DNA of 54,053 nucleotides, taken from positions 1 through 54,053 of the forward strand of contig JAQCAD010000019.1 of NCBI GenBank assembly GCA_027621915.1. Reading direction: 5' to 3'. Source of the DNA: Pseudomonadota bacterium. GTDB taxonomy: Bacteria; Pseudomonadota; Gammaproteobacteria; Steroidobacterales; Woeseiaceae. The position numbers were made by a program, and so were the translations under genes. This document shows, piece after piece, positions 1 through 54,053 of this stretch; the stretch's first letter is position 1; every line of letters begins with the position of its first letter. The notes beneath the pieces were generated by a model, which had not been told where the DNA came from, made no database searches, and saw only the letters and a list, made by a program, of their open reading frames with translations.

Positions 1-73
1 GAGAACGTTATCTGATCCATGCGCTTGCACCGTGCTGAGAAGATGCGTGATTATCCCATGTATTGAAACTTAA

Positions 74-421
74 TCAGAGTCTTCCTAGTGAACCAGGATC
101 GCGATCTGTCAGGAGTATCTTCGCACCCGCATCTTCAATCGCGTACCGCAGCTCCGGCTCCGCGTGCCGGGTATTGAGGGGCACGACAACGAAACCCGCC
201 GCCGGAATCGCCACGTAGCTCTCTATGTAGTGATTGGTATTCGCCGCGAGAATCGCGATTCGATCGCCGGGCTCGGCACCCTTGTTCTTAAGCACGGCTG
301 CGAGTCGGCGACACCGGGAAAGCAATTCGCCATGGGTAAAGCGCCGATCTCCGGAAATCACCGCGGTACGAATTCCGGCAACCTGGCTGGCACGAATCAG
401 GGGATCGATAAATGTTTGCAT
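74..421 (-). pseudogene. AMP-dependent acyl-CoA synthetase, N-terminal fragment
   Basis: The 115 residues starting at MQTFIDPLIRAS match the N-terminus of AMP-forming acyl-CoA synthetases/ligases. They include the THGELLSRCRRLA and GDRIAILAANTNHYIESY stretches and the VVPLNTRHAEPELRYAIEDA segment. Intact members have about 500 residues; the frame here closes with TGA at 74-76, before the nucleotide-binding P-loop, and I find no continuation in any frame of bases 1-73. The product would lack the adenylation site and C-terminal domain, so it is almost certainly inactive. The open frame extends upstream to 556, but only from 421 does it resemble the family. It lies 131 bases behind the PhyH-like gene on the same strand, so the two may once have formed a fatty-acid activation and oxidation pair. 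The missing part may lie beyond a rearrangement point. Confidence 0.75.
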
Positions 422-552
422 TGGCGCAAAGTCCCTTCGAGTTTTTTGCCAAGTATAACGATTTAGCGCGTTAGAAAACTCTGGTCTGTGCTCGAATTCA
501 AAACAGCCAGAAACGCGCGGCACGATATCCGCGTCGGGCTGCCTTCTGCGTC

Positions 553-1347
553 TCACGCAACATTAATCGTTCGCCCTGCGCCCCGTCCCGGATAGGTACG
601 TTTGTTGGCCCCGGGGAAAGCGTAGCCATTGATCAGCACGCGGCGATAATTGTCAGATGTGTTTTCGAAACTTGCATGCGCGGTGTACGGTCCGAAGAAA
701 AGTGCGTCACCGGATTTCGCACAAATCGTAACCGCAGCATCCTTTCTGAATTGTGGCGGCTCGTTCAGTTGATAGTTCGGGTCATCATAATCGTGATTGC
801 CGAAGTCAACCGGACCCCATTTGGCGCTGCCCGGAATAAATTGTAATGGGCCGCTGTCGCTCGTCATATCGTCAATCGCGATAATCGTCTGGACGAAGCT
901 GCCCGTGCCATTGATGTCCGTCCAGGTGCCCTCACCCTTGTCGCGATGCTGAATATCCTGGTGCCAGCCAAAGATGACACCATCGTTCGGACGCTTGAAG
1001 TGGGCCTGGTTCAGGAGCTGTTCCATTTTCCGGCTGCCAAGGAGTTGGGCTGCCCGTACTGTGAGCCTTGGATCCGCGCCAATTTCCAGGAGGTACGGCT
1101 GCGACGCGCCTGCCCAGATCACACGTTTGATGACCATTTCGCCGTTTTTCTCGCCAAGAACGAAACGAGAACCCTGGCAATCGCCAGTCTCGGTCAGCCC
1201 AGCGGCAATGCGTTCGAGGCCGTCGAAACAGGCCCGCATTTTCGCTACCTCGTCAGCACTAAACAACTGTGGCAGATGGATCCAGCCGACATCGTAAAAA
1301 CGACGAACGTGGTCATCTGTCAGCAATGTAGATTTCCGTCTTCGCAA
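553..1347 (-). CDS. Phytanoyl-CoA dioxygenase (PhyH) family protein
   Basis: A 264-residue Fe(II)/2-oxoglutarate dioxygenase of the PhyH family, which hydroxylates acyl-CoAs or small molecules using 2-oxoglutarate and O2. The metal site is visible as H129-x-D131 in GWHQDIQ and distal H224 in YTAHASFEN. An arginine about eleven residues later (R235/R236) would bind 2-oxoglutarate. Length is typical. It is presumably cytoplasmic, since no signal peptide is seen. No ATG fits: the open frame begins with TTG at 1345-1347, and a second TTG at residue 8 is better placed behind a GGAAA stretch, so the true start is uncertain by seven codons. The true substrate cannot be told from sequence. The acyl-CoA synthetase remnant downstream suggests acyl-CoA chemistry. 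Confidence 0.88.
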   Translation of the reverse strand: MRRRKSTLLTDDHVRRFYDVGWIHLPQLFSADEVAKMRACFDGLERIAAGLTETGDCQGSRFVLGEKNGEMVIKRVIWAGASQPYLLEIGADPRLTVRAAQLLGSRKMEQLLNQAHFKRPNDGVIFGWHQDIQHRDKGEGTWTDINGTGSFVQTIIAIDDMTSDSGPLQFIPGSAKWGPVDFGNHDYDDPNYQLNEPPQFRKDAAVTICAKSGDALFFGPYTAHASFENTSDNYRRVLINGYAFPGANKRTYPGRGAGRTINVA

Positions 1348-1348
1348 G

Positions 1349-1385
1349 AAAAAATCCCAGATCTATTCTTACGAGAATCAGATCT
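1349..1385 (-). terminator. Probable intrinsic terminator after the DUF305/LVIVD gene
   Basis: Read on the minus strand, AGATCTGATTCT and AGAATAGATCT form a stem with one bulged base around a CGTA loop (arms 1374-1385 and 1359-1369). A short GGGA and six T residues (1349-1354) follow. It lies 58 bases past the stop of the DUF305/LVIVD gene and abuts the start of the PhyH-like gene, so it should limit read-through between them. Confidence 0.6.
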
Positions 1386-1442
1386 GTCATTCTTTGGGAC
1401 TCGTTGACTAGTGAGCAATGAAAAAGTCCACAACCACTACCC

Positions 1443-3899
1443 TCACGTCACCTGGTTCAACCTGGCAGCAATCCCGTTCAATGTTTCAGCAAGTGCTGCC
1501 CGTCGCTTCGTCGTGGCAGCGTCTCCGCCACCCTTTGCGACAGCCGCGGACAACGAGTTCAGACTCCTGGCCAGGTCAACATCGCGCGCACCGTCCTGAA
1601 GTTTCGATGTCGAGCGATCCAGCGCCGCGTCCAGGTCGGCCATCAGCGAAGTCGACAAAGCATTGCCACGATTCAACTGATCAATGTACGCCCGGGCGAC
1701 GACCGGATCGGCCGGCCATGTGACAGCGAACTGTTGTTGCGGATTGAAAAGCTCGTCCTGGTCAGCGATTGCTGCTGCAGCGACCTCGTTCTCGCTCAGG
1801 TGCTCGCTTGGCACCAGCGCCAGCACGTCCAGACCACGCGCTATCTCGGTGCCGTAGATTTTTCCGTTGTACCAGTAGGTCGACCAATAGCCCCCGAGGA
1901 TCAGGTGTTCATCATGTATCGGACCCCGGTCGAAGTACGCGATCTCGATCGGGTTCGTTGAGTCCGTGAAGTCGATAATCGAAAGCCCGCCCTGGTACCA
2001 GGCCTGTGCAAAGATATCGCGGCCCGGCACTGGAATAATGGAGCCATTGTGCGCCACGCAATTTTCCTGTTCGACTTGCGGTGCCGGCAACTTGTAGTGA
2101 CCGCGAAACTCGAGCTTGCCATCGACGATGTCGTAGAACGCATCCGCACCCCAGGTCTTCGGGTCATAGGCGCGACAGCGAGGTCGACTGCCACCGCCCC
2201 ACTCGTCGGTGAAAAGCACTTTCGTGCCATCGTTGTTGAACGTCGCCGAGTGCCAGTAGGCGAAACCCTTGTCGACGACCTCGTCCATGCGTTGTGGGTT
2301 CAACGGATCGGAGATGTTGAAAATTATGCCATTGCCGGAACACGCGCCGGCAGCAATCCCGCGTTCAGGAAATACAGTAATGTCGTGGCACTGGTCGGTT
2401 CCACTGGTCTCCTGTGAATCCTCGCCATGATCGCCGCCTTGCCACAGGCCAGCCAGGTTGCCGGTTTCAGCATCGGCGAAAACGGCGGGGCTGTGAACGA
2501 TTCGCGATTTGGACGGATCGTTGATCGGGATCTCTATGACATCGATTCGAAACAGCGCGGTGCGGTTGTCGCCTGGCAGTTCGCCGACGCAGCCTTCAAG
2601 TTCTTCGCCTTTACGTACTGATGATGTGCCCGAGTTGTAGACGATGATCTTGCCGTCCGCATCGGGGCCAGAAACGATCGAATGGGTGTGCGAGCCGCGG
2701 CAGGTCTGAACCTGGCCAACCTGAATCGGTCGCGACAGGTTACTGATATCGAAAATGCGAAGACCGCGGAATCGCACATTACTGACATCTTCGTTAATTC
2801 CCTCAAGGCCGCAGTCGACACGTCCGCGAGTTTGTTCCACTGACATGATCAGGAGATTTCCGACGATGGAAACATCGCCTTGCCCACCCGGACAAACCAC
2901 GGAACTGAAAAGCTTCGGCACGCCGTCATTCTGCAACTGGTAGACATTGAAGCCGTGGTAACTGCCGGTCACCATCACGTCACCGGAAAAGGCCATGTCG
3001 GTGTTCGAGAAGCTCAGCAGGGGCGAGCGTTCGCTCCACTCGTTCTTGTCGTTGTCCTGACCTTCGTTATCGGCGTCGTTCAACTCGTTCGAGTCTTCCT
3101 TTGGAAGCAGAGGTGGCAGTCCGGCAGGGTTGGCTGGATCGAAAAACCCCGGTGGCTTTGGCAATACGGCGACAAGCTGCAGGTTCATGATCGCCTGACC
3201 GGCATCGTTGAATCCTGGTGACAGTCCGGCGCGCGCATCGGTGGACAGGCTGACCAGCAACGCATTCATCCGCTCGATTTCCGCGGTCTGATCGTTTGTC
3301 ACGTCCGTCGTGAATTCAAAAAGCACCGGGTCGTAGGCCGACCCGGGCAGTTCCAGGAGGTGTTCGACCATTTTCACCGCGCCCTCGTGGTGGGCAATCA
3401 TCAACTCGAGGAACATCCGGTCAAAGTCCGCGCCTTCTGTTTTGGCGAGCTCCGCCATTTGCGCCGGAGAGGCCATGCCTGCCATCTTGTGGGATGTGTG
3501 CATCACATCGTGCGCTGTCGGATCCGGCACTGGTTCGCCGCGGGAGCGCAGCCACTCCTGCATGAATTCAATCTCATCGACCTGGGAAGCATCGATACGG
3601 CCTGCCGCGTCGAGTAACTCCTGCCTGTTAGTACGGTCCGCAACCAGTGCAGCCATCTGGACGGCCTGGTTATGGTGCGGAATCATGTCCTGCATGAACT
3701 GGGCGTCGTCGGGCGAGTAGCTCGTATTGGCAATCTCGATTGCCTCTTCGGCGCTAAGGTCACGAGCCGATTCACCCGGCGCACCTGGCTGTACGATCGG
3801 TGCCTCCTGGGCCAGGCCGATTGCGGCGCCGCCAATCAGCAGCGTCGTTATGCAGGCACGTGTGAACAATCGGGTCAGTAGATCAGGGAATACGGTCAT
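1443..3899 (-). CDS. Exported DUF305 plus LVIVD-repeat protein
   Basis: An 818-residue exported protein with a signal peptide (residues 1-30, ending GAAIGLA). A DUF305 four-helix, ferritin-like unit (about 50-215) follows, with the paired histidines characteristic of the family at IPHHNQAV (75-76) and AHHEGAVKM (170-171). These often bind copper or other metals. An acidic linker (about 275-290) leads into a long LVIVD-type beta-propeller region (about 300-730), with repeats such as VMVTGSYHGFNVYQL and LRIFDISNLSRPIQVGQV. The C-terminal 90 residues are helical and resemble a spacer or protein-contact region. Both halves are known families, but their function in this combination is not established. 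The start ATG at 3899 fits the signal peptide. It appears monocistronic, with a terminator-like hairpin behind it. An envelope metal-binding or adhesion role is inference. Confidence 0.85.
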   Translation of the reverse strand: MTVFPDLLTRLFTRACITTLLIGGAAIGLAQEAPIVQPGAPGESARDLSAEEAIEIANTSYSPDDAQFMQDMIPHHNQAVQMAALVADRTNRQELLDAAGRIDASQVDEIEFMQEWLRSRGEPVPDPTAHDVMHTSHKMAGMASPAQMAELAKTEGADFDRMFLELMIAHHEGAVKMVEHLLELPGSAYDPVLFEFTTDVTNDQTAEIERMNALLVSLSTDARAGLSPGFNDAGQAIMNLQLVAVLPKPPGFFDPANPAGLPPLLPKEDSNELNDADNEGQDNDKNEWSERSPLLSFSNTDMAFSGDVMVTGSYHGFNVYQLQNDGVPKLFSSVVCPGGQGDVSIVGNLLIMSVEQTRGRVDCGLEGINEDVSNVRFRGLRIFDISNLSRPIQVGQVQTCRGSHTHSIVSGPDADGKIIVYNSGTSSVRKGEELEGCVGELPGDNRTALFRIDVIEIPINDPSKSRIVHSPAVFADAETGNLAGLWQGGDHGEDSQETSGTDQCHDITVFPERGIAAGACSGNGIIFNISDPLNPQRMDEVVDKGFAYWHSATFNNDGTKVLFTDEWGGGSRPRCRAYDPKTWGADAFYDIVDGKLEFRGHYKLPAPQVEQENCVAHNGSIIPVPGRDIFAQAWYQGGLSIIDFTDSTNPIEIAYFDRGPIHDEHLILGGYWSTYWYNGKIYGTEIARGLDVLALVPSEHLSENEVAAAAIADQDELFNPQQQFAVTWPADPVVARAYIDQLNRGNALSTSLMADLDAALDRSTSKLQDGARDVDLARSLNSLSAAVAKGGGDAATTKRRAALAETLNGIAARLNQVT

Positions 3900-4124
3900 G
3901 GGATCCGCTCCTATTTGTTGGTCTTGTTGTTGGAGGTCGATCTGCGTGTCACTGGCCTCAATTTACCAGAATGAATTGCGCAAGGTGTGGAGAATTGGCC
4001 TGGCAGCTGAAACTATTGCCGCGTCTTGCTACGCGCTCCTCGCAAAGGCGTAAGGTGAGAACACGTAAGCGACATAGTGATCGTGACCTCAGGCAGTTAG
4101 GGTCACTGCGCCCCCTGATTGCGG
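3900..4124. other. Intergenic stretch between two minus-strand transcription units
   Basis: This 225-base gap has no convincing gene. It contains an inverted repeat GTGACC (4083-4088) / GGTCAC (4101-4106) with a 12-base loop, 18 bases past the stop of the PepSY gene on that gene's downstream side. There is no T-run, so a terminator role is only possible. The upstream side of the DUF305 gene (3900-3960) presumably holds its promoter, but no clear -35/-10 pair stands out. Confidence 0.3.
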
Positions 4125-4901
4125 CTAGCGAATTTTTCGCGGTCGCAACCACATCAAAAGACCTGACAAGCTGAGGATAATCAGCAGGATCGCGACGGCG
4201 TCCATGAGGAACGGGCCGGCAATGCTGACAACGCGGCCACTGTGGATATCGGCAATGAAGCGTTCCATACTCAAACCGCGCCCGCGATATTGCGTCTTAA
4301 GAGATTTCAACAATGACGCTGGTCCCTCGGACGCTGCCGACCAGGCAACTTCGGTCGTCGTCGAATCCGCCCACAGCTCGAATGCCGTGATATCGGCATT
4401 TGTCCGATACGTGAGACCACCGCTAACGACGACAGCGCGCTCTCCCGCGCGGCCGACACGTTCGACCGGCCCTGGCAGCTGCGTGGACAAATCCATGTCC
4501 TCGACAAGTTCACCGTCGGCCGTGAACAGGAACGCCCGATCACGGGAGGTAACCAGCACAAGGGTGATCAGCGAGGTCATTCCCGTGAGTGCATCAAAAC
4601 TCTCTGCGATTTCGCGATCACCCAGATAAAGACGCTGCCCGAGTAGCGTCACGCGGCTTTCGCGATCGACAAAACTGGCATATTCCGATGGCGCATGTAC
4701 TCCATAGGCGTCGAGCAACCAGGGCGCCGCCACGTAACGGTCATCAAGCTTCCAATCGCCGCCGTGATTGAGTGCGATGCCTGTACATGACAGCAACAAA
4801 ACAAAAACGGCAACCGTGATTCCGATCCACCGGTGACAGCGCCGCAGCAAACTCCCGTTTTCGGGAACGCCGCTAGTCTTTGGTTCTGGTGTAATCATCA
4901 A
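4125..4901 (-). CDS. PepSY-associated transmembrane protein
   Basis: A 258-residue inner-membrane protein of the PepSY-TM class. A first membrane helix follows RRCHRWIGI (about residues 22-46). A periplasmic domain of about 160 residues has a PepSY-like core around LSMERFIADIHSGRVV, and a second helix (about 230-250) precedes the LRPRKIR tail. HRWIG and DIHSG histidines are typical heme or electron-transfer positions in this class. Family members pass electrons across the membrane, for example to reduce ferric siderophores. The gene overlaps the FMN-binding gene by 29 bases and is last in the porin / FMN-binding / PepSY operon, so co-translation is likely. It is shorter than the three- or four-helix PepSY reductases, so it may act as the membrane anchor or electron donor for the flavoprotein. 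Confidence 0.82.
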   Translation of the reverse strand: MMITPEPKTSGVPENGSLLRRCHRWIGITVAVFVLLLSCTGIALNHGGDWKLDDRYVAAPWLLDAYGVHAPSEYASFVDRESRVTLLGQRLYLGDREIAESFDALTGMTSLITLVLVTSRDRAFLFTADGELVEDMDLSTQLPGPVERVGRAGERAVVVSGGLTYRTNADITAFELWADSTTTEVAWSAASEGPASLLKSLKTQYRGRGLSMERFIADIHSGRVVSIAGPFLMDAVAILLIILSLSGLLMWLRPRKIR

Positions 4902-5406
4902 GTATCAACGCTACTTTCGCGATGCGCGTTACAGCGGCGACAGAAAGAGTCGCGCCGGTAATTTTATCTATTTTGCGGTTGAGGTGACCCTTCGAGTCCA
5001 GTTTGACGTCGTAGAATTGATCAGTGAAGAACGGGTACCGCACTTCCCAGCCGCGACTCTCGCGAAATTCCAGTACACGCACATTGGAAATTTTTCCTTC
5101 ACGCACCGTGACGCCGATCGTGATTGGCAGTTCCTTGCCAATCTCGTCAAGTATCCAGACGCTGGTATCATCGTCGCGCCAGTAGCGAACGCGCAGCGCC
5201 GCAAGCCGATGTCCGAGCGCACGCTCGACAGAGTCGCGAAGTTCACCAACTACCCACAAGGTGTTCGCCTGCGGATCCATTTCGGCAAATGAGTTGGCGA
5301 GGTACGCGTCGACTTCCATGTAACGCCCTGCCCGTTCATTTGGTTCTGCGATCGCAGTGTCTGTCGACATCGCCAAACACAATACGAGAATGCGAAACAC
5401 GTCCAT
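4873..5406 (-). CDS. Exported FMN-binding domain protein
   Basis: A 177-residue exported flavoprotein candidate. The longer open frame starts at 5451, but the ATG at 5404-5406 gives a proper signal peptide (MDVFRILVLCLAMSTDTAIAE), so that start is chosen. The FMN-binding domain spans about 70-165 and ends in KIDKITGATLSVAAV. Within it, TGAT is the motif whose final threonine is covalently flavinylated by ApbE in NqrC, RnfG and related proteins. The domain is therefore expected to carry covalent FMN on the periplasmic side. The gene begins 10 bases after the porin stop and overlaps the PepSY gene by 29 bases. No ApbE gene is in the window, so that modifying enzyme must lie elsewhere. An electron-transfer role follows from the motif and context; the partner is not known. 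Confidence 0.86.
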   Translation of the reverse strand: MDVFRILVLCLAMSTDTAIAEPNERAGRYMEVDAYLANSFAEMDPQANTLWVVGELRDSVERALGHRLAALRVRYWRDDDTSVWILDEIGKELPITIGVTVREGKISNVRVLEFRESRGWEVRYPFFTDQFYDVKLDSKGHLNRKIDKITGATLSVAAVTRIAKVALILDDYTRTKD

Positions 5407-5416
5407 GCGACCCCAC

Positions 5417-6661
5417 TCAGAACGCGTAGCCGAAGCCGAGGTCAATCGCATTGAAGTCGCTTCCGCCTGGAATAGCCGGCGTGTAGTCGCGTCTGCGGTA
5501 GTCCATTTTCAAAACTACGCCATCGACCGGCCAGAAATTCACGCCTATTTCATCCTGGGTGAATTTGTCCTGACTGCGTGCGCCATTCAAATCCTCGTAG
5601 CGCCCGTAAAATCCCCATTTTTCGGACAACCGATAACTGGGTTCAACGTACCAACCGTCCTGGTCGTCAGCGTCAGCTGCTTCCACGGCAACTCCATCGA
5701 AATTCCAGGTACCGTAGAGTGCCCGCAAGCCGAAGTCGCCGCGCCGAAAATCAGCATGCGCCGTGAACAACTGACCTTTGTCCAGCCCGTCTCCGGCAAC
5801 CTGGCTCGGGTCGGACTGGTACTGGTAACTGGCGGCAAGCTCAAGACCCGGGACGCCCGTGTATCTCAGCCGGGCCGTCAGTGCAGGGTCGCTCGCCGAT
5901 GCTTCCGCCACTTTCTGTCGGCCGCTTCGAACACGAAACGCACTGCCGCCGGTCGTTTCCATCGCGAGGCCGGAATGCAGCGCAACGTCCCAGCTCAGAC
6001 CGTTCTCGAAGTGGCCATTCACGGCGGCGCCAGCTTCCCACCACGTCGATGGCAAAATGATGTTCTCGACATCGTTTCGCTCTACGCCGTAGAAGGTGGT
6101 CGGTTCGTGCGTCTCGTTGATGAGGCCAAGCGGTAAAAGGAACAGTCCGGCACGCGCCGATACGTTTTCGGTGATACCGAAATCGACATATGCCTGTTCA
6201 AGTTCCACTTCGCCCGGCCCGCCGCCACCCGTCAGCGAATGCTCGAGTTCCAGTTCCGAAAAGAACCGCACCCGGTCATTGAATTCGTGGCCGAAAAGCA
6301 GCACGAACCGATGAAAATCAATCTCATCGGTGTCGCCGTTGTCGGCATCAATGTTGTTGTAATGCAGCTCGCCGTAGCCGCCGACCGACGTTCCACCAGA
6401 GTTCGCCTGTACAGTGGCCAGCGATTCCACGTACTCCCCGGTCGCCTCGACCCGGGCATCTGTCACCGCTACCTGGTCACTGGTCTTTTCGATATCCATG
6501 CGAGCCGCACGGACCTCAGCCCGCAGCGAGTCTATTTCAGCCTGCTGACGCTGAATGATTTCCCACAGATCCTCGATGCTCCCGGGCGCGTCTTGTGCAG
6601 CACTCGTTGTTGCCAGGAACACCATGGCGGTGAGCGTTGCCGCGGTATGACCAAAACCCAT
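5417..6661 (-). CDS. Outer-membrane porin with N-terminal coiled coil
   Basis: A 414-residue outer-membrane beta-barrel. The signal peptide ends near TTSAAQDA (residues 1-22). A short coiled coil (about 30-80, IEDLWEIIQRQQAEIDSLRAEV) follows, as in trimeric OprO/OprP-like or DcaP-like porins. The barrel runs from GGYGELHYNNI to a C-terminal phenylalanine (GFGYAF), the usual BAM recognition signal. Alternating aromatic strands such as GWYVEPSYRLS and WGFYGRYEDL are clear. The start ATG at 6659-6661 has AAGGAAG upstream. It is first in an operon with the FMN-binding and PepSY genes, and a Fur-like palindrome lies 57 bases upstream. The arrangement suggests iron-responsive uptake or reduction of an iron chelate, but the solute is not identifiable from sequence. 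Confidence 0.88.
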   Translation of the reverse strand: MGFGHTAATLTAMVFLATTSAAQDAPGSIEDLWEIIQRQQAEIDSLRAEVRAARMDIEKTSDQVAVTDARVEATGEYVESLATVQANSGGTSVGGYGELHYNNIDADNGDTDEIDFHRFVLLFGHEFNDRVRFFSELELEHSLTGGGGPGEVELEQAYVDFGITENVSARAGLFLLPLGLINETHEPTTFYGVERNDVENIILPSTWWEAGAAVNGHFENGLSWDVALHSGLAMETTGGSAFRVRSGRQKVAEASASDPALTARLRYTGVPGLELAASYQYQSDPSQVAGDGLDKGQLFTAHADFRRGDFGLRALYGTWNFDGVAVEAADADDQDGWYVEPSYRLSEKWGFYGRYEDLNGARSQDKFTQDEIGVNFWPVDGVVLKMDYRRRDYTPAIPGGSDFNAIDLGFGYAF

Positions 6662-6969
6662 GACGTCTGACTTCCTTAGATTTTCCAGAGACGGTCGGAA
6701 TACTAGTCGAGGTTAACGCAAATAGCAATCATTCGCATTTAGAATACTGTCTGAAGTGGCTGCGGCGAATGACTCTTCTGCTTTGCGGGCAAGCGGCCGG
6801 TCTCGATATGCCCCCGGTATCAGCCTAAGATGCCCGCACGAACGTTTGCCGGATCCGCGACCGCCGATGGCGGCCGGCAGCCTGCAGGAACGTTCTGCTC
6901 GTACATTTTTCTATTGTTTTATCAACGAATTACGATGTAAAGCTCAATTGTTAGATATGGAGTATCTGG
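6662..6969. promoter_or_regulatory. Divergent regulatory region between porin operon and MocR remnant
   Basis: This 308-base region separates the minus-strand porin operon from the plus-strand MocR remnant. The first 80 bases hold the porin ribosome site (AAGGAAG, about 10 bases before the ATG) and the Fur-like box. Bases 6742-6969 hold no convincing gene or repeat. The last part is AT-rich (6905-6955) and would suit a promoter for the regulator. Confidence 0.45.
6718..6740 (-). promoter_or_regulatory. Fur-box-like palindrome
   Basis: The half-sites AATAGCAAT and ATTCGCATT flank a central C and are preceded by GCA. This gives the hexamer pattern of gammaproteobacterial Fur boxes (AATGATAAT-type and its inverse), with most conserved A/T positions kept. 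It lies 57-80 bases upstream of the porin start on the minus strand, where it could overlap the promoter. Repression by Fe(II)-Fur under iron sufficiency is inferred. Confidence 0.6.
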
Positions 6970-7219
6970 GTGCACGACGCGATCATCTACCTTGACCCGG
7001 GTCTTGCCATGAACCTGCATACCCAGATTCGGCAAAAGTTGGTCGAGGGCATTCTCAGCGGGGCGTTTCCACCGGGCATGAAATTGCCTTCCAGCCGCAA
7101 ATTGTCGCGCCAGCTGGATGTCGCGAGGAACACGGTGGTCGCCGCTTACCAGCAGTTGATCACGGATGGTTACCTCATCAGCCGCCAGCGTAGCGGCATA
7201 TTTGTCAATGAAGGCATGC
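6970..7219 (+). pseudogene. MocR/GntR-type regulator, DNA-binding remnant
   Basis: From a GTG start at 6970 the reading matches the first 80 or so residues of MocR-type (GntR superfamily) regulators. The IIYLDPGLAMNLHTQIRQKLV entry sequence leads into the winged helix GAFPPGMKLPSSRKLSRQL and VARNTVVAAYQQLITDGYL. Intact MocR proteins continue with a linker and an aminotransferase-like domain of about 350 residues. Here homology stops after SGIFVNEG, and the open frame runs on as unrelated sequence to 7419. A truncated product could still bind DNA, but the effector domain is gone. The break coincides with the start of symporter-like coding in another frame, so a deletion is the likely cause. 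Confidence 0.75.
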
Positions 7220-7621
7220 TTGAGACCCGTGTCGGGCATTGTACCGGCGATCGCCCTGATCGCGCTGTACCAGGCATTCAGCACCAACTCAGTCATATCC
7301 GCGATCGCAAACGCGGTTTCAATCGGATTCGCCGGCATGACCGCGCCATACATTCTTTGCATCTGGCGGAAGAAACTCACCAGTACAGGCGGCTTCTCGG
7401 GTATCGGTGCCGGGTTTAAGGCATTCGCACTGGTCAGGTAGCTTTTTCCGGGGATTCCAGCCAGCTTTGTCGGCTTCTGGACATCACTTGTTGTAGCGAT
7501 CGTCGTTTCGCTGCTTACACAAAAATCCGATCCGCCCCGGGCACTTACAAACGCCGACGGTCAGCCCATGGATCTTGGCGATCGGCTGGGTACCCTGCCA
7601 CTGCTGCGCCGCGTGGAATAA
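7220..7621 (+). pseudogene. Sodium:solute symporter (SSS family), C-terminal remnant
   Basis: In frame 2, this stretch reads as the last two or three helices and tail of an SSS-family transporter. IALIALYQAFSTNSVISAI is followed by GFAGMTAPYILCIWRKKLT, then an in-frame TAG at 7439-7441. The same frame continues with PASFVGFWTSLVVAIVVSLL, a hydrophilic tail ending DLGDRLGTLPLLRRVE, and TAA at 7619-7621. The pattern of a Trp-Arg-Lys loop after a helix, then a final helix with VVSLLT, is typical of the family. Roughly the first 400 residues are missing and replaced by the MocR remnant. With the amber codon, this is a decayed gene. The assignment rests on the motif pattern I recognise; a protein search would settle it. 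Confidence 0.6.
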
Positions 7622-7676
7622 CGTCACGGCGCCTCGGGGTCGTGACCGTTACGGCCTGATGTTAAGATAGCCGCCC

Positions 7677-9035
7677 ATGGGCGCGCGCGGACGAATCCGG
7701 AATAGAGACACTGCCATTACCGCTTTGACAAGAATAGTAGTTTCACTTCTCGGCCTGCTGGCAGCCTGCGTTTCAGTCGGCGCGCTTGCCCAGGATAATC
7801 GCATCGATATTGTTCGACACGATGCGCCTCTGCTCGCACACTTTGGCAAGTTTGATATCGGCGTGCGTACGCTCGTGCTGGTCGATCCGCATCGCGCTGA
7901 CGTCCTGAATACGACCGACGATGGCGAGACGGCGTTTTATGAGCGTAGCCTGACCGTCGAGGTATGGTACCCCGCCCTGCTTGCCGCAGATCAGCGGCCC
8001 GGCACTGAATACGTTACCACCACACGAAACCTGTCCGTTACCGCGACACTGCATGGCAGGGCAGTCAGAGATGCCGCCGTGTCAACCGGTGCGGGATCGA
8101 TGCCGCTCGTCATCCTGTCCCACGGTTATCCAGGCAATCGCTATCTCATGAGTCACCTTGGTGAGAACCTGGCCAGCAAAGGTTACGTGGTGGTTTCCAT
8201 CGATCATCGCGACAGCACCTACGAAGATCAGAAGGCGTTCGCGAGCACACTTTACAATCGGCCGCTGGACCAGTTGTTTGTTCTCGATCAGATGGCCATT
8301 CTGTCGGCTAACGCGAACAGTTTCCTTGGCGGAATGGTGGACACCGATCACACCGGTATCGTCGGCTATTCGATGGGCGGATATGGCTTGGTCATTAACC
8401 TTGGTGGTGGCCACAGCGACGAACTCGCCGCGAACGACGTTGCGCCGCCAAATGGACTGGCATATCGCCATGCCGCATCCAACCCTGACTTCCGAAAGAG
8501 GCTCGACTCAAGAATAAAGGCAGGCTTCGCTGTTGCTCCCTGGGGGATGGCACGTGGCGTCTGGAATCGGGTTGACCTCAAGGGTATCGAGGTGCCGACC
8601 TTCTATCTGTCCGGCAGCGATGACGAGACCGCAGGTTACGAAAACGGCACGCGCGCCATTTTCGAAAACGCAACACAAAGCGACCGCTACCTGCTGACGT
8701 ACATTCATGCTGGCCACAACGCCGGCGCGCCCATACCACTGCCGGTTGAACTGCAAAACAGCGAAGACCCGACTGGCTCGTCGCACTACACGGATCCGGT
8801 TTGGGATAACGTTCGCATGAATAACATCATGGATCATTTCGCTACGGCGTTTTTTGACTATTATTTGAAGGGAAACGCAGCTAGCCTTAAGTTTCTTGAG
8901 CTCAGACCAAACTCGGAAGAAGGCGTTTCTTCTGCAGAAGAGTCGCAAAATGCGAATGCGCACGCGGTCTGGCGGGGATTTAGCGAAGGAACCGCCCGCG
9001 GCCTGACGCTGGAACACCTGGGATCGTCACAGTAA
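7677..9035 (+). CDS. Exported alpha/beta hydrolase (PAF-acetylhydrolase / dienelactone hydrolase type)
   Basis: A 452-residue secreted alpha/beta-hydrolase. The long N-terminus has a signal segment (about residues 15-38, IVVSLLGLLAACVSVGALAQ). The core shows SLTVEVWYPA, the oxyanion strand VILSHGYPGNRYLMSHL, the nucleophile elbow GYSMGGYG, an acid region around YLSGSDDETAG, and histidine in YIHAGHNAG. This layout fits platelet-activating-factor acetylhydrolase-like and dienelactone-hydrolase-like enzymes that cleave esters. An insert after the elbow (ANDVAPPNGLAYRHAAS) may form a lid. The actual substrate is unknown. The gene is followed at 115 bases by an exported NHL-repeat gene on the same strand, so they may share a transcript. 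Confidence 0.83.
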   Translation: MGARGRIRNRDTAITALTRIVVSLLGLLAACVSVGALAQDNRIDIVRHDAPLLAHFGKFDIGVRTLVLVDPHRADVLNTTDDGETAFYERSLTVEVWYPALLAADQRPGTEYVTTTRNLSVTATLHGRAVRDAAVSTGAGSMPLVILSHGYPGNRYLMSHLGENLASKGYVVVSIDHRDSTYEDQKAFASTLYNRPLDQLFVLDQMAILSANANSFLGGMVDTDHTGIVGYSMGGYGLVINLGGGHSDELAANDVAPPNGLAYRHAASNPDFRKRLDSRIKAGFAVAPWGMARGVWNRVDLKGIEVPTFYLSGSDDETAGYENGTRAIFENATQSDRYLLTYIHAGHNAGAPIPLPVELQNSEDPTGSSHYTDPVWDNVRMNNIMDHFATAFFDYYLKGNAASLKFLELRPNSEEGVSSAEESQNANAHAVWRGFSEGTARGLTLEHLGSSQ

Positions 9036-9150
9036 CAGTTGGATCTACAGAATCTGAAGCCTCCAGTTACGAAGAATGACGATCCCTTGGATAAAAAATG
9101 TGGTCCACGTGAAGGACCGAAAATGTTGATCGAACTGATCCAAGAGGCAA

Positions 9151-10335
9151 ATGATGAACAAGACCGATAACAATGGCATCAAACCACCGTTCCATTTATT
9201 CCTCAGCACTGGCCTCGTGGCAATAGCGCTATCACTGCTTTCTGCAAACGCGTTGGCACAGGCACCACGGGGTGCAATTCAGCCTGCGGCGCATGCCGGA
9301 CAACAGCCAGTCAATCATTTGCCGAATCCCTACGAAACCCAGCGCAATTTCGGCACGTTGCCGGATGGCAGAACGTGGGGTTCGGTGAGTGCCGTTCATG
9401 TCGACATCGATGGTATCCACATTTGGGCGGGTGACCGCTGCGGGACGAATTCCTGTGCGACGTCGAATGTTGATCCTATGGTTAAACTGGACCCCAACGG
9501 CCGGGTTGTAGCATCTTTTGGCAGTGGCCAGATTATCTGGCCGCACGGAATCGATGTGGACAGCCAGGGAAACGTCTGGGTGGCTGATGCGCGTCTGGCT
9601 AACGAAGAAGAGCTGAAACAAAATCCTGCGGCGGCCAAGCATGGCAGCGCCGTTCTGAAATTCAGTCCGGCGGGCAAGCTCCTGATGACACTCGGAACGC
9701 CGGGTGAGATGGGAGACCCTCCCGCTCGTTTTACGCAGCCTAATGATGTCGCCGTCGCGCCCAATGGCAACATTTACGTCGCTGAAACACATGGCGCACA
9801 ATTCCAGGACGAACCGGGACCCGATTCCAAGAGCCGTATCTCGATTTTCTCGCCCGATGGCACTTTCATTAAGACGTTCGGCGAATGGGGTCTCGAAGAC
9901 GGCCAGTTTCGCTCTCCTCATTCTTTGTCATTCGATTCGACAGGCCGCTTGTTCGTCGCCGATCGTGGTAACAATCGTATTCAGATATTTACACAGGATG
10001 GCGAGCATCTTGATACCTGGTATCAGTTCAGCCGCATCAGTGGTCTGTTCATCGATCGCTCCAACGACATGTTGTATGCCATCGATTCTGAATCGGATCC
10101 TAACTACAACCCCGGCGGTTGGAGAAAGGGGCTGCGTGTCGGCAGCGCCCGAAACGGACAGGTGATGTATTTTGTCCCGGAGCACGTTTCTGAACGTCCC
10201 TCAGGAATGGGCGGTACGGGATCTATGGGTGAAGGCGTAACGGCAGACCGTAACGGCGTAGTTTATGCAGGTGAGGTTGGTCCGGTTCAGGGTATGACGA
10301 AGTTTGTTCCACGCCTCATTCCCTCCGCACAGTAA
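9151..10335 (+). CDS. Exported NHL-repeat beta-propeller protein
   Basis: A 394-residue secreted protein with a signal peptide (residues 1-37, ending LSANALAQ) and six-bladed NHL-type beta-propeller repeats. Typical repeat units are IIWPHGIDVDSQGNVWVADA, FTQPNDVAVAPNGNIYVAE and FRSPHSLSFDSTGRLFVADR, the last running into GNNRIQIF. Such propellers occur in peptidylglycine-lyase-like proteins and in many periplasmic binding or lactonase-like proteins. No catalytic signature beyond the propeller can be pinned down. Two ATGs stand in tandem at 9151; AGAGGC upstream suits either. A strong dyad symmetry follows the stop, marking the end of the unit. Confidence 0.83.
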   Translation: MMNKTDNNGIKPPFHLFLSTGLVAIALSLLSANALAQAPRGAIQPAAHAGQQPVNHLPNPYETQRNFGTLPDGRTWGSVSAVHVDIDGIHIWAGDRCGTNSCATSNVDPMVKLDPNGRVVASFGSGQIIWPHGIDVDSQGNVWVADARLANEEELKQNPAAAKHGSAVLKFSPAGKLLMTLGTPGEMGDPPARFTQPNDVAVAPNGNIYVAETHGAQFQDEPGPDSKSRISIFSPDGTFIKTFGEWGLEDGQFRSPHSLSFDSTGRLFVADRGNNRIQIFTQDGEHLDTWYQFSRISGLFIDRSNDMLYAIDSESDPNYNPGGWRKGLRVGSARNGQVMYFVPEHVSERPSGMGGTGSMGEGVTADRNGVVYAGEVGPVQGMTKFVPRLIPSAQ

Positions 10336-10345
10336 TTTAGAAGTC

Positions 10346-10376
10346 AGGGGCCGTGACTGCAGCAGTCATGGTCCCT
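10346..10376 (+). terminator. Hairpin downstream of the NHL-repeat gene
   Basis: The arms AGGGGCCGTGACTGC (10346-10360) and GCAGTCATGGTCCCT (10362-10376) pair almost fully, two positions being G-U. This gives a very stable stem 10 bases past the NHL gene stop. There is no clear T-run, so it may act as a 3'-stabilising hairpin or weak terminator. Beyond it (10384-10507) a 41-codon reading with a signal-peptide look (ending SPSGAQALTR) may be a gene remnant. Confidence 0.45.
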
Positions 10377-10503
10377 GGCAAATGAATGTGGACAAGCGTG
10401 CGGTGCCCCTGATTCAAAAGGCAAAGATACTGATTAGCCGGATCGCGATCGGATCGGTGCTCGCCATCCATTTCAGTCCGAGTGGCGCGCAGGCGCTCAC
10501 TCG

Positions 10504-11484
10504 CTAGTTTGCGATATTCATCTGCCCAAGAGCCGCGCGGCCCAGAATTCCAAAAGGATTGGCGAGCGTTTCGATGATCTCGAAATGGTTGTAGTTCTCG
10601 GCCATTATCAATTGGACTTCCTTACCGGCATCCGCCACTGCTTTGGCGAAGTCGCGCGACTGGCGTTTGAATTCCGGCGTTTCGTAACTACCGTAAGCCA
10701 CGATCAGAGGCGCCTGAAGATTGTCTAAATGGCGAATCGGGCTGAAGGCATCCTCCATCTCGTCCGTGAATTTAACGTACTCGCCGCGGGAAGACAGTCG
10801 CACGGGCTTTAGATCAAACATGCCACTGCAGCAAAGCCCGCCCTTGAGAACATCGGCCGGTAGACCGGCTTCCTTCTCCCAGTCCGTCGTCAGCATGACG
10901 CCGGCGAGGTGCCCACCGGAGGAATGGCCCGACAGATAGATCCGATCCGCGTCGCCGCCGAATTGCTCCGCATTCTGGTACACCCATGCAATTGCCCGGC
11001 GTATTTGATCGGCAATCGGATACAGGCTGTCACCAACGTCCTGGATCCAGCTGAAATCCGGTACGACATAGTGCGCACCGGCATTAACGAACACCTCTGC
11101 CGGGAACGCATAACTCTCTGCTGTTCCCTGCTGCCACGCACCACCGTGAATAAAAATATTAATCGGCGCATTGGGCACCGCCGTCGGAAATACATCCAGC
11201 GCTTCAACTGACCCGGAACCGTACGTAAATCTCAATGGACTACCGAGGCGACTGCGCGCCAACGCGCTGTTTGTCGCCCATCGATCGATCACCTGGCCAA
11301 TATTCGGTGCATAGATGAATTGCGAGTACGCGTCATCCAGATCCTTCTGGTTCATGCCCAGCCAGACCGGAACGTCTGTGGCTTTCGACACCGCACAACC
11401 TGTTAGCGATGTCGACAAGGTGGCTGCGCTGGCGAGCGCCATGCTCTTTAGTACTGAACGACGCGTTATCGAAGAAAATTTCAC
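10504..11484 (-). CDS. Exported alpha/beta hydrolase, kynurenine-formamidase/esterase type
   Basis: A 326-residue alpha/beta hydrolase of the hormone-sensitive-lipase/arylformamidase group. The N-terminus TRRSVLK followed by a hydrophobic stretch ending SLTGC reads as a Tat-type lipoprotein signal, so the enzyme is probably attached to the envelope. The oxyanion motif HGGAW is at about residue 112, the nucleophile in SGHSSGGHLAG at about 187, and the histidine in NYNHFEI at about 303. An acidic residue lies in the YGSYETPEF region. Arylformamidases hydrolyse N-formylkynurenine, but a Tat-lipoprotein location is unusual for that role, so a general exported esterase is more likely. The gene is alone on this strand between convergent and minus-strand neighbours. 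Confidence 0.82.
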   Translation of the reverse strand: MKFSSITRRSVLKSMALASAATLSTSLTGCAVSKATDVPVWLGMNQKDLDDAYSQFIYAPNIGQVIDRWATNSALARSRLGSPLRFTYGSGSVEALDVFPTAVPNAPINIFIHGGAWQQGTAESYAFPAEVFVNAGAHYVVPDFSWIQDVGDSLYPIADQIRRAIAWVYQNAEQFGGDADRIYLSGHSSGGHLAGVMLTTDWEKEAGLPADVLKGGLCCSGMFDLKPVRLSSRGEYVKFTDEMEDAFSPIRHLDNLQAPLIVAYGSYETPEFKRQSRDFAKAVADAGKEVQLIMAENYNHFEIIETLANPFGILGRAALGQMNIAN

Positions 11485-11553
11485 GCTTCTCGCCCCCGTT
11501 CATATTTACGTGTCGAAATTTTAACACGAATTACGAGTCGCATTTTAACCGCT

Positions 11554-12987
11554 CTATCCCGATGAGATACTCTTTCGCCGGTTGCAATAACCGAAAAGCT
11601 TTCTCTCAATAATAATTGACGCCACAGAGGCCGGCACCATGTCCGTCCATTCGTCGCTACCGTTCTCGATCAGATTGAGAACACCAGGTGAATGAATGCC
11701 GAGATGTTCAATGCGTACATTCTCGAGCGGAACAATAAATTGACGATCGAGAAGATATCCATACAGATGCTGCAGCGAATTTTCCAGGACCACATCATTG
11801 ACGCTTTCAATCTCGCCATTTTTTTCGTTCTTCAGAGGGTAGATCAGTAGTTTTACCTGCTCTTTGAAGAGCCGGCCGAAGCTTTCCAAAATGCCGCCAT
11901 CCAGGTCCGTATAGTACTTTTCCTCGAAAAGGCTGCGAAGCGTCGCGAGGCCCATCGCCAACCCGATTGGTTGTTTCGTGTATCGGGACAGGTATGCAGT
12001 CAGGCGATGATACTCACGAAAATCCGAAATCATTACCGTACATCCCGTTGACGATGCCACTTCCGCTCGACTTACAAAGTCTTCGAGACAGACGCTGCCC
12101 TCCTCCATCAGGTTGTGCAACGACATTTCCATGATCGGCAGTATTTCGCCAACGTCACTACCGCATATCTGTTCGAATTTTTCGCGCGCACATTGAAGAA
12201 TATCGATATTGACGTGCGTTACCGGGCGAAAACGACCACGTTGCAGCAACAAAGGTCTTTTTCGCAAGATCTCGGAAGGCTGCAGCACGTCGCCACTTGC
12301 TGAAAACATAGCGGCTCCGGTTAGACCAAGCTGAACCAGGTGAAGGCTCATCACTCTATTGTCGACGCGGCCAAATGCTTCACCGCTGAAGTCCACCATA
12401 TCAATTTCAACGCGATTGGGAGACAGACCATCAACGAGAGATGCAATCAATATTTCAGGATGTTGGTGTCTCTCATACGCGCCATAAATCAGATTAACGC
12501 CAATCACGCCCAATGCTTCCTGCTGCGCCGCGTTACTATCGTCCAACATGCGAACATGAATAATAATCATGCTGTCGTCTGCCAGCGGGGTGGACTGAAA
12601 CCGAATACCCATCCATGCATGACATTCGTTGGTTCCGGCGTAATTGCGAGCGGACACCGTGTCCGCAAAGCTGAAGAAACTCGACGAAGACCCTCGGACT
12701 TCTGATAATCGATTCCGGGTAAGGTCCTGTTCATATTGCAGCATTGCCTCGAGACGCCGCCGACTCACGTATCGATCGCAGTTACCGTAAATGGCATCGC
12801 TGACCTGCATGTCGTACGCCGAAATACTTTTGGAAATGGTACCGGCCGCTCCTCCAGCCTGGAAAAACCAACGTACAACCTCCTGACCGGCGCCGATTTC
12901 TGCGAATGTTCCGTAGCGACCCGAATTCAAATTAATTTCGATCGCCTTTTCCAACGTTGAAAGGTGGCGCGGTGCCGCTTGTGACAT
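11554..12987 (-). CDS. Conserved protein of unknown function (about 480-residue family)
   Basis: A 477-residue soluble protein with no signal peptide or membrane helix. I recognise the overall type (openings like APRHLSTLEKAIEINLN, then YGTFAEIGAGQEVVRWFF) as a family widespread in Proteobacteria. It is sometimes labelled as nicotinate-nucleotide adenylyltransferase, but the nucleotidyltransferase motifs are not visible here. Well-conserved-looking stretches are AGGAAGTISKSISAYDMQVSD, broken here only for display, plus NECHAWMGIRFQ, GVIGVNLIYGA and EIDMVDFSG. The central part (about 320-345, CTVMISDFREYHRL) and the C-terminal part are more variable. It stands alone: a 69-base gap separates it from the hydrolase downstream. 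I do not assign a function. Confidence 0.7.
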   Translation of the reverse strand: MSQAAPRHLSTLEKAIEINLNSGRYGTFAEIGAGQEVVRWFFQAGGAAGTISKSISAYDMQVSDAIYGNCDRYVSRRRLEAMLQYEQDLTRNRLSEVRGSSSSFFSFADTVSARNYAGTNECHAWMGIRFQSTPLADDSMIIIHVRMLDDSNAAQQEALGVIGVNLIYGAYERHQHPEILIASLVDGLSPNRVEIDMVDFSGEAFGRVDNRVMSLHLVQLGLTGAAMFSASGDVLQPSEILRKRPLLLQRGRFRPVTHVNIDILQCAREKFEQICGSDVGEILPIMEMSLHNLMEEGSVCLEDFVSRAEVASSTGCTVMISDFREYHRLTAYLSRYTKQPIGLAMGLATLRSLFEEKYYTDLDGGILESFGRLFKEQVKLLIYPLKNEKNGEIESVNDVVLENSLQHLYGYLLDRQFIVPLENVRIEHLGIHSPGVLNLIENGSDEWTDMVPASVASIIIERKLFGYCNRRKSISSG

Positions 12988-13218
12988 TATTTGCCCACCT
13001 CAGTGAAAAGGATTATCAGACACAATGTCGGCCTGTCCGACGATATCTTGAGCTCGCAGAGTTGCGAAGCTCAAAGCAAATTGCGACTTGCAGGGAAGTT
13101 TGAACGGCGGCAAGGCTTTTTCGATGTCTCGCGTAGTTTTCGAACAGCGAGGAAATGAAAGTAATTACGCCGCGTCAACGCTCCGCTAACTGCACCGCCG
13201 ACCCCGGGCCCGTTACGG
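12988..13218. other. Intergenic region, no gene seen
   Basis: These 231 bases lie upstream of the 477-residue protein and downstream of the small membrane protein. I see no gene or RNA signature. The part next to 12987 should hold the promoter of the 477-residue protein. Confidence 0.3.
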
Positions 13219-13704
13219 TCAATGTCCCTGACATTCCGCCTCTCTGGCCAGCTTACTCAGGTGTGCCGCAAACTCAGGGTCTTCGCCGATTAGCAGCGAT
13301 GGCATCGTTTCGCGAAAATCGTCACGCTCGCACCATTCACGCATGAAGTCGTCCCATGATTGCCAGCGTCGCGCGTCCTTGCCGGACAGATTCGGCTCAA
13401 ACAACAGCAGATACGCGCGTTCGAAAAGCGCGATCAACAGGCCGAAGATCGCCTGCATGCGCTCCTGTTGTTCCACGGTCAGATCGTCGGTATGGTCCTT
13501 CGACATCAACCTGAGATCCGGGTTGTCGAGTGCCAACCGCAAAAAATCATGGTAATTGCCGGCGAGCGCCTCATAGACCTCTTCTTCTTCAGCCACGCGC
13601 TCTTTACGTTTCTCGAAAATGAATACCGCGATGGCAGCCGGTAGGCCGAGGACGGTTACCATGTAACTTAAGAGCTCCCAGGTTTCGAGACTCATGATTT
13701 GCAA
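13219..13704 (-). CDS. Small membrane-anchored protein of unknown function
   Basis: A 161-residue protein with one N-terminal membrane helix (about residues 10-30, LLSYMVTVLGLPAAIAVFIF). The following basic EKRKERVAEEEE segment places the rest in the cytoplasm. The soluble part is helical, with NYHDFLRLALDNPDLRLMS, an IFGLLIALFERAYLLLFEP amphipathic helix, and a WQSWDDFMREWCERDDFRE tryptophan-rich region. It resembles DUF4760-like small membrane proteins, but I cannot assign a role. ATG at 13704 (MQIMSLETW) or the second methionine could be the start. It is 40 bases behind the M1 peptidase on the opposite side of a gap, and no operon partner is evident. Confidence 0.65.
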   Translation of the reverse strand: MQIMSLETWELLSYMVTVLGLPAAIAVFIFEKRKERVAEEEEVYEALAGNYHDFLRLALDNPDLRLMSKDHTDDLTVEQQERMQAIFGLLIALFERAYLLLFEPNLSGKDARRWQSWDDFMREWCERDDFRETMPSLLIGEDPEFAAHLSKLAREAECQGH

Positions 13705-13744
13705 TCCTCAGTTATCAAGGCGGTGACCTTAAACAGATAAGTTA

Positions 13745-15466
13745 CTATCCCTCTGATTCGACCCGCTGTTCCTCGCAGGATGGCAGTGACGGCAGTTTAC
13801 GCAGAATTCGCATATTCGGGTCGATCAGGACGTCCACCAGCCGGATATCCGCTAGACGCGACTTATTATTGACAAACTCCACGCGTTCAATCGAGTTTTT
13901 CGCACGAACCGGCACCGGCATGTCGAATGGCAAATTGCCAGCTGTATTCCACCGCAGTACGACGTCCGGACCGACCTGCTCGCTGACAAGTTCCGGCAAC
14001 TCACCGCCCCGCACATAAACCTCAAAAAACCAGTCGAGCTTACTGTCCGCAATCTCACTGGCGATTCGGAGAAAGTCGTCAGTTGTTCGGTGACGCGCCA
14101 CAATCGGCGATTGCAGCTCTTCAGGTTCATCTGTGTCGTATACGAGCACACGTACAGCATCCCAGAAGTCGTCATCGCCGAGCAGATACCTCAGGCTGTG
14201 TAGCACCCAGGCGCCCTTCGTGTAAATGTTGACGGCGGAACCGGTTCCTTTCTCGTGCATCTGGTCGTCGGAGAATTCGCCACGTGGCGCGACGGGCAAA
14301 CACGTATTGATCGCCAGGTAAGACTTGTACATCCGATGGTGCGCTGCGGCGCCTCCCATGAACTCCTCTGTATAAATCGTCTGCATGTAGGCGCCGGTGC
14401 CCTCATGAAGCCAGAGATCCGCATAATTGGACGACGAGAGAAGATTGCCAAACCACTCGTGCGAAAATTCATGATGCAACAGCCAGTCAAACCCGTAGTC
14501 ATCACGTTTGAATTCGTTACCGTATGCATTGATCGTCTGGTGTTCCATGCCGAGATGCGGCGTTTCGGCAAAACCGACCTTCTCCTGGCCCCACGGATAC
14601 GGACCGATCACACGTTCGAAAAATTCAATCATTCGGTGCACATCGTTATCGAATAGATTTTTCGCCTGGTCCGCATGATCTTCAATCGCGTAGAACACAA
14701 TGGGTATGACCGTCCCGTTAACTGATTCATACTCGCTTTCAATCTGGACATACGGTGCAATATTGAGCGCGACTCCATAGATGTTGGTCGGCACATTCGT
14801 CTGCCAATGAAAGGTCTTCCGTCCCTCAGTCTCATCGACTACGCCAATCAGGACACCGTTGGACGCGACAGTCAGACCGCCCGGCACGGTTATATATAAA
14901 TCGACGCCATCGGGTTCGTCGCTGGGGTGATCCTTGCAGGGCCACCAGATGTCGCAGCCCTGCCCCTGGAATGATGTAGCAATCCACGGCTTGCCGGACG
15001 GCGTTCGCTCCCACGTGAAGCCACCTTCCCACGGTGGTCTCTCCGCTTCAATGGGTGTTCCTTCGTAGAACACAGTCACACTTGCAGATGCACCTGGCGA
15101 CAATGTTTCCCCGAGTTTAATGAAAATTTTCGACTTGCTCCGGTCGTACGCGAGAGTCCGGCCGCCACTTTCAACACGTTCAATGTCAAAGTTGCCGTCA
15201 AAATTCAGTTCCAGCACATCCATGCTGGCGAGGACATCGAAGGTGATCGTTGCCGACCCGGCAATCGACTTGCGCGGAATCAGGATTTCATGTCTGAGCG
15301 TATAGCGGTCAACGTCATAGGCGCGCATGTTTTCCGTCAGCGGCAGGCCGCTGTCAATTAGGAGATCATCACGCTCGACGGTCATGGAGCAACCACAGAG
15401 AAAAAATACGATTGCAGCAGCTGCAAATGTTCGTAATTTGATTCGATTCGACATCATGATTCCCAC
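13745..15466 (-). CDS. M1-family aminopeptidase lipoprotein
   Basis: A 573-residue zinc aminopeptidase of the M1 (gluzincin) family. The N-terminus ends in FFLCGC, a lipobox, so it is probably a lipoprotein. The start is most likely the second of two tandem methionines (MMSNRIK). The substrate-binding GAMEN equivalent is GMEHQTINAYGN. The zinc site is HEFSHEW, with the third ligand glutamate in LWLHEGTGAY eighteen residues on. Members of this shorter class lack the large C-terminal helical domain of PepN. It would release N-terminal residues from extracellular or periplasmic peptides. It follows the AtoE-type transporter by 73 bases on the same strand, so the two may be co-transcribed. Confidence 0.9.
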   Translation of the reverse strand: MGIMMSNRIKLRTFAAAAIVFFLCGCSMTVERDDLLIDSGLPLTENMRAYDVDRYTLRHEILIPRKSIAGSATITFDVLASMDVLELNFDGNFDIERVESGGRTLAYDRSKSKIFIKLGETLSPGASASVTVFYEGTPIEAERPPWEGGFTWERTPSGKPWIATSFQGQGCDIWWPCKDHPSDEPDGVDLYITVPGGLTVASNGVLIGVVDETEGRKTFHWQTNVPTNIYGVALNIAPYVQIESEYESVNGTVIPIVFYAIEDHADQAKNLFDNDVHRMIEFFERVIGPYPWGQEKVGFAETPHLGMEHQTINAYGNEFKRDDYGFDWLLHHEFSHEWFGNLLSSSNYADLWLHEGTGAYMQTIYTEEFMGGAAAHHRMYKSYLAINTCLPVAPRGEFSDDQMHEKGTGSAVNIYTKGAWVLHSLRYLLGDDDFWDAVRVLVYDTDEPEELQSPIVARHRTTDDFLRIASEIADSKLDWFFEVYVRGGELPELVSEQVGPDVVLRWNTAGNLPFDMPVPVRAKNSIERVEFVNNKSRLADIRLVDVLIDPNMRILRKLPSLPSCEEQRVESEG

Positions 15467-15539
15467 GCTCGATGTTCCGACCTGCTCGTCTCCGTTCTTA
15501 ATCCTGCTTGAAAAATCGTACGATCTCCAGCGTCGTTCG

Positions 15540-16877
15540 TCAGAAAAATATCAGCGCGGTGAGGTCGATAACTGAGACGGTTAACAGCGCGATCACGCAA
15601 TATCCCATGATGTGACGAATGTGCAGGCCCGCTATTGCGAGTACGGGCACTGCGTATAGCGGTTGAATAGCATTTGTCCAGACTTCTCCGATCGTCACGG
15701 CCATGGCAATCCGTGGAATGTCGGCACCGAGTTGCATCGCTGCATCGACAACAATGGGCCCCTGTACAGCCCATTGGCCGCCGGCAGACGGAATGAACAA
15801 ATTGAGGATCGCGGCGCTGAAAAATGTCCAGATCGAAAGGGTTCCGGCACTGGCGATCGAGACGAATCCGTCGACAAAAAGCGCACCGAGCCCGGATGCG
15901 GCCATCAATCCCATTAAGGCGGCATAAAGCGGGTACTGAATCAGGAACGGTCCCGCGATTTTCGCCGCGTTGCTCAACAACAGGATGTAGTGGCGAGGAG
16001 AATCCGTAAATGCCAACCCAAGCACGACAAAGATCATATTGATACTGTCGAGCTGCAATTCACCGCCCGCCACAAAGTAACGGGCGACGTAGAGCCCGCC
16101 GAGAAACGCCAGCAACAAAGTTACCCAACGCGCGTTTTCGAGTTTCTCCGATGGCGTCTTTGGCTCTTCTGCAGAGACTCCCGAATTGCGGGCCCCTTCT
16201 GATTCCGGTTCGGAGAATTCCACGATGTCTGCCGGGTCCGGGGCCAAACGGCACATTACCTGCGGCAGCACGATCAGGATTGCGGCAACGATCGACATGC
16301 TCCACACCGAAAAAATTGTCTGGTCGAGGCCGATGAGCCCGATTGATTCTTCGAGAAAGTGGCCGGGTGTATTCATCAGTAGCGGAATTGAGGCAGAAAG
16401 ACCCTGCATACTCACCACCGTCCCACAGTAGCCGCACGCGATCAGCAGCGGGTAATGCACACGAATACCGCGCTCGCGACAGTTGTTGGCAACGATGCGG
16501 GCCAGCACTGCCGGGACGACGAGTCCGAGTCCCCAGGAAAACAACGCCGCTATCCCCGCGAACGTCGTGAGACTGACGTAGGCAGCACGCGCCGAATGCA
16601 CCCGACTGAAGATCGCGACCAGGATGCGGTGGACGCCACGCGTATGCGCGACGACGTGACCAAGCGCCAGAATCAAAATCATCTGTGCGGTAAATCGAAG
16701 CAGGCCCCAATAGCCCTCACCCCAGGCATCCACTGCCTGGCCGGGACCAAAGTCCGTAAAAATGAGCGCAGCTAAAAACGTAACAATCGTCAGGAATATG
16801 GCGATGACGAGCGGATCCGGCATCCATCGCTCGGCGAGACGTACAAAGAATCTGGAAATGACATGTAGCATTGGCAC
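15540..16877 (-). CDS. atoE: Short-chain fatty acid transporter (AtoE family)
   Basis: A 445-residue integral membrane protein of the AtoE/short-chain fatty acid transporter family, with about ten or more hydrophobic helices. Diagnostic parts are the N-terminal RFFVRLAERWMPDPLVIA, the GLLRFTAQMILILALGHVVA helix, the CGYCGTVVSMQGLSASIPLL loop, and IPSAGGQWAVQGPIVV near residue 370. These are strongly conserved in AtoE, which takes up acetoacetate/butyrate-type acids in E. coli. A hydrophilic loop (about 215-245) separates the two halves, as is usual. The 3' neighbour encodes an M1 peptidase, not the expected CoA-transferase, so the substrate here may differ. Confidence 0.87.
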   Translation of the reverse strand: MPMLHVISRFFVRLAERWMPDPLVIAIFLTIVTFLAALIFTDFGPGQAVDAWGEGYWGLLRFTAQMILILALGHVVAHTRGVHRILVAIFSRVHSARAAYVSLTTFAGIAALFSWGLGLVVPAVLARIVANNCRERGIRVHYPLLIACGYCGTVVSMQGLSASIPLLMNTPGHFLEESIGLIGLDQTIFSVWSMSIVAAILIVLPQVMCRLAPDPADIVEFSEPESEGARNSGVSAEEPKTPSEKLENARWVTLLLAFLGGLYVARYFVAGGELQLDSINMIFVVLGLAFTDSPRHYILLLSNAAKIAGPFLIQYPLYAALMGLMAASGLGALFVDGFVSIASAGTLSIWTFFSAAILNLFIPSAGGQWAVQGPIVVDAAMQLGADIPRIAMAVTIGEVWTNAIQPLYAVPVLAIAGLHIRHIMGYCVIALLTVSVIDLTALIFF

Positions 16878-16966
16878 CCAAGCCTACCCGTTCAAGCAGC
16901 AACAAGGTACCGCCGACGGCATTCTAGTAAGCTCCACTTATCGGACATTAAACTCGAGAAAAGCAG

Positions 16967-18472
16967 ATGAGTGAATACACGAACGACACATCGACTGGCG
17001 AGCTTTCGTCCTCATTGGCCACTCCTCAACTGGCACCGATCACGGCCGCCAGGCGCATTGACGCTATGGACGTCATCAGGGGGCTGGCTCTTGCCGGAAT
17101 ACTGCTGATGAATATCGAGTGGTTTGGCCGAAGCATCGAGCAGATCGGCAGATTCGATACCACTCTTACAGGGCTGGATCACGCGGCTGGTTGGCTCGTT
17201 CGCTGTTTCGTTGAAGGCTAGTTTTACAAACTATTCGCGCTGCTGTTCGGCATGGGATTCGCCGTCATGCTGATCCGCGCCAGGGAAATCGGCAAGCCTT
17301 TTGGTGCGTGGTTCACTCGTCGAATGGTTGTGCTGTTCATTATTGGCCTTTTACATATGATCTTTTTATGGGGCGGCGACATTCTGCACGATTATGCTTT
17401 TGCCGGATTGTTATTCCTTGGCTGGATCTATCTTTTCCAGACGAAGCGCCTGAAGAAATTCGACAATCCGGAATCATTTCTCAGAATCGCACTCGTGTGG
17501 TTAACCGTACCGTTTGTGGTTGGCACCATTATGGCGCTCGGCTTTGGCGTTCGTTTTGACAACGTCGATCTGACGGAGGACTGGCAAAAGGACCAATATG
17601 TCGATTCGGAGATCGACTCCCGGACGAAGGCTCTTCCTCCCTGGTCCGCCGACGAAACAGAAGAATCCGATCAGCCCGCCGCCGCAGATAGTGCGACCGA
17701 TACAGAATCTGAGCCAGAGGACCAAGACAGGGAACTGACCGAAGCAGAGGAGACCGAGGAAACAATCAATCGGCGAGTAGAAAACCGGCGGAAGCGGCTC
17801 GCACGCGAGAAAGAGGAAGTTGACACGTTCTCTCACGGTACTTACTGGGAGGCAACGAAAGTACGTTTTCGTCATGTTGGCACCGCATTAACAGTAACCC
17901 CGTTCTTTACGCTGGTCATGTTGCTGCCGATTTTCCTGCTGGGTTACTGGCTTATTGCCAGCGGCACGCTCCGGAATCACCAGGACAATCGCCACATTTT
18001 CAAACCGATGGCTCTGATCGGCATGACTTTCGGAATGTTTTTCACTGTCGGCGGCTTGTCCGTCATGCAACACCCGGTGGCTGACGTGTCGAGAATTCTG
18101 CAGACCGCAGGTGGCATGTTGTTCTTTTTCGGCCAATACGTTCTCGCCGCAGGCTATCTTGGCTCAGTAGTGCTATTGCTCAGTTCGCCTGCATGGTCGA
18201 AGCGTCTGGATCACTTCGCACCGATGGGAAGAATGGCACTGACTAACTACATCATGCATTCGATCATATTGACGACGATTTTCTATGGTTATGCCGGTGG
18301 ATTTTACGGCCAGGTGTCGCGTGCACCGCAAATGTTAATTGTCATCGCGATTATTGTTTTCCAGCTGTTCTTTTCGCGATGGTGGCTTGAACGGTATCGC
18401 TTCGGCCCGCTGGAGTGGGTGTGGCGCTCGTTGACCTACAAGACCATGCAACCAATGAAGATTACGCCATAG
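16967..18472 (+). pseudogene. DUF418 membrane protein interrupted by an amber codon
   Basis: The two open frames 16967-17221 and 17252-18472 are the same frame (2), split only by TAG at 17219-17221. Read through, they give one DUF418-family membrane protein of about 500 residues. The family start DVIRGLALAGILLMNIEWF and the FVEG-stop-FYKLFALLFGMGF junction are both typical; intact members normally have lysine at the stop. The C-terminal half has the conserved GPLEWVWRSLTY end. A long acidic and basic linker at about 205-285 is an unusual insertion. DUF418 proteins have 8-10 helices and unknown transport or modification roles. A point nonsense mutation (AAG to TAG) or a sequence error are the simplest explanations. 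Confidence 0.85.
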
Positions 18473-18503
18473 CCCGACGATCGGATCGCCTGGAACCGCA
18501 TCG

Positions 18504-18524
18504 CGATTACAATTGTTGTAATCG
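18504..18524. repeat. Perfect inverted repeat between DUF418 and threonine aldolase genes
   Basis: GATTACAATTGTTGTAATC is a perfect dyad with three central bases, and one more pairing base on each side gives 9-base arms. It lies 31 bases past the DUF418 stop and 153 bases before the threonine aldolase start. There is no T-run, so an operator (TTACAA...TTGTAA type) or mRNA-end hairpin are both possible. Confidence 0.5.
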
Positions 18525-18677
18525 AATTGACCGGCTGCGCGTGCTGGCGGCGCCATCACGGTTGCCGGTTTGGATCCCGTGACTGTCCCGAACTCCGGTG
18601 ATGCCGTTCATGTCAGAACACGGATCACCGCTCTTCGTTGTTGATTGAACTGAAGATTGCCATTTGAAGGAGCTGAA

Positions 18678-19697
18678 TTGATCGATTTGAGAAGTGATAC
18701 TGTCACCCGCCCCACTACGGCGATGCGCAAAGCCATGTCCGAGGCCGAGGTCGGCGACGATGTGTACGGAGAAGACCCGACCGTGATTCGGCTGCAGACA
18801 ATCGCTGCCGAAACACTGGGCACTGAAGCTGCACTTTTCCTGCCGAGCGGCACGCAATCCAATCTCTGTGCACTCTTAAGCCACTGCGAACGGGGCGACG
18901 AATACATCGTCGGGCAGACCGCACACACCTACATGTATGAAGGCGGAGGCGCGGCAGTTTTCGGCAGTATTCAGCCGCAGCCACTCGACTTCATGCCGGA
19001 CGGCAGTCTTGACCTGGCAATGGTTGCCGCTGCGATCAAGCCCGATGATCCGCACTACGCCAGGACAAGACTGCTGTGTCTTGAAAACACGCAGGGAGGA
19101 AAAGTGTTGCCGCTAAGCTATCTCGTCCAGGCACGCGAGTTCGCGGACAAGCACGGTCTCGGATTACATCTCGACGGGGCCCGCATATTTAACGCAAGCG
19201 TGAAGCTTGGCGTGCCGGTCACGAACATCAGCCGTCACTTCGATTCCGTTTCCGTGTGCCTGTCAAAAGGACTTTGTGCGCCTGTTGGCTCGGTACTCTG
19301 TGGAACCGGCGAGATCATCGGCAAAGCCCGACGATGGCGAAAAATGCTGGGTGGCGGCATGCGTCAGGCGGGTGTACTGGCAGCGGCCGGAATCCTGTCG
19401 ATCACGGAGCAGGTCCGGTATTTGCAGAAGGATCACGACAACGCGCAACTGTTAGCAAAGGCGCTGGGCGACTTTCCCGGGCTTGAGATTGACCAGAACG
19501 CCGTGCAGACAAACATGGTATTCGCGCGAGTAAAAACGGGATCTCGACAGGCCCTGATGCAAAAAATGAAATCCGAAGGTGTGATGGTATCTGGCGCCCG
19601 AGACACACTTCGCCTCGTCACGCATTTCGATTTCAACGCGGAACAGATTGCGCCGGTGGCCGCGGCGTTTTCCCGCGCCTTCGAGTCACTGAATTAG
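18678..19697 (+). CDS. ltaE: Low-specificity L-threonine aldolase
   Basis: A PLP enzyme that cleaves L-threonine and L-allo-threonine to glycine and acetaldehyde. It has the family opening IDLRSDTVTRPT, VGDDVYGEDPTV, LFLPSGTQSNLCAL, GLHLDGARIFNAS and the PLP lysine in VCLSKGLCAPVGSVL. The longest open frame begins at 18657. However, AAGGAG at 18667-18672 sits five bases before TTG at 18678, and the family begins there (LIDLRSD), so TTG at 18678 is the start, giving 339 residues. The gene overlaps the stop of the convergent permease by four bases. It probably supplies glycine or degrades threonine. Confidence 0.92.
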   Translation: MIDLRSDTVTRPTTAMRKAMSEAEVGDDVYGEDPTVIRLQTIAAETLGTEAALFLPSGTQSNLCALLSHCERGDEYIVGQTAHTYMYEGGGAAVFGSIQPQPLDFMPDGSLDLAMVAAAIKPDDPHYARTRLLCLENTQGGKVLPLSYLVQAREFADKHGLGLHLDGARIFNASVKLGVPVTNISRHFDSVSVCLSKGLCAPVGSVLCGTGEIIGKARRWRKMLGGGMRQAGVLAAAGILSITEQVRYLQKDHDNAQLLAKALGDFPGLEIDQNAVQTNMVFARVKTGSRQALMQKMKSEGVMVSGARDTLRLVTHFDFNAEQIAPVAAAFSRAFESLN

Positions 19698-21016
19698 GCG
19701 CGATCAGCGGCATCAAAATTGGCTGACTGCCGGTATCCGGACCGAATCCGGATATAGATCAGAACGAGTGCGATGTAGATCGCGACAAGCGTCCAGCCAG
19801 TTCCATCAATGTCCGAGAATGACAACGAACCTTGCACCAGTAGGACGCAAATGCCGACCACGCTGATCTTCTTAAGCAAGCCTTCAGACATATTCATCCG
19901 TGCCTCCGCAAACGCGTCCGGCAGTCGTTTGGCGAAACTGAATGCGGCGACCAGCGGAATGAGGTCGTAGATGAATACCAGGCCGCCTCCCAGCATGATG
20001 ATGTAGCGAAGATCCTTTCCGGCAATGATCGGAATGGCGCCGAAAAGCAACAGGAAAGTCAGGAGAATATGCGGCGTATTGAACCTTTTGTTGACGACCG
20101 CGATACCTTTTGGCAGCCAGCCGTCCTCGCAAGCGATCAAGACCGACTTCGTCGCCCACGAAAATGTCGAATTAATACTGGTCGCCAGCGCGAATAGCCC
20201 TGCTCCGACAATGAATGCGACATAGACGGGGGCCGGAAGAATGGCCTTCGCCACTTCCGACAATGGTTTTCCTGCTGTCTGTTCGATCGGCAGGATGCCG
20301 ACGGCGACTATCGCTACCAGCGCGAAAAATACTGCAGCAAGCAACGTGCTGTAGATAATGGCACGCGGCAAGTCATGGTGCGGATTCTTCATCTCGCCGC
20401 CCAACTCGGAAATGTATTGAGCACCGCCGGTTGAAAAAGACAGCACAACGCAGGCCAGGCCAAATCCGTACCAGCCGTTGGGGAACAGCTTTTCCTGACT
20501 AGCGAAATTTGAGTAGTCAACTTCCAGGATGCCGAAAAAGATCAATGATGAAAGGCCAAGAAGCAACAGAACGATCATGACTTTCTGTACTGCCGCCGCC
20601 TGTTTAACGCCAACCAGGTTGACCAGGTAGAAAAGCACGAGAATAGCGAGCGCGATTGCACGGATATCCAGATCAGGAACAAGCGCAACCGCGTACTGCG
20701 CGAATCCGAGTGCAAAAAGGGAAATCAGGATATGCGTGACCAGTAGAATCGCCAGGTAAAAGAAGCCGATTTTCGGGCCGAGAATGCGCTTGCAATAAAC
20801 GTACAGACCGCCGGTGGCAGGCATGGCGGAACCCATGAAAGCGACTGGCAATTGTTTGATCAGCGAAAGGCAGGCCGAAAGTACGAACGCGAACGGGATC
20901 GCATACGCGGTGAATTCGATGCCGATGCCGATCAATACCATGATCCCAGAGCCGATTACCTGGCCCAGCGCAATGGCAAACACATCCCAGAAACTTAAGG
21001 TCCGCTTCAGTTGCAC
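19694..21016 (-). CDS. APC-family amino acid permease
   Basis: A 440-residue amino acid/polyamine/organocation permease with about 12 helices. The first helix region FWDVFAIALGQVIGSGIMVLIGIGI carries the GSGIM substrate-binding loop typical of the APC superfamily. Further signs are PATGGLYVYCKRILGP, LGGEMKNPHHDLPRAI and INSTFSWATKSVLIACEDGWLP. Substrate specificity cannot be read from sequence. It is 29 bases downstream of the Cys/Met-metabolism PLP gene on the same strand, so the pair probably forms an operon for taking up and breaking down an amino acid. Confidence 0.9.
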   Translation of the reverse strand: MQLKRTLSFWDVFAIALGQVIGSGIMVLIGIGIEFTAYAIPFAFVLSACLSLIKQLPVAFMGSAMPATGGLYVYCKRILGPKIGFFYLAILLVTHILISLFALGFAQYAVALVPDLDIRAIALAILVLFYLVNLVGVKQAAAVQKVMIVLLLLGLSSLIFFGILEVDYSNFASQEKLFPNGWYGFGLACVVLSFSTGGAQYISELGGEMKNPHHDLPRAIIYSTLLAAVFFALVAIVAVGILPIEQTAGKPLSEVAKAILPAPVYVAFIVGAGLFALATSINSTFSWATKSVLIACEDGWLPKGIAVVNKRFNTPHILLTFLLLFGAIPIIAGKDLRYIIMLGGGLVFIYDLIPLVAAFSFAKRLPDAFAEARMNMSEGLLKKISVVGICVLLVQGSLSFSDIDGTGWTLVAIYIALVLIYIRIRSGYRQSANFDAADRA

Positions 21017-21045
21017 GATTGAATGTTCTCGTCAGTCAGCTTCGG

Positions 21046-22275
21046 TCAGATCAGAGCGAGCGCAGCATCGAAATCAGCGATCAGGTCATCTGCGTCCTCC
21101 AGACCCGACGAGACACGAATCATCCCGTCCGCGATATTCATCGCACGCCGTTGTTCTTCCGGCACGTCGAGAAAGGCCATTGACGCGGGTATCTGGGTGG
21201 TCGTCCGCACGCCACCGAGACTCGCCGCAAAGCAACAAAGTTCGAGATTTGTCAGCACGGTGAGCGCAGCGTCGGCAGCGTCCACCTCAAAAGTCAGCAT
21301 GCCGCCGAACTCAGGCATCTGAATTTTCGCCACATCGTGTTGCGGGTGCGATTCCAGACCGGGATACCACACCCGCCTCACCTTGGGATGTGATTCAAAA
21401 TGCCGCGCCAGTTTAACCGCCGTCTGGCACTGGCGCGCCAGCCGAACGCCGAGCGTCTGTATGCCACGCAGCAGCAACCACGCGTTAAACGGTGCCAAAG
21501 GCGAACCCAGCTTCACCATGGTGCTCCAGCGAATCTGCTCCATGAAATCGGCGGGTAACAACGCGGACTTCATGCAAATTGCACCACCGATGGCGTCGCT
21601 ATGACCCCCAATGAACTTCGTTGCACTTTCGACAACGATATCCACACCCCATTCCAGCGGTCTGCAAACATATGGACTCGCAAACGTGTTGTCGCAGATA
21701 ACAATGATGCCGTGTTCATGTGCCATTTCGACAAGCGGCGGAATTGCCGCGACTTTCATGGTCGGGTTTGCAATCGTTTCGAGATAGATGACCTTGGTGT
21801 TCGGCCGAATTGCCGCACGAACGGCCTCGGCATCCGCCGTATCAACGAAAGTAGTTTCGATATTGTAATCGGTATATCGATGATCCAGCATTTCATGCGT
21901 CGAGCTGTACGTCGTCCAGTCACAAACGACGTGATCACCGCTTTTCAAAAGACCGAGCAGCGCGACCGAGATTGCGGCCATGCCGGAAGCAGTCGCGAGG
22001 CAGGCATCAGCCCCCTCAATCATCATCATTTGTTCTTCGAACTGGTATTCCGTCGGATTTCCGCAACGACCGTAAATATTGACGGACTTGCGCTCGCCAT
22101 CGACAACCTGCTGGTAGATATCGGCGTCGTATTGAAAACTGGACGATATGATCAGCGGTGCGCCGATCGAGTTGGTACCGGTGTCCGGGGGGTAATAGAC
22201 CGCCCTGCTGTCGAAACTAAGCCTGGTTCTCTTGTCGCGTTCCACGTCCTGCCTCCGGATTGTTCGGGCGGCCAA
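21046..22275 (-). CDS. Trans-sulfuration (Cys/Met metabolism) family PLP enzyme
   Basis: A 409-residue PLP enzyme of the cystathionine gamma-synthase/gamma-lyase family. Visible landmarks are SVNIYGRCGNPTEYQFEEQ, the cofactor region ATASGMAAISVALL, the CDNTFASPYVCRPLEWG aspartate site and the PLP lysine in VESATKFIGGHSDAIGG. The C-terminal ISVSSGLED equivalent is MIRVSSGLEDADDL. The family performs gamma-elimination, gamma-replacement or beta-elimination on homoserine and homocysteine derivatives. The exact substrate cannot be fixed; a methionine-gamma-lyase or cystathionine-gamma-lyase role is possible. It is the first gene of a pair with the APC permease and is transcribed divergently from the pseudouridine operon. 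Confidence 0.9.
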   Translation of the reverse strand: MAARTIRRQDVERDKRTRLSFDSRAVYYPPDTGTNSIGAPLIISSSFQYDADIYQQVVDGERKSVNIYGRCGNPTEYQFEEQMMMIEGADACLATASGMAAISVALLGLLKSGDHVVCDWTTYSSTHEMLDHRYTDYNIETTFVDTADAEAVRAAIRPNTKVIYLETIANPTMKVAAIPPLVEMAHEHGIIVICDNTFASPYVCRPLEWGVDIVVESATKFIGGHSDAIGGAICMKSALLPADFMEQIRWSTMVKLGSPLAPFNAWLLLRGIQTLGVRLARQCQTAVKLARHFESHPKVRRVWYPGLESHPQHDVAKIQMPEFGGMLTFEVDAADAALTVLTNLELCCFAASLGGVRTTTQIPASMAFLDVPEEQRRAMNIADGMIRVSSGLEDADDLIADFDAALALI

Positions 22276-22407
22276 GCAAAGGCAACCATTTTGATTCGAT
22301 GTTTGTCGTCAGGAAGGCCAAATGACCTGCCACCGGGTATTGATCCTGCCGGATGTTGCGATGTAATGTGTCAAACAACTGTTTAGAAATCAAACGAAAG
22401 TTCAATC
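22276..22407. promoter_or_regulatory. Divergent control region of the PLP enzyme and psuK operon
   Basis: These 132 bases separate the minus-strand PLP gene from the plus-strand psuK operon, so both promoters are here. AAACA (22373-22377) and TGTTT (22380-22384) form an inverted repeat with two central bases, 23 bases before the psuK start. Outer arms TTTGATT (22290-22296) and AATCAAA (22388-22394) also pair. The winged helix built into PsuK could bind such sites, which is inference. Confidence 0.4.
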
Positions 22408-23508
22408 ATGACCGAACGTGAACAGCAAATCCTGGCCCTGGTACGCGAGAATCCATTGATCTCGCAAGTCGACATCGCGACAAGGCTCGGCATCAGCCGC
22501 TCGGCCGTGGCCGGGCATATCATGCGGCTGGTTGCCAAGGGCGTAATCAAGGGGCGCGGCTACGTCGTCAACGATGCGCCATTCGCCGTGATCATCGGCG
22601 GCGCGAACATGGATATTTGCGGCAAACCAGCAGGCAAGCTTCGTATGCAGGACTCGAACCCTGGCAAGGTCGACTCGTCGCCAGGTGGGGTCGCCCGTAA
22701 TATTGCCGAAAATCTCGCGCGACTCGGTGTCGATTGCCGACTGATCGCCGCGGTCGGCAACGACCACCATGGCAACCTGTTGCTGAAGCAGGGTCAGACG
22801 GCGGGTATTGATATGGGCTACATGCTCCGGCTGGACAGCTCGCCCACATCGACCTATGTCAGCGTTTTGGACGAGTCGGGCGACATGCTTGTCGCAATAA
22901 ACGATATGTCCATCGTCGAGGAGTTGCGACCCGGGCATCTGCAGTTACACGAGCAAATGCTAAGGCAGTCAAGCCTGATCATCGCTGATACGAACCTTCC
23001 TGATGCATCTCTCGCTTATCTTGGTGGGACGTTTAATGAACAACCCTTGTTCGTTGATACCGTCTCGGTGGCAAAGGCCAACCGGATCAAACCGTACCTC
23101 GATACCGTTCACACATTGAAGGCGAGCCGTTCCGAAGCAGAGGAATTGTGTGGCATTCGTGCACCGGGCAACAAAAAACTCTCCGCTCTGGCCGACTGGT
23201 TTCACAGCCGTGGCGTCGAGCGCCTCTTCATTACGCTTGGCCCTGGCGGCGTCTTCTACAGCGATGGCGACGCACACGGTCTGATGGAAACGGGCGCAAA
23301 ATCGAAAAACGTGAAGAACGCAAGTGGCGCGGGAGACGCATTCGTGGCAGGCATAGCGTATTCGTGGCTGGCAGAGTGGCCACTGGAGAAGTCAACAAGG
23401 TTCGCGATGTCCGCAGCACAGGTCGCGCTATCCCATCGGTCGACGATCAATCCGGCGATGTCTGCGGCAGCTGTAAATAGAATCTACGAGGCGAATTACG
23501 TTGCATAA
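22408..23508 (+). CDS. psuK: Pseudouridine kinase with N-terminal winged helix
   Basis: A 366-residue PfkB-family sugar kinase with an extra N-terminal winged helix-turn-helix (about 1-57, ILALVRENPLISQVDIATRL, then GISRSAVAGHIMRL). The kinase core shows VIIGGANMDICGKP and SPGGVARNIAENLARLG, and the anion hole NASGAGDAFVAG has the catalytic aspartate of PfkB kinases. E. coli PsuK has 313 residues, so the difference is the DNA-binding domain. It phosphorylates pseudouridine on the 5' oxygen. It overlaps psuG by 8 bases. Domain order and adjacency make the substrate assignment secure. The winged helix may let it sense substrate and control its own operon. Confidence 0.92.
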   Translation: MTEREQQILALVRENPLISQVDIATRLGISRSAVAGHIMRLVAKGVIKGRGYVVNDAPFAVIIGGANMDICGKPAGKLRMQDSNPGKVDSSPGGVARNIAENLARLGVDCRLIAAVGNDHHGNLLLKQGQTAGIDMGYMLRLDSSPTSTYVSVLDESGDMLVAINDMSIVEELRPGHLQLHEQMLRQSSLIIADTNLPDASLAYLGGTFNEQPLFVDTVSVAKANRIKPYLDTVHTLKASRSEAEELCGIRAPGNKKLSALADWFHSRGVERLFITLGPGGVFYSDGDAHGLMETGAKSKNVKNASGAGDAFVAGIAYSWLAEWPLEKSTRFAMSAAQVALSHRSTINPAMSAAAVNRIYEANYVA

Positions 23509-24451
23509 TTCGGGGAGGAATTATCTCGAAGTCCATCGTGACGTTCGCGACGCCCTCGACGAAGGCCGCGCTGTGGTCGCGCTCGAGTCGACCATTATCT
23601 GTCACGGGATGCCCTACCCCAGAAATGTCGACACGGCGAAGCGGGTGGAATCGATTGTCAGAGCCAACGGTGCGGTTCCTGCAACCATTGCAATTCTCGA
23701 CGGGCAATTGAAAGTCGGCCTTGAGGATTCCGAAATCGAATACCTGGGCCGTAACAGCCGGCAGGTCACCAAAGCGAGCAGGCGGGACCTGCCGATCATC
23801 GTGTCACGTCGTGGCAACGGTGCGACTACGGTAGCCGCAACGATGACAGTTGCCACCATGGCAGGAATCCGCGTAATGGCGACGGGTGGCATCGGCGGTG
23901 TGCACCGCGGCGTCGAGCAGTCGATGGATGTGTCCGCCGACCTGGACGCGCTGTCGCGTACGAATATCGCGGTCGTCTGCGCCGGAATCAAGTCCGTACT
24001 CGATATCGGCCGGACACTTGAGTGCCTGGAAACTGCCGGCGTTCCCGTCCTGGGTTACCGGACGGATACCGTCCCGGCTTTCTACTCGTCAAGCAGCGGG
24101 TTTCCGGTGGACTACCGGATGGACGAGGCGCACGCGATTGCGGCAGCGCTTCGCTGCAAATTCGACCTGGGCATAAACGGCGCGATCCTGGTAACCAACC
24201 CGGTGCCAGACGAACATGCCCTCAACGGGAAAGAAATCGATCAGCTGATCGATGAAGCAATAACAGAAATGAACAAGCTCGGCATTACCGGCAAGGCGAC
24301 AACGCCTTTCCTCCTGGCACGAATCGCTGAACGCACCAACGGCAGAAGCCTGGATACGAACATCGAACTGGTATTGAACAACGCGAAGCTCGCAGCAAAT
24401 ATTGCGCTCGAGTACAGTCGACTTGTCACAAGGGACAATGAATTCCATTGA
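23501..24451 (+). CDS. psuG: Pseudouridine-5'-phosphate glycosidase
   Basis: A 316-residue PsuG that cleaves the C-glycosidic bond of pseudouridine 5'-phosphate to uracil and ribose 5-phosphate. The conserved start VVALESTIICHGMPYPRN carries the catalytic glutamate, the RRGNGATTVAATM and ATGGIGGVHRG metal/phosphate loops are present, and the lysine of AGIKSVLDI is the Schiff-base residue known from the E. coli enzyme. The C-terminal NIELVLNNAKLAANIA is also typical. The start is a TTG at 23501 behind GAGG (23488-23491), overlapping psuK by 8 bases. Together with PsuK it completes pseudouridine catabolism, so uptake or upstream conversion is the open question in this operon. Confidence 0.94.
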   Translation: MHNSGRNYLEVHRDVRDALDEGRAVVALESTIICHGMPYPRNVDTAKRVESIVRANGAVPATIAILDGQLKVGLEDSEIEYLGRNSRQVTKASRRDLPIIVSRRGNGATTVAATMTVATMAGIRVMATGGIGGVHRGVEQSMDVSADLDALSRTNIAVVCAGIKSVLDIGRTLECLETAGVPVLGYRTDTVPAFYSSSSGFPVDYRMDEAHAIAAALRCKFDLGINGAILVTNPVPDEHALNGKEIDQLIDEAITEMNKLGITGKATTPFLLARIAERTNGRSLDTNIELVLNNAKLAANIALEYSRLVTRDNEFH

Positions 24452-25467
24452 GTGGGCAAGACGAATCGAAAACCGGGCGAGATGCTGTCGAATCGGAAAT
24501 CCCAACTATCGACCTTGCAGCATTCCTCACCGGCACGGAAGGCGAACGGCGACGAATTGCCGATCGCGTCGATCAGATCTGTCGTGCGATTGGATTCCTG
24601 ATTATTAAACACCACGGTATCTCGCAGGAAATCAGCGATACCGCCTGGTCAGCTGCACGTGCGTTCTTCGATCTGCCGCTCGGTGCCAAGCTCGAAGCCA
24701 GGTCGGAAAAACCCGGTTGCCCACGCGGTTATTTTCCGCTCAACGAGGAGTCCCTCGCCAGGACGCGTGGTATCGCAGCGCCGCCTGACCCGAAAGAGTC
24801 CTACAGTAGCGGCCCGTTGAGTGCACCGGCCGGTCATGGGACGAGCGGGGATTTTGATTTCTTTTACGGACCGAATATCTGGCCGGTCGAACCCGGCAAT
24901 TTCCGCGAAGCGTGGATGGACTACTATCGGGCGATGCAATACCTGGGTTCGCAGGTAATGCGCTTACTCGCGTCGGCATTGCGTCTCACTGACGATTATT
25001 TTGTGAAATTCCATACGCACGAACTGAGTGCGCTTCGCGCACTCAATTATCCGTCCACGAATGATACCTCCCCGCCAGGCCAACAACGCGCCGGCGCACA
25101 TTCGGACTATGGCAGCGTAACCATTCTGAAACCCGATCCATCGGTTCCTGGCCTGGAAATTCGGCTCCCGTCAGGTAAGTGGATTGCTGCGCCGCTCGTC
25201 TCAGATGCATTCATTGTAAACGTCGGCGATCTGATGGCGCGGTGGACGAACGACCGTTGGGTTTCTACGCTGCATCGTGTCGCTCATCCTGACAATTCGG
25301 CAGGCAACCCCACGCCGCGGCGGCAATCGATCGCCTACTTTATGAATCCGAACTACGACGCCGAGATCCGGGCCATCCCGACCTGCCTGCCTGCCGGTGG
25401 GACCGCCACTTATGCACCCGTGCTTGCCGGTGAATACCTCATCACGCAGTTCAGGTCTGCGAACTGA
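24448..25467 (+). CDS. 2-oxoglutarate/Fe(II) oxygenase, isopenicillin-N-synthase type
   Basis: A 339-residue non-heme iron oxygenase. It has the DIOX_N-type N-terminal domain (IPTIDLAAFL through GFLIIKHHGIS) and a double-stranded beta-helix core. The iron ligands are in RAGAHSDYGS (H-x-D) and VSTLHRVAHP, and the RRQSIAY arginine would bind 2-oxoglutarate. Fungal thymine 7-hydroxylase belongs to the same superfamily and acts on a pyrimidine base, which makes a nucleobase or nucleoside substrate plausible here. It starts with TTG in a four-base TTGA overlap with the psuG stop. Members of this family are often annotated only as isopenicillin-N-synthase-like; there is no sign of beta-lactam genes. 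Tight coupling to psuG says it belongs to the same pathway, but its reaction is unknown. Confidence 0.88.
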   Translation: MSGQDESKTGRDAVESEIPTIDLAAFLTGTEGERRRIADRVDQICRAIGFLIIKHHGISQEISDTAWSAARAFFDLPLGAKLEARSEKPGCPRGYFPLNEESLARTRGIAAPPDPKESYSSGPLSAPAGHGTSGDFDFFYGPNIWPVEPGNFREAWMDYYRAMQYLGSQVMRLLASALRLTDDYFVKFHTHELSALRALNYPSTNDTSPPGQQRAGAHSDYGSVTILKPDPSVPGLEIRLPSGKWIAAPLVSDAFIVNVGDLMARWTNDRWVSTLHRVAHPDNSAGNPTPRRQSIAYFMNPNYDAEIRAIPTCLPAGGTATYAPVLAGEYLITQFRSAN

Positions 25468-25560
25468 ATTGATCGCCACGCCCATCGCCTCTTCACATCA
25501 GAAGCATCGATAGGATTGTCTGCAACACCGTGGTCTAATTGCGCCACAGGGGGAGAACAC

Positions 25561-26361
25561 TTGAAACTTATTTTGTCCATGTTGATTCGCACCGGCGCGG
25601 TCGCGTCGCTCTTGTTCGCGTTGAGCACCAATGCGCTTGCCGACAAGCTCGTCGTGGGAGCCAACATCGGCAATGTACCCTGGGAGTTTCAGGATGCATC
25701 GGGTGCGTTCGTCGGGTTTGAGCTGGATCTCGCGCGGGAAATCGGCGCACGGCTGAACAAATCCGTTGAAGTGGCCAATATTCCATTTAACGGGCTGTTT
25801 TCAGCAGTTCAGGCCGGTCGAATCGATATTGCCGTGTCCTCCATCACCATTACCGAAAAACGATTAGGCTCGGTTGCCTTCGTTCAACCTTATTACGACA
25901 GCGCGCAATCCCTGACTGTTTTATCGAAAAGTACAGCGAGCGGCCTGCACGACATGGACGATAAAATCATCGGAGTCGATACGGGTTCGACCGGCGATAT
26001 GTGGACGACATCGAATCGGGACAGGCATGGCTTCGCCGATATTCGCCGCTTTGAAGGTCTCGCGCCTGCGATGCTCGACTTGCAGACCGGACGAATTGAT
26101 GGGTACATATCAGATATTCCTTCGCTGGAGTACTACATCAAGGATAAGGCTCATTTCAAAGTGATCGAACGAATCGAAACCGGTGAGCGATATTCGATGA
26201 TGTTAGCGAAAGGTAGCCCGTTGATCGGTGAGGTCGACGCAGTCATCACCGAACTTAAGCAGGAAGGCTTTATCGCCAGGCTACACAAACAGTGGTTTGG
26301 CACGAACCCTGCGGAAACGAGCTCTACGGTAATGGTGACGGAGCAACCGGCTGCTCGTTGA
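25561..26361 (+). CDS. ABC importer substrate-binding protein, polar amino acid type
   Basis: A 266-residue periplasmic binding protein of the SBP_bac_3 family. The open frame starts at 25516, but GGGGGAG at 25549-25555 lies five bases before TTG at 25561, and only that start gives a signal peptide (MKLILSMLIRTG, ending STNALA). The mature domain has VGANIGNVPWEFQD, FVGFELDLAREIGARLN and DIAVSSITITEKR, all typical of amino-acid binders. An arginine-aspartate pair for carboxylate and ammonium groups is expected, but positions are not certain. Operon context with psuK/psuG suggests a substrate carrying both a pseudouridine and an amino-acid group, or simply a nucleoside; neither is proven. Confidence 0.9.
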   Translation: MKLILSMLIRTGAVASLLFALSTNALADKLVVGANIGNVPWEFQDASGAFVGFELDLAREIGARLNKSVEVANIPFNGLFSAVQAGRIDIAVSSITITEKRLGSVAFVQPYYDSAQSLTVLSKSTASGLHDMDDKIIGVDTGSTGDMWTTSNRDRHGFADIRRFEGLAPAMLDLQTGRIDGYISDIPSLEYYIKDKAHFKVIERIETGERYSMMLAKGSPLIGEVDAVITELKQEGFIARLHKQWFGTNPAETSSTVMVTEQPAAR

Positions 26362-26377
26362 GTAGGACGGGACTTTC

Positions 26378-27052
26378 GTGAGCATCACTGAAACTTTTTT
26401 CAACTGGGGAGTTTTGACCAGCTCCTTCCCACTGTTACTTTCAGGACTTCGCGTAACGTTACTCCTGGGGCTCGTCAGTATCATAGCCGGGCTGATACTG
26501 GGCCTGTTGATCTCGCTGATCAGGATATATTCAATTCGCCCGGCCCGAATCGTGGCAAAAATCTATATTGACGTATTTCGTTCGATACCCATCCTGGTAT
26601 TGCTGATCGTCGTGTATTACGCCCTGCCCTTTGTCGGATTTCGGCTATCGCCATTTATGTCCGCGGCTTTTGCCCTGACATTGGTCTCCGGCGCCTACAC
26701 GGCGGAAATTTTCAGAGCCGGCATCGAGGCGATACCGCGAGGCCAGTTCGAGGCTTCGCAGGCGCTTGGCCTCAGCTACCGCCATATGATGATGGACATT
26801 ATCTTGCCGCAGGCAATCCGGATCGTGATTCCCCCGCTGACCAACAATTGTGTCAACGTGGTCAAGGACACCGCCCTGGCGTCAGTTGTTGCAATGCCCG
26901 ACCTCCTCAAACAGGCTACCCAGGCCCAGGCGCTCGAAGCCAATCCGACACCATTGATTTTTGCCGCGCTAATGTACGTTGCGCTCTTGTGGCCACTGAT
27001 CACGCTGGTAGGTCGCCTTGAGAAGAAGTACCGCCGTGAGACAGCCCGATGA
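26378..27052 (+). CDS. ABC importer permease, polar amino acid type
   Basis: A 224-residue inner-membrane permease of the HisMQ/GlnP class with five or six helices. The coupling EAA loop is seen as [21 protein letters not shown], the place that meets the ATPase. The conserved [16 protein letters not shown] region reads [21 protein letters not shown]. It starts with GTG at 26378, 16 bases after the binding protein, and overlaps the ATPase start by four bases (ATGA). The single permease gene implies a homodimeric channel. Confidence 0.93.
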
Positions 27053-27786
27053 CCGCACTCGTTTCCATTCGACGCCTGCGCAAGAACTTCGACCGCTTCA
27101 CTGCGCTCGATGGGATCGATCTCGAAATCGACGAAGGAGAGGTCGTCTGCATCATTGGGCCGTCGGGCTCCGGCAAATCGACACTGATTCGCTGCATTAA
27201 TCTACTCGAGACTTTTGATGATCCAGGCGAGATTCTCGTCGGCAACATTCCCGTCAAACGGGGTAAGCAACTTGCAAGCGTGAGAGCCGAAGTTGGCATG
27301 GTGTTTCAGTCATTCAACCTGTTCCCGCACCTGACCATCCGCGAGAATATCAAACTTGCGCCAAAGCGGGTCCGGAAAGTCGGCGACAAAGAAGCGGACG
27401 AGAAAGCAATGCAGTTGTTGAATCGGGTCGGCATTGGCGCCCAGGCCGATAAATATCCCGATCAATTGTCCGGCGGACAACAACAGCGTGTCGCGATCGC
27501 ACGCGCATTGGCGATGGAACCCAAAATACTATTGTTTGACGAGCCGACATCATCACTTGATCCTGAAATGGTTGGTGAGGTGCTCGATGTGATGAGGCAA
27601 CTGGCACATTCAGGCGTCACGATGATCGTGGTAACACATGAAATGGGTTTCGCGCGCCAGGTTGCGGATCGCGTCGTCTTCATGAACGAGGGAAAAATAG
27701 TCGAAAGCGGTCGCCCCGAAAATATTTTCGATTCACCAAAGGAAAACCGGACGCGGGAATTTCTGAATGCCGTTCTTACGCGCTGA
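27049..27786 (+). CDS. ABC importer ATPase, polar amino acid type
   Basis: A 245-residue ATPase that powers the importer. Walker A is GPSGSGKST, the Q-loop is [13 protein letters not shown], the signature is QLSGGQQQR, and Walker B is [12 protein letters not shown] followed by [14 protein letters not shown] with the switch histidine. The [11 protein letters not shown] ending is typical of the GlnQ/HisP group. It begins in the ATGA overlap with the permease and its last 20 bases overlap the following PLP gene, so all are translationally coupled. Confidence 0.95.
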
Positions 27787-29041
27787 TCAAGGATTTAAAC
27801 TGGACACACAAAAAGAACTCGATATCGAGTTCGCCCGAGACCAATTTCCGGGACTAAGCGGAGACTGGACGTTCTTCGACAATGCAGGCGGAACGCAAAT
27901 ACTTTCGCGGGTCGTCGATCGGTTGAACGATTTCCTGTTTAACATGAACGTTCAGACGGGCGGCTCCTATGACCTGTCGAAAAAGGCCGCCGCTGCATTA
28001 TGGTCCGGTCGCGAGGCAATGATGCACCTGCTAAACGCGAATCGACCCGAGGAGATCGCATTCGCTGCATCGACGACCGTCGCGCTGCAAAACCTGGCAA
28101 GGGGTATGGCCAGCCAGTTCAGTTCCGGGGACGAAGTCATCGTCACGGTATCGGATCACGAATCGAATATCGGTCCGTGGATTGGCCTTGAATCGCTGGG
28201 TGTGAAAGTCAGAACCTGGCTGGTCGACAAAGACACGCTTGAGCTCCGTCTCGACGATCTGCAGGCGCTTATGACCGATCGAACGCGGCTGGTGGCAGTG
28301 ACTTATGTATCCAACATCCTGGGCACCATTAATCCGATCGCCGACATAGCGAAAATTGTTCATGAAAACGGCGCGCTGATCTGCGTCGATGCGGTCGCCT
28401 TCGCCCCGCATCGCGCGGTCGACGTCGCTGCATTGGACGTCGATTACCTGGCGATCAGTCTTTACAAGGTTTTTGGTCCCCATTTTGCGGTCTTGTACGG
28501 CAAGTACGACCTGTTTGCCGAACTTGACAATCTTTACCACTATTTCTACGACAAAGACAAAGTGCCTGCGAAACTGGAACCCGGCAATGCAAGCTACGAA
28601 CTCGCATATTCTGCGACCGGCATCGTCGACTACCTGGTCGAACTTGCCGAGCGCGCCGGGCATTCCGGAACGACGCGGCAAAAGATCGAGTTTACTTTCC
28701 GGCAGATTGCCGAACACGAGAACCGGTTGGCAGAACTTTTTCTCGCGTATCTTCGAAGTCGTAGCGACTGCCGCGTCATCGGCTTCGACGATGGAAATGA
28801 TTCACGTCGCGTACCCACCATCAGCTTCGTCATAAAAGGATGTGATCCCGGCGAAATCGCAAGGAAGATCGACACATTTAATATTGCGGTACGATTTGGG
28901 GACTTCCATGCGCGCAGGCTGATTGAATATCTTGACCTGGCTGATGGCAATGGATGCGTACGTGTCTCGATGACCCATTACAACACGCAGGCGGAGGTTG
29001 AATCACTGATCGCAGCGCTTGATGCAGCGCTCACTTCCTAA
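27767..29041 (+). CDS. Class-V PLP enzyme, cysteine-desulfurase-like (VC1184 type)
   Basis: A 424-residue fold-type-I PLP enzyme. The start [19 protein letters not shown], the [16 protein letters not shown] segment holding the PLP lysine, and [11 protein letters not shown] match the VC1184-type 'cysteine desulfurase-like' subfamily. In true SufS the catalytic cysteine lies in an RTGHHCA motif; the equivalent here is RFGDFHARR, so the cysteine is replaced by histidine. It should therefore not be a normal desulfurase; transamination, racemisation, epimerisation or lyase action is more likely. The open frame begins 20 bases inside the ATPase gene. A later start is possible but less well placed. 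It is the last gene of the seven-gene psuK operon and abuts, on the other strand, the stop of the next gene. Confidence 0.88.
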
Positions 29042-29670
29042 TGCCAGGGCTTACCCGTAGTTCCGGCGATTGGTACGATGCCGTTTCGCCGGAGAATCTG
29101 CTCTGCCCGACGGCTGCCTGTCTTGCGCCATATTTCGTGAGTTCGCAACAGGTCGATATCGCCATTACTGCGGGAGCTTTCGCTGATTTCATTGAGCACG
29201 TCGACCATAACGTGGAATTTGGCGGCGAGTTCTCTGTATATGGGTGCGAAAGCATTACCGCGAAACGTCCCTCGTATTTCTTCGGAAAGGGAACCATACG
29301 CATTGCCGCCCATGCAGATGTAATAGTCGACGTCGACGGCCTTTGACGACAAGCTATCGGCGAAAAATCCTGAAATGAAGAGCGCAACGTCGCCGATGCG
29401 TTGCAAAACGCAGTTGCGTTTCTCGGGTGTCTCGGCATCGGCGGAGTCGGCCAGCATCAATGCCAGCGGCCTGAGACCGTAGTGCTCGCCATCGTCCTGG
29501 TAAAGCTGTTCGGATCGCGAGAAAACTGTCAATAGATTAACGACGTAATGTGCGGCTTGCGGGTCAACGTCGATTTGCTGACGGGCAATGACATCCTCAA
29601 TCGAAGTTCGAAAGTAGTCCTGCAGGTTAGAAACCGGCACTACCGCTTCACAGCCACCCTGATCAGTCAT
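29038..29670 (-). CDS. Conserved protein of unknown function (210 residues)
   Basis: A 210-residue soluble, mostly helical protein with no signal peptide. It begins MTDQGGCEAVV and has conserved-looking stretches HYVVNLLTVFSRSEQLY, HYGLRPLALMLADS, VLQRIGDVALFISGFFAD and YYICMGGNAYGSLSEE. I do not recognise a named domain. It is convergent with the psuK operon and the two stop regions overlap by four bases. A possible 67-codon reading (29663-29866, minus) ends in its start codon region, but its composition gives little support. Role unknown. Confidence 0.65.
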   Translation of the reverse strand: MTDQGGCEAVVPVSNLQDYFRTSIEDVIARQQIDVDPQAAHYVVNLLTVFSRSEQLYQDDGEHYGLRPLALMLADSADAETPEKRNCVLQRIGDVALFISGFFADSLSSKAVDVDYYICMGGNAYGSLSEEIRGTFRGNAFAPIYRELAAKFHVMVDVLNEISESSRSNGDIDLLRTHEIWRKTGSRRAEQILRRNGIVPIAGTTGKPWH

Positions 29671-29920
29671 GAGCTTCGCTCCTCATCCGGACCTGCCACA
29701 CCGCAAGGTATATCGCAATTGGCAGCGCATCCATGTGACTGGGTTCACGATACATCGAAGTGGCGAATGTAAGCTCGAACGCGGAATTTCGAAAGTCCGT
29801 TCGCATCTCACCCCGCGCAACAACCAGGAAACCCAGCACGCGATGAATCGTCGAACGGGATTTCATCTCTGCCCTGCATCTCGGCTATGATCGGGAGAAG
29901 TTCAATCCAGGGGGAAACCA
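29671..29920. other. Intergenic region before the dipeptidase-like gene
   Basis: A 250-base divergent region between the minus-strand unknown protein and the plus-strand dipeptidase-like gene. Both promoters should lie here, but no strong -35/-10 pair or dyad is evident. A purine-rich CAGGGGGAAACC just before 29921 is the ribosome site of the dipeptidase-like gene. Confidence 0.35.
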
Positions 29921-30991
29921 ATGAACCGACGTCAATTCACACATGCAGTATCGGTCGGAGCTGCATATGCAGGCAGCGGCCTCTCCGCTTTCGCCGCAAA
30001 TTCGCCGACGCAAGACGCTTTGGTCATTGACGCCATGGGAGAGATTCGTGAGGTTTACACCGATTCCCTGTGCCGCGAAATGATCGAGTCAGGGCTGAAC
30101 TCTGTCACGGTGACCCTGTGTGATCCAAAGTCATACGAAGCCGAAGCCTACAACTGGGCCATGGACGGCATCCTGGAGTACGACCGCCTGATCAGGAAGG
30201 AGCCCGAATTCTGGATGAAGGCCACCGCTGTCGCCGATATTCAGGCTGCACGCGACCAGGGCAAGATTGCCCTCTTTTACCTCTTTCAGAACTCAACACA
30301 GTTCGGCAAGGATCTGGACAACGTCGACGTGTTTTATGGCCTTGGCGTGCGCTCGAGCCAGATTACTTACAACTACCAGAACTGGGCAGGAGCCGGCTGT
30401 AACGAATTGAACGGATCGGGTCTGACCGTGTTCGGTCACGAACTGGTAGAGAAAATGAATGACGCCGGAATGTTGATCGATTTGTCGCACGCGAACATGA
30501 AGACAATGGCTGATACGATTGCTGCATCGCGCGATCCGGTCATTACGTCACACTCCTGCTGCAAGGCGTTGTTCGAACACAACCGCAACACGACAGATGA
30601 AAATATTCGTGCGATTGCTGACAAAGGGGGTCTTTTCGGTGTCACACAGATGCGGCCGTTCATGACACGACAGATCGACGATGCCGTGCATTTTTATTAT
30701 CAACACATTGAACATGCCATCAACGTGGCCGGCATTGATCACGTTTGCATAGGCAGCGACCGGGATCACCGGCGCCTGGTATTGACACAGGAATACCTGG
30801 ACGAACTCAAGCGTGAAGAAGGCGAAAACTTCGATCGTTCGCAATGGCCGCTGTATTTCGAAGAACTTAACGGACCCCGTCGAATGGAGACGATCTGGGA
30901 TGGGCTGGCAAAGCGCGGCATGCGCCAGGGCGACCTGGAAAAACTATTCGGCCAGAATGTACGACGCCTGTATTCTGAGGTGATCGGATAG
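29921..30991 (+). CDS. Exported renal-dipeptidase-like protein with altered metal site
   Basis: A 356-residue member of the membrane (renal) dipeptidase family with a twin-arginine-like signal (NRRQFTHAVS, ending SAFAAN). The DLSHAN and ITSHSCC histidines and the IGSDRDH aspartate of the family are present. However, the usual D-G-H-N-D metal motif reads D37-A-M39-G-E41, so the histidine and aspartate ligands are lost. The bridging-glutamate segment reads FQNSTQ instead of an EGG form. A normal two-zinc site cannot form, so the enzyme may use one metal or have another activity. It has its own SD (GGGGGAAAC) and stands alone, with a palindrome directly after its stop. Confidence 0.85.
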   Translation: MNRRQFTHAVSVGAAYAGSGLSAFAANSPTQDALVIDAMGEIREVYTDSLCREMIESGLNSVTVTLCDPKSYEAEAYNWAMDGILEYDRLIRKEPEFWMKATAVADIQAARDQGKIALFYLFQNSTQFGKDLDNVDVFYGLGVRSSQITYNYQNWAGAGCNELNGSGLTVFGHELVEKMNDAGMLIDLSHANMKTMADTIAASRDPVITSHSCCKALFEHNRNTTDENIRAIADKGGLFGVTQMRPFMTRQIDDAVHFYYQHIEHAINVAGIDHVCIGSDRDHRRLVLTQEYLDELKREEGENFDRSQWPLYFEELNGPRRMETIWDGLAKRGMRQGDLEKLFGQNVRRLYSEVIG

Positions 30992-30992
30992 A

Positions 30993-31006
30993 CATTCGCG
31001 CGAATG
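30993..31006. repeat. 14-base perfect palindrome after the dipeptidase-like gene
   Basis: CATTCGCGCGAATG starts two bases past the stop codon and is fully self-complementary. It could be the core of a transcription-ending hairpin or a regulator site for the gene starting at 31118. A second small palindrome TTGCATGCAA is at 31037-31046. Confidence 0.4.
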
Positions 31007-31117
31007 CAAGTTGGGTAGTCATGACGAACCTGCTTTTTGCATGCAACGCGATACAATCCGTTTCCTAACCGCCCATTGTGAATCTCCGCCTGCCCCAATC
31101 TTCACGAGAGCTCGCTC

Positions 31118-31615
31118 ATGCGAAAAAATCGTCGATCCTGGATCATCATCCTTGCCTGCTTACTCACCTTACTGACATCCATCGCCCGCGCCGACCAGGA
31201 TGAAGCCGATGTGCTGGCGGTGGCCGACCTGGCCCTGGAACTGATCAGTGCCGAGGACTTCGTCGGCCTGACAGACCTGATGCTTGACACCGGCGTGGCG
31301 TTTTCCGCTTCGCTCCGGGACGGGGTATACCAGGTCAGGACACGGACTTATGCGGAGCAACGAGCGGCAGTCGTTGAGGCGGATTTCGTCGAGCGCGGAT
31401 TTGACCCGACTGTGCTCATTTCGGGCCCGATTGCCGCAGTATGGTATCCGTATGACTTCTACGAAGATGGCGAATGGTCACACTGCGGCGTGGACATCTT
31501 TAACCTGGTACGCACAAACGACGGCTGGCGCATTGCCTCCATGATTTGGAGTTCGGAGCAACCGCCTGATTGCAGACCGCACCCTGACGGCCGACCCGCC
31601 TCGCCGGGTAATTGA
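31118..31615 (+). CDS. Exported NTF2/SnoaL-like protein
   Basis: A 165-residue secreted protein. The signal peptide is MRKNRRSWIIILACLLTLLT to about SIARA. The mature part has the cone-shaped NTF2-like pattern: a helical start (EADVLAVADLALELISAED), then strands AYWYPYDFYEDGEWSHCGVD type and a final NDGWRIASMIWS strand. SnoaL/NTF2-like small domains are used as enzymes or ligand-binding proteins; catalytic residues are not clear, so function is open. It stands alone with a spacing of 126 bases to the dipeptidase-like gene. Confidence 0.65.
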   Translation: MRKNRRSWIIILACLLTLLTSIARADQDEADVLAVADLALELISAEDFVGLTDLMLDTGVAFSASLRDGVYQVRTRTYAEQRAAVVEADFVERGFDPTVLISGPIAAVWYPYDFYEDGEWSHCGVDIFNLVRTNDGWRIASMIWSSEQPPDCRPHPDGRPASPGN

Positions 31616-31828
31616 GGATAATTTTAAGATTACGGGATTACCCGGCACTTCGGCAGACGCAAAAAGGGGGACGGAAAAAACGTATATGCATAATGACAAT
31701 CACGTGACCTAATTAAACCTTCAAGGTTTATCACGTGAGGATTGATCGGCGGTGGTGCCTCAGAAATTCGATAAATACCTGATATTTATCTATTTTTTGT
31801 TCTCCTGCCCCGGCAGCAACAGACAGTC
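31616..31828. promoter_or_regulatory. Region of nested palindromes upstream of the CotH-like gene
   Basis: This 213-base gap holds three separate dyads. TCACGTGA is found twice (31700-31707 and 31731-31738). Between them lies TAAACCTTCAAGGTTTA (31714-31730), a perfect 8-base-arm dyad. Further on, GATAAATA (31770-31777) and TATTTATC (31783-31790) pair around CCTGA and are followed by a T-rich run (31791-31800). The last is terminator-like; the first set looks like a composite operator. An A/G-rich tract at 31661-31680 has no clear role. Confidence 0.5.
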
Positions 31829-32914
31829 ATGAGAACCCTGACGCAGCACGGCCTGGCCGCCATCGTATTCATCGGGCTCCTTTTTGTTGCAAGCCCGGTC
31901 AACGCCGGGGAATCCGGATTGACCGACGCGGCCGGCCGCACCTCGCTATTTGCTGGCCATTCCCCCCTGACGGTTACGATTGAAGCGCCGCTGACGACCT
32001 TAATGAGAGACAGGCCGGAGGAAGCGTATCTCGACGGTTTGTTCAGCTATGCATCACAAGACGGGACAGCCTATACGTTCGACCTGAAAATACGGGCTCG
32101 CGGCAATTTCCGTCTGCAGGAGAGTACTTGCGACTTCGCGCCAATACGACTGAACTTCCGCAAGAAACAGGTCGCCGGCACCGAATTTGATAATCAGGAC
32201 AAACTCAAGCTGGTAACGCATTGCCAGAGCGGAACGCCGTACTATGAGCAACTCGCGCTACGTGAGTACCTGGCCTACCGGTTTCTCCAGGTGTTGACGG
32301 ATAAAAGCTTCGGTACCCGGCTCATGAAAATCAACTATGTTGATACGGATACTGACAACACACTGACAAGAGTCGGATTCGTTATCGAAGACCATGATGA
32401 TGTTGCCGCTCGAAATGGCATGACGGCAATTGAAAGGGGTGACACTACCCACGATGACCTCGACAGGCAGCAGGAAAACCTCGTTAACGTCTTTCAGTAT
32501 CTGATTGGGAATACAGACTACTCTTTGATCAAGGGTCCCGAGGGCAACTGTTGCCACAACGCCAGGCTGATGTCCGCTACCGATGGGCCACCCTACACGG
32601 TAGTGCCCTATGATTTCGATTTCGCCGGAATAGTTAATGCGCCATACGCGACAACGGATCCTGAATTCCGGCTGAGAAGCGTGCGCCAGCGACTGTATCG
32701 TGGACTATGCAAGAACAACGACCTGCTGCCCGGTACATTAAAGTTGTTCACGGAAAAGAAAGAGGCCATTTACGGCATTTTGGATGAGATCGAATTCTTA
32801 AGCTCGAGAACCCGGGCGGACGTCACGGCCTATCTGGATGGATTCTATAAAAGTATCTCCAGCCCGAAACTGGTCAGGATCCGATTGACCGACGCGTGCA
32901 GCGGCTCATCCTGA
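31829..32914 (+). CDS. Exported CotH-like protein
   Basis: A 361-residue secreted protein (signal peptide residues 1-26, ending SPVNA). Conserved-looking elements are RARGNFR (89-95), NQDKLKLVTHC, VGFVIEDHDDVAARNG, GNTDYS (227-232), NCCHN (240-244) and VPYDFDFAG (259-267). The GNTDYS and PYDFDF pattern resembles the catalytic loop and metal-binding motif of CotH and HipA-type protein-kinase folds, here in a secreted form. I therefore suggest an exocytoplasmic kinase-like protein; CotH itself phosphorylates coat proteins. Its partner here is unknown. It has nested palindromes upstream and a palindrome downstream. Confidence 0.65.
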   Translation: MRTLTQHGLAAIVFIGLLFVASPVNAGESGLTDAAGRTSLFAGHSPLTVTIEAPLTTLMRDRPEEAYLDGLFSYASQDGTAYTFDLKIRARGNFRLQESTCDFAPIRLNFRKKQVAGTEFDNQDKLKLVTHCQSGTPYYEQLALREYLAYRFLQVLTDKSFGTRLMKINYVDTDTDNTLTRVGFVIEDHDDVAARNGMTAIERGDTTHDDLDRQQENLVNVFQYLIGNTDYSLIKGPEGNCCHNARLMSATDGPPYTVVPYDFDFAGIVNAPYATTDPEFRLRSVRQRLYRGLCKNNDLLPGTLKLFTEKKEAIYGILDEIEFLSSRTRADVTAYLDGFYKSISSPKLVRIRLTDACSGSS

Positions 32915-32981
32915 GAACTGCGGCGTTATCGGCAGGCATAACAGGAACCTGGAATCTTTCTTACATTATTTACGCAATCAC

Positions 32982-32995
32982 TTGTTTATAAACAA
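32982..32995. repeat. Perfect palindrome in the convergent gap
   Basis: TTGTTTATAAACAA is fully self-complementary and lies between the convergent CotH-like and small heat-shock genes. Being AT-rich and without an adjacent T-run, it is a weak terminator or an unrelated site. Confidence 0.35.
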
Positions 32996-33037
32996 TATAT
33001 TGACTATGTTCCGCGACCATTTGTCGGCGAGTAAAGG

Positions 33038-33068
33038 AAAAAATCCGGAGCAGGTTCCCCCGCCCCGG
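33038..33068 (-). terminator. Intrinsic terminator of the small heat-shock gene
   Basis: On the minus strand CCGGGGC (33062-33068) and GCTCCGG (33045-33051) form a stem of seven pairs with one G-U and a ten-base loop. ATTTTTT follows directly (33038-33044). It is 30 bases beyond the stop of the heat-shock gene, in the right orientation to end it. Confidence 0.7.
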
Positions 33069-33097
33069 TAGTTGATGGTCAGTTACGATCCCGGTCG

Positions 33098-33586
33098 CTA
33101 GGCGACTTTGATTTTGCGACGTTCCATCTCATGAGCTTTTGGAAGCGTGATTTCAAGGAACCCGTCTTTCAGTTCTGCTTTGACTTTCTCAGCATCAACT
33201 TCGACCGGCAGAGTAATCGTCCTCATTAACTTGCCGAAGCCAACTTCGTGACGGTAAAACGTTCCCTTTTCCGCTTCTTCCTCAAACTTCCTTTCGGCTT
33301 CGATCATCAAGCGATCGCCCAAAACCGAAACTTCGATGTCGTCTTTTTCTACACCTGGAAGTTCACCCCGGATCAACAGCTCTTTTTCGCGGTCAATGAC
33401 GTCGAGGCGGAAGCTTTTCTCGAAATCCACTCCCATCGGCCATCGCCATCCAAAGGGCTCGAACGTCTCCATCCAGCGGCGCGGATAGAGGTCTTCAAAG
33501 ACCTCTTCCAGGCTGTGGGTGAGAGGCGTCAACCGTTTCATCTCTGACATTCCCTTTCGAGGTTCAATTTTCTGAAGAATTGACAT
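33098..33586 (-). CDS. Small heat-shock protein, Hsp20/alpha-crystallin family
   Basis: A 162-residue chaperone that holds unfolding proteins in the cytoplasm. Although the open frame begins at 33634, AAGGAGGTGA at 33592-33601 is an unusually complete Shine-Dalgarno sequence placed correctly for ATG at 33584-33586, so that start is chosen. The alpha-crystallin domain runs from about FRLDVIDREKELLIRGELPG to the GFLEITLPKA segment with the conserved A-x-x-x-n-G-v-L-like motif. The C-terminus lacks the I-x-I tail motif in clear form (RRKIKVA). The gene has its own terminator. A hairpin lies in its leader. Confidence 0.92.
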   Translation of the reverse strand: MSILQKIEPRKGMSEMKRLTPLTHSLEEVFEDLYPRRWMETFEPFGWRWPMGVDFEKSFRLDVIDREKELLIRGELPGVEKDDIEVSVLGDRLMIEAERKFEEEAEKGTFYRHEVGFGKLMRTITLPVEVDAEKVKAELKDGFLEITLPKAHEMERRKIKVA

Positions 33587-33612
33587 GTGACTCACCTCCT
33601 TCCCGTCAAAAC

Positions 33613-33632
33613 GCTGACGAACCTCCGTCAGC
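33613..33632 (-). promoter_or_regulatory. Leader hairpin upstream of the heat-shock gene
   Basis: GCTGACG and CGTCAGC pair fully as a 7-base stem with a six-base loop. It starts 27 bases before the heat-shock ATG on the minus strand and would be part of the mRNA leader. A -35-like TTGACA is at 33654-33659 on the same strand, but no good -10 at the right spacing is seen. Whether it acts in temperature control is unknown; the Shine-Dalgarno itself does not pair with it. Confidence 0.35.
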
Positions 33633-33803
33633 ACATCCTTTATAGCGCCGCGCTGTCAAGAAACCATCCGGGATTCTCCGCATTGACAGGATTTTGGCAG
33701 CTCCCGAAGAACAGCCAGGCTCATTACCCTAACCGTCCCGGCCGAGATCGCTTAGAATTTCCGGAATTCGTTACAACCGTATTGTCCGGTCACAGGTATA
33801 CAC

Positions 33804-36251
33804 ATGAGACAAAGCGTTCGACAGCTTCTTTTCGCTTCCCAGGCGCCGGTCGTACTGACAGCTTTGCTCGCCATGAACACCGCGTTCGCGGAGCTTGATT
33901 TGAACAACGCATCAGTCAGTCGCCTTGAAAACGGTCTGACGGTCGTTCTTCTCGAGGATCGAAACTTTCCGGTGGCTAGTGTTCAAATGCTCTATCGAAT
34001 CGGGGCACGCGACGAAGTCACCGGCAAGACCGGGCTTGCGCATTTTCTCGAGCACATGGCATTCCGCGATTCGCAGAATTTTCCCAACACTGATGTTGTC
34101 AGCTCGATCTACGCCCGCGGCGGAGAATGGCACGGCTACACGTGGACCGATCAAACAACGTATTTCGCGACGATACCGAACGAACACCTCGATTTGTTAC
34201 TGCGCATTGAGGCGGATCGAATGTCGCGCCTTGTCATTGCCGAAAGTAGTATGGAAGCCGAACGAGGGGCAGTGCTCGCCGAGATGCACATGTATGAAAA
34301 CGATCCGTCGTCGATGTTGATCGATGCAGTCATGTTCACGTCCTTCCTCGCTCACCCCTATCGTAATAATACGATCGGCTGGGAAAGTGACATCGAAAAC
34401 CTTCAGCATGACGACGTTGTCAACTTTTACAGGTCTCACTACCATCCGTCGAACGGCGTTCTCGCAGTGGTTGGCGACATTGACAGCGAGCGGACATTGG
34501 CCCGTATTCGTGAATTGTTTGGCGATTTCGAAAAAAGGGCACCGACTGCACTGCCGGTTACGATAGAACCACTACAGGTCGGTGAGCGCAGGATACAACT
34601 AAGCGGCAACGGCGAGACCAGGCAGTTCAAAATTGCTTATCGGGCACCATCCGCCAATCACGCTGATTTCGCTCCATTTCTCGTTTTGCAAGAATTGCTC
34701 GGTGGCAGCTCCGGGGTCAGCTTCCTGCAGAACGACTGGGGCACGCCGATTCGGGATGACAGCCTGCTTACCGGCGCGGCAGATGATCTGACGACGTGGT
34801 TTCCACCCAGCGCGCAGGATTACATTTTTGTTATCGGTGGCTCGGCACCTCACGGCGTCAGTGAAGCCGACGTAGAACTGGAAATCGAGCATCGTGTCGC
34901 AATGATCAGGGGAAGTGCCGCGCACCTATCGACATTGTCTGCTGCAATCTCAAGAGTCCAGGATGAACTCATCTTTGATGTCGAAACCACCGAAGATGCC
35001 GCGCATCAACTTGCGTACTTCGAAGGCTTACACGCACTGGATACGTTTCTGACATTGCCGTACCGCATCGCGGCCGTGACATCGGACGACGTACAGCGCG
35101 TGGCGCAGCAGTGGTTGCAGCCGCAGCGTCGAACCATCGCATGGCATTTGCCACGCCGGAGTCCTGTCGAAACAAATACTGTGTCGATCAGCCCGGTCGG
35201 CGCGAAACACAGCGCTTCGACGCCGCATCACGCAATCGACAGGCAACCGCTCCCCTCCCCGGTTTTGCGATACCTGCGAGGGGGTATCCCGGTCATCGTG
35301 CAGCAATCCGATCTGTCAGCATCGATACAAGTGCAAGTCGTGGTTCAGGGCGACAACATTATCGCCGACCACGCAATCGCCAATTCACCCGCGCGGGGAT
35401 ACACGTCGCTCGTCGTGCGGCGCCGGGCAAACGAACTTGATGCAGCAGTAGGTTCGGCGCGGGAATCGTTGGACGGTGCGACTGTCGACTCATCGCGCGC
35501 GGAATCTGACTCCGACGATCCGGAAGCGCGTCTCGAACAAACCTTTGAGCGCCACATGATGGCAACTCACGCAATCGAAGTAGCGCCTGCCCTTATCGTT
35601 GTCAGCGGGAACGTCGACGTGGACGAGTGCTTTGCCATACTTGATCGGAATTTTGGCGATTCGACCGCGAAACAGGCGTTCGCACGGCCGGCCGAGACGA
35701 TCGACAACGGCCAACTAATCGTCAGACTCGGTCATCCGGTTGCGCAGGCTCAGCTAGGGTACATCGTAAACGCGCCGGGCCCGAGAGCAGCGCGCTACGA
35801 CGCCATCCGGATATTGCAGTACATCCTGTCACACGGTTATGAGGGTCGCCTGGGTAAAGAAGCGATTTCGAATCGCGGCCTTGCCTATTACGTCGACAAT
35901 CGTTACCACTCCGATGGCAGCAACGCGTGGGTGACGCTGGGCATTGGCGTCGACCCACAAAAGATTGACGCACTTAAGACTCTGATGGCCAGCGAATTCA
36001 GGAGATTGCTGGACGAACCTCCAACCATCGAAGAGTTTGAAGAAGCGAAATCCTATTTTCTCGGCCGGTCGAAAAGTGCCGCACAAAGCAACGAAGAACT
36101 GGCGAACGAGTTGGCCAGGCAATGGGTCTGGCACGGCGACGCGAATACCGGCCAGGCACTGGAGCGCAGATTGGCGGCGCTGACGCACCAGGACGTGCTG
36201 GATGTCGTGTCAGCTTTCACCAATGGCCTGACAATTATTGTCGGCGAGTAG
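33804..36251 (+). CDS. Exported M16-family metallopeptidase
   Basis: An 815-residue periplasmic peptidase with two M16 halves. A signal peptide (MRQSVRQLLFASQAPVVLTA to about MNTAFA) precedes the active half, with the inverted zinc motif HFLEH at about residue 83 and the downstream glutamate in EAERGAVLAEM. The second half (about 490-815) lacks the zinc site and ends with AQSNEELANELARQWVWHG. This arrangement matches PqqL/pitrilysin-like exported proteases that degrade small peptides and unfolded proteins. Its start ATG is 217 bases from the divergent heat-shock gene, so they share a control region. Confidence 0.92.
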   Translation: MRQSVRQLLFASQAPVVLTALLAMNTAFAELDLNNASVSRLENGLTVVLLEDRNFPVASVQMLYRIGARDEVTGKTGLAHFLEHMAFRDSQNFPNTDVVSSIYARGGEWHGYTWTDQTTYFATIPNEHLDLLLRIEADRMSRLVIAESSMEAERGAVLAEMHMYENDPSSMLIDAVMFTSFLAHPYRNNTIGWESDIENLQHDDVVNFYRSHYHPSNGVLAVVGDIDSERTLARIRELFGDFEKRAPTALPVTIEPLQVGERRIQLSGNGETRQFKIAYRAPSANHADFAPFLVLQELLGGSSGVSFLQNDWGTPIRDDSLLTGAADDLTTWFPPSAQDYIFVIGGSAPHGVSEADVELEIEHRVAMIRGSAAHLSTLSAAISRVQDELIFDVETTEDAAHQLAYFEGLHALDTFLTLPYRIAAVTSDDVQRVAQQWLQPQRRTIAWHLPRRSPVETNTVSISPVGAKHSASTPHHAIDRQPLPSPVLRYLRGGIPVIVQQSDLSASIQVQVVVQGDNIIADHAIANSPARGYTSLVVRRRANELDAAVGSARESLDGATVDSSRAESDSDDPEARLEQTFERHMMATHAIEVAPALIVVSGNVDVDECFAILDRNFGDSTAKQAFARPAETIDNGQLIVRLGHPVAQAQLGYIVNAPGPRAARYDAIRILQYILSHGYEGRLGKEAISNRGLAYYVDNRYHSDGSNAWVTLGIGVDPQKIDALKTLMASEFRRLLDEPPTIEEFEEAKSYFLGRSKSAAQSNEELANELARQWVWHGDANTGQALERRLAALTHQDVLDVVSAFTNGLTIIVGE

Positions 36252-36256
36252 CCGAC

Positions 36257-38803
36257 TCAGCGACACATCTCGTAAACACGCGTGGCCTGATCGAGGTGCG
36301 ATAGGATCCTGATACGTTCCTGCTCGTCGTTGTAGTCGCTGTGCGCCTCAACCGATTCCCGGATTCGATCTATCCAGGCAATAAAATACGCTGCAGCCTC
36401 GGGAGAATGCATCCTTGCTCCCGCGACAGATAGGTACACCGGGCTCGTCGTCGCATACGGATAGATATCGAAAATCATCGGATTTGAAGTGTCGTTCCAT
36501 GCCCGCAGCAAAAGCCAGCCGGGGCCATCAACAGCAACCGTTCCCTCAACTTCCGCTGAAGTACCCTCGCCACCAAGGCCAAACGATTTAATAACCTGCC
36601 CGTTGTATATCAGCTCGAGGTGATCCACTGGCACGATGGAACGAAGGACTGCGCTGTAACTCAGGATTGCATTGCCGTCCTCCAGGGCGACCTCGCCACC
36701 TGGACTCCTGCCGTTGACTGTCAATCCGAGCAAAGGTCCGTTCGTGGCCATTGTGCGCCCCGCCTTAAGGCCGTCGATCCAGGCGTTGCGCCGCTCAGAA
36801 TTTGTCGCCGCCTCCCCCAGCACATCAACATAGGTACGATTGATGCCTACCGGACCGCGTAATGACGCATAGTTTGCCATCGCATCCGTGCCGCCGGCTG
36901 CTGCGATTCGAATCCCGCAATTCAAAAGTCCGTACCAGACTTCGGCTGACGGCCGGTGATAGGCGAATCCGACAACTTCGTAATAATCCACCAGGCCCAG
37001 CGCTGCATCGACCGGCAACGCATTGGTCAGCGTTTCTTCCGTTGCCGGGTCCGGTGGTGCGTAAAACGGATGGACGTAACCGACCGCAGCGTTTTGTTCG
37101 CGTGCTAATCCGGCAATCGTTGTGTTGTCCGGATAGATGCTCGCGACGCCTGTACCCGGATATGCGGCGTAATCCGGCACCAACAGGTGACTATCAAGTC
37201 CCAGCAATCCCATGTGCCCCCAGTAACTCGTATGAAATTCCTGAGAATGCATCAAGAGGACATCCTCATTCGATGCCACATCCGGTTCGGCAGAAAAGTA
37301 GGCGATGTCGGGAACGCGTTGTTCCTTGTTCACGATCAGGTTAAATGCCACGTCAAGATCTTCTGCCGCCAGTTGAGACACCAGCCGATCCGGCGTATTA
37401 CGGTAAGCACCGCCATAATTCATATGTACATGCACGTCACCGCTCAATCGACTGCGCCACTCTTCGGGGAGCTCGAGGGCAGCCGGACGAACGGTGAGGC
37501 TATTGTCTGATCCTGCCGAGATGTTGAGCAATCGACGTTCGATCTCATATTCCATTCCGCGCCACACGGTGACATTGACGATGCCTGACGGAACCGTCAA
37601 TTGCGATTCACCGCTGGAATGAAAGTACTGCGTTTCAAATGTCGCGAGAGCGCGATCGAAGCCATCGTCAGCATGCATCCAGCTGTCCGCCGGTGCGTAA
37701 CTTCGACCATCCGACGCCATGACAGAAACCCGGGCCGCAGCAGGCTGATCCTCGCTATCTACGATCCTGATCAATAATTTGGCAACTGAATTCAGGTAGC
37801 GTCTTTCAGTGACGTCGAGTTTCGTCACCTTGCCGCCAACGATGTCCTGAATACGAACCTGATTGTCGCCTGACTCGTTGGCCACGTACGCGATCCTGGC
37901 GCCATCAGGCGACCACCGGGCGGCCGTAACGTCGAATTCCCCGTAAGTCAGCGGAAACGGCTCAGCGATTCCACCGACACCGGTTACCCAGAGCTGGTGC
38001 CACTGGCGTCCAAGATACGAGCTGTACGCCACACGCTTCCCATCCGGCGACAGATCCGGGCGCGCTTTCCACGACGTCTCCTCTTTGCGTACAAGCTGCG
38101 GCTCAGCATTCGCATTCAGCTCGCGACTCCAGATTGCACCAGTACCGTAAGGAATTTCCGGGTTGCTGACATACACCAGGCCGCTGCCATCCGGCAACCA
38201 CACCGGGCTTAGCTCGTGATCGAACGTACTGTAGTAGTAACGCGAGATCTCGCTTTCGCGTTCTTCAACCAGCGGCGACGCGATCAACCTGCCTTCGACC
38301 AGGTCACCGATGAAAACGTGAAAGCGCCCGGTGCCCTCGGTAGATACAAAAGCAATTCGGATTCCGTCCGGCGACCAGCGCGGCTCAACATTGACTCCGC
38401 CCGTGTCAGTCAGCTGCGTCACGGCTCCGGTCGCGATGTCGAGTGAGTTGAGTTCCATCGTATCGTTGTCGTAGCGCACAAACACGATCGAATTGCCGTC
38501 GGGGGACCAGTCCGGTTGATAGTCGTAACCCGGCCCGGCGGTGAGTTGCATCGCGATTCCTGAATCGACCGACTGACGCCACAGGCTGCCCTGCATCGAA
38601 TAGACGATTGACTTGCTGTCCGGCGACCAGCTGAGCGCACTCGGCCCGCTCGTCAGCTGCGGCAGGTACATCTCACGAAAATAGTAGTCGTGTGGCACAT
38701 CGATTTGCTTCAGCACGGGTTCGCGATCTGCCAACACCAATGATGCCGCACCAATCAGCACCGTCATCGCGACCAATCGAATTATTGTACTGCTCACTTG
38801 CAT
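36257..38803 (-). CDS. TolB-like propeller fused to CehA/McbA metallohydrolase
   Basis: An 848-residue exported protein. The open frame starts at a GTG at 39031 inside the M20 gene, but GAGGA seven bases before ATG at 38801-38803 and a signal peptide (MQVSSTIIRLVAMTV to LVLA) fix the start there. The first 330 residues form WD40/PD40 (TolB-like) repeats with the typical LSWSPDSKSIVY, PDWSPDGNSIVFVRYDND and ARWSPDGARIAYVAN units. From about residue 430 the CehA/McbA-type PHP-like hydrolase follows, with the metal-ligand sequence DVHVHMNYGG and further histidines in LMHSQEFHTSYWGHM and VGYVHPFY. Such enzymes cleave phosphoesters, carbamates or amides. It starts 49 bases after the M20 gene, so the two are probably co-transcribed. 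Confidence 0.85.
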   Translation of the reverse strand: MQVSSTIIRLVAMTVLIGAASLVLADREPVLKQIDVPHDYYFREMYLPQLTSGPSALSWSPDSKSIVYSMQGSLWRQSVDSGIAMQLTAGPGYDYQPDWSPDGNSIVFVRYDNDTMELNSLDIATGAVTQLTDTGGVNVEPRWSPDGIRIAFVSTEGTGRFHVFIGDLVEGRLIASPLVEERESEISRYYYSTFDHELSPVWLPDGSGLVYVSNPEIPYGTGAIWSRELNANAEPQLVRKEETSWKARPDLSPDGKRVAYSSYLGRQWHQLWVTGVGGIAEPFPLTYGEFDVTAARWSPDGARIAYVANESGDNQVRIQDIVGGKVTKLDVTERRYLNSVAKLLIRIVDSEDQPAAARVSVMASDGRSYAPADSWMHADDGFDRALATFETQYFHSSGESQLTVPSGIVNVTVWRGMEYEIERRLLNISAGSDNSLTVRPAALELPEEWRSRLSGDVHVHMNYGGAYRNTPDRLVSQLAAEDLDVAFNLIVNKEQRVPDIAYFSAEPDVASNEDVLLMHSQEFHTSYWGHMGLLGLDSHLLVPDYAAYPGTGVASIYPDNTTIAGLAREQNAAVGYVHPFYAPPDPATEETLTNALPVDAALGLVDYYEVVGFAYHRPSAEVWYGLLNCGIRIAAAGGTDAMANYASLRGPVGINRTYVDVLGEAATNSERRNAWIDGLKAGRTMATNGPLLGLTVNGRSPGGEVALEDGNAILSYSAVLRSIVPVDHLELIYNGQVIKSFGLGGEGTSAEVEGTVAVDGPGWLLLRAWNDTSNPMIFDIYPYATTSPVYLSVAGARMHSPEAAAYFIAWIDRIRESVEAHSDYNDEQERIRILSHLDQATRVYEMCR

Positions 38804-38852
38804 CTTGAGTTCCTCATGAGGGCGCTCGATCCTCGATCCATTCTCGCAAAAC

Positions 38853-40247
38853 TCAAGGTGTTGCCAGCACCCTGACCAGCCTGTACCAGTATTCCGTGGC
38901 GTCGTAAAACGACTGCACACGGATGCGTTCGTCCTGACCATGTGCCCGCATGTCGTCAGGGTTGTCAGCGATCGCGGACACGGCGTAAACCGGGATACCA
39001 GCATCGCGAACAAAAAGCCCATCGGTCGCACCAGTGCTCATTTCCGGAATCACCGGGATGCCAGGCCATATTTCTGCAGCGACAGACGTGACCGGATCAA
39101 CAACCTGCGATTGCAGGGGCGACGGCGGACTCGGCGTTGCCGCGGCCAGCGGCGATACGGTGACGAAATGTGGTGCGGCCAACGCTGCAATGACTGCCTG
39201 TGCCGCCGTACCGGACGACTGCGGCAACACGCGACAGTTAACGATCGCTGTCGCACTTTGTGGCAGTGCATTTTCGGCATGCCCCCCGCTTATCATCGTC
39301 GCAACGCACGTCGTACGTGCCAGAGCATTGTAATAAGGTGAATCGTCCAGTCGACGAACGAATTCGGGATCATTGTTACGCGCCAGGATGCCATCTATCA
39401 AAACATTCTCGGATGGCGGCGCCAACTCTTTCCAGGTTTCAAAAAAAACGGTGGTGGTCTCGTTAAGATCTATCGGGAAACGATACTGATATAGATCTGC
39501 CAGCGTTCGAGCCAATCGCGAGATAGCGCTATCGCCCCTGGGCCGGGAGCTGTGGCCACCAGGATCCAGCGCTTCGAGTTTGAAACTGGCGAATACTTTT
39601 TCGCTGGTTTGCATAACGAACGCGCTTGGGCGTCCGTCTTTCAACAACACCGACCCACCGTCCGTATTCAGTGCAAATTCTGCATCGATAAGCGGGAGAT
39701 GTTCGTCTACGAGCAACTGTGCACCCTCACCGCTCGATTCCTCGTCCGCGGTTAGCATGACGATGAGGTCTCGATTCGAATCGAAGCGTTCCTGCTTCAA
39801 CCGGATGAGATTTGCGACGAGCATCGCCGCACCTGCCTTGTTGTCGGTCGTCCCTCGCCCGTAAAAATAGCCGTCTTTCTCTATCATTTGGAAAGGATCA
39901 ATGCTCCAGTCTTCGGGCAACGCTTCCACAACGTCCAGGTGTGCCATCAGAAGCAGCGGCTCCCGGGTTGGATTGGTGCTCCTGTAACGAATAACGAGAT
40001 TCGGCAATTTCTCGGCTTTCGCGAGCACGGCTATTGCGTCATCTGCGAACCCCGCATCTCGCAGCCGTTCGACCAGTCCGTCGACCACGACACGCATGTC
40101 ATTGCCGCCACTCGGCGCTGTATTTACGGCAATCAGTTCCGCCAAAATCTCCTTCGCAAGAGCGTCGTTCGCGGAATCTGCGGCACTGCATTCTAAAAAG
40201 GCGATCGGCGCCACCACCACAAATAACCAACAAATTGTCTTAAGCAT
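38853..40247 (-). CDS. Exported M20-family peptidase
   Basis: A 464-residue zinc peptidase of the M20/M25/M40 family with a signal peptide (ending CSAADS or before). The motifs are AHLDVVEAL (first metal and catalytic aspartate), RGTTDNKAGAAML, TADEESSGEGA (catalytic glutamate), NTDGGS and a dimerisation domain. A terminal histidine in MRAHGQDE completes the metal set. The family includes carboxypeptidases and aminoacylases; the exact cleavage is unknown. It precedes the TolB/CehA gene by 49 bases on the minus strand. Confidence 0.9.
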   Translation of the reverse strand: MLKTICWLFVVVAPIAFLECSAADSANDALAKEILAELIAVNTAPSGGNDMRVVVDGLVERLRDAGFADDAIAVLAKAEKLPNLVIRYRSTNPTREPLLLMAHLDVVEALPEDWSIDPFQMIEKDGYFYGRGTTDNKAGAAMLVANLIRLKQERFDSNRDLIVMLTADEESSGEGAQLLVDEHLPLIDAEFALNTDGGSVLLKDGRPSAFVMQTSEKVFASFKLEALDPGGHSSRPRGDSAISRLARTLADLYQYRFPIDLNETTTVFFETWKELAPPSENVLIDGILARNNDPEFVRRLDDSPYYNALARTTCVATMISGGHAENALPQSATAIVNCRVLPQSSGTAAQAVIAALAAPHFVTVSPLAAATPSPPSPLQSQVVDPVTSVAAEIWPGIPVIPEMSTGATDGLFVRDAGIPVYAVSAIADNPDDMRAHGQDERIRVQSFYDATEYWYRLVRVLATP

Positions 40248-40329
40248 ACTTACGCCCGGTATGTGGTCAGGAGTTCATCGAGTATAGGAGTACGTCCGGC
40301 GCCGGTCTAACTGCAAATCAGACGCCGCC

Positions 40330-42726
40330 TCACCGACTTTCAGCGTTCCCGATCAGAAACGCCAGCCGTCGAATCAGCGCCGTGTGGGCATTTACCCGCT
40401 GCGACAGCGTGAGGTCAGCGGCGGGTGTTTCGAACACGAGCACGGTTGCTGCACCAGGCCCCGCTACGACCCCATCATTAACAATTACGATCTTGCTGCT
40501 CATTAATTCATCGATCGAACTGTCAATCACCGGGCCAATGATGCCACTGACGATGTCTTCGTCAAATCGGGTCTGACCATCCATTTTGATACCGATATCG
40601 TTTTGCCGGAGGATACTCACAGCTTCACCCGCCAGCGGCTCGGCGGCACCAAGCTCACCCTGTGAGTAAACGTACCCCTCGCTGATCAGATTATCTTCGT
40701 GCAAATCAATGCTGTATCGCGGCGGATAGTCGCCAATCGTCTTCATGATGTAACGCGCGATCGCATCTGCTTCCGAACTTGACGCGGCTGCTCGCGGCTC
40801 ACCTGGACTGAGCGGATCAGGAAGCATGTGAGAGGAATCACCGACACTATGGCCGTCGATCGATTCTGAATAAACCGGGACATTCAAATATCGCCAGTTG
40901 CGCACATAGCCTTGCGGATTCAGAAGCGGCAAAAGCACGACAGGATATTTCTCGCCAAGTTCAGCCAAGTCGTCGATAGCCGCCGCAATTGCATTGGGTC
41001 CCGCCGGTTCCTCACCATGAACGCCAGCGAGGAACCACGCCGCTGGTCCTTCAACAGGCGAGCGCAGTGCAATAATGGGCAACGCGATGCTGGTTCCGAT
41101 CGGTTGCGAATTCGCAATGACGTCAAGTTTCCAGCCCTGATCAAGCAATTTCTGATAGGCAGCGAATAACGACTTGATCGGGCGACGACCGTCATTAGCG
41201 GTCAGAACTCCGTCCGGCAAAACAACGCGCGATTCAACTACAAACGGCGCCGACTCAGCCATCGAATCGTAACCATCATCTTTCACCAACCGAATAACAT
41301 AGTTACCGGGCTGCAATGGCCAGCCCCAGGCAGACGTCGATTCGTCCAGTCGTTTTTGGCCATTGGGTAATGCCGCAATGTACGTCCATGCGAGCCCATT
41401 GTCGTAGCCCGTCTCAACATCGATTTCATAAGCCGCAAGATAATCATTTCGATTTCCCGGCGCGTTGCTCCAGCGAACGTCGATGCCCTCGCCCACTGCA
41501 AAAGACGACCCTGCAACGTCAACAGATGGTGCCGCACCACTGGGTAGAACCCAGAATTCCCTGGTCAGAACAGCGGTCGTCGCCGGATTTGATAGTTGCA
41601 CGTGGTAACGTCCTGGTTGGAACAGGGATTCGGGCACCGACCACTGATCCCGACCGGGCAAAACGATTTGCCTGAATATCGGTGCCAGTGTGTCGGCATT
41701 CACGATATTTATAGTCACGCCACCCGCAGTGTTGAATGTGATGTCGACGTCCGTGCCGGCCTGGTAGACCCGATGTGTGGTACTCACAAATTCAGGTAAA
41801 TCCGCCGGCACTACCAGGAACTCTGAGACGACTGCCCGATGGTCACTGGGCCAAGGTGTCAACGCGATCGCAACTTCCGGTCCATTGACCTCACCGAGAA
41901 TTTCACTGCTTCGTGCATCTGCGGAACCTGCAAACCAGATGAAATCAATACGATCCTGTGCGTCACTCTCGCCCGGCGCATAGGCCGCCAAAGGGGGGCG
42001 GCCGGCCCACCAGGTGAGCCCCGGGTTTTGAAGCGGATCCGGATGAACCGCTCGCCATGAATCCGTCAGGCCCGCGTCGGTCAGTACCTGGCTAACGGGC
42101 CAGGCGACCGGATAGCGCATGAATTTTCGTGAGCCGACGGTCGCATCGGTCCAGTCAGTGTGTGCGGGAGTGTTGAAGTCGCCGGTCATGAACAACGGTA
42201 TTCCCTGCTGAGCAAGTTGCGATACAGCGGACAGATAGGGTTCGATCGCCGGCATTCGAACAATCTGTTCGAGTTGCAATACATCTTCCAATGTCGCGCC
42301 ATCACGAACGGCATCCGGCCCATAAGGATCTGACGGCAGATGCACATTGGCGATGGCAATGATTTTACCCGGCTCGACTTCGACATAGACGTACCGGCCA
42401 TCCGCGCCAGGCGGATCAATCAGCGGATGTTTCGAAATGACATAGTTCTGCAAGTCGTAATGCCAGCCAAGCTCGTTGGCGAGCCGTTGCAGGTTTCCTT
42501 CCGCCTCCTGGATACCAACCACGTCGGCGTCCGCAAGCTGAATTGCCTTGACGACGTTGTCGAAACTGATCAGCGCACCGCCCCACTCGATATTGAACGA
42601 CATGACGCGTAGCCCCAGCGCGGCATCGCCGCTCTGCGGAAGTCGCGTTGAATCAAGCGGCGCACACGCGCCGATGCAACTGCAAAAACAAAGAGTGGCC
42701 AACAATCGAAGGGATACAAAGCGCAT
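40330..42726 (-). CDS. Nuclease/phosphatase (EEP) fused to M14-like carboxypeptidase, lipoprotein
   Basis: A protein of about 798 residues with two unrelated catalytic domains. The N-terminus ends CSCIGAC, a lipobox; ATG at 42726 gives that signal, while the open frame starts ten codons earlier. The first domain (about 35-310) is an endonuclease/exonuclease/phosphatase fold: MSFNIEWGG, QEAEGN, MTGDFNTP, RIDFIWF and PSDHRAV. Two Ig-like segments follow (about 325-530). The C-terminal domain (about 545-800) is M14/desuccinylase-like: AGVHGEE supplies zinc histidine and glutamate, SIDLHED the second histidine, and VFETP the likely catalytic glutamate. I know of no standard family with this fusion. 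It may degrade DNA or phosphoesters and peptides at the cell surface. Confidence 0.85.
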   Translation of the reverse strand: MRFVSLRLLATLCFCSCIGACAPLDSTRLPQSGDAALGLRVMSFNIEWGGALISFDNVVKAIQLADADVVGIQEAEGNLQRLANELGWHYDLQNYVISKHPLIDPPGADGRYVYVEVEPGKIIAIANVHLPSDPYGPDAVRDGATLEDVLQLEQIVRMPAIEPYLSAVSQLAQQGIPLFMTGDFNTPAHTDWTDATVGSRKFMRYPVAWPVSQVLTDAGLTDSWRAVHPDPLQNPGLTWWAGRPPLAAYAPGESDAQDRIDFIWFAGSADARSSEILGEVNGPEVAIALTPWPSDHRAVVSEFLVVPADLPEFVSTTHRVYQAGTDVDITFNTAGGVTINIVNADTLAPIFRQIVLPGRDQWSVPESLFQPGRYHVQLSNPATTAVLTREFWVLPSGAAPSVDVAGSSFAVGEGIDVRWSNAPGNRNDYLAAYEIDVETGYDNGLAWTYIAALPNGQKRLDESTSAWGWPLQPGNYVIRLVKDDGYDSMAESAPFVVESRVVLPDGVLTANDGRRPIKSLFAAYQKLLDQGWKLDVIANSQPIGTSIALPIIALRSPVEGPAAWFLAGVHGEEPAGPNAIAAAIDDLAELGEKYPVVLLPLLNPQGYVRNWRYLNVPVYSESIDGHSVGDSSHMLPDPLSPGEPRAAASSSEADAIARYIMKTIGDYPPRYSIDLHEDNLISEGYVYSQGELGAAEPLAGEAVSILRQNDIGIKMDGQTRFDEDIVSGIIGPVIDSSIDELMSSKIVIVNDGVVAGPGAATVLVFETPAADLTLSQRVNAHTALIRRLAFLIGNAESR

Positions 42727-42802
42727 AAAGTGAAACGTCGTTCCAGAAAGGATCATTAAGGGCTACGATTATCACCTGAAAACAGGGAGCGAGGCGCCTA
42801 AA

Positions 42803-44911
42803 TTGTCGAATATCAATTGTGCAAATCCGTGGCGCGGTCGAATTCTGCAAATTGCCGCAGTAATCGTCTTCGTTATTCCACTGGCATCAAGGGTGTTTTC
42901 GACGGACGCGCCCTCGCCACCCGACTATGGCATTGCCATGCAGGAGGGCTGGATTACCATGCCCGACGGTGTACGACTGGCCGCTGATTTCTACATGCCT
43001 GCTGGTGGCGCCGATGCGGAAAAATTTCCGGTGCTGCTCGAATATCTGCCTTACCGAAAGACGGAATCGCGGGCACGCAACTATTCGATGTTTTCGTACT
43101 TTGTCGAACGCGGCTATGTCATCGCCCGAGTGGACATTCGTGGCACAGGCAATAGCGAAGGTCGGCTGATTCCATACGAGTACTCTGATATCGAACTGGA
43201 CGATGGCGAGGTCGTCATCGACTGGCTGTCAAGACAGGACTGGTCCGACGGCAACGTCGGAATGTTCGGCATTTCCTGGGGCGGCTTCAATTCGATCCAA
43301 CTGGCGGTGCGAAACCCGCCGGCTCTGAAGGCCATTATTGCGGTTGATGCGACAGAAGATCTCTACCAGGACGATGTGCATTACATGGACGGCGTATTGC
43401 ACCTGGATTCCTGGGAGATGGCGCAGGATCTGGCCAATTCCCGACCTGGCGCACCGGACTACATTATCGACGATGACAATTTCAAAAACCGGTTTGATAC
43501 AGAGCCCTGGATGCTGACTTACAAGAATCAACAGAGAGACGGTGCCTTCTGGGACCGCGCATCGGCGCGCGACAAGTACGACAGGATCAAAATTCCGACT
43601 TTTCACATCGGCGGCTGGTACGACGGTTATCGCGACAGCCTGCCGCGCATGCTTGCCAACGTCGACGCGCCGATCAAGGCGATGATCGGTGCATGGTCAC
43701 ATGCCTTTCCACACGATCCTTATCCAAATCCCGGCATGGAGTGGCGCCATGAAGGCGTTCGCTGGTTCGATCAATGGTTGAAAGGCAAAGACACCGGAAT
43801 TATGGATGAGCCACGCTTCGCGGTGTACGTCCGCGACTGGCATCCGCCGGGTCCGTACCTCGAGTACGCACCTGGACACTGGCGTTGGGAAGACGGCTGG
43901 CCAATCGACCGCATCACCGATCGCCGCTTCTACCCGCAGGAAAACCACACGCTTTCCGGACAGCCCGCAGACGACACTGTGCATCAGTTGCGCTATGTGC
44001 CCTCGATCGGTATGGAAGCCGGTGGCCCGGTGATGTGGTGGGGCGATGTCGCGCATGATCAACGCCCGACAGATGCGTTCAGCCTCGTCTATGACTCGGC
44101 GGTGCTGGAAAGCGATACTGAAATTCTCGGCTTACCAAAAGCCGTGCTGAAAGTCGCTGCAGATGCGACACGTGCGAACTGGTTCGTGCGAATCTCGGAT
44201 GTCGCACCTGATGGTACAGTTACGCAGGTTGCGGGGGCCGGATTCAATGGCACGCATCGTAAATCGGCGCGAGAGCCACAAGACGTCGTACCCGGCGAGG
44301 TGTTTCCACTCGAGATCGAGATGCATTTTACGTCCTGGGTTTTCCCGAAAGGTCACCGCATTCGATTCGCCATTGCGAACGCACAATGGCCGATGATGTG
44401 GCCAACCCCCTATCAGATGACGACGTCGTTGCATCTTGGCGGTGCGGACGGATCGTACATTGAGCTGCCGGTTGTGCCGCCCGGCAATCGGCGAGCGCCT
44501 GCCTTTCTACCAATTATTGAGAGCCCAACGCTGCCGGGCTTTGAGTCCATCGATACCGGCACCAGCTCGGGCTACGGAGAGGTTTCGTCGGTCGATCGAA
44601 ATCCGCAGACGGGAGACGTAACGCTGAAAGCGACCAATACCGGGGCGACGCGCTTTCCATGGGGAACACAAACCTATCGTGAGGCGATCGTGCACAAAAC
44701 ATCGGATACTCACCCGGAGAACACATCAATGATCGGTACGCACCGCCTGGAAGTGACGCTGCCGAACCGCATCATTTTGTGGGAGGCCGAACTTTCGTTT
44801 ACGAGCGACTTCGAGAATTTTTATTACGAGTACCTTCGACGAGTTTCCGAGAACGGTGAAGTCGTAAGGGAAAAAACCTGGAAAGACAGGATTCCTCGCG
44901 ATTTTCAGTAA
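42803..44911 (+). CDS. CocE/NonD-type alpha/beta hydrolase (S15 family)
   Basis: A 702-residue exported hydrolase of the X-Pro dipeptidyl-peptidase/cocaine-esterase (CocE) family. The open frame begins with TTG at 42803 behind GGGAGCGAGG, and a signal anchor (about 14-33) follows. Landmarks are the LLEYLPYRKT segment, DIRGTGNSEG, the nucleophile elbow MFGISWGGFNSIQL, and the C-terminal jelly-roll domain from about residue 440 (LKVAADATRANWFVRIS). Such enzymes cleave peptides with proline or small esters/amides. It is transcribed divergently from the EEP-M14 gene with a short shared region. A 13-base tandem repeat follows its stop. Confidence 0.9.
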   Translation: MSNINCANPWRGRILQIAAVIVFVIPLASRVFSTDAPSPPDYGIAMQEGWITMPDGVRLAADFYMPAGGADAEKFPVLLEYLPYRKTESRARNYSMFSYFVERGYVIARVDIRGTGNSEGRLIPYEYSDIELDDGEVVIDWLSRQDWSDGNVGMFGISWGGFNSIQLAVRNPPALKAIIAVDATEDLYQDDVHYMDGVLHLDSWEMAQDLANSRPGAPDYIIDDDNFKNRFDTEPWMLTYKNQQRDGAFWDRASARDKYDRIKIPTFHIGGWYDGYRDSLPRMLANVDAPIKAMIGAWSHAFPHDPYPNPGMEWRHEGVRWFDQWLKGKDTGIMDEPRFAVYVRDWHPPGPYLEYAPGHWRWEDGWPIDRITDRRFYPQENHTLSGQPADDTVHQLRYVPSIGMEAGGPVMWWGDVAHDQRPTDAFSLVYDSAVLESDTEILGLPKAVLKVAADATRANWFVRISDVAPDGTVTQVAGAGFNGTHRKSAREPQDVVPGEVFPLEIEMHFTSWVFPKGHRIRFAIANAQWPMMWPTPYQMTTSLHLGGADGSYIELPVVPPGNRRAPAFLPIIESPTLPGFESIDTGTSSGYGEVSSVDRNPQTGDVTLKATNTGATRFPWGTQTYREAIVHKTSDTHPENTSMIGTHRLEVTLPNRIILWEAELSFTSDFENFYYEYLRRVSENGEVVREKTWKDRIPRDFQ

Positions 44912-44919
44912 CGGGATCC

Positions 44920-44945
44920 GACCCCTTATCCGGACCCCTTATCCG
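44920..44945. repeat. 13-base direct tandem repeat between convergent genes
   Basis: GACCCCTTATCCG occurs twice without a gap (44920-44932, 44933-44945), just past the CocE stop and covering the last codons of the PLP decarboxylase. The exact duplication suggests recent replication slippage. It gives the decarboxylase its final two codons. Confidence 0.8.
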
Positions 44946-46093
44946 GTGATCGTGACCAACTGATCGCTGTAGTGGCCGTTGAATTCCGTCCGGCCTGACA
45001 GGCTGTATGCTCCAATACCGGAAAACTCGAGGTAATCACCGGGACGAATATCTACCGGCAATTCGACTTCGCCTGGCATCGTGTCGGTTGAGTCGCAGGT
45101 TGGCCCATGCAGTCGAAAAGACTGCGTTTCTCCTCGGAGCGTTTTGCCGTCGCGAAACGCACGAACGGGAAAGCGCTCATGGCCCTTGAAGCGCAATTCC
45201 CAGAATATTCCGTACATACCGTCGTTCAGATAAAGACGCTGTTCCTTGCGTAACAGCACCTCGACGACGGCGGACAAACCCGGCGCCGCCAAAGCGCGGC
45301 CGGGTTCGACCAGAACTTCGCGATTGCTGGCGGGCGGCAATGTCGCCACGTTAGCCCGAATGACATCAAAATATTCGTTTAACGATGGCACCTCGAATCC
45401 CGGGTAGGATCTCGGAAATCCGCCACCGATATCGATCAGCCGTATTTCGAAAGGGAGCGCCGCAAGCACGTTTCGCGCCAGGCCGATGGCATGCCGATAA
45501 GCATCCGGACTGGTCACCGATGATCCGACATTGAACGCAAGTGCGGGCTCAGCGCCGGCGCCTGCAATCGCATTCAGGATGTCCGCTACATCGGCCGGTG
45601 GCGCGCCGAATCGGACAGACAAGTCCTGCATTGCCGACGGATGCGACGTCGCCATACGAGCGAATACCACCGATGATCCCATGTCGATTTCACCGGCCAG
45701 CGGTTCAAGACCGCTCAAGTGATCGATCATGAAATGCTTAACACCGAATCGGGATTGAGCCTCCCTTGCGGCGCCGCGCAACCTGACCGGGGTCATGAAA
45801 TAGCACAACGCATCTGGACAGACCTGCATGACCGTCTCGATCTCTGCCAGCGACGCGCAATCGAAATGCCGCACGCCACCCTGGTAAATCAGCTGAATGA
45901 TGTCCGGATAGGCATTGGCCTTGACGGCATAAAGGACCCGCCCTGGAAAACCGGCGACAAAGTCCCGTGCGTTCGCCTCGTAGACATCCGGATAAATGCA
46001 GTAAACCGGAATGACCGGTTGCAACGCGCGCAACATCTCTTCGACGTTTGCGAAACTAACCCGATTAATTTTCATCACGCCGAATCTGTTCAC
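44939..46093 (-). CDS. Type-III PLP decarboxylase (ornithine/lysine/diaminopimelate family)
   Basis: A 384-residue alanine-racemase-fold decarboxylase. PLP lysine is in LYAVKANAYP, the FDCASLAEIE and IDIGGGFPRSY loops bind cofactor phosphate, EPGRALAAPG binds the cofactor, and GPTCDSTD carries the catalytic cysteine of the partner subunit. This layout is typical of ornithine, lysine and carboxynorspermidine decarboxylases; which one cannot be said. It starts with GTG in a GTGA overlap with the M28 gene stop, so translation is coupled. An internal ATG at residue 7 is an alternative start. Confidence 0.9.
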   Translation of the reverse strand: MNRFGVMKINRVSFANVEEMLRALQPVIPVYCIYPDVYEANARDFVAGFPGRVLYAVKANAYPDIIQLIYQGGVRHFDCASLAEIETVMQVCPDALCYFMTPVRLRGAAREAQSRFGVKHFMIDHLSGLEPLAGEIDMGSSVVFARMATSHPSAMQDLSVRFGAPPADVADILNAIAGAGAEPALAFNVGSSVTSPDAYRHAIGLARNVLAALPFEIRLIDIGGGFPRSYPGFEVPSLNEYFDVIRANVATLPPASNREVLVEPGRALAAPGLSAVVEVLLRKEQRLYLNDGMYGIFWELRFKGHERFPVRAFRDGKTLRGETQSFRLHGPTCDSTDTMPGEVELPVDIRPGDYLEFSGIGAYSLSGRTEFNGHYSDQLVTITG

Positions 46094-47328
46094 TCAACCG
46101 TTGTTTCGACCAACGTGGCCACAGCCGACAAAGTCGTCTGAGCGGCATTCAGCCCGAGGCGAAAATCCTTGTCGGTAAAGTTGGTCCACACGTCGAGTGG
46201 CGTATGCCAGGTTGGATTCCAGCCGCCGCCGGTGTGGGCGCCCCGCTCGTTTTCTCGCAGGCTTATGGATGGCACAATATTCATGAACGGCGTGGAATCA
46301 GTATTGGTCATATGCGGACCAACAGTTGCCGGGTAGTCGGTGTTGTACGCATCGGCCGCTGCCTTGAATACGAATGCCAGTCGCATGGAATCGTCGGCCA
46401 GGTCCGATGCCGACTGAAACTCGATGTTCACGTCGGCTTCGGGTCGCTGGTCACGACTGACCGTTCCATCGGCGCGCGGTGCACCATGGTCCCACAGCAT
46501 CATGTCGTGTTGAATCATGCCCAGCCATTTTGGCTCCGGATAAAACCCCGAGCCCGCTGGATTTTCGATGCCCTGAAGTTCCTGGCGCTGTTCGACATAG
46601 GCACTGGAACCGTTTAGCCCCGTTTCCTCATTGTTCCACAGCGCAAAACGGATCGATCGCTCCGTCCGTACGCCCGGCGCACTAAAAATTCGAGCGAGTT
46701 CGATTACCAGTGCAGTACCGGAGCCATCGTCGTTTACCGCCTCGTTGACACCGTGACCGTCCATGTGCGCCCCGATGATGTACATCTCATCCGGCCGGGT
46801 GCTGCCAATCTTGGTGCAATAGACATTCTGGCGCTCGCCGTTAACCGGTTCCTCCGCATTGAGCATTCGAATCCGTTCATCCGGCTGTGCATTGAGATCA
46901 CGATTGACGCTGGTGGGCGCCCGATACCCGTAAATTGAAGACCCACCCGGTCCGCTGCCGTTTCGCCCGACGGCGCCCCCGGTCGGCGTTCTGAGATCTG
47001 GCATTGCTGTGAGCGGTGGTGCCGGTGACCTGGGAGGACTCGGCTCCGGATCGAACAGGTATGTCAGGCGCTCGACATTGTCGCAGCCGGCCGCAATCAG
47101 TTGCTGCTCGATCCAGTCAATCGCGTCGCGATTACGGGACGTGCCCTGCCGACGGTCGCCGAACTGAGTAAGACCTTTAAGCGTGGATTTATAGCTCTCC
47201 AGCGTCAGGCGACTCACCAGTACCTCGACCGGGTCCGCAGCGGCCTGTTGCGCCACCGCAGTATTTTTCGCAGTGAATGAAAGAAACACGACGCCGCAAA
47301 TCATGGCAATTCGAGAGTTGAGAATCAT
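46090..47328 (-). CDS. Exported M28-family peptidase
   Basis: A 412-residue secreted zinc aminopeptidase of the M28 family. The open frame starts at 47457; ATG at 47326-47328 is the first to give a signal peptide (MILNSRIAMICG to TAVAQQ). The metal set is seen as GAHMDGHGVNEAVNDDGSGT with the typical H-x-D and DDGSG, ALWNNEETGLNGSSAYVEQ with the catalytic glutamate pair, and further aspartate/histidine ligands in TNTDSTPFMN and THTPLDVW type. It starts an operon with the PLP decarboxylase (overlap of four bases). Confidence 0.9.
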   Translation of the reverse strand: MILNSRIAMICGVVFLSFTAKNTAVAQQAAADPVEVLVSRLTLESYKSTLKGLTQFGDRRQGTSRNRDAIDWIEQQLIAAGCDNVERLTYLFDPEPSPPRSPAPPLTAMPDLRTPTGGAVGRNGSGPGGSSIYGYRAPTSVNRDLNAQPDERIRMLNAEEPVNGERQNVYCTKIGSTRPDEMYIIGAHMDGHGVNEAVNDDGSGTALVIELARIFSAPGVRTERSIRFALWNNEETGLNGSSAYVEQRQELQGIENPAGSGFYPEPKWLGMIQHDMMLWDHGAPRADGTVSRDQRPEADVNIEFQSASDLADDSMRLAFVFKAAADAYNTDYPATVGPHMTNTDSTPFMNIVPSISLRENERGAHTGGGWNPTWHTPLDVWTNFTDKDFRLGLNAAQTTLSAVATLVETTVE

Positions 47329-47451
47329 GGTGACCCCGGTATTAGTCTGAGTATTTGTGTGTCCAAGCATATGCAGACGCGACGCCAAGGTCCAATCCAG
47401 ACCCACTGCTGATAGTATTCGCAGCCTAAAGCAATTCCGGAGAACTCGACC

Positions 47452-49593
47452 ATGCAACGCCCGAGCCCGATTGTTGGCCTCACCGTTTTCCTGCTCGCGG
47501 CCGGCTGTTCCGGGGGCAACTCACCAGAGTCCGTTGTGAACAATACTACCGAATCTTCAAACCCTTTTTTTGTTGACAGCGAACTACCTTACGGTATGCC
47601 ACCGTTCGACCTGATCAGGAACGAACATTTCGCGCCGGCATTCGAGCGCGGAATGGCCGAGGAAATGACCGAGGTAATGGTTATCGTCTCGAACCCGGAA
47701 CCCGCCAGCTTCGACAACACCATTGTGGCGCTGGAACTTTCCGGACAACTGCTCAGTCGCTCCCGACGTGTATTTTCCAGCCTCACCGGGGCACATACAA
47801 ACGATGCGCTGAAGGTGATTCAGAAAGACATGGCCCCGAGGTTTTCGTCGCATAACGACAGCATTAACCTGAATCCGGACCTGTTCGCTCGTGTGGCCGA
47901 TCTTTACGCCGTGCGGGAAACGCTGGGTCTGGATGCCGAATCGCTCCGTCTCCTTGAACGCTACTACAGCGATTTCATACGTGCGGGCGCACAACTTTCA
48001 GATGTCCAGAAAGAGCGGTTGCGAGAAATCAACTCGGAACTCGCTCAATTGGGAACGGCGTTTAGCCAGAACGTGCTGAGCGAGGTAAACGATTCTGCCA
48101 TCGTCGTCGATTCGCGGGGAGAACTTGCGGGCCTGTCGGATAGCCAGATTGACAGCGCCGCGGCGGAGGCCTCATCCCGGCAACTCGATGGAAAGTTCGT
48201 ACTCACGCTGCAAAACACGACATTGCAGCCGTTGATCACTTCACTGGAAAATCGGGCACTACGCCAACGCATTCAGGAAACGTCCGCGATGCGCGGCAGC
48301 CGCGGTAACGAGTACGACAATCGCGGCATTGTCACGCGTGTGCTCGAGTTGCGATCGGAAAAGGCAACGCTCCTGGGTTTTGAGAGCCACGCCGCATTCA
48401 TACTTGAAAATCAGACAGCCCACACCGTCAGTGCCGTGAATGACATGTTGGGCCGTCTTGGCCCCAGGGCATATGCCAACGCTCGCAAGGAAGCGGAAGA
48501 CCTGCAGACGCTCATCAACGAAACGGAAACGAAGCCATTCGAACTGGCGTCTTGGGACTGGCTTTACTACACAGAAAAATTGCGACAAAAACGTTATGAC
48601 CTCGACGCAGATCAACTCAAGCCCTATTTCGAAATTGATCGGGTGCTGAACGACGGAGTTTTTCATTCGGCCGAGAAACTCTACGGCGTTACATTTGAAG
48701 AGCGACCGGAACTGCCTGTTTACCAGGAGGACGTTCGCGTATTTGAAGTTTTCTTCGACGGGGAACCTGCCGGGCTTTTCATATTCGACGCCTACGCCCG
48801 AGACACCAAACGTGGTGGAGCGTGGATGAACGCTTACGTGTCGCAGTCCAGATTGTTGAACGAGAGACCCGTCGTTGCCAATCACCTCAACGTTATCAAA
48901 CCAGCGGAGGGAGAGCCGACACTGCTCACACTGGACGAAGTAACTACAATGTTTCACGAATTTGGCCACGCATTGCACGGCCTGTTCTCTGATGTCAATT
49001 ATCCGCACTTCTCCGGCACCAGCGTGCCGCGTGATTTTGTGGAGTACCCGTCACAGGTAAACGAGATGTGGGCGACCTGGCCGGAAGTGCTGTCAAACTA
49101 TGCCGTCCACTACCGGACGGGCGAACCCATTCCACTGGAACTTCTCGAGAAGGTAATTGCCGCACAACAGTTCAATGAAGGATTTACGACCGGCGAATAC
49201 CTGGCGGCAGCAATTGTCGACCAGGCCCTGCATCAACTCCCGATTGAAGATATTCCGCCCGCCGAGGCTCTGATGGAAACGCAGTCGAAAATCCTGCACG
49301 ATGCCGCCATCGAGTTCGACGCCGTACCGCCACGCTACAGCGCACCCTACTTCAGCCACATTATGGGAGGGTATTCCGCTGGCTATTACTCGTACATCTG
49401 GGCAGAGGTTCTCGATGCCGACAGCGTACAGTGGTTCAGGGAAAATGGTGGCCTGAAGCGCGAAAACGGCAACCATTTCCGCAAGTCCTTGCTTTCAAAA
49501 GGCGGTAGCGTTGACGCGATGGAGTTGTTCCGGAATTTTCGAGGCGCGGATCCATCGATTGAGCCGTTACTGGAAAGGCGCGGTTTGAATTGA
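47452..49593 (+). CDS. M3-family oligopeptidase lipoprotein
   Basis: A 713-residue zinc oligopeptidase (Dcp/oligopeptidase-A type). The N-terminus FLLAAGCSGGN ends in a lipobox, so it is probably exported and lipid-anchored; OpdA and Dcp are usually without this. The zinc site is MFHEFGHALHGLFS with the further ligand in EYPSQVNEMWATW. The C-terminal HIMGGYSAGYYSYIWAEVLDAD is typical of the family. ATG at 47452 fits the signal. It would cut short peptides released by other exported proteases here. A GCN-containing spacer before the HipA gene holds nothing of note. Confidence 0.92.
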   Translation: MQRPSPIVGLTVFLLAAGCSGGNSPESVVNNTTESSNPFFVDSELPYGMPPFDLIRNEHFAPAFERGMAEEMTEVMVIVSNPEPASFDNTIVALELSGQLLSRSRRVFSSLTGAHTNDALKVIQKDMAPRFSSHNDSINLNPDLFARVADLYAVRETLGLDAESLRLLERYYSDFIRAGAQLSDVQKERLREINSELAQLGTAFSQNVLSEVNDSAIVVDSRGELAGLSDSQIDSAAAEASSRQLDGKFVLTLQNTTLQPLITSLENRALRQRIQETSAMRGSRGNEYDNRGIVTRVLELRSEKATLLGFESHAAFILENQTAHTVSAVNDMLGRLGPRAYANARKEAEDLQTLINETETKPFELASWDWLYYTEKLRQKRYDLDADQLKPYFEIDRVLNDGVFHSAEKLYGVTFEERPELPVYQEDVRVFEVFFDGEPAGLFIFDAYARDTKRGGAWMNAYVSQSRLLNERPVVANHLNVIKPAEGEPTLLTLDEVTTMFHEFGHALHGLFSDVNYPHFSGTSVPRDFVEYPSQVNEMWATWPEVLSNYAVHYRTGEPIPLELLEKVIAAQQFNEGFTTGEYLAAAIVDQALHQLPIEDIPPAEALMETQSKILHDAAIEFDAVPPRYSAPYFSHIMGGYSAGYYSYIWAEVLDADSVQWFRENGGLKRENGNHFRKSLLSKGGSVDAMELFRNFRGADPSIEPLLERRGLN

Positions 49594-49660
49594 ACGACCC
49601 CGGTCATTCATAGTCGGCCGATCAGTTCCGCAAACAGAAATATCCGAATGGATAGCTGAC

Positions 49661-50965
49661 CTAGAACAGCTCAATGCGAAGCGCATTCTGTATTTTATCG
49701 CGTTGCAGAGCCGCCACGCTGACTTCATCTGCGTAGTCGGTCCAACGTGAAATTACCGATCGAACCTCTTCAACGATCGTTTCGGCGCGACCACGCTTCA
49801 TCGACACCGTCTTCGCACACTCTTTAAAATCCTGGAGTGTGAAATCGTCCCGTTTGCCATTCATCGACATCTGGTGACTCGATGTCCACAAGCCGGACGG
49901 CGCATAGCTGTAAACCACATCAAACGCCGGCGCCAGCGACCAGGTGCCTGACTTGTCCATCAGGAACGCAATGTTCTTCACATGGTCGTCCTGATTGCGG
50001 CCAATCAAATTAAACGCCATGCGTCGAAACTCTTGTTCGATCGAATCCATGGACAGGCCGAGTTCGCGAATCACGATGAAAGCCTGCTCGTAACTGCAGG
50101 CCCCCGGCATGTTGTAGTCGAAATGGGCAAGCGCGCCCAACGACTGCATGTGCAGTTTTTGCCCGCCAGGCTGACGGTCGAACCTCCGTGTCATAAAATG
50201 GCGGCGACCGCTTTCCTCAAGTAGCCGGCATTCGTTCATCGTAATACCCGCATCGACGGCCATTTTGTAATACGCGTATTCGATGACACCGTATCCCTGC
50301 GGATCGTCGAGTTCCTTGTCACGATTTCCGCGAACACCGTCAAATTTCAGAACCCAGTAATCGAATCCGTCGCCAGCGGTCACCTGGCCGGACCTGACTT
50401 CGCCCGTGGTCGAATTCCACGCAACAATCGCCTTCGCCCGTGCACCCCCTGCCGACGTGCCCACGCGAAGAATGTCCCGCAATGCCGCTTCTTTTTCCGG
50501 ATCGCTAAACGAACCCTGCAGGTTATTCCGGTGACTCAGTACGTCGGAGGCGAGGTCGACAAGATTGTCAACATCAACGCGAGTCGCCGTTTTCGATTTC
50601 GGACCAATGATCGGCGCGAATTCCAGCGCGCCCATGCCACGCGATCCGGTGTAGCAGAGTCGCTCGACCGCATTGAATGACCGGGGCGAACGGCCCTGCG
50701 TCGCCAGCCAGGCATCGATTAGTGCATTACCAAACGAATCCGGCAACGAGTCGGCCAGTAAACCGGGCAAACCATGAAAAGTCTGACGGGATAATTCGGG
50801 AAATCGGAAAACCTTTGGTGAAAGCGGCATCATCAGAGGCGCCACCTGGATGTCACTTCGTATGAAGTCACGGTCATACTCGAATTCCGCAACGTCTGCG
50901 TCGTCGTCGATCGCTACTGCGGCAATGGTTCTGCCCCATAACCTGACTTCTGCGACAGTGGTCAT
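49661..50965 (-). CDS. hipA: HipA-type serine/threonine kinase toxin
   Basis: A 434-residue HipA-family kinase. The phosphate loop is GTSAGGARAKAIVAW, the catalytic aspartate motif is GRNQDDHVKNIAFLMD, and the metal-binding LAPAFDVVYSY follows. E. coli HipA phosphorylates glutamyl-tRNA synthetase and stops growth; the target here may differ. The family length of about 430-440 fits. It overlaps hipB by four bases. The pair is the only clear toxin-antitoxin unit in the window. Confidence 0.93.
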   Translation of the reverse strand: MTTVAEVRLWGRTIAAVAIDDDADVAEFEYDRDFIRSDIQVAPLMMPLSPKVFRFPELSRQTFHGLPGLLADSLPDSFGNALIDAWLATQGRSPRSFNAVERLCYTGSRGMGALEFAPIIGPKSKTATRVDVDNLVDLASDVLSHRNNLQGSFSDPEKEAALRDILRVGTSAGGARAKAIVAWNSTTGEVRSGQVTAGDGFDYWVLKFDGVRGNRDKELDDPQGYGVIEYAYYKMAVDAGITMNECRLLEESGRRHFMTRRFDRQPGGQKLHMQSLGALAHFDYNMPGACSYEQAFIVIRELGLSMDSIEQEFRRMAFNLIGRNQDDHVKNIAFLMDKSGTWSLAPAFDVVYSYAPSGLWTSSHQMSMNGKRDDFTLQDFKECAKTVSMKRGRAETIVEEVRSVISRWTDYADEVSVAALQRDKIQNALRIELF

Positions 50966-51312
50966 GACTCATCGCCCCAGCGCCAGTCGCGCACCGGCGC
51001 GTCGGCAGAGCTTCGCCTGGACGATGCGCGCTGCCGCTCTCTTCGCTTGTTTTTCAGAAGCTCCATTGGCCTTGGACCCTGACCGGGCAGCCATCCACCG
51101 AACTGCTCCAGCAAGCCAAGGACGCGCAGAATTCGCACCAGGCTCATCGTTTGGGTGGAGCGACCTGCTTCCAGGCGCTCAACGGTGCTGCGGCTCACGC
51201 CGGCCTGGCCGGCCAGCTCTGACTGGGTCAGGCCAGAATCGATCCGTTGCCGCGCGATGCTTCGACCCATAGCGGCCAGAAAAACTTCATCGGTGATCGA
51301 AAAATCAGTCAT
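50962..51312 (-). CDS. hipB: HipB-type XRE antitoxin
   Basis: A 116-residue helix-turn-helix repressor (start ATG at 51310-51312; GTG at 51324 is an alternative). The XRE fold is seen in ARQRIDSGLTQSELAGQAGV and SRSTVERLEAG, the usual recognition helix region. A basic tail (KNKRRERQRASSRR) follows. It would hold the HipA kinase inactive and repress its own promoter. Overlap with hipA by four bases couples their translation. Confidence 0.92.
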   Translation of the reverse strand: MTDFSITDEVFLAAMGRSIARQRIDSGLTQSELAGQAGVSRSTVERLEAGRSTQTMSLVRILRVLGLLEQFGGWLPGQGPRPMELLKNKRRERQRASSRRSSADAPVRDWRWGDES

Positions 51313-51324
51313 TGCGTGACTCAC

Positions 51325-51373
51325 ATATGATGTATTAAGGCCTTTTTATATCATATTTCCGCATTTATGATGT
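51325..51373 (-). promoter_or_regulatory. Probable HipB operator half-sites
   Basis: ATATGATGTA (51325-51334) and TATATCATAT (51347-51356) form an imperfect inverted repeat 22 bases centre to centre, and a third TATGATGT copy occurs at 51366-51373. All lie directly upstream of hipB and overlap a TATAAA-like stretch, as expected for HipB autorepression. The spacing of about two turns suits dimer pairs. Confidence 0.6.
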
Positions 51374-51429
51374 TTTATTTAGGTCACATTATTCAAATTC
51401 GACAAGCCGAAAACGGCCCCGCAACTTCG

Positions 51430-52335
51430 TCAACCCTGCCCTTTGGTACCTGTTTTGCCCTTTTTCGCGTTTTTCTCGATGAACTCGATCACCATTCCTG
51501 CAACATCCTTGCCGGTCGCCTTTTCGATACCTTCGAGGCCCGGGGTTGAGTTGACTTCCATTACGACGGGCCCGTGATTGGATCGAAGCAGATCGACACC
51601 GGCGACATTCAATCCCATGACTTTGGCAGACCGAACCGCCGTCGATCGCTCCTCAGGCGTAATCCTGATGAGCGTTGCCGAGCCTCCCCGATGCAAATTT
51701 GAGCGAAATTCGCCCTCCTTACCCTGTCGCATCATCGACGCGACCACTTTGTCGCCGATCACGAAGCAACGTATGTCCGCGCCGCCAGCCTCCTTGATGT
51801 ATTCCTGCACCATGAAATTCGCTTTCAGGCCACGGAACGCTTCGATCACACTCTCGGCAGCCTTCGTTGTTTCCGCCAGCACGACGCCGACGCCCTGGGT
51901 TCCCTCGAGCAGCTTGATCACAACTGGTGCGCCGCCCACGAATGCCAGCAGGTCATCCGTGTCATCCGGCGAATTTGCAAATCCTGTCACCGGCAACCCA
52001 ATGCCTTTGCGAGACAATAATTGCAGTGCCCGCAACTTATCCCTGGACCGGGTTATGGCCACCGATTCGTTGACAGAATAGACACCCATCATTTCAAACT
52101 GCCGAACGACGGCTGTCCCGTAAAACGATATCGACGCGCCAATGCGGGGAATGATCGCGTCGACGCCTTTAATCAATTTTCCATCGATATGAATTTCGGG
52201 TTTGTGGCTCGTGATATTCATGTAGCAACGTTTATGGTTGATGACAACCATCTCGTGCTCGCGCTCTTTCCCTGCTTCTACCAATCGCTTGGTTGAATAG
52301 AGATTCCTGTTTCTCGAAAGAATTCCGATTTTCAT
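51430..52335 (-). CDS. rimK: Ribosomal protein S6 glutamate ligase (RimK)
   Basis: A 301-residue ATP-grasp ligase that adds glutamate to the C-terminus of ribosomal protein S6. Diagnostic parts are [18 protein letters not shown], the RGASIS-type [12 protein letters not shown] segment, the [11 protein letters not shown] phosphate loop, and [18 protein letters not shown] with metal-binding glutamate and asparagine. It lies 45 bases downstream of the aspartoacylase-like gene on the same strand, a pairing seen in other Proteobacteria. A basic C-terminal tail ([11 protein letters not shown]) is extra. Confidence 0.95.
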
Positions 52336-52380
52336 TGCATTGATCTCTGAAATATTATTCTGATGTTGCGCCGATTCGTA

Positions 52381-53416
52381 TCAGCTGTCATGTGGCTCAG
52401 GTTGATACTCGGCTGAGTATTCTTCGACAAGGTTCTCCGCCTGCTCAACGTCGTCGAATGCCGCAATATTGAATAGCGCTTCGCCCTCATAAGTTAACGG
52501 CAAGTTGCTTCGCCCGATAATGATACCGTCGAAGGGCGCAACAAGGATTTCTTCCTCGACTCCCAGTGGATCGCCGATCGTTGCAAGCCGCTGCCCTTTG
52601 GATACCGTGTTACCCAGCTTCGCCATTTGGCCAACAATGCCGCTGGTCGGCGACCGAACCCAGCGCGTATAGCTTGCCAGCACCGGTTCAGAACGTCTCG
52701 CCGGATTTCTTCCTTTTGATGGAGGCAGCATCCCGATGGCGCGCATGACATTCAGAATGCCCCGCAATCCCGCCCGAATACTGAATTCGTCAAAACGCAA
52801 TGCCTCTCCTGCCTCATAAATCAAAACAGGCAAACCAGGATCAGCAGCCGACCCACGTAGCGATCCATCACGAACGTTCGCATTGAGCATGACCGGGGCG
52901 CCGAACGCCTTTCCCAGCTCCAGCGTCATTGCATCGTCCATATTTCCCCGAATTTTGCGGCAGATTGGAACGATCGATCGCGCCGGTATGAAGATCGATA
53001 CCGTAGTTGGCCTTCGCAACTACCTGCTCAAGAAATATGTTGGCCAGACGTGCTGCGACCGACCCTCTTGCACTTCCGGGAAACGAGCGATTGAGGTCTC
53101 TGCGATCCGGCAAATACCGCGACTGGTTAATGAAGCCATGCACGTTGACAATCGGAACCGCCAACAATGTGCCACTTAATGACTTTAACACTTTGCGCCG
53201 CAGCAATCTGCGAATGATTTCTACACCATTGAGTTCATCTCCATGAACAGCGGCCGATACAAAAAGTGTCGGGCCTGCGTTTCGGCCACAAATAATCTGC
53301 AACGGCATGCAAAGCGAGGTGGCAGTGTACAAATCCGCAACGGGAAGATTGACATTCGCCCTCTGCCCCGGCGCGAAAACGACATCACCGATCATCACGG
53401 AATTATTCTTTTCCAT
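52381..53416 (-). pseudogene. Aspartoacylase/succinylglutamate-desuccinylase-like gene with one-base frameshift
   Basis: Two overlapping frames, 53416 down to 52868 and 53019 down to 52381, together encode one zinc hydrolase of the AstE/AspA (M14-related) family of about 345 residues. The first frame has AAVHGDELNG and YGIDLHTGAIDRSNLPQ, then goes out of phase. The second continues at IRGNMDDAMTLELGKAFGAPVML and carries IYEAGEALRFDEF, with the catalytic glutamate. Skipping one A in the AAAA run (TTTT at 52953-52956 on the plus strand) restores one frame. It lies directly upstream of rimK; similar genes accompany rimK in other bacteria. Mutation, sequence error or programmed +1 slippage are the possible causes. 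Confidence 0.85.
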
Positions 53417-53561
53417 GATTGAAAAACTCCAATATTTTCATACTTGCCATTTGTTTCTTTGATTGTCGAAAAGGATGTATGCGAGTAATCCACCGGCGAC
53501 AAAGCCCGTGCCTTACACGACGCAGAAATGCAGAACAATTGTTTCAGGAAGAAATGGTGAC
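53417..53561. other. Intergenic region, no gene seen
   Basis: These 145 bases lie between the aspartoacylase-like gene and the TamB remnant. No gene, RNA or dyad stands out. A promoter for the aspartoacylase/rimK operon should lie in the part next to 53417. Confidence 0.3.
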
Positions 53562-54002
53562 CTAGTTTTTCTCAACGAGATACAGTAGATCAATCGACTG
53601 CACTTCTCCAGCACCAGCTTCCAGCGTAAGTCGTTGCGACAACCGGTAGCGAACAAGAAGTGTCCCGAGACGACTGAATACACCATATGCATAACGGGCG
53701 TGCAAGCGCGAGTTAATCTGCTTTCCTGCCACCAGCGCCGTCGACTCGCCACCGCTGCCGGCGACTGTAAGTTGATCGAGTCCAAGCGCCTGCCCAAGTT
53801 GGTCGGTAACCCGCGCTGCCTGCCGAGCCCCAAGCGCAAGGGCCGCGCTCGTAAGTTGACCGCCCTCTGATTCGGTGGCCTGGCTAAGCGGCCTGCCTAC
53901 CACCAGGTAGGACAGCGCGTCCGCCTCGGCCATTACAGGATCCGAATAGACCGTCGAAGTGATCGACTGCGCCCTTCCCTGCAGATTGTATGACGTCAGC
54001 GC
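53562..54002 (-). pseudogene. tamB: TamB (DUF490) C-terminal remnant
   Basis: The last 146 residues of a TamB-type protein can be read, from about ALTSYNLQGRAQSITSTVYS on. They include SDPVMAEADALSYLVVGRPL, LALGARQAARVTDQLGQALGL, GKQINSRLHARYAYGVFSRL and the end GEVQSIDLLYLVEKN. The highly conserved DALSYLLLGRPL and final strands identify it. TamB is normally over 1,200 residues, spanning the periplasm and helping move lipids or assemble outer-membrane proteins. An in-frame TAG at 54003-54005 sits directly in front of the remnant, and the upstream sequence does not read as TamB. The rest may have been cut off by rearrangement. Confidence 0.8.
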
Positions 54003-54053
54003 CTATGGGACAGAATTAGTTCTGGTTTAAGAGAGTGTTTTTGTTCATCCTAA

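Follow-up and report, generated by a model that had tools for sequence, protein, structure and literature searches.

The two halves of the protein described here resemble known kinds of enzyme. The N-terminal half has the fold and the catalytic-type residues of the EEP superfamily (ExoIII/NApe, Tdp2, neutral sphingomyelinase, the BT3783 phosphatase), of which Tdp2 removes tyrosyl adducts from DNA ends; and the eukaryotic inositol 5-phosphatases INPP5J and INPP5K are EEP-SKICH proteins. For the C-terminal half, the best Pfam family is that of aspartoacylase and succinylglutamate desuccinylase (PF24827), which includes the cyanophycin dipeptide hydrolase CphZ (8ein), itself a Foldseek match to this half (E 3e-7). 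The nearest characterised relatives of the same half seem to be the Shewanella N-acetylornithine deacetylases, and with the M14-like Shewanella proteins 2qvp, 3ieh and 3b2y it shares the fold (Z 27-28) and the HGEE and HED motifs. In Escherichia coli, an argE deletion is complemented by SO_3749, an acetylornithine deacetylase from Shewanella (PMC3219624).

We analysed a stretch of 54,053 nucleotides from a genome of the Woeseiaceae (contig JAQCAD010000019.1, hereafter the window), in which a single gene encodes both halves. Its product differs from the EEP superfamily in its probable export and in the two Ig-like domains and the zinc hydrolase joined to the EEP part, and from the Shewanella structures, to which its M14 half is 22-23% identical, in that this half is probably exported and fused. 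None of the Pfam or NCBIfam models matched covers the EEP-Ig-Ig-M14 design, and literature searches aimed at this architecture found no report, in agreement with the first-pass annotation, which knew of no standard family of this kind.

Domain layout of the fusion protein

The fusion gene lies on the minus strand at 40330-42726 and encodes 798 amino acids plus a stop, running from an ATG at 42726 to the stop codon at 40330-40332 with no internal stop. The program-made list of open reading frames starts the same frame ten codons further up, at 42756. Behind a lipoprotein-type signal, recognised by eye, the chain carries an EEP domain and an M14/AspA-type zinc hydrolase domain, both of them complete, with two Ig-like domains in between. 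The signal peptide, residues 1-21 (42664-42726, minus strand), was read by eye and ends in the lipobox-like ..CIGAC with Cys21. A Cys near this place is also aligned in a second fusion protein, described below, and in seven of nine EEP-only rows, and we consider the fusion protein, from its sequence, to be probably a surface-anchored lipoprotein.

The EEP phosphohydrolase domain covers residues 37-306 (41809-42618, minus strand). Exo_endo_phos (PF03372) matches residues 42-296 with an E-value of 1.4e-12 and 48.3 bits, above the Pfam cut-off of 24.5, and N45, E74, H129, D183, N185, D261, D295 and H296, which are identical in 11 of 11 EEP rows, are presumably the catalytic Asn, Glu, His, Asp/Asn, Asp and Asp-His set of EEP enzymes. 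The model of this domain matches the Beutenbergia EEP protein 4ruw with Z 21.6 (220 residues, rmsd 3.4), Tdp2 (4gyz) with Z 20.9 and human neutral sphingomyelinase with Z 20.2. Since the value for Tdp2 lies within about 1 of those for 4ruw, Bacteroides EEPs and neutral sphingomyelinase, the fold does not pick a substrate.

The linking region, modelled separately (pLDDT 92.0), consists of two beta-sandwich domains. First, residues 307-400 (41527-41808, minus strand) match complement C3 (8oq3) with Z 11.6 and 2p9r with Z 11.5, their fold resembling the region of C3/alpha-2-macroglobulin that holds the second macroglobulin domain. Second, residues 401-498 (41233-41526, minus strand) have a SKICH-like fold, with Z 11.4 over 93 residues to the SKICH domain of NDP52 (7eaa) and 10.8 to 3vvv. 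The order of an EEP domain and, further on, a SKICH-like fold recalls INPP5J/INPP5K; however, an extra Ig-like domain stands between the two here, and no SKICH sequence match appeared among the Pfam matches of 11 members or the PDB sequence matches. This likeness, seen in a model, is possibly a mere resemblance of Ig folds.

The fusion junction, residues 499-516 (41179-41232, minus strand), is where in the alignment EEP-only proteins end and M14-only mature proteins start. At this clean joint, neither the stop codon of an EEP-Ig gene nor the signal peptide of an M14 protein is left. Close M14-only relatives have, by eye, a signal-like start of their own, which was not seen by eye in the distant relatives L065 and L066.

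The M14/AspA-type zinc hydrolase domain occupies residues 517-798 (40333-41178, minus strand). It is a remote member by sequence, as AstE_AspA_cat (PF24827) scores 23.2 bits at residues 560-678, just under the cut-off of 25, and Peptidase_M14 (PF00246) scores 16.3 bits, under 21.6; a homologue, L053, does pass the PF24827 cut-off (27.7 versus 25). Membership is confirmed by the modelled fold, which gives Z 28.3 to 2qvp over 248 residues (rmsd 2.5), 27.6 to 3ieh, 27.1 to 3b2y and about 20 to human CPA4. H570, E573 and H676, identical in 23 of 23 M14 rows, are presumably the zinc-binding HxxE and His, and E766, identical in all 22 ungapped rows (one row being gapped), the general-base Glu. The first-pass description of two domains with intact motifs in one probable lipoprotein, joined by Ig-like segments, is borne out.

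Occurrence and descent of the fusion

The same full-length fusion, 63-64% identical, is present in the metagenome-assembled genome Woeseiaceae Ww310 (G007, locus L068), of the same genus. A scan of genome contigs with the M14 half yielded 94 confirmed relatives, 80 of which were kept, and an EEP domain was found in the same frame in just one of these, L068; the scan required two motifs as patterns, and some loci (such as L061 and L095) end at a contig edge near the match, where an EEP domain could escape. In a re-check of all 194 loci collected, the two domains shared a reading frame in loci of the window genome (G000) and of G007 only. Further seeming fusions, in a lengthy EEP frame of L158 and in the extended 5' regions of L087 and L097, were dropped, since by eye these read as different genes that are out of frame. 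Under the E-value limits applied, and with the window genome itself counted in the first three, whole-genome searches matched 18 of 107 genomes of the family, 24 of 396 of the order, 2 of 369 of the class (whole-protein query) and 10 of 217 of the family of G247, a genome discussed below. Plasmid and phage records gave EEP-side matches only (17 and three, respectively), none over 80% of the query; and among the best 50 of 1277 matches in a viral structure library, no named protein was seen to combine the two domains, the long alignments there having an rmsd of about 20 or above.

A widespread standard architecture is therefore ruled out: the fusion was seen in two genomes only, and the remaining relatives found encode the halves separately, which points to a lineage-specific joining of two genes. 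The first-pass annotation had made its proposal depend on the fusion recurring in relatives, and it does recur, if in a single one. The unfused halves co-occur in one genome of the family (G079), which is no more than chance (P 0.36) in a count that leaves out G097, G098 and G106, with a shorter kind of EEP; G097 would add one.

In trees of rows picked from the loci collected, the two fusions are sisters by their EEP halves (support 99/98, 17 rows) and by their M14 halves (100/99, 23 rows). The M14 tree has eight open forks and a long-branch warning (L065, L067), neither of which affects this pair. As both halves group the two fusions together, one joining event fits, and the joining probably arose once, in one Woeseiaceae lineage. 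Between the two genes, fourfold-degenerate third positions differ at 66% (EEP, 70 sites) and 63% (M14, 80 sites), whereas second codon positions differ at only 17% and 13%, respectively, so that both halves have stayed under constraint; both are under strong purifying selection.

The window assembly is a draft of 101 contigs, and an error of assembly or annotation, through a chimeric contig or an overlooked stop, could in principle mimic a fusion. Such an artefact is hardly credible, and we rule it out, since a second, divergent genome carries the same fusion with a common neighbourhood, no in-frame stop is present, and codon-level constraint is found on either side of the junction. A neutral origin deserves more weight, namely, that a deletion put both genes in one frame and that both activities survived without coupling. 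The single event in one genus indicated by the trees, the lack of the fusion in the other relatives found, the chance-level co-occurrence of the unfused halves and the 14 of 18 EEP-only loci without window peptidases (see below) would all suit it. However, the joint has been kept over about 36% amino-acid divergence without a secondary split and with a gap-free junction, and other fusions exist in both families. We rate the neutral account as possible rather than probable.

Possible chemistry of the M14 half and its gene neighbourhood

As the closest family with a name is a deacylase, the first-pass label of an M14-like peptidase may be narrower than warranted. The best NCBIfam match of the M14 half is the Shewanella N-acetylornithine deacetylase model NF052223, with 25.3 bits (33.1 for L025); being far under the equivalog cut-off of 400, this score indicates kinship and not membership. 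Going by its name, NF052223 would correspond to the SO_3749 family, and 2qvp, 3ieh and 3b2y would seem to belong to it as well. With such deacetylases as nearest characterised relatives, deacylase is about as likely a description as carboxypeptidase. That the domain is a true carboxypeptidase and not a deacylase of N-acyl-amino acids, which would be compatible with any of the readings of the whole protein, falls in our judgement just short of an even chance. Its M14 fold, with the match to CPA4, and the many peptidases around the fusion in the window and in G007 speak for a carboxypeptidase, but the closest solved structures are the Shewanella ones and the best NCBIfam model is that of a deacetylase. 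Moreover, classical carboxypeptidases bind the free carboxylate through an Asn-Arg pair; no such pair was seen by eye at the expected place in the M14 rows, where all 23 appear instead to carry an identical stretch, S-V-G-D.

In the window, the next gene downstream of the fusion, on the same strand, encodes an M20 peptidase (38853-40247, minus strand; PF01546 E 1.8e-30, NF006596 524.6 bits). A TolB-like propeller plus CehA/McbA metallohydrolase (36257-39031, minus strand; PF07676, NF038032 210 bits) and an M16 peptidase (33804-36251, plus strand; Pfam) also lie on this side. The divergent neighbour is an S15 CocE/NonD hydrolase (42803-44911, plus strand; Pfam and NCBIfam), and on that side are a PLP-dependent decarboxylase of the Orn/DAP/Arg type (44939-46093, minus strand; Pfam), an M28 peptidase (46090-47457, minus strand; Pfam) and an M3 peptidase of the Dcp type (47452-49593, plus strand; Pfam and NCBIfam). 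The G007 fusion sits among homologues of the M28, M3, PLP decarboxylase, CehA and M16 genes, with those of M3 and the decarboxylase adjoining it and that of M28 nearby.

Neighbour surveys were made on chosen loci, comparing 18 EEP loci with the window's open reading frames and ten EEP neighbour proteins with Pfam. M14-only genes are followed by an M16 homologue directly in G097, and with one small open reading frame between in G079; share a stretch with CehA, M16 and M20 in G012; and lie by a PLP decarboxylase homologue in L057, and beside M3 (L066), S58 (L057 and L086) or DUF885 (L052), the last being a family of unknown function in Pfam. M14 is also fused with S15 (L053 and, by eye, L054), with DUF885 (L081) and with an amino-acid permease (L092), the frames of L081 and L092 being conceptual translations from metagenome-assembled genomes. 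Of eight M14-only loci with one neighbour each run through Pfam, four have a neighbour that is not peptidase-like (sulfotransferase-TPR in L055, metallo-beta-lactamase in L056, aminotransferase in L059, Na/Pi cotransporter in L063), and in G002 no window peptidase stands beside M14. The M14 relatives thus often, though not always, adjoin or are fused to peptidases or a permease. On the EEP side, four of the 18 loci (G017, G052, G295 and, weakly, G022) hold a gene related to one of the window's peptidases or hydrolases, and the other 14 hold none; an EEP-Ig gene standing alone is divergent from an S15 homologue in G052, and in G017 the distance to S15 is about 3 kb. Neighbours and other fusions tie the M14 half to peptide use, and the EEP half less clearly.

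Proposed role of the fused enzyme

The most likely reading, which we hold with moderate confidence, is that this is a genuine, vertically kept joining of an EEP plus two-Ig-like lipoprotein with an M14/AspA-type zinc amide hydrolase, bundling two exported scavenging hydrolases that each have their own substrate. An EEP-Ig gene would have lost its stop codon and run into an M14 gene already without a signal peptide. In the product, the signal would be cleaved and Cys21 lipidated, placing the protein on an envelope membrane outside the cytoplasm. There, the metal-dependent EEP site may hydrolyse phosphodiesters or phosphomonoesters, and the pair of Ig-like domains would serve as spacer or binding modules. 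The zinc site may take an amino acid or acyl group off peptides or N-acyl-amino acids, working beside the M16, M20, S15, M28 and M3 enzymes encoded nearby. The gain would lie in the bundling and anchoring of two enzymes that scavenge separate substrates from dead-cell matter.

EEP-Ig has been joined a second time, to an HExxH protein: in G247, from another family of the same order, it is fused behind an HExxH-bearing domain, and the HExxH-EEP fusion is found also in G316, as far as the contig reaches. Such recurrent joining of EEP-Ig, at least twice, to metallohydrolase-like partners would be explained if both sites acted in turn on one molecule, such as a nucleopeptide, a protein crosslinked to DNA or RNA and stemming from dead cells, or an acyl-amino acid in phospho linkage, and the closeness of the EEP fold to Tdp2 would fit. 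Nevertheless, we find a single shared conjugate, as the first-pass annotation suggested, improbable: Tdp2 is tied with other EEPs, the fusions of M14 to S15, DUF885 and a permease fit a more general role, the unfused halves co-occur no more than chance, and the neighbourhoods tie the EEP half to peptide use less clearly than the M14 half.

An extension of this idea, to which we give an equally low chance, would make EEP-Ig-Ig a dedicated partner of exported metallohydrolases, fused at least twice (M14 at the C-terminus, HExxH at the N-terminus) because both would act on a single class of material, peptides or acyl-amino acids in phospho linkage. If so, the fusion would be a cell-surface bifunctional phosphodiesterase-amidase, of which our searches found no description; and if the recurrence reflects shared substrates, mixed phosphoester-amide compounds in dead-cell matter would be used outside the cytoplasm. 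Whichever reading applies, the EEP-M14, HExxH-EEP, M14-S15, M14-DUF885 and permease-M14 fusions provide linkage evidence on two enzyme families that are uncharacterised; what they indicate is a use of peptides and amino acids, for the M14 family more than for the EEP family. One further EEP neighbour, in G016, looks to us like an HtpX-type peptidase.

Architecture and active sites of the fusion protein

The gene at 40330-42726 (minus strand) encodes a product of 798 aa; an upstream in-frame ATG lies at 42756, and the alignment with homologues begins at about 42726. The first-pass annotation had read it as one protein with EEP and M14-like domains joined by Ig-like segments and with catalytic motifs kept in both, and both parts of this reading are borne out. 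In Pfam, the N-terminal half clearly matches PF03372 (EEP, E 1.4e-12), and the C-terminal half gives weak matches to AstE_AspA (23.2 bits, cut-off 25) and M14 (16.3 bits, cut-off 21.6). A structure model built from 36 aligned sequences (mean pLDDT 89.9, pTM 0.77), compared with solved structures, matched the C-terminal half to three putative metallopeptidases from Shewanella, namely, 2qvp (Z 28.3), 3ieh (27.6) and 3b2y (27.1), and the N-terminal half to 4ruw (Z 21.6), Tdp2 (20.9), neutral sphingomyelinase (20.2) and BT3783 (19.6), a range of scores that does not decide the EEP substrate.

Residues 307-498, modelled alone (pLDDT 92.0), form two beta-sandwich domains. The first is most like domains of complement C3 (Z 11.6) and alpha-2-macroglobulin (11.5), and the second (41233-41526, minus strand) is closest to the SKICH domain of NDP52 (Z 11.4 over 93 residues). 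SKICH is a eukaryotic fold that some inositol 5-phosphatases combine with an EEP domain; the likeness here is one of modelled fold, and a search for sequence support found none.

The EEP residues N45, E74, H129, D183, N185, D261, D295 and H296 are invariant across all 11 EEP rows, and the M14 zinc ligands H570, E573 and H676 across all 23 M14 rows, with E766 present in all 22 rows that lack a gap there; the roles of these residues are those we presume from the two families. Judged by the alignments, both active sites are kept. The fusion is a real, conserved and lineage-specific combination of two known folds.

Distribution and origin of the fusion

The fusion is single-copy in its own genome. 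The first-pass annotation would have taken absence from all relatives as a sign of a local joining or an error; instead, among 40 relative genomes searched (own included), one other, of the same genus, has a full-length fusion (G007, the MAG Woeseiaceae bacterium Ww310, locus L068; 64% over residues 7-796, open frame of 807 residues). The fusion query matched 18 of 107 family genomes; besides these two, the matches were to one half alone or to shorter EEP proteins. EEP-only genes, about 490-540 aa long, are present in G003, G014, G016, G017, G022, G052, G105 and G107. M14-only genes are present in G012 and, each split over two contigs, in G079 and G097, while the M14-only reading of G002 is incomplete. 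A search of genome_contigs with the M14 half returned 94 relatives; of the 80 that were kept, L068 alone has EEP in frame with M14.

The two fused proteins are sisters in the trees of both the EEP half (99/98) and the M14 half (100/99), as one joining event predicts. They differ at 0.66 (EEP) and 0.63 (M14) of fourfold sites and at 0.17 and 0.13 of second codon positions, so that silent sites are near saturation and coding sites strongly constrained in both halves. The EEP-M14 fusion is real, old and rare. Literature searches aimed at this design, judged from their listings, returned no description of it; one match concerned vertebrate domain shuffling, and the others, among the matches listed, carried no EEP term.

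Regarding the junction, the family's EEP-only proteins mostly stop about three residues beyond '..AES.PF'. In the close M14-only relatives read at their starts (L026, L008, L031, L053, L060, L063), a signal-like start is seen by eye and leads to '..DGR.PI..LY' or similar; in the distant relatives L065 and L066 no signal-like start was seen. In the fusion, 18 residues lead from the EEP-only end into the M14 start, and the M14 signal is absent. A single N-terminal signal with a lipobox-like Cys21 (read by eye) would therefore serve both enzymes.

Patescibacteria-type bacteria and DPANN-type archaea also have M14-family relatives, with 34-47% identity and open frames about 290-380 aa long (L065, L071, L072, L075-L078, L082, L084, L088, L090, L093, L094, L101).

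Other fusions of the two families

The M14 family stands in front of S15 CocE/NonD in L053 (4905-7889, 995 aa), and L054 (4073-5449) reads the same way by eye as far as its contig runs; this S15 family is the one divergent beside the fusion in the window. It also precedes DUF885 in one frame (L081:4860-7610) and follows an amino-acid permease in one frame (L092:3591-5891).

In another family of the same order, EEP-Ig-Ig lies behind a 460-aa HExxH-bearing domain (G247, L180:8002-10878), and the same arrangement recurs in G316 (L181:3027-4778), where the contig holds only the domain's final 85 residues. The domain gives weak Pfam matches (M32, E 0.016; M3, E 0.08) and was found in 42 of the 217 genomes searched in that family; EEP-Ig occurs in 10, four of which have both, fused in G247 and G316 and on separate contigs in G182 and G192. 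All 12 loci checked (G247's included) carry HExxH, followed shortly by E-A-F-A-D in 11; L192 has F-A-D only, its aligned stretch seemingly interrupted. With M14 in the Woeseiaceae fusion and this domain in G247 (and, to the end of its contig, G316), the EEP-Ig family has been joined twice to a metallohydrolase-like partner, apparently independently.

Gene neighbourhoods and readings of the fusion

Near the fusion gene lie M16, CehA/McbA-TolB, M20, S15 CocE/NonD, PLP decarboxylase, M28 and M3 genes, and farther out M19, M1, amino-acid permease, family-3 solute-binding ABC transporter and aminotransferase genes. The G007 fusion sits among homologues of window genes (M28 82%, M3 75%, PLP decarboxylase 69%, CehA 76%, M16 65%). 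Stand-alone M14 genes directly precede M16 in G097, precede it with one 168-aa ORF between in G079, occur in G012 along the same stretch as CehA, M16 and M20, and adjoin PLP decarboxylase in L057; at the G002 locus, M16, CehA, M20 and PLP decarboxylase neighbours were not found. One neighbour at each of eight further M14-only loci was scanned in Pfam: four were M3 (L066), S58 (L057, L086) and DUF885 (L052, of unknown function in Pfam), and four were not peptidase-like (L055, L056, L059, L063).

Compared with the window's ORFs, 4 of 18 EEP loci carry a gene related to one of the window's peptidases or hydrolases, namely, G052 (S15, divergent), G017 (S15, about 3 kb off), G022 (weakly) and G295, where an M20 fused to an amidohydrolase (L174:6237-9026) directly precedes and touches the EEP-Ig gene; the other 14 carry none. 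Amidohydro_3 genes adjoin EEP in G105 and G022 and lie one gene apart in G014. The EEP half's link to peptidase neighbours is thus thinner than the M14 half's.

In NCBIfam, the M14 half scores highest against NF052223, a model for Shewanella N-acetylornithine deacetylase (25.3 bits against a cut-off of 400; 33.1 bits in L025), which from its name would describe the SO_3749 family. Cross-complementation showed that SO_3749 of Shewanella oneidensis performs the ArgE step (PMC3219624). On these grounds, N-acyl-amino-acid deacylase, rather than carboxypeptidase, may be the right label for the M14 half of the fusion. Woeseiaceae are described as heterotrophs of polysaccharides and proteins (PMC12175321), and this, with a report on oceani (PMC7082342), fits a dead-cell scavenging role. 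The bundling of two scavenging hydrolases, each with its own substrate, is the most likely reading, at somewhat better than even chances. A neutral joining of the two genes ranks second among our readings, as a tentative alternative.

Where the fusion is absent, the two families occur together in a single genome, no more than chance (P 0.36), which argues against an obligate two-step pathway; with the fused genomes counted, P is 0.023. An enzyme acting with both sites on a single conjugate, as first suggested, we consider improbable.

Three further features of the window were observed. First, 36257-39031 encodes a TolB-type propeller and a CehA/McbA metallohydrolase as one protein, with homologues in G007 and, partly seen, G012. 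Second, a HipA-type kinase gene (49661-50965) lies near the peptidase cluster. Third, a PfkB kinase gene with an N-terminal winged helix adjoins an Indigoidine_A gene (22408-24451), which we take to be a likely pseudouridine catabolism pair.
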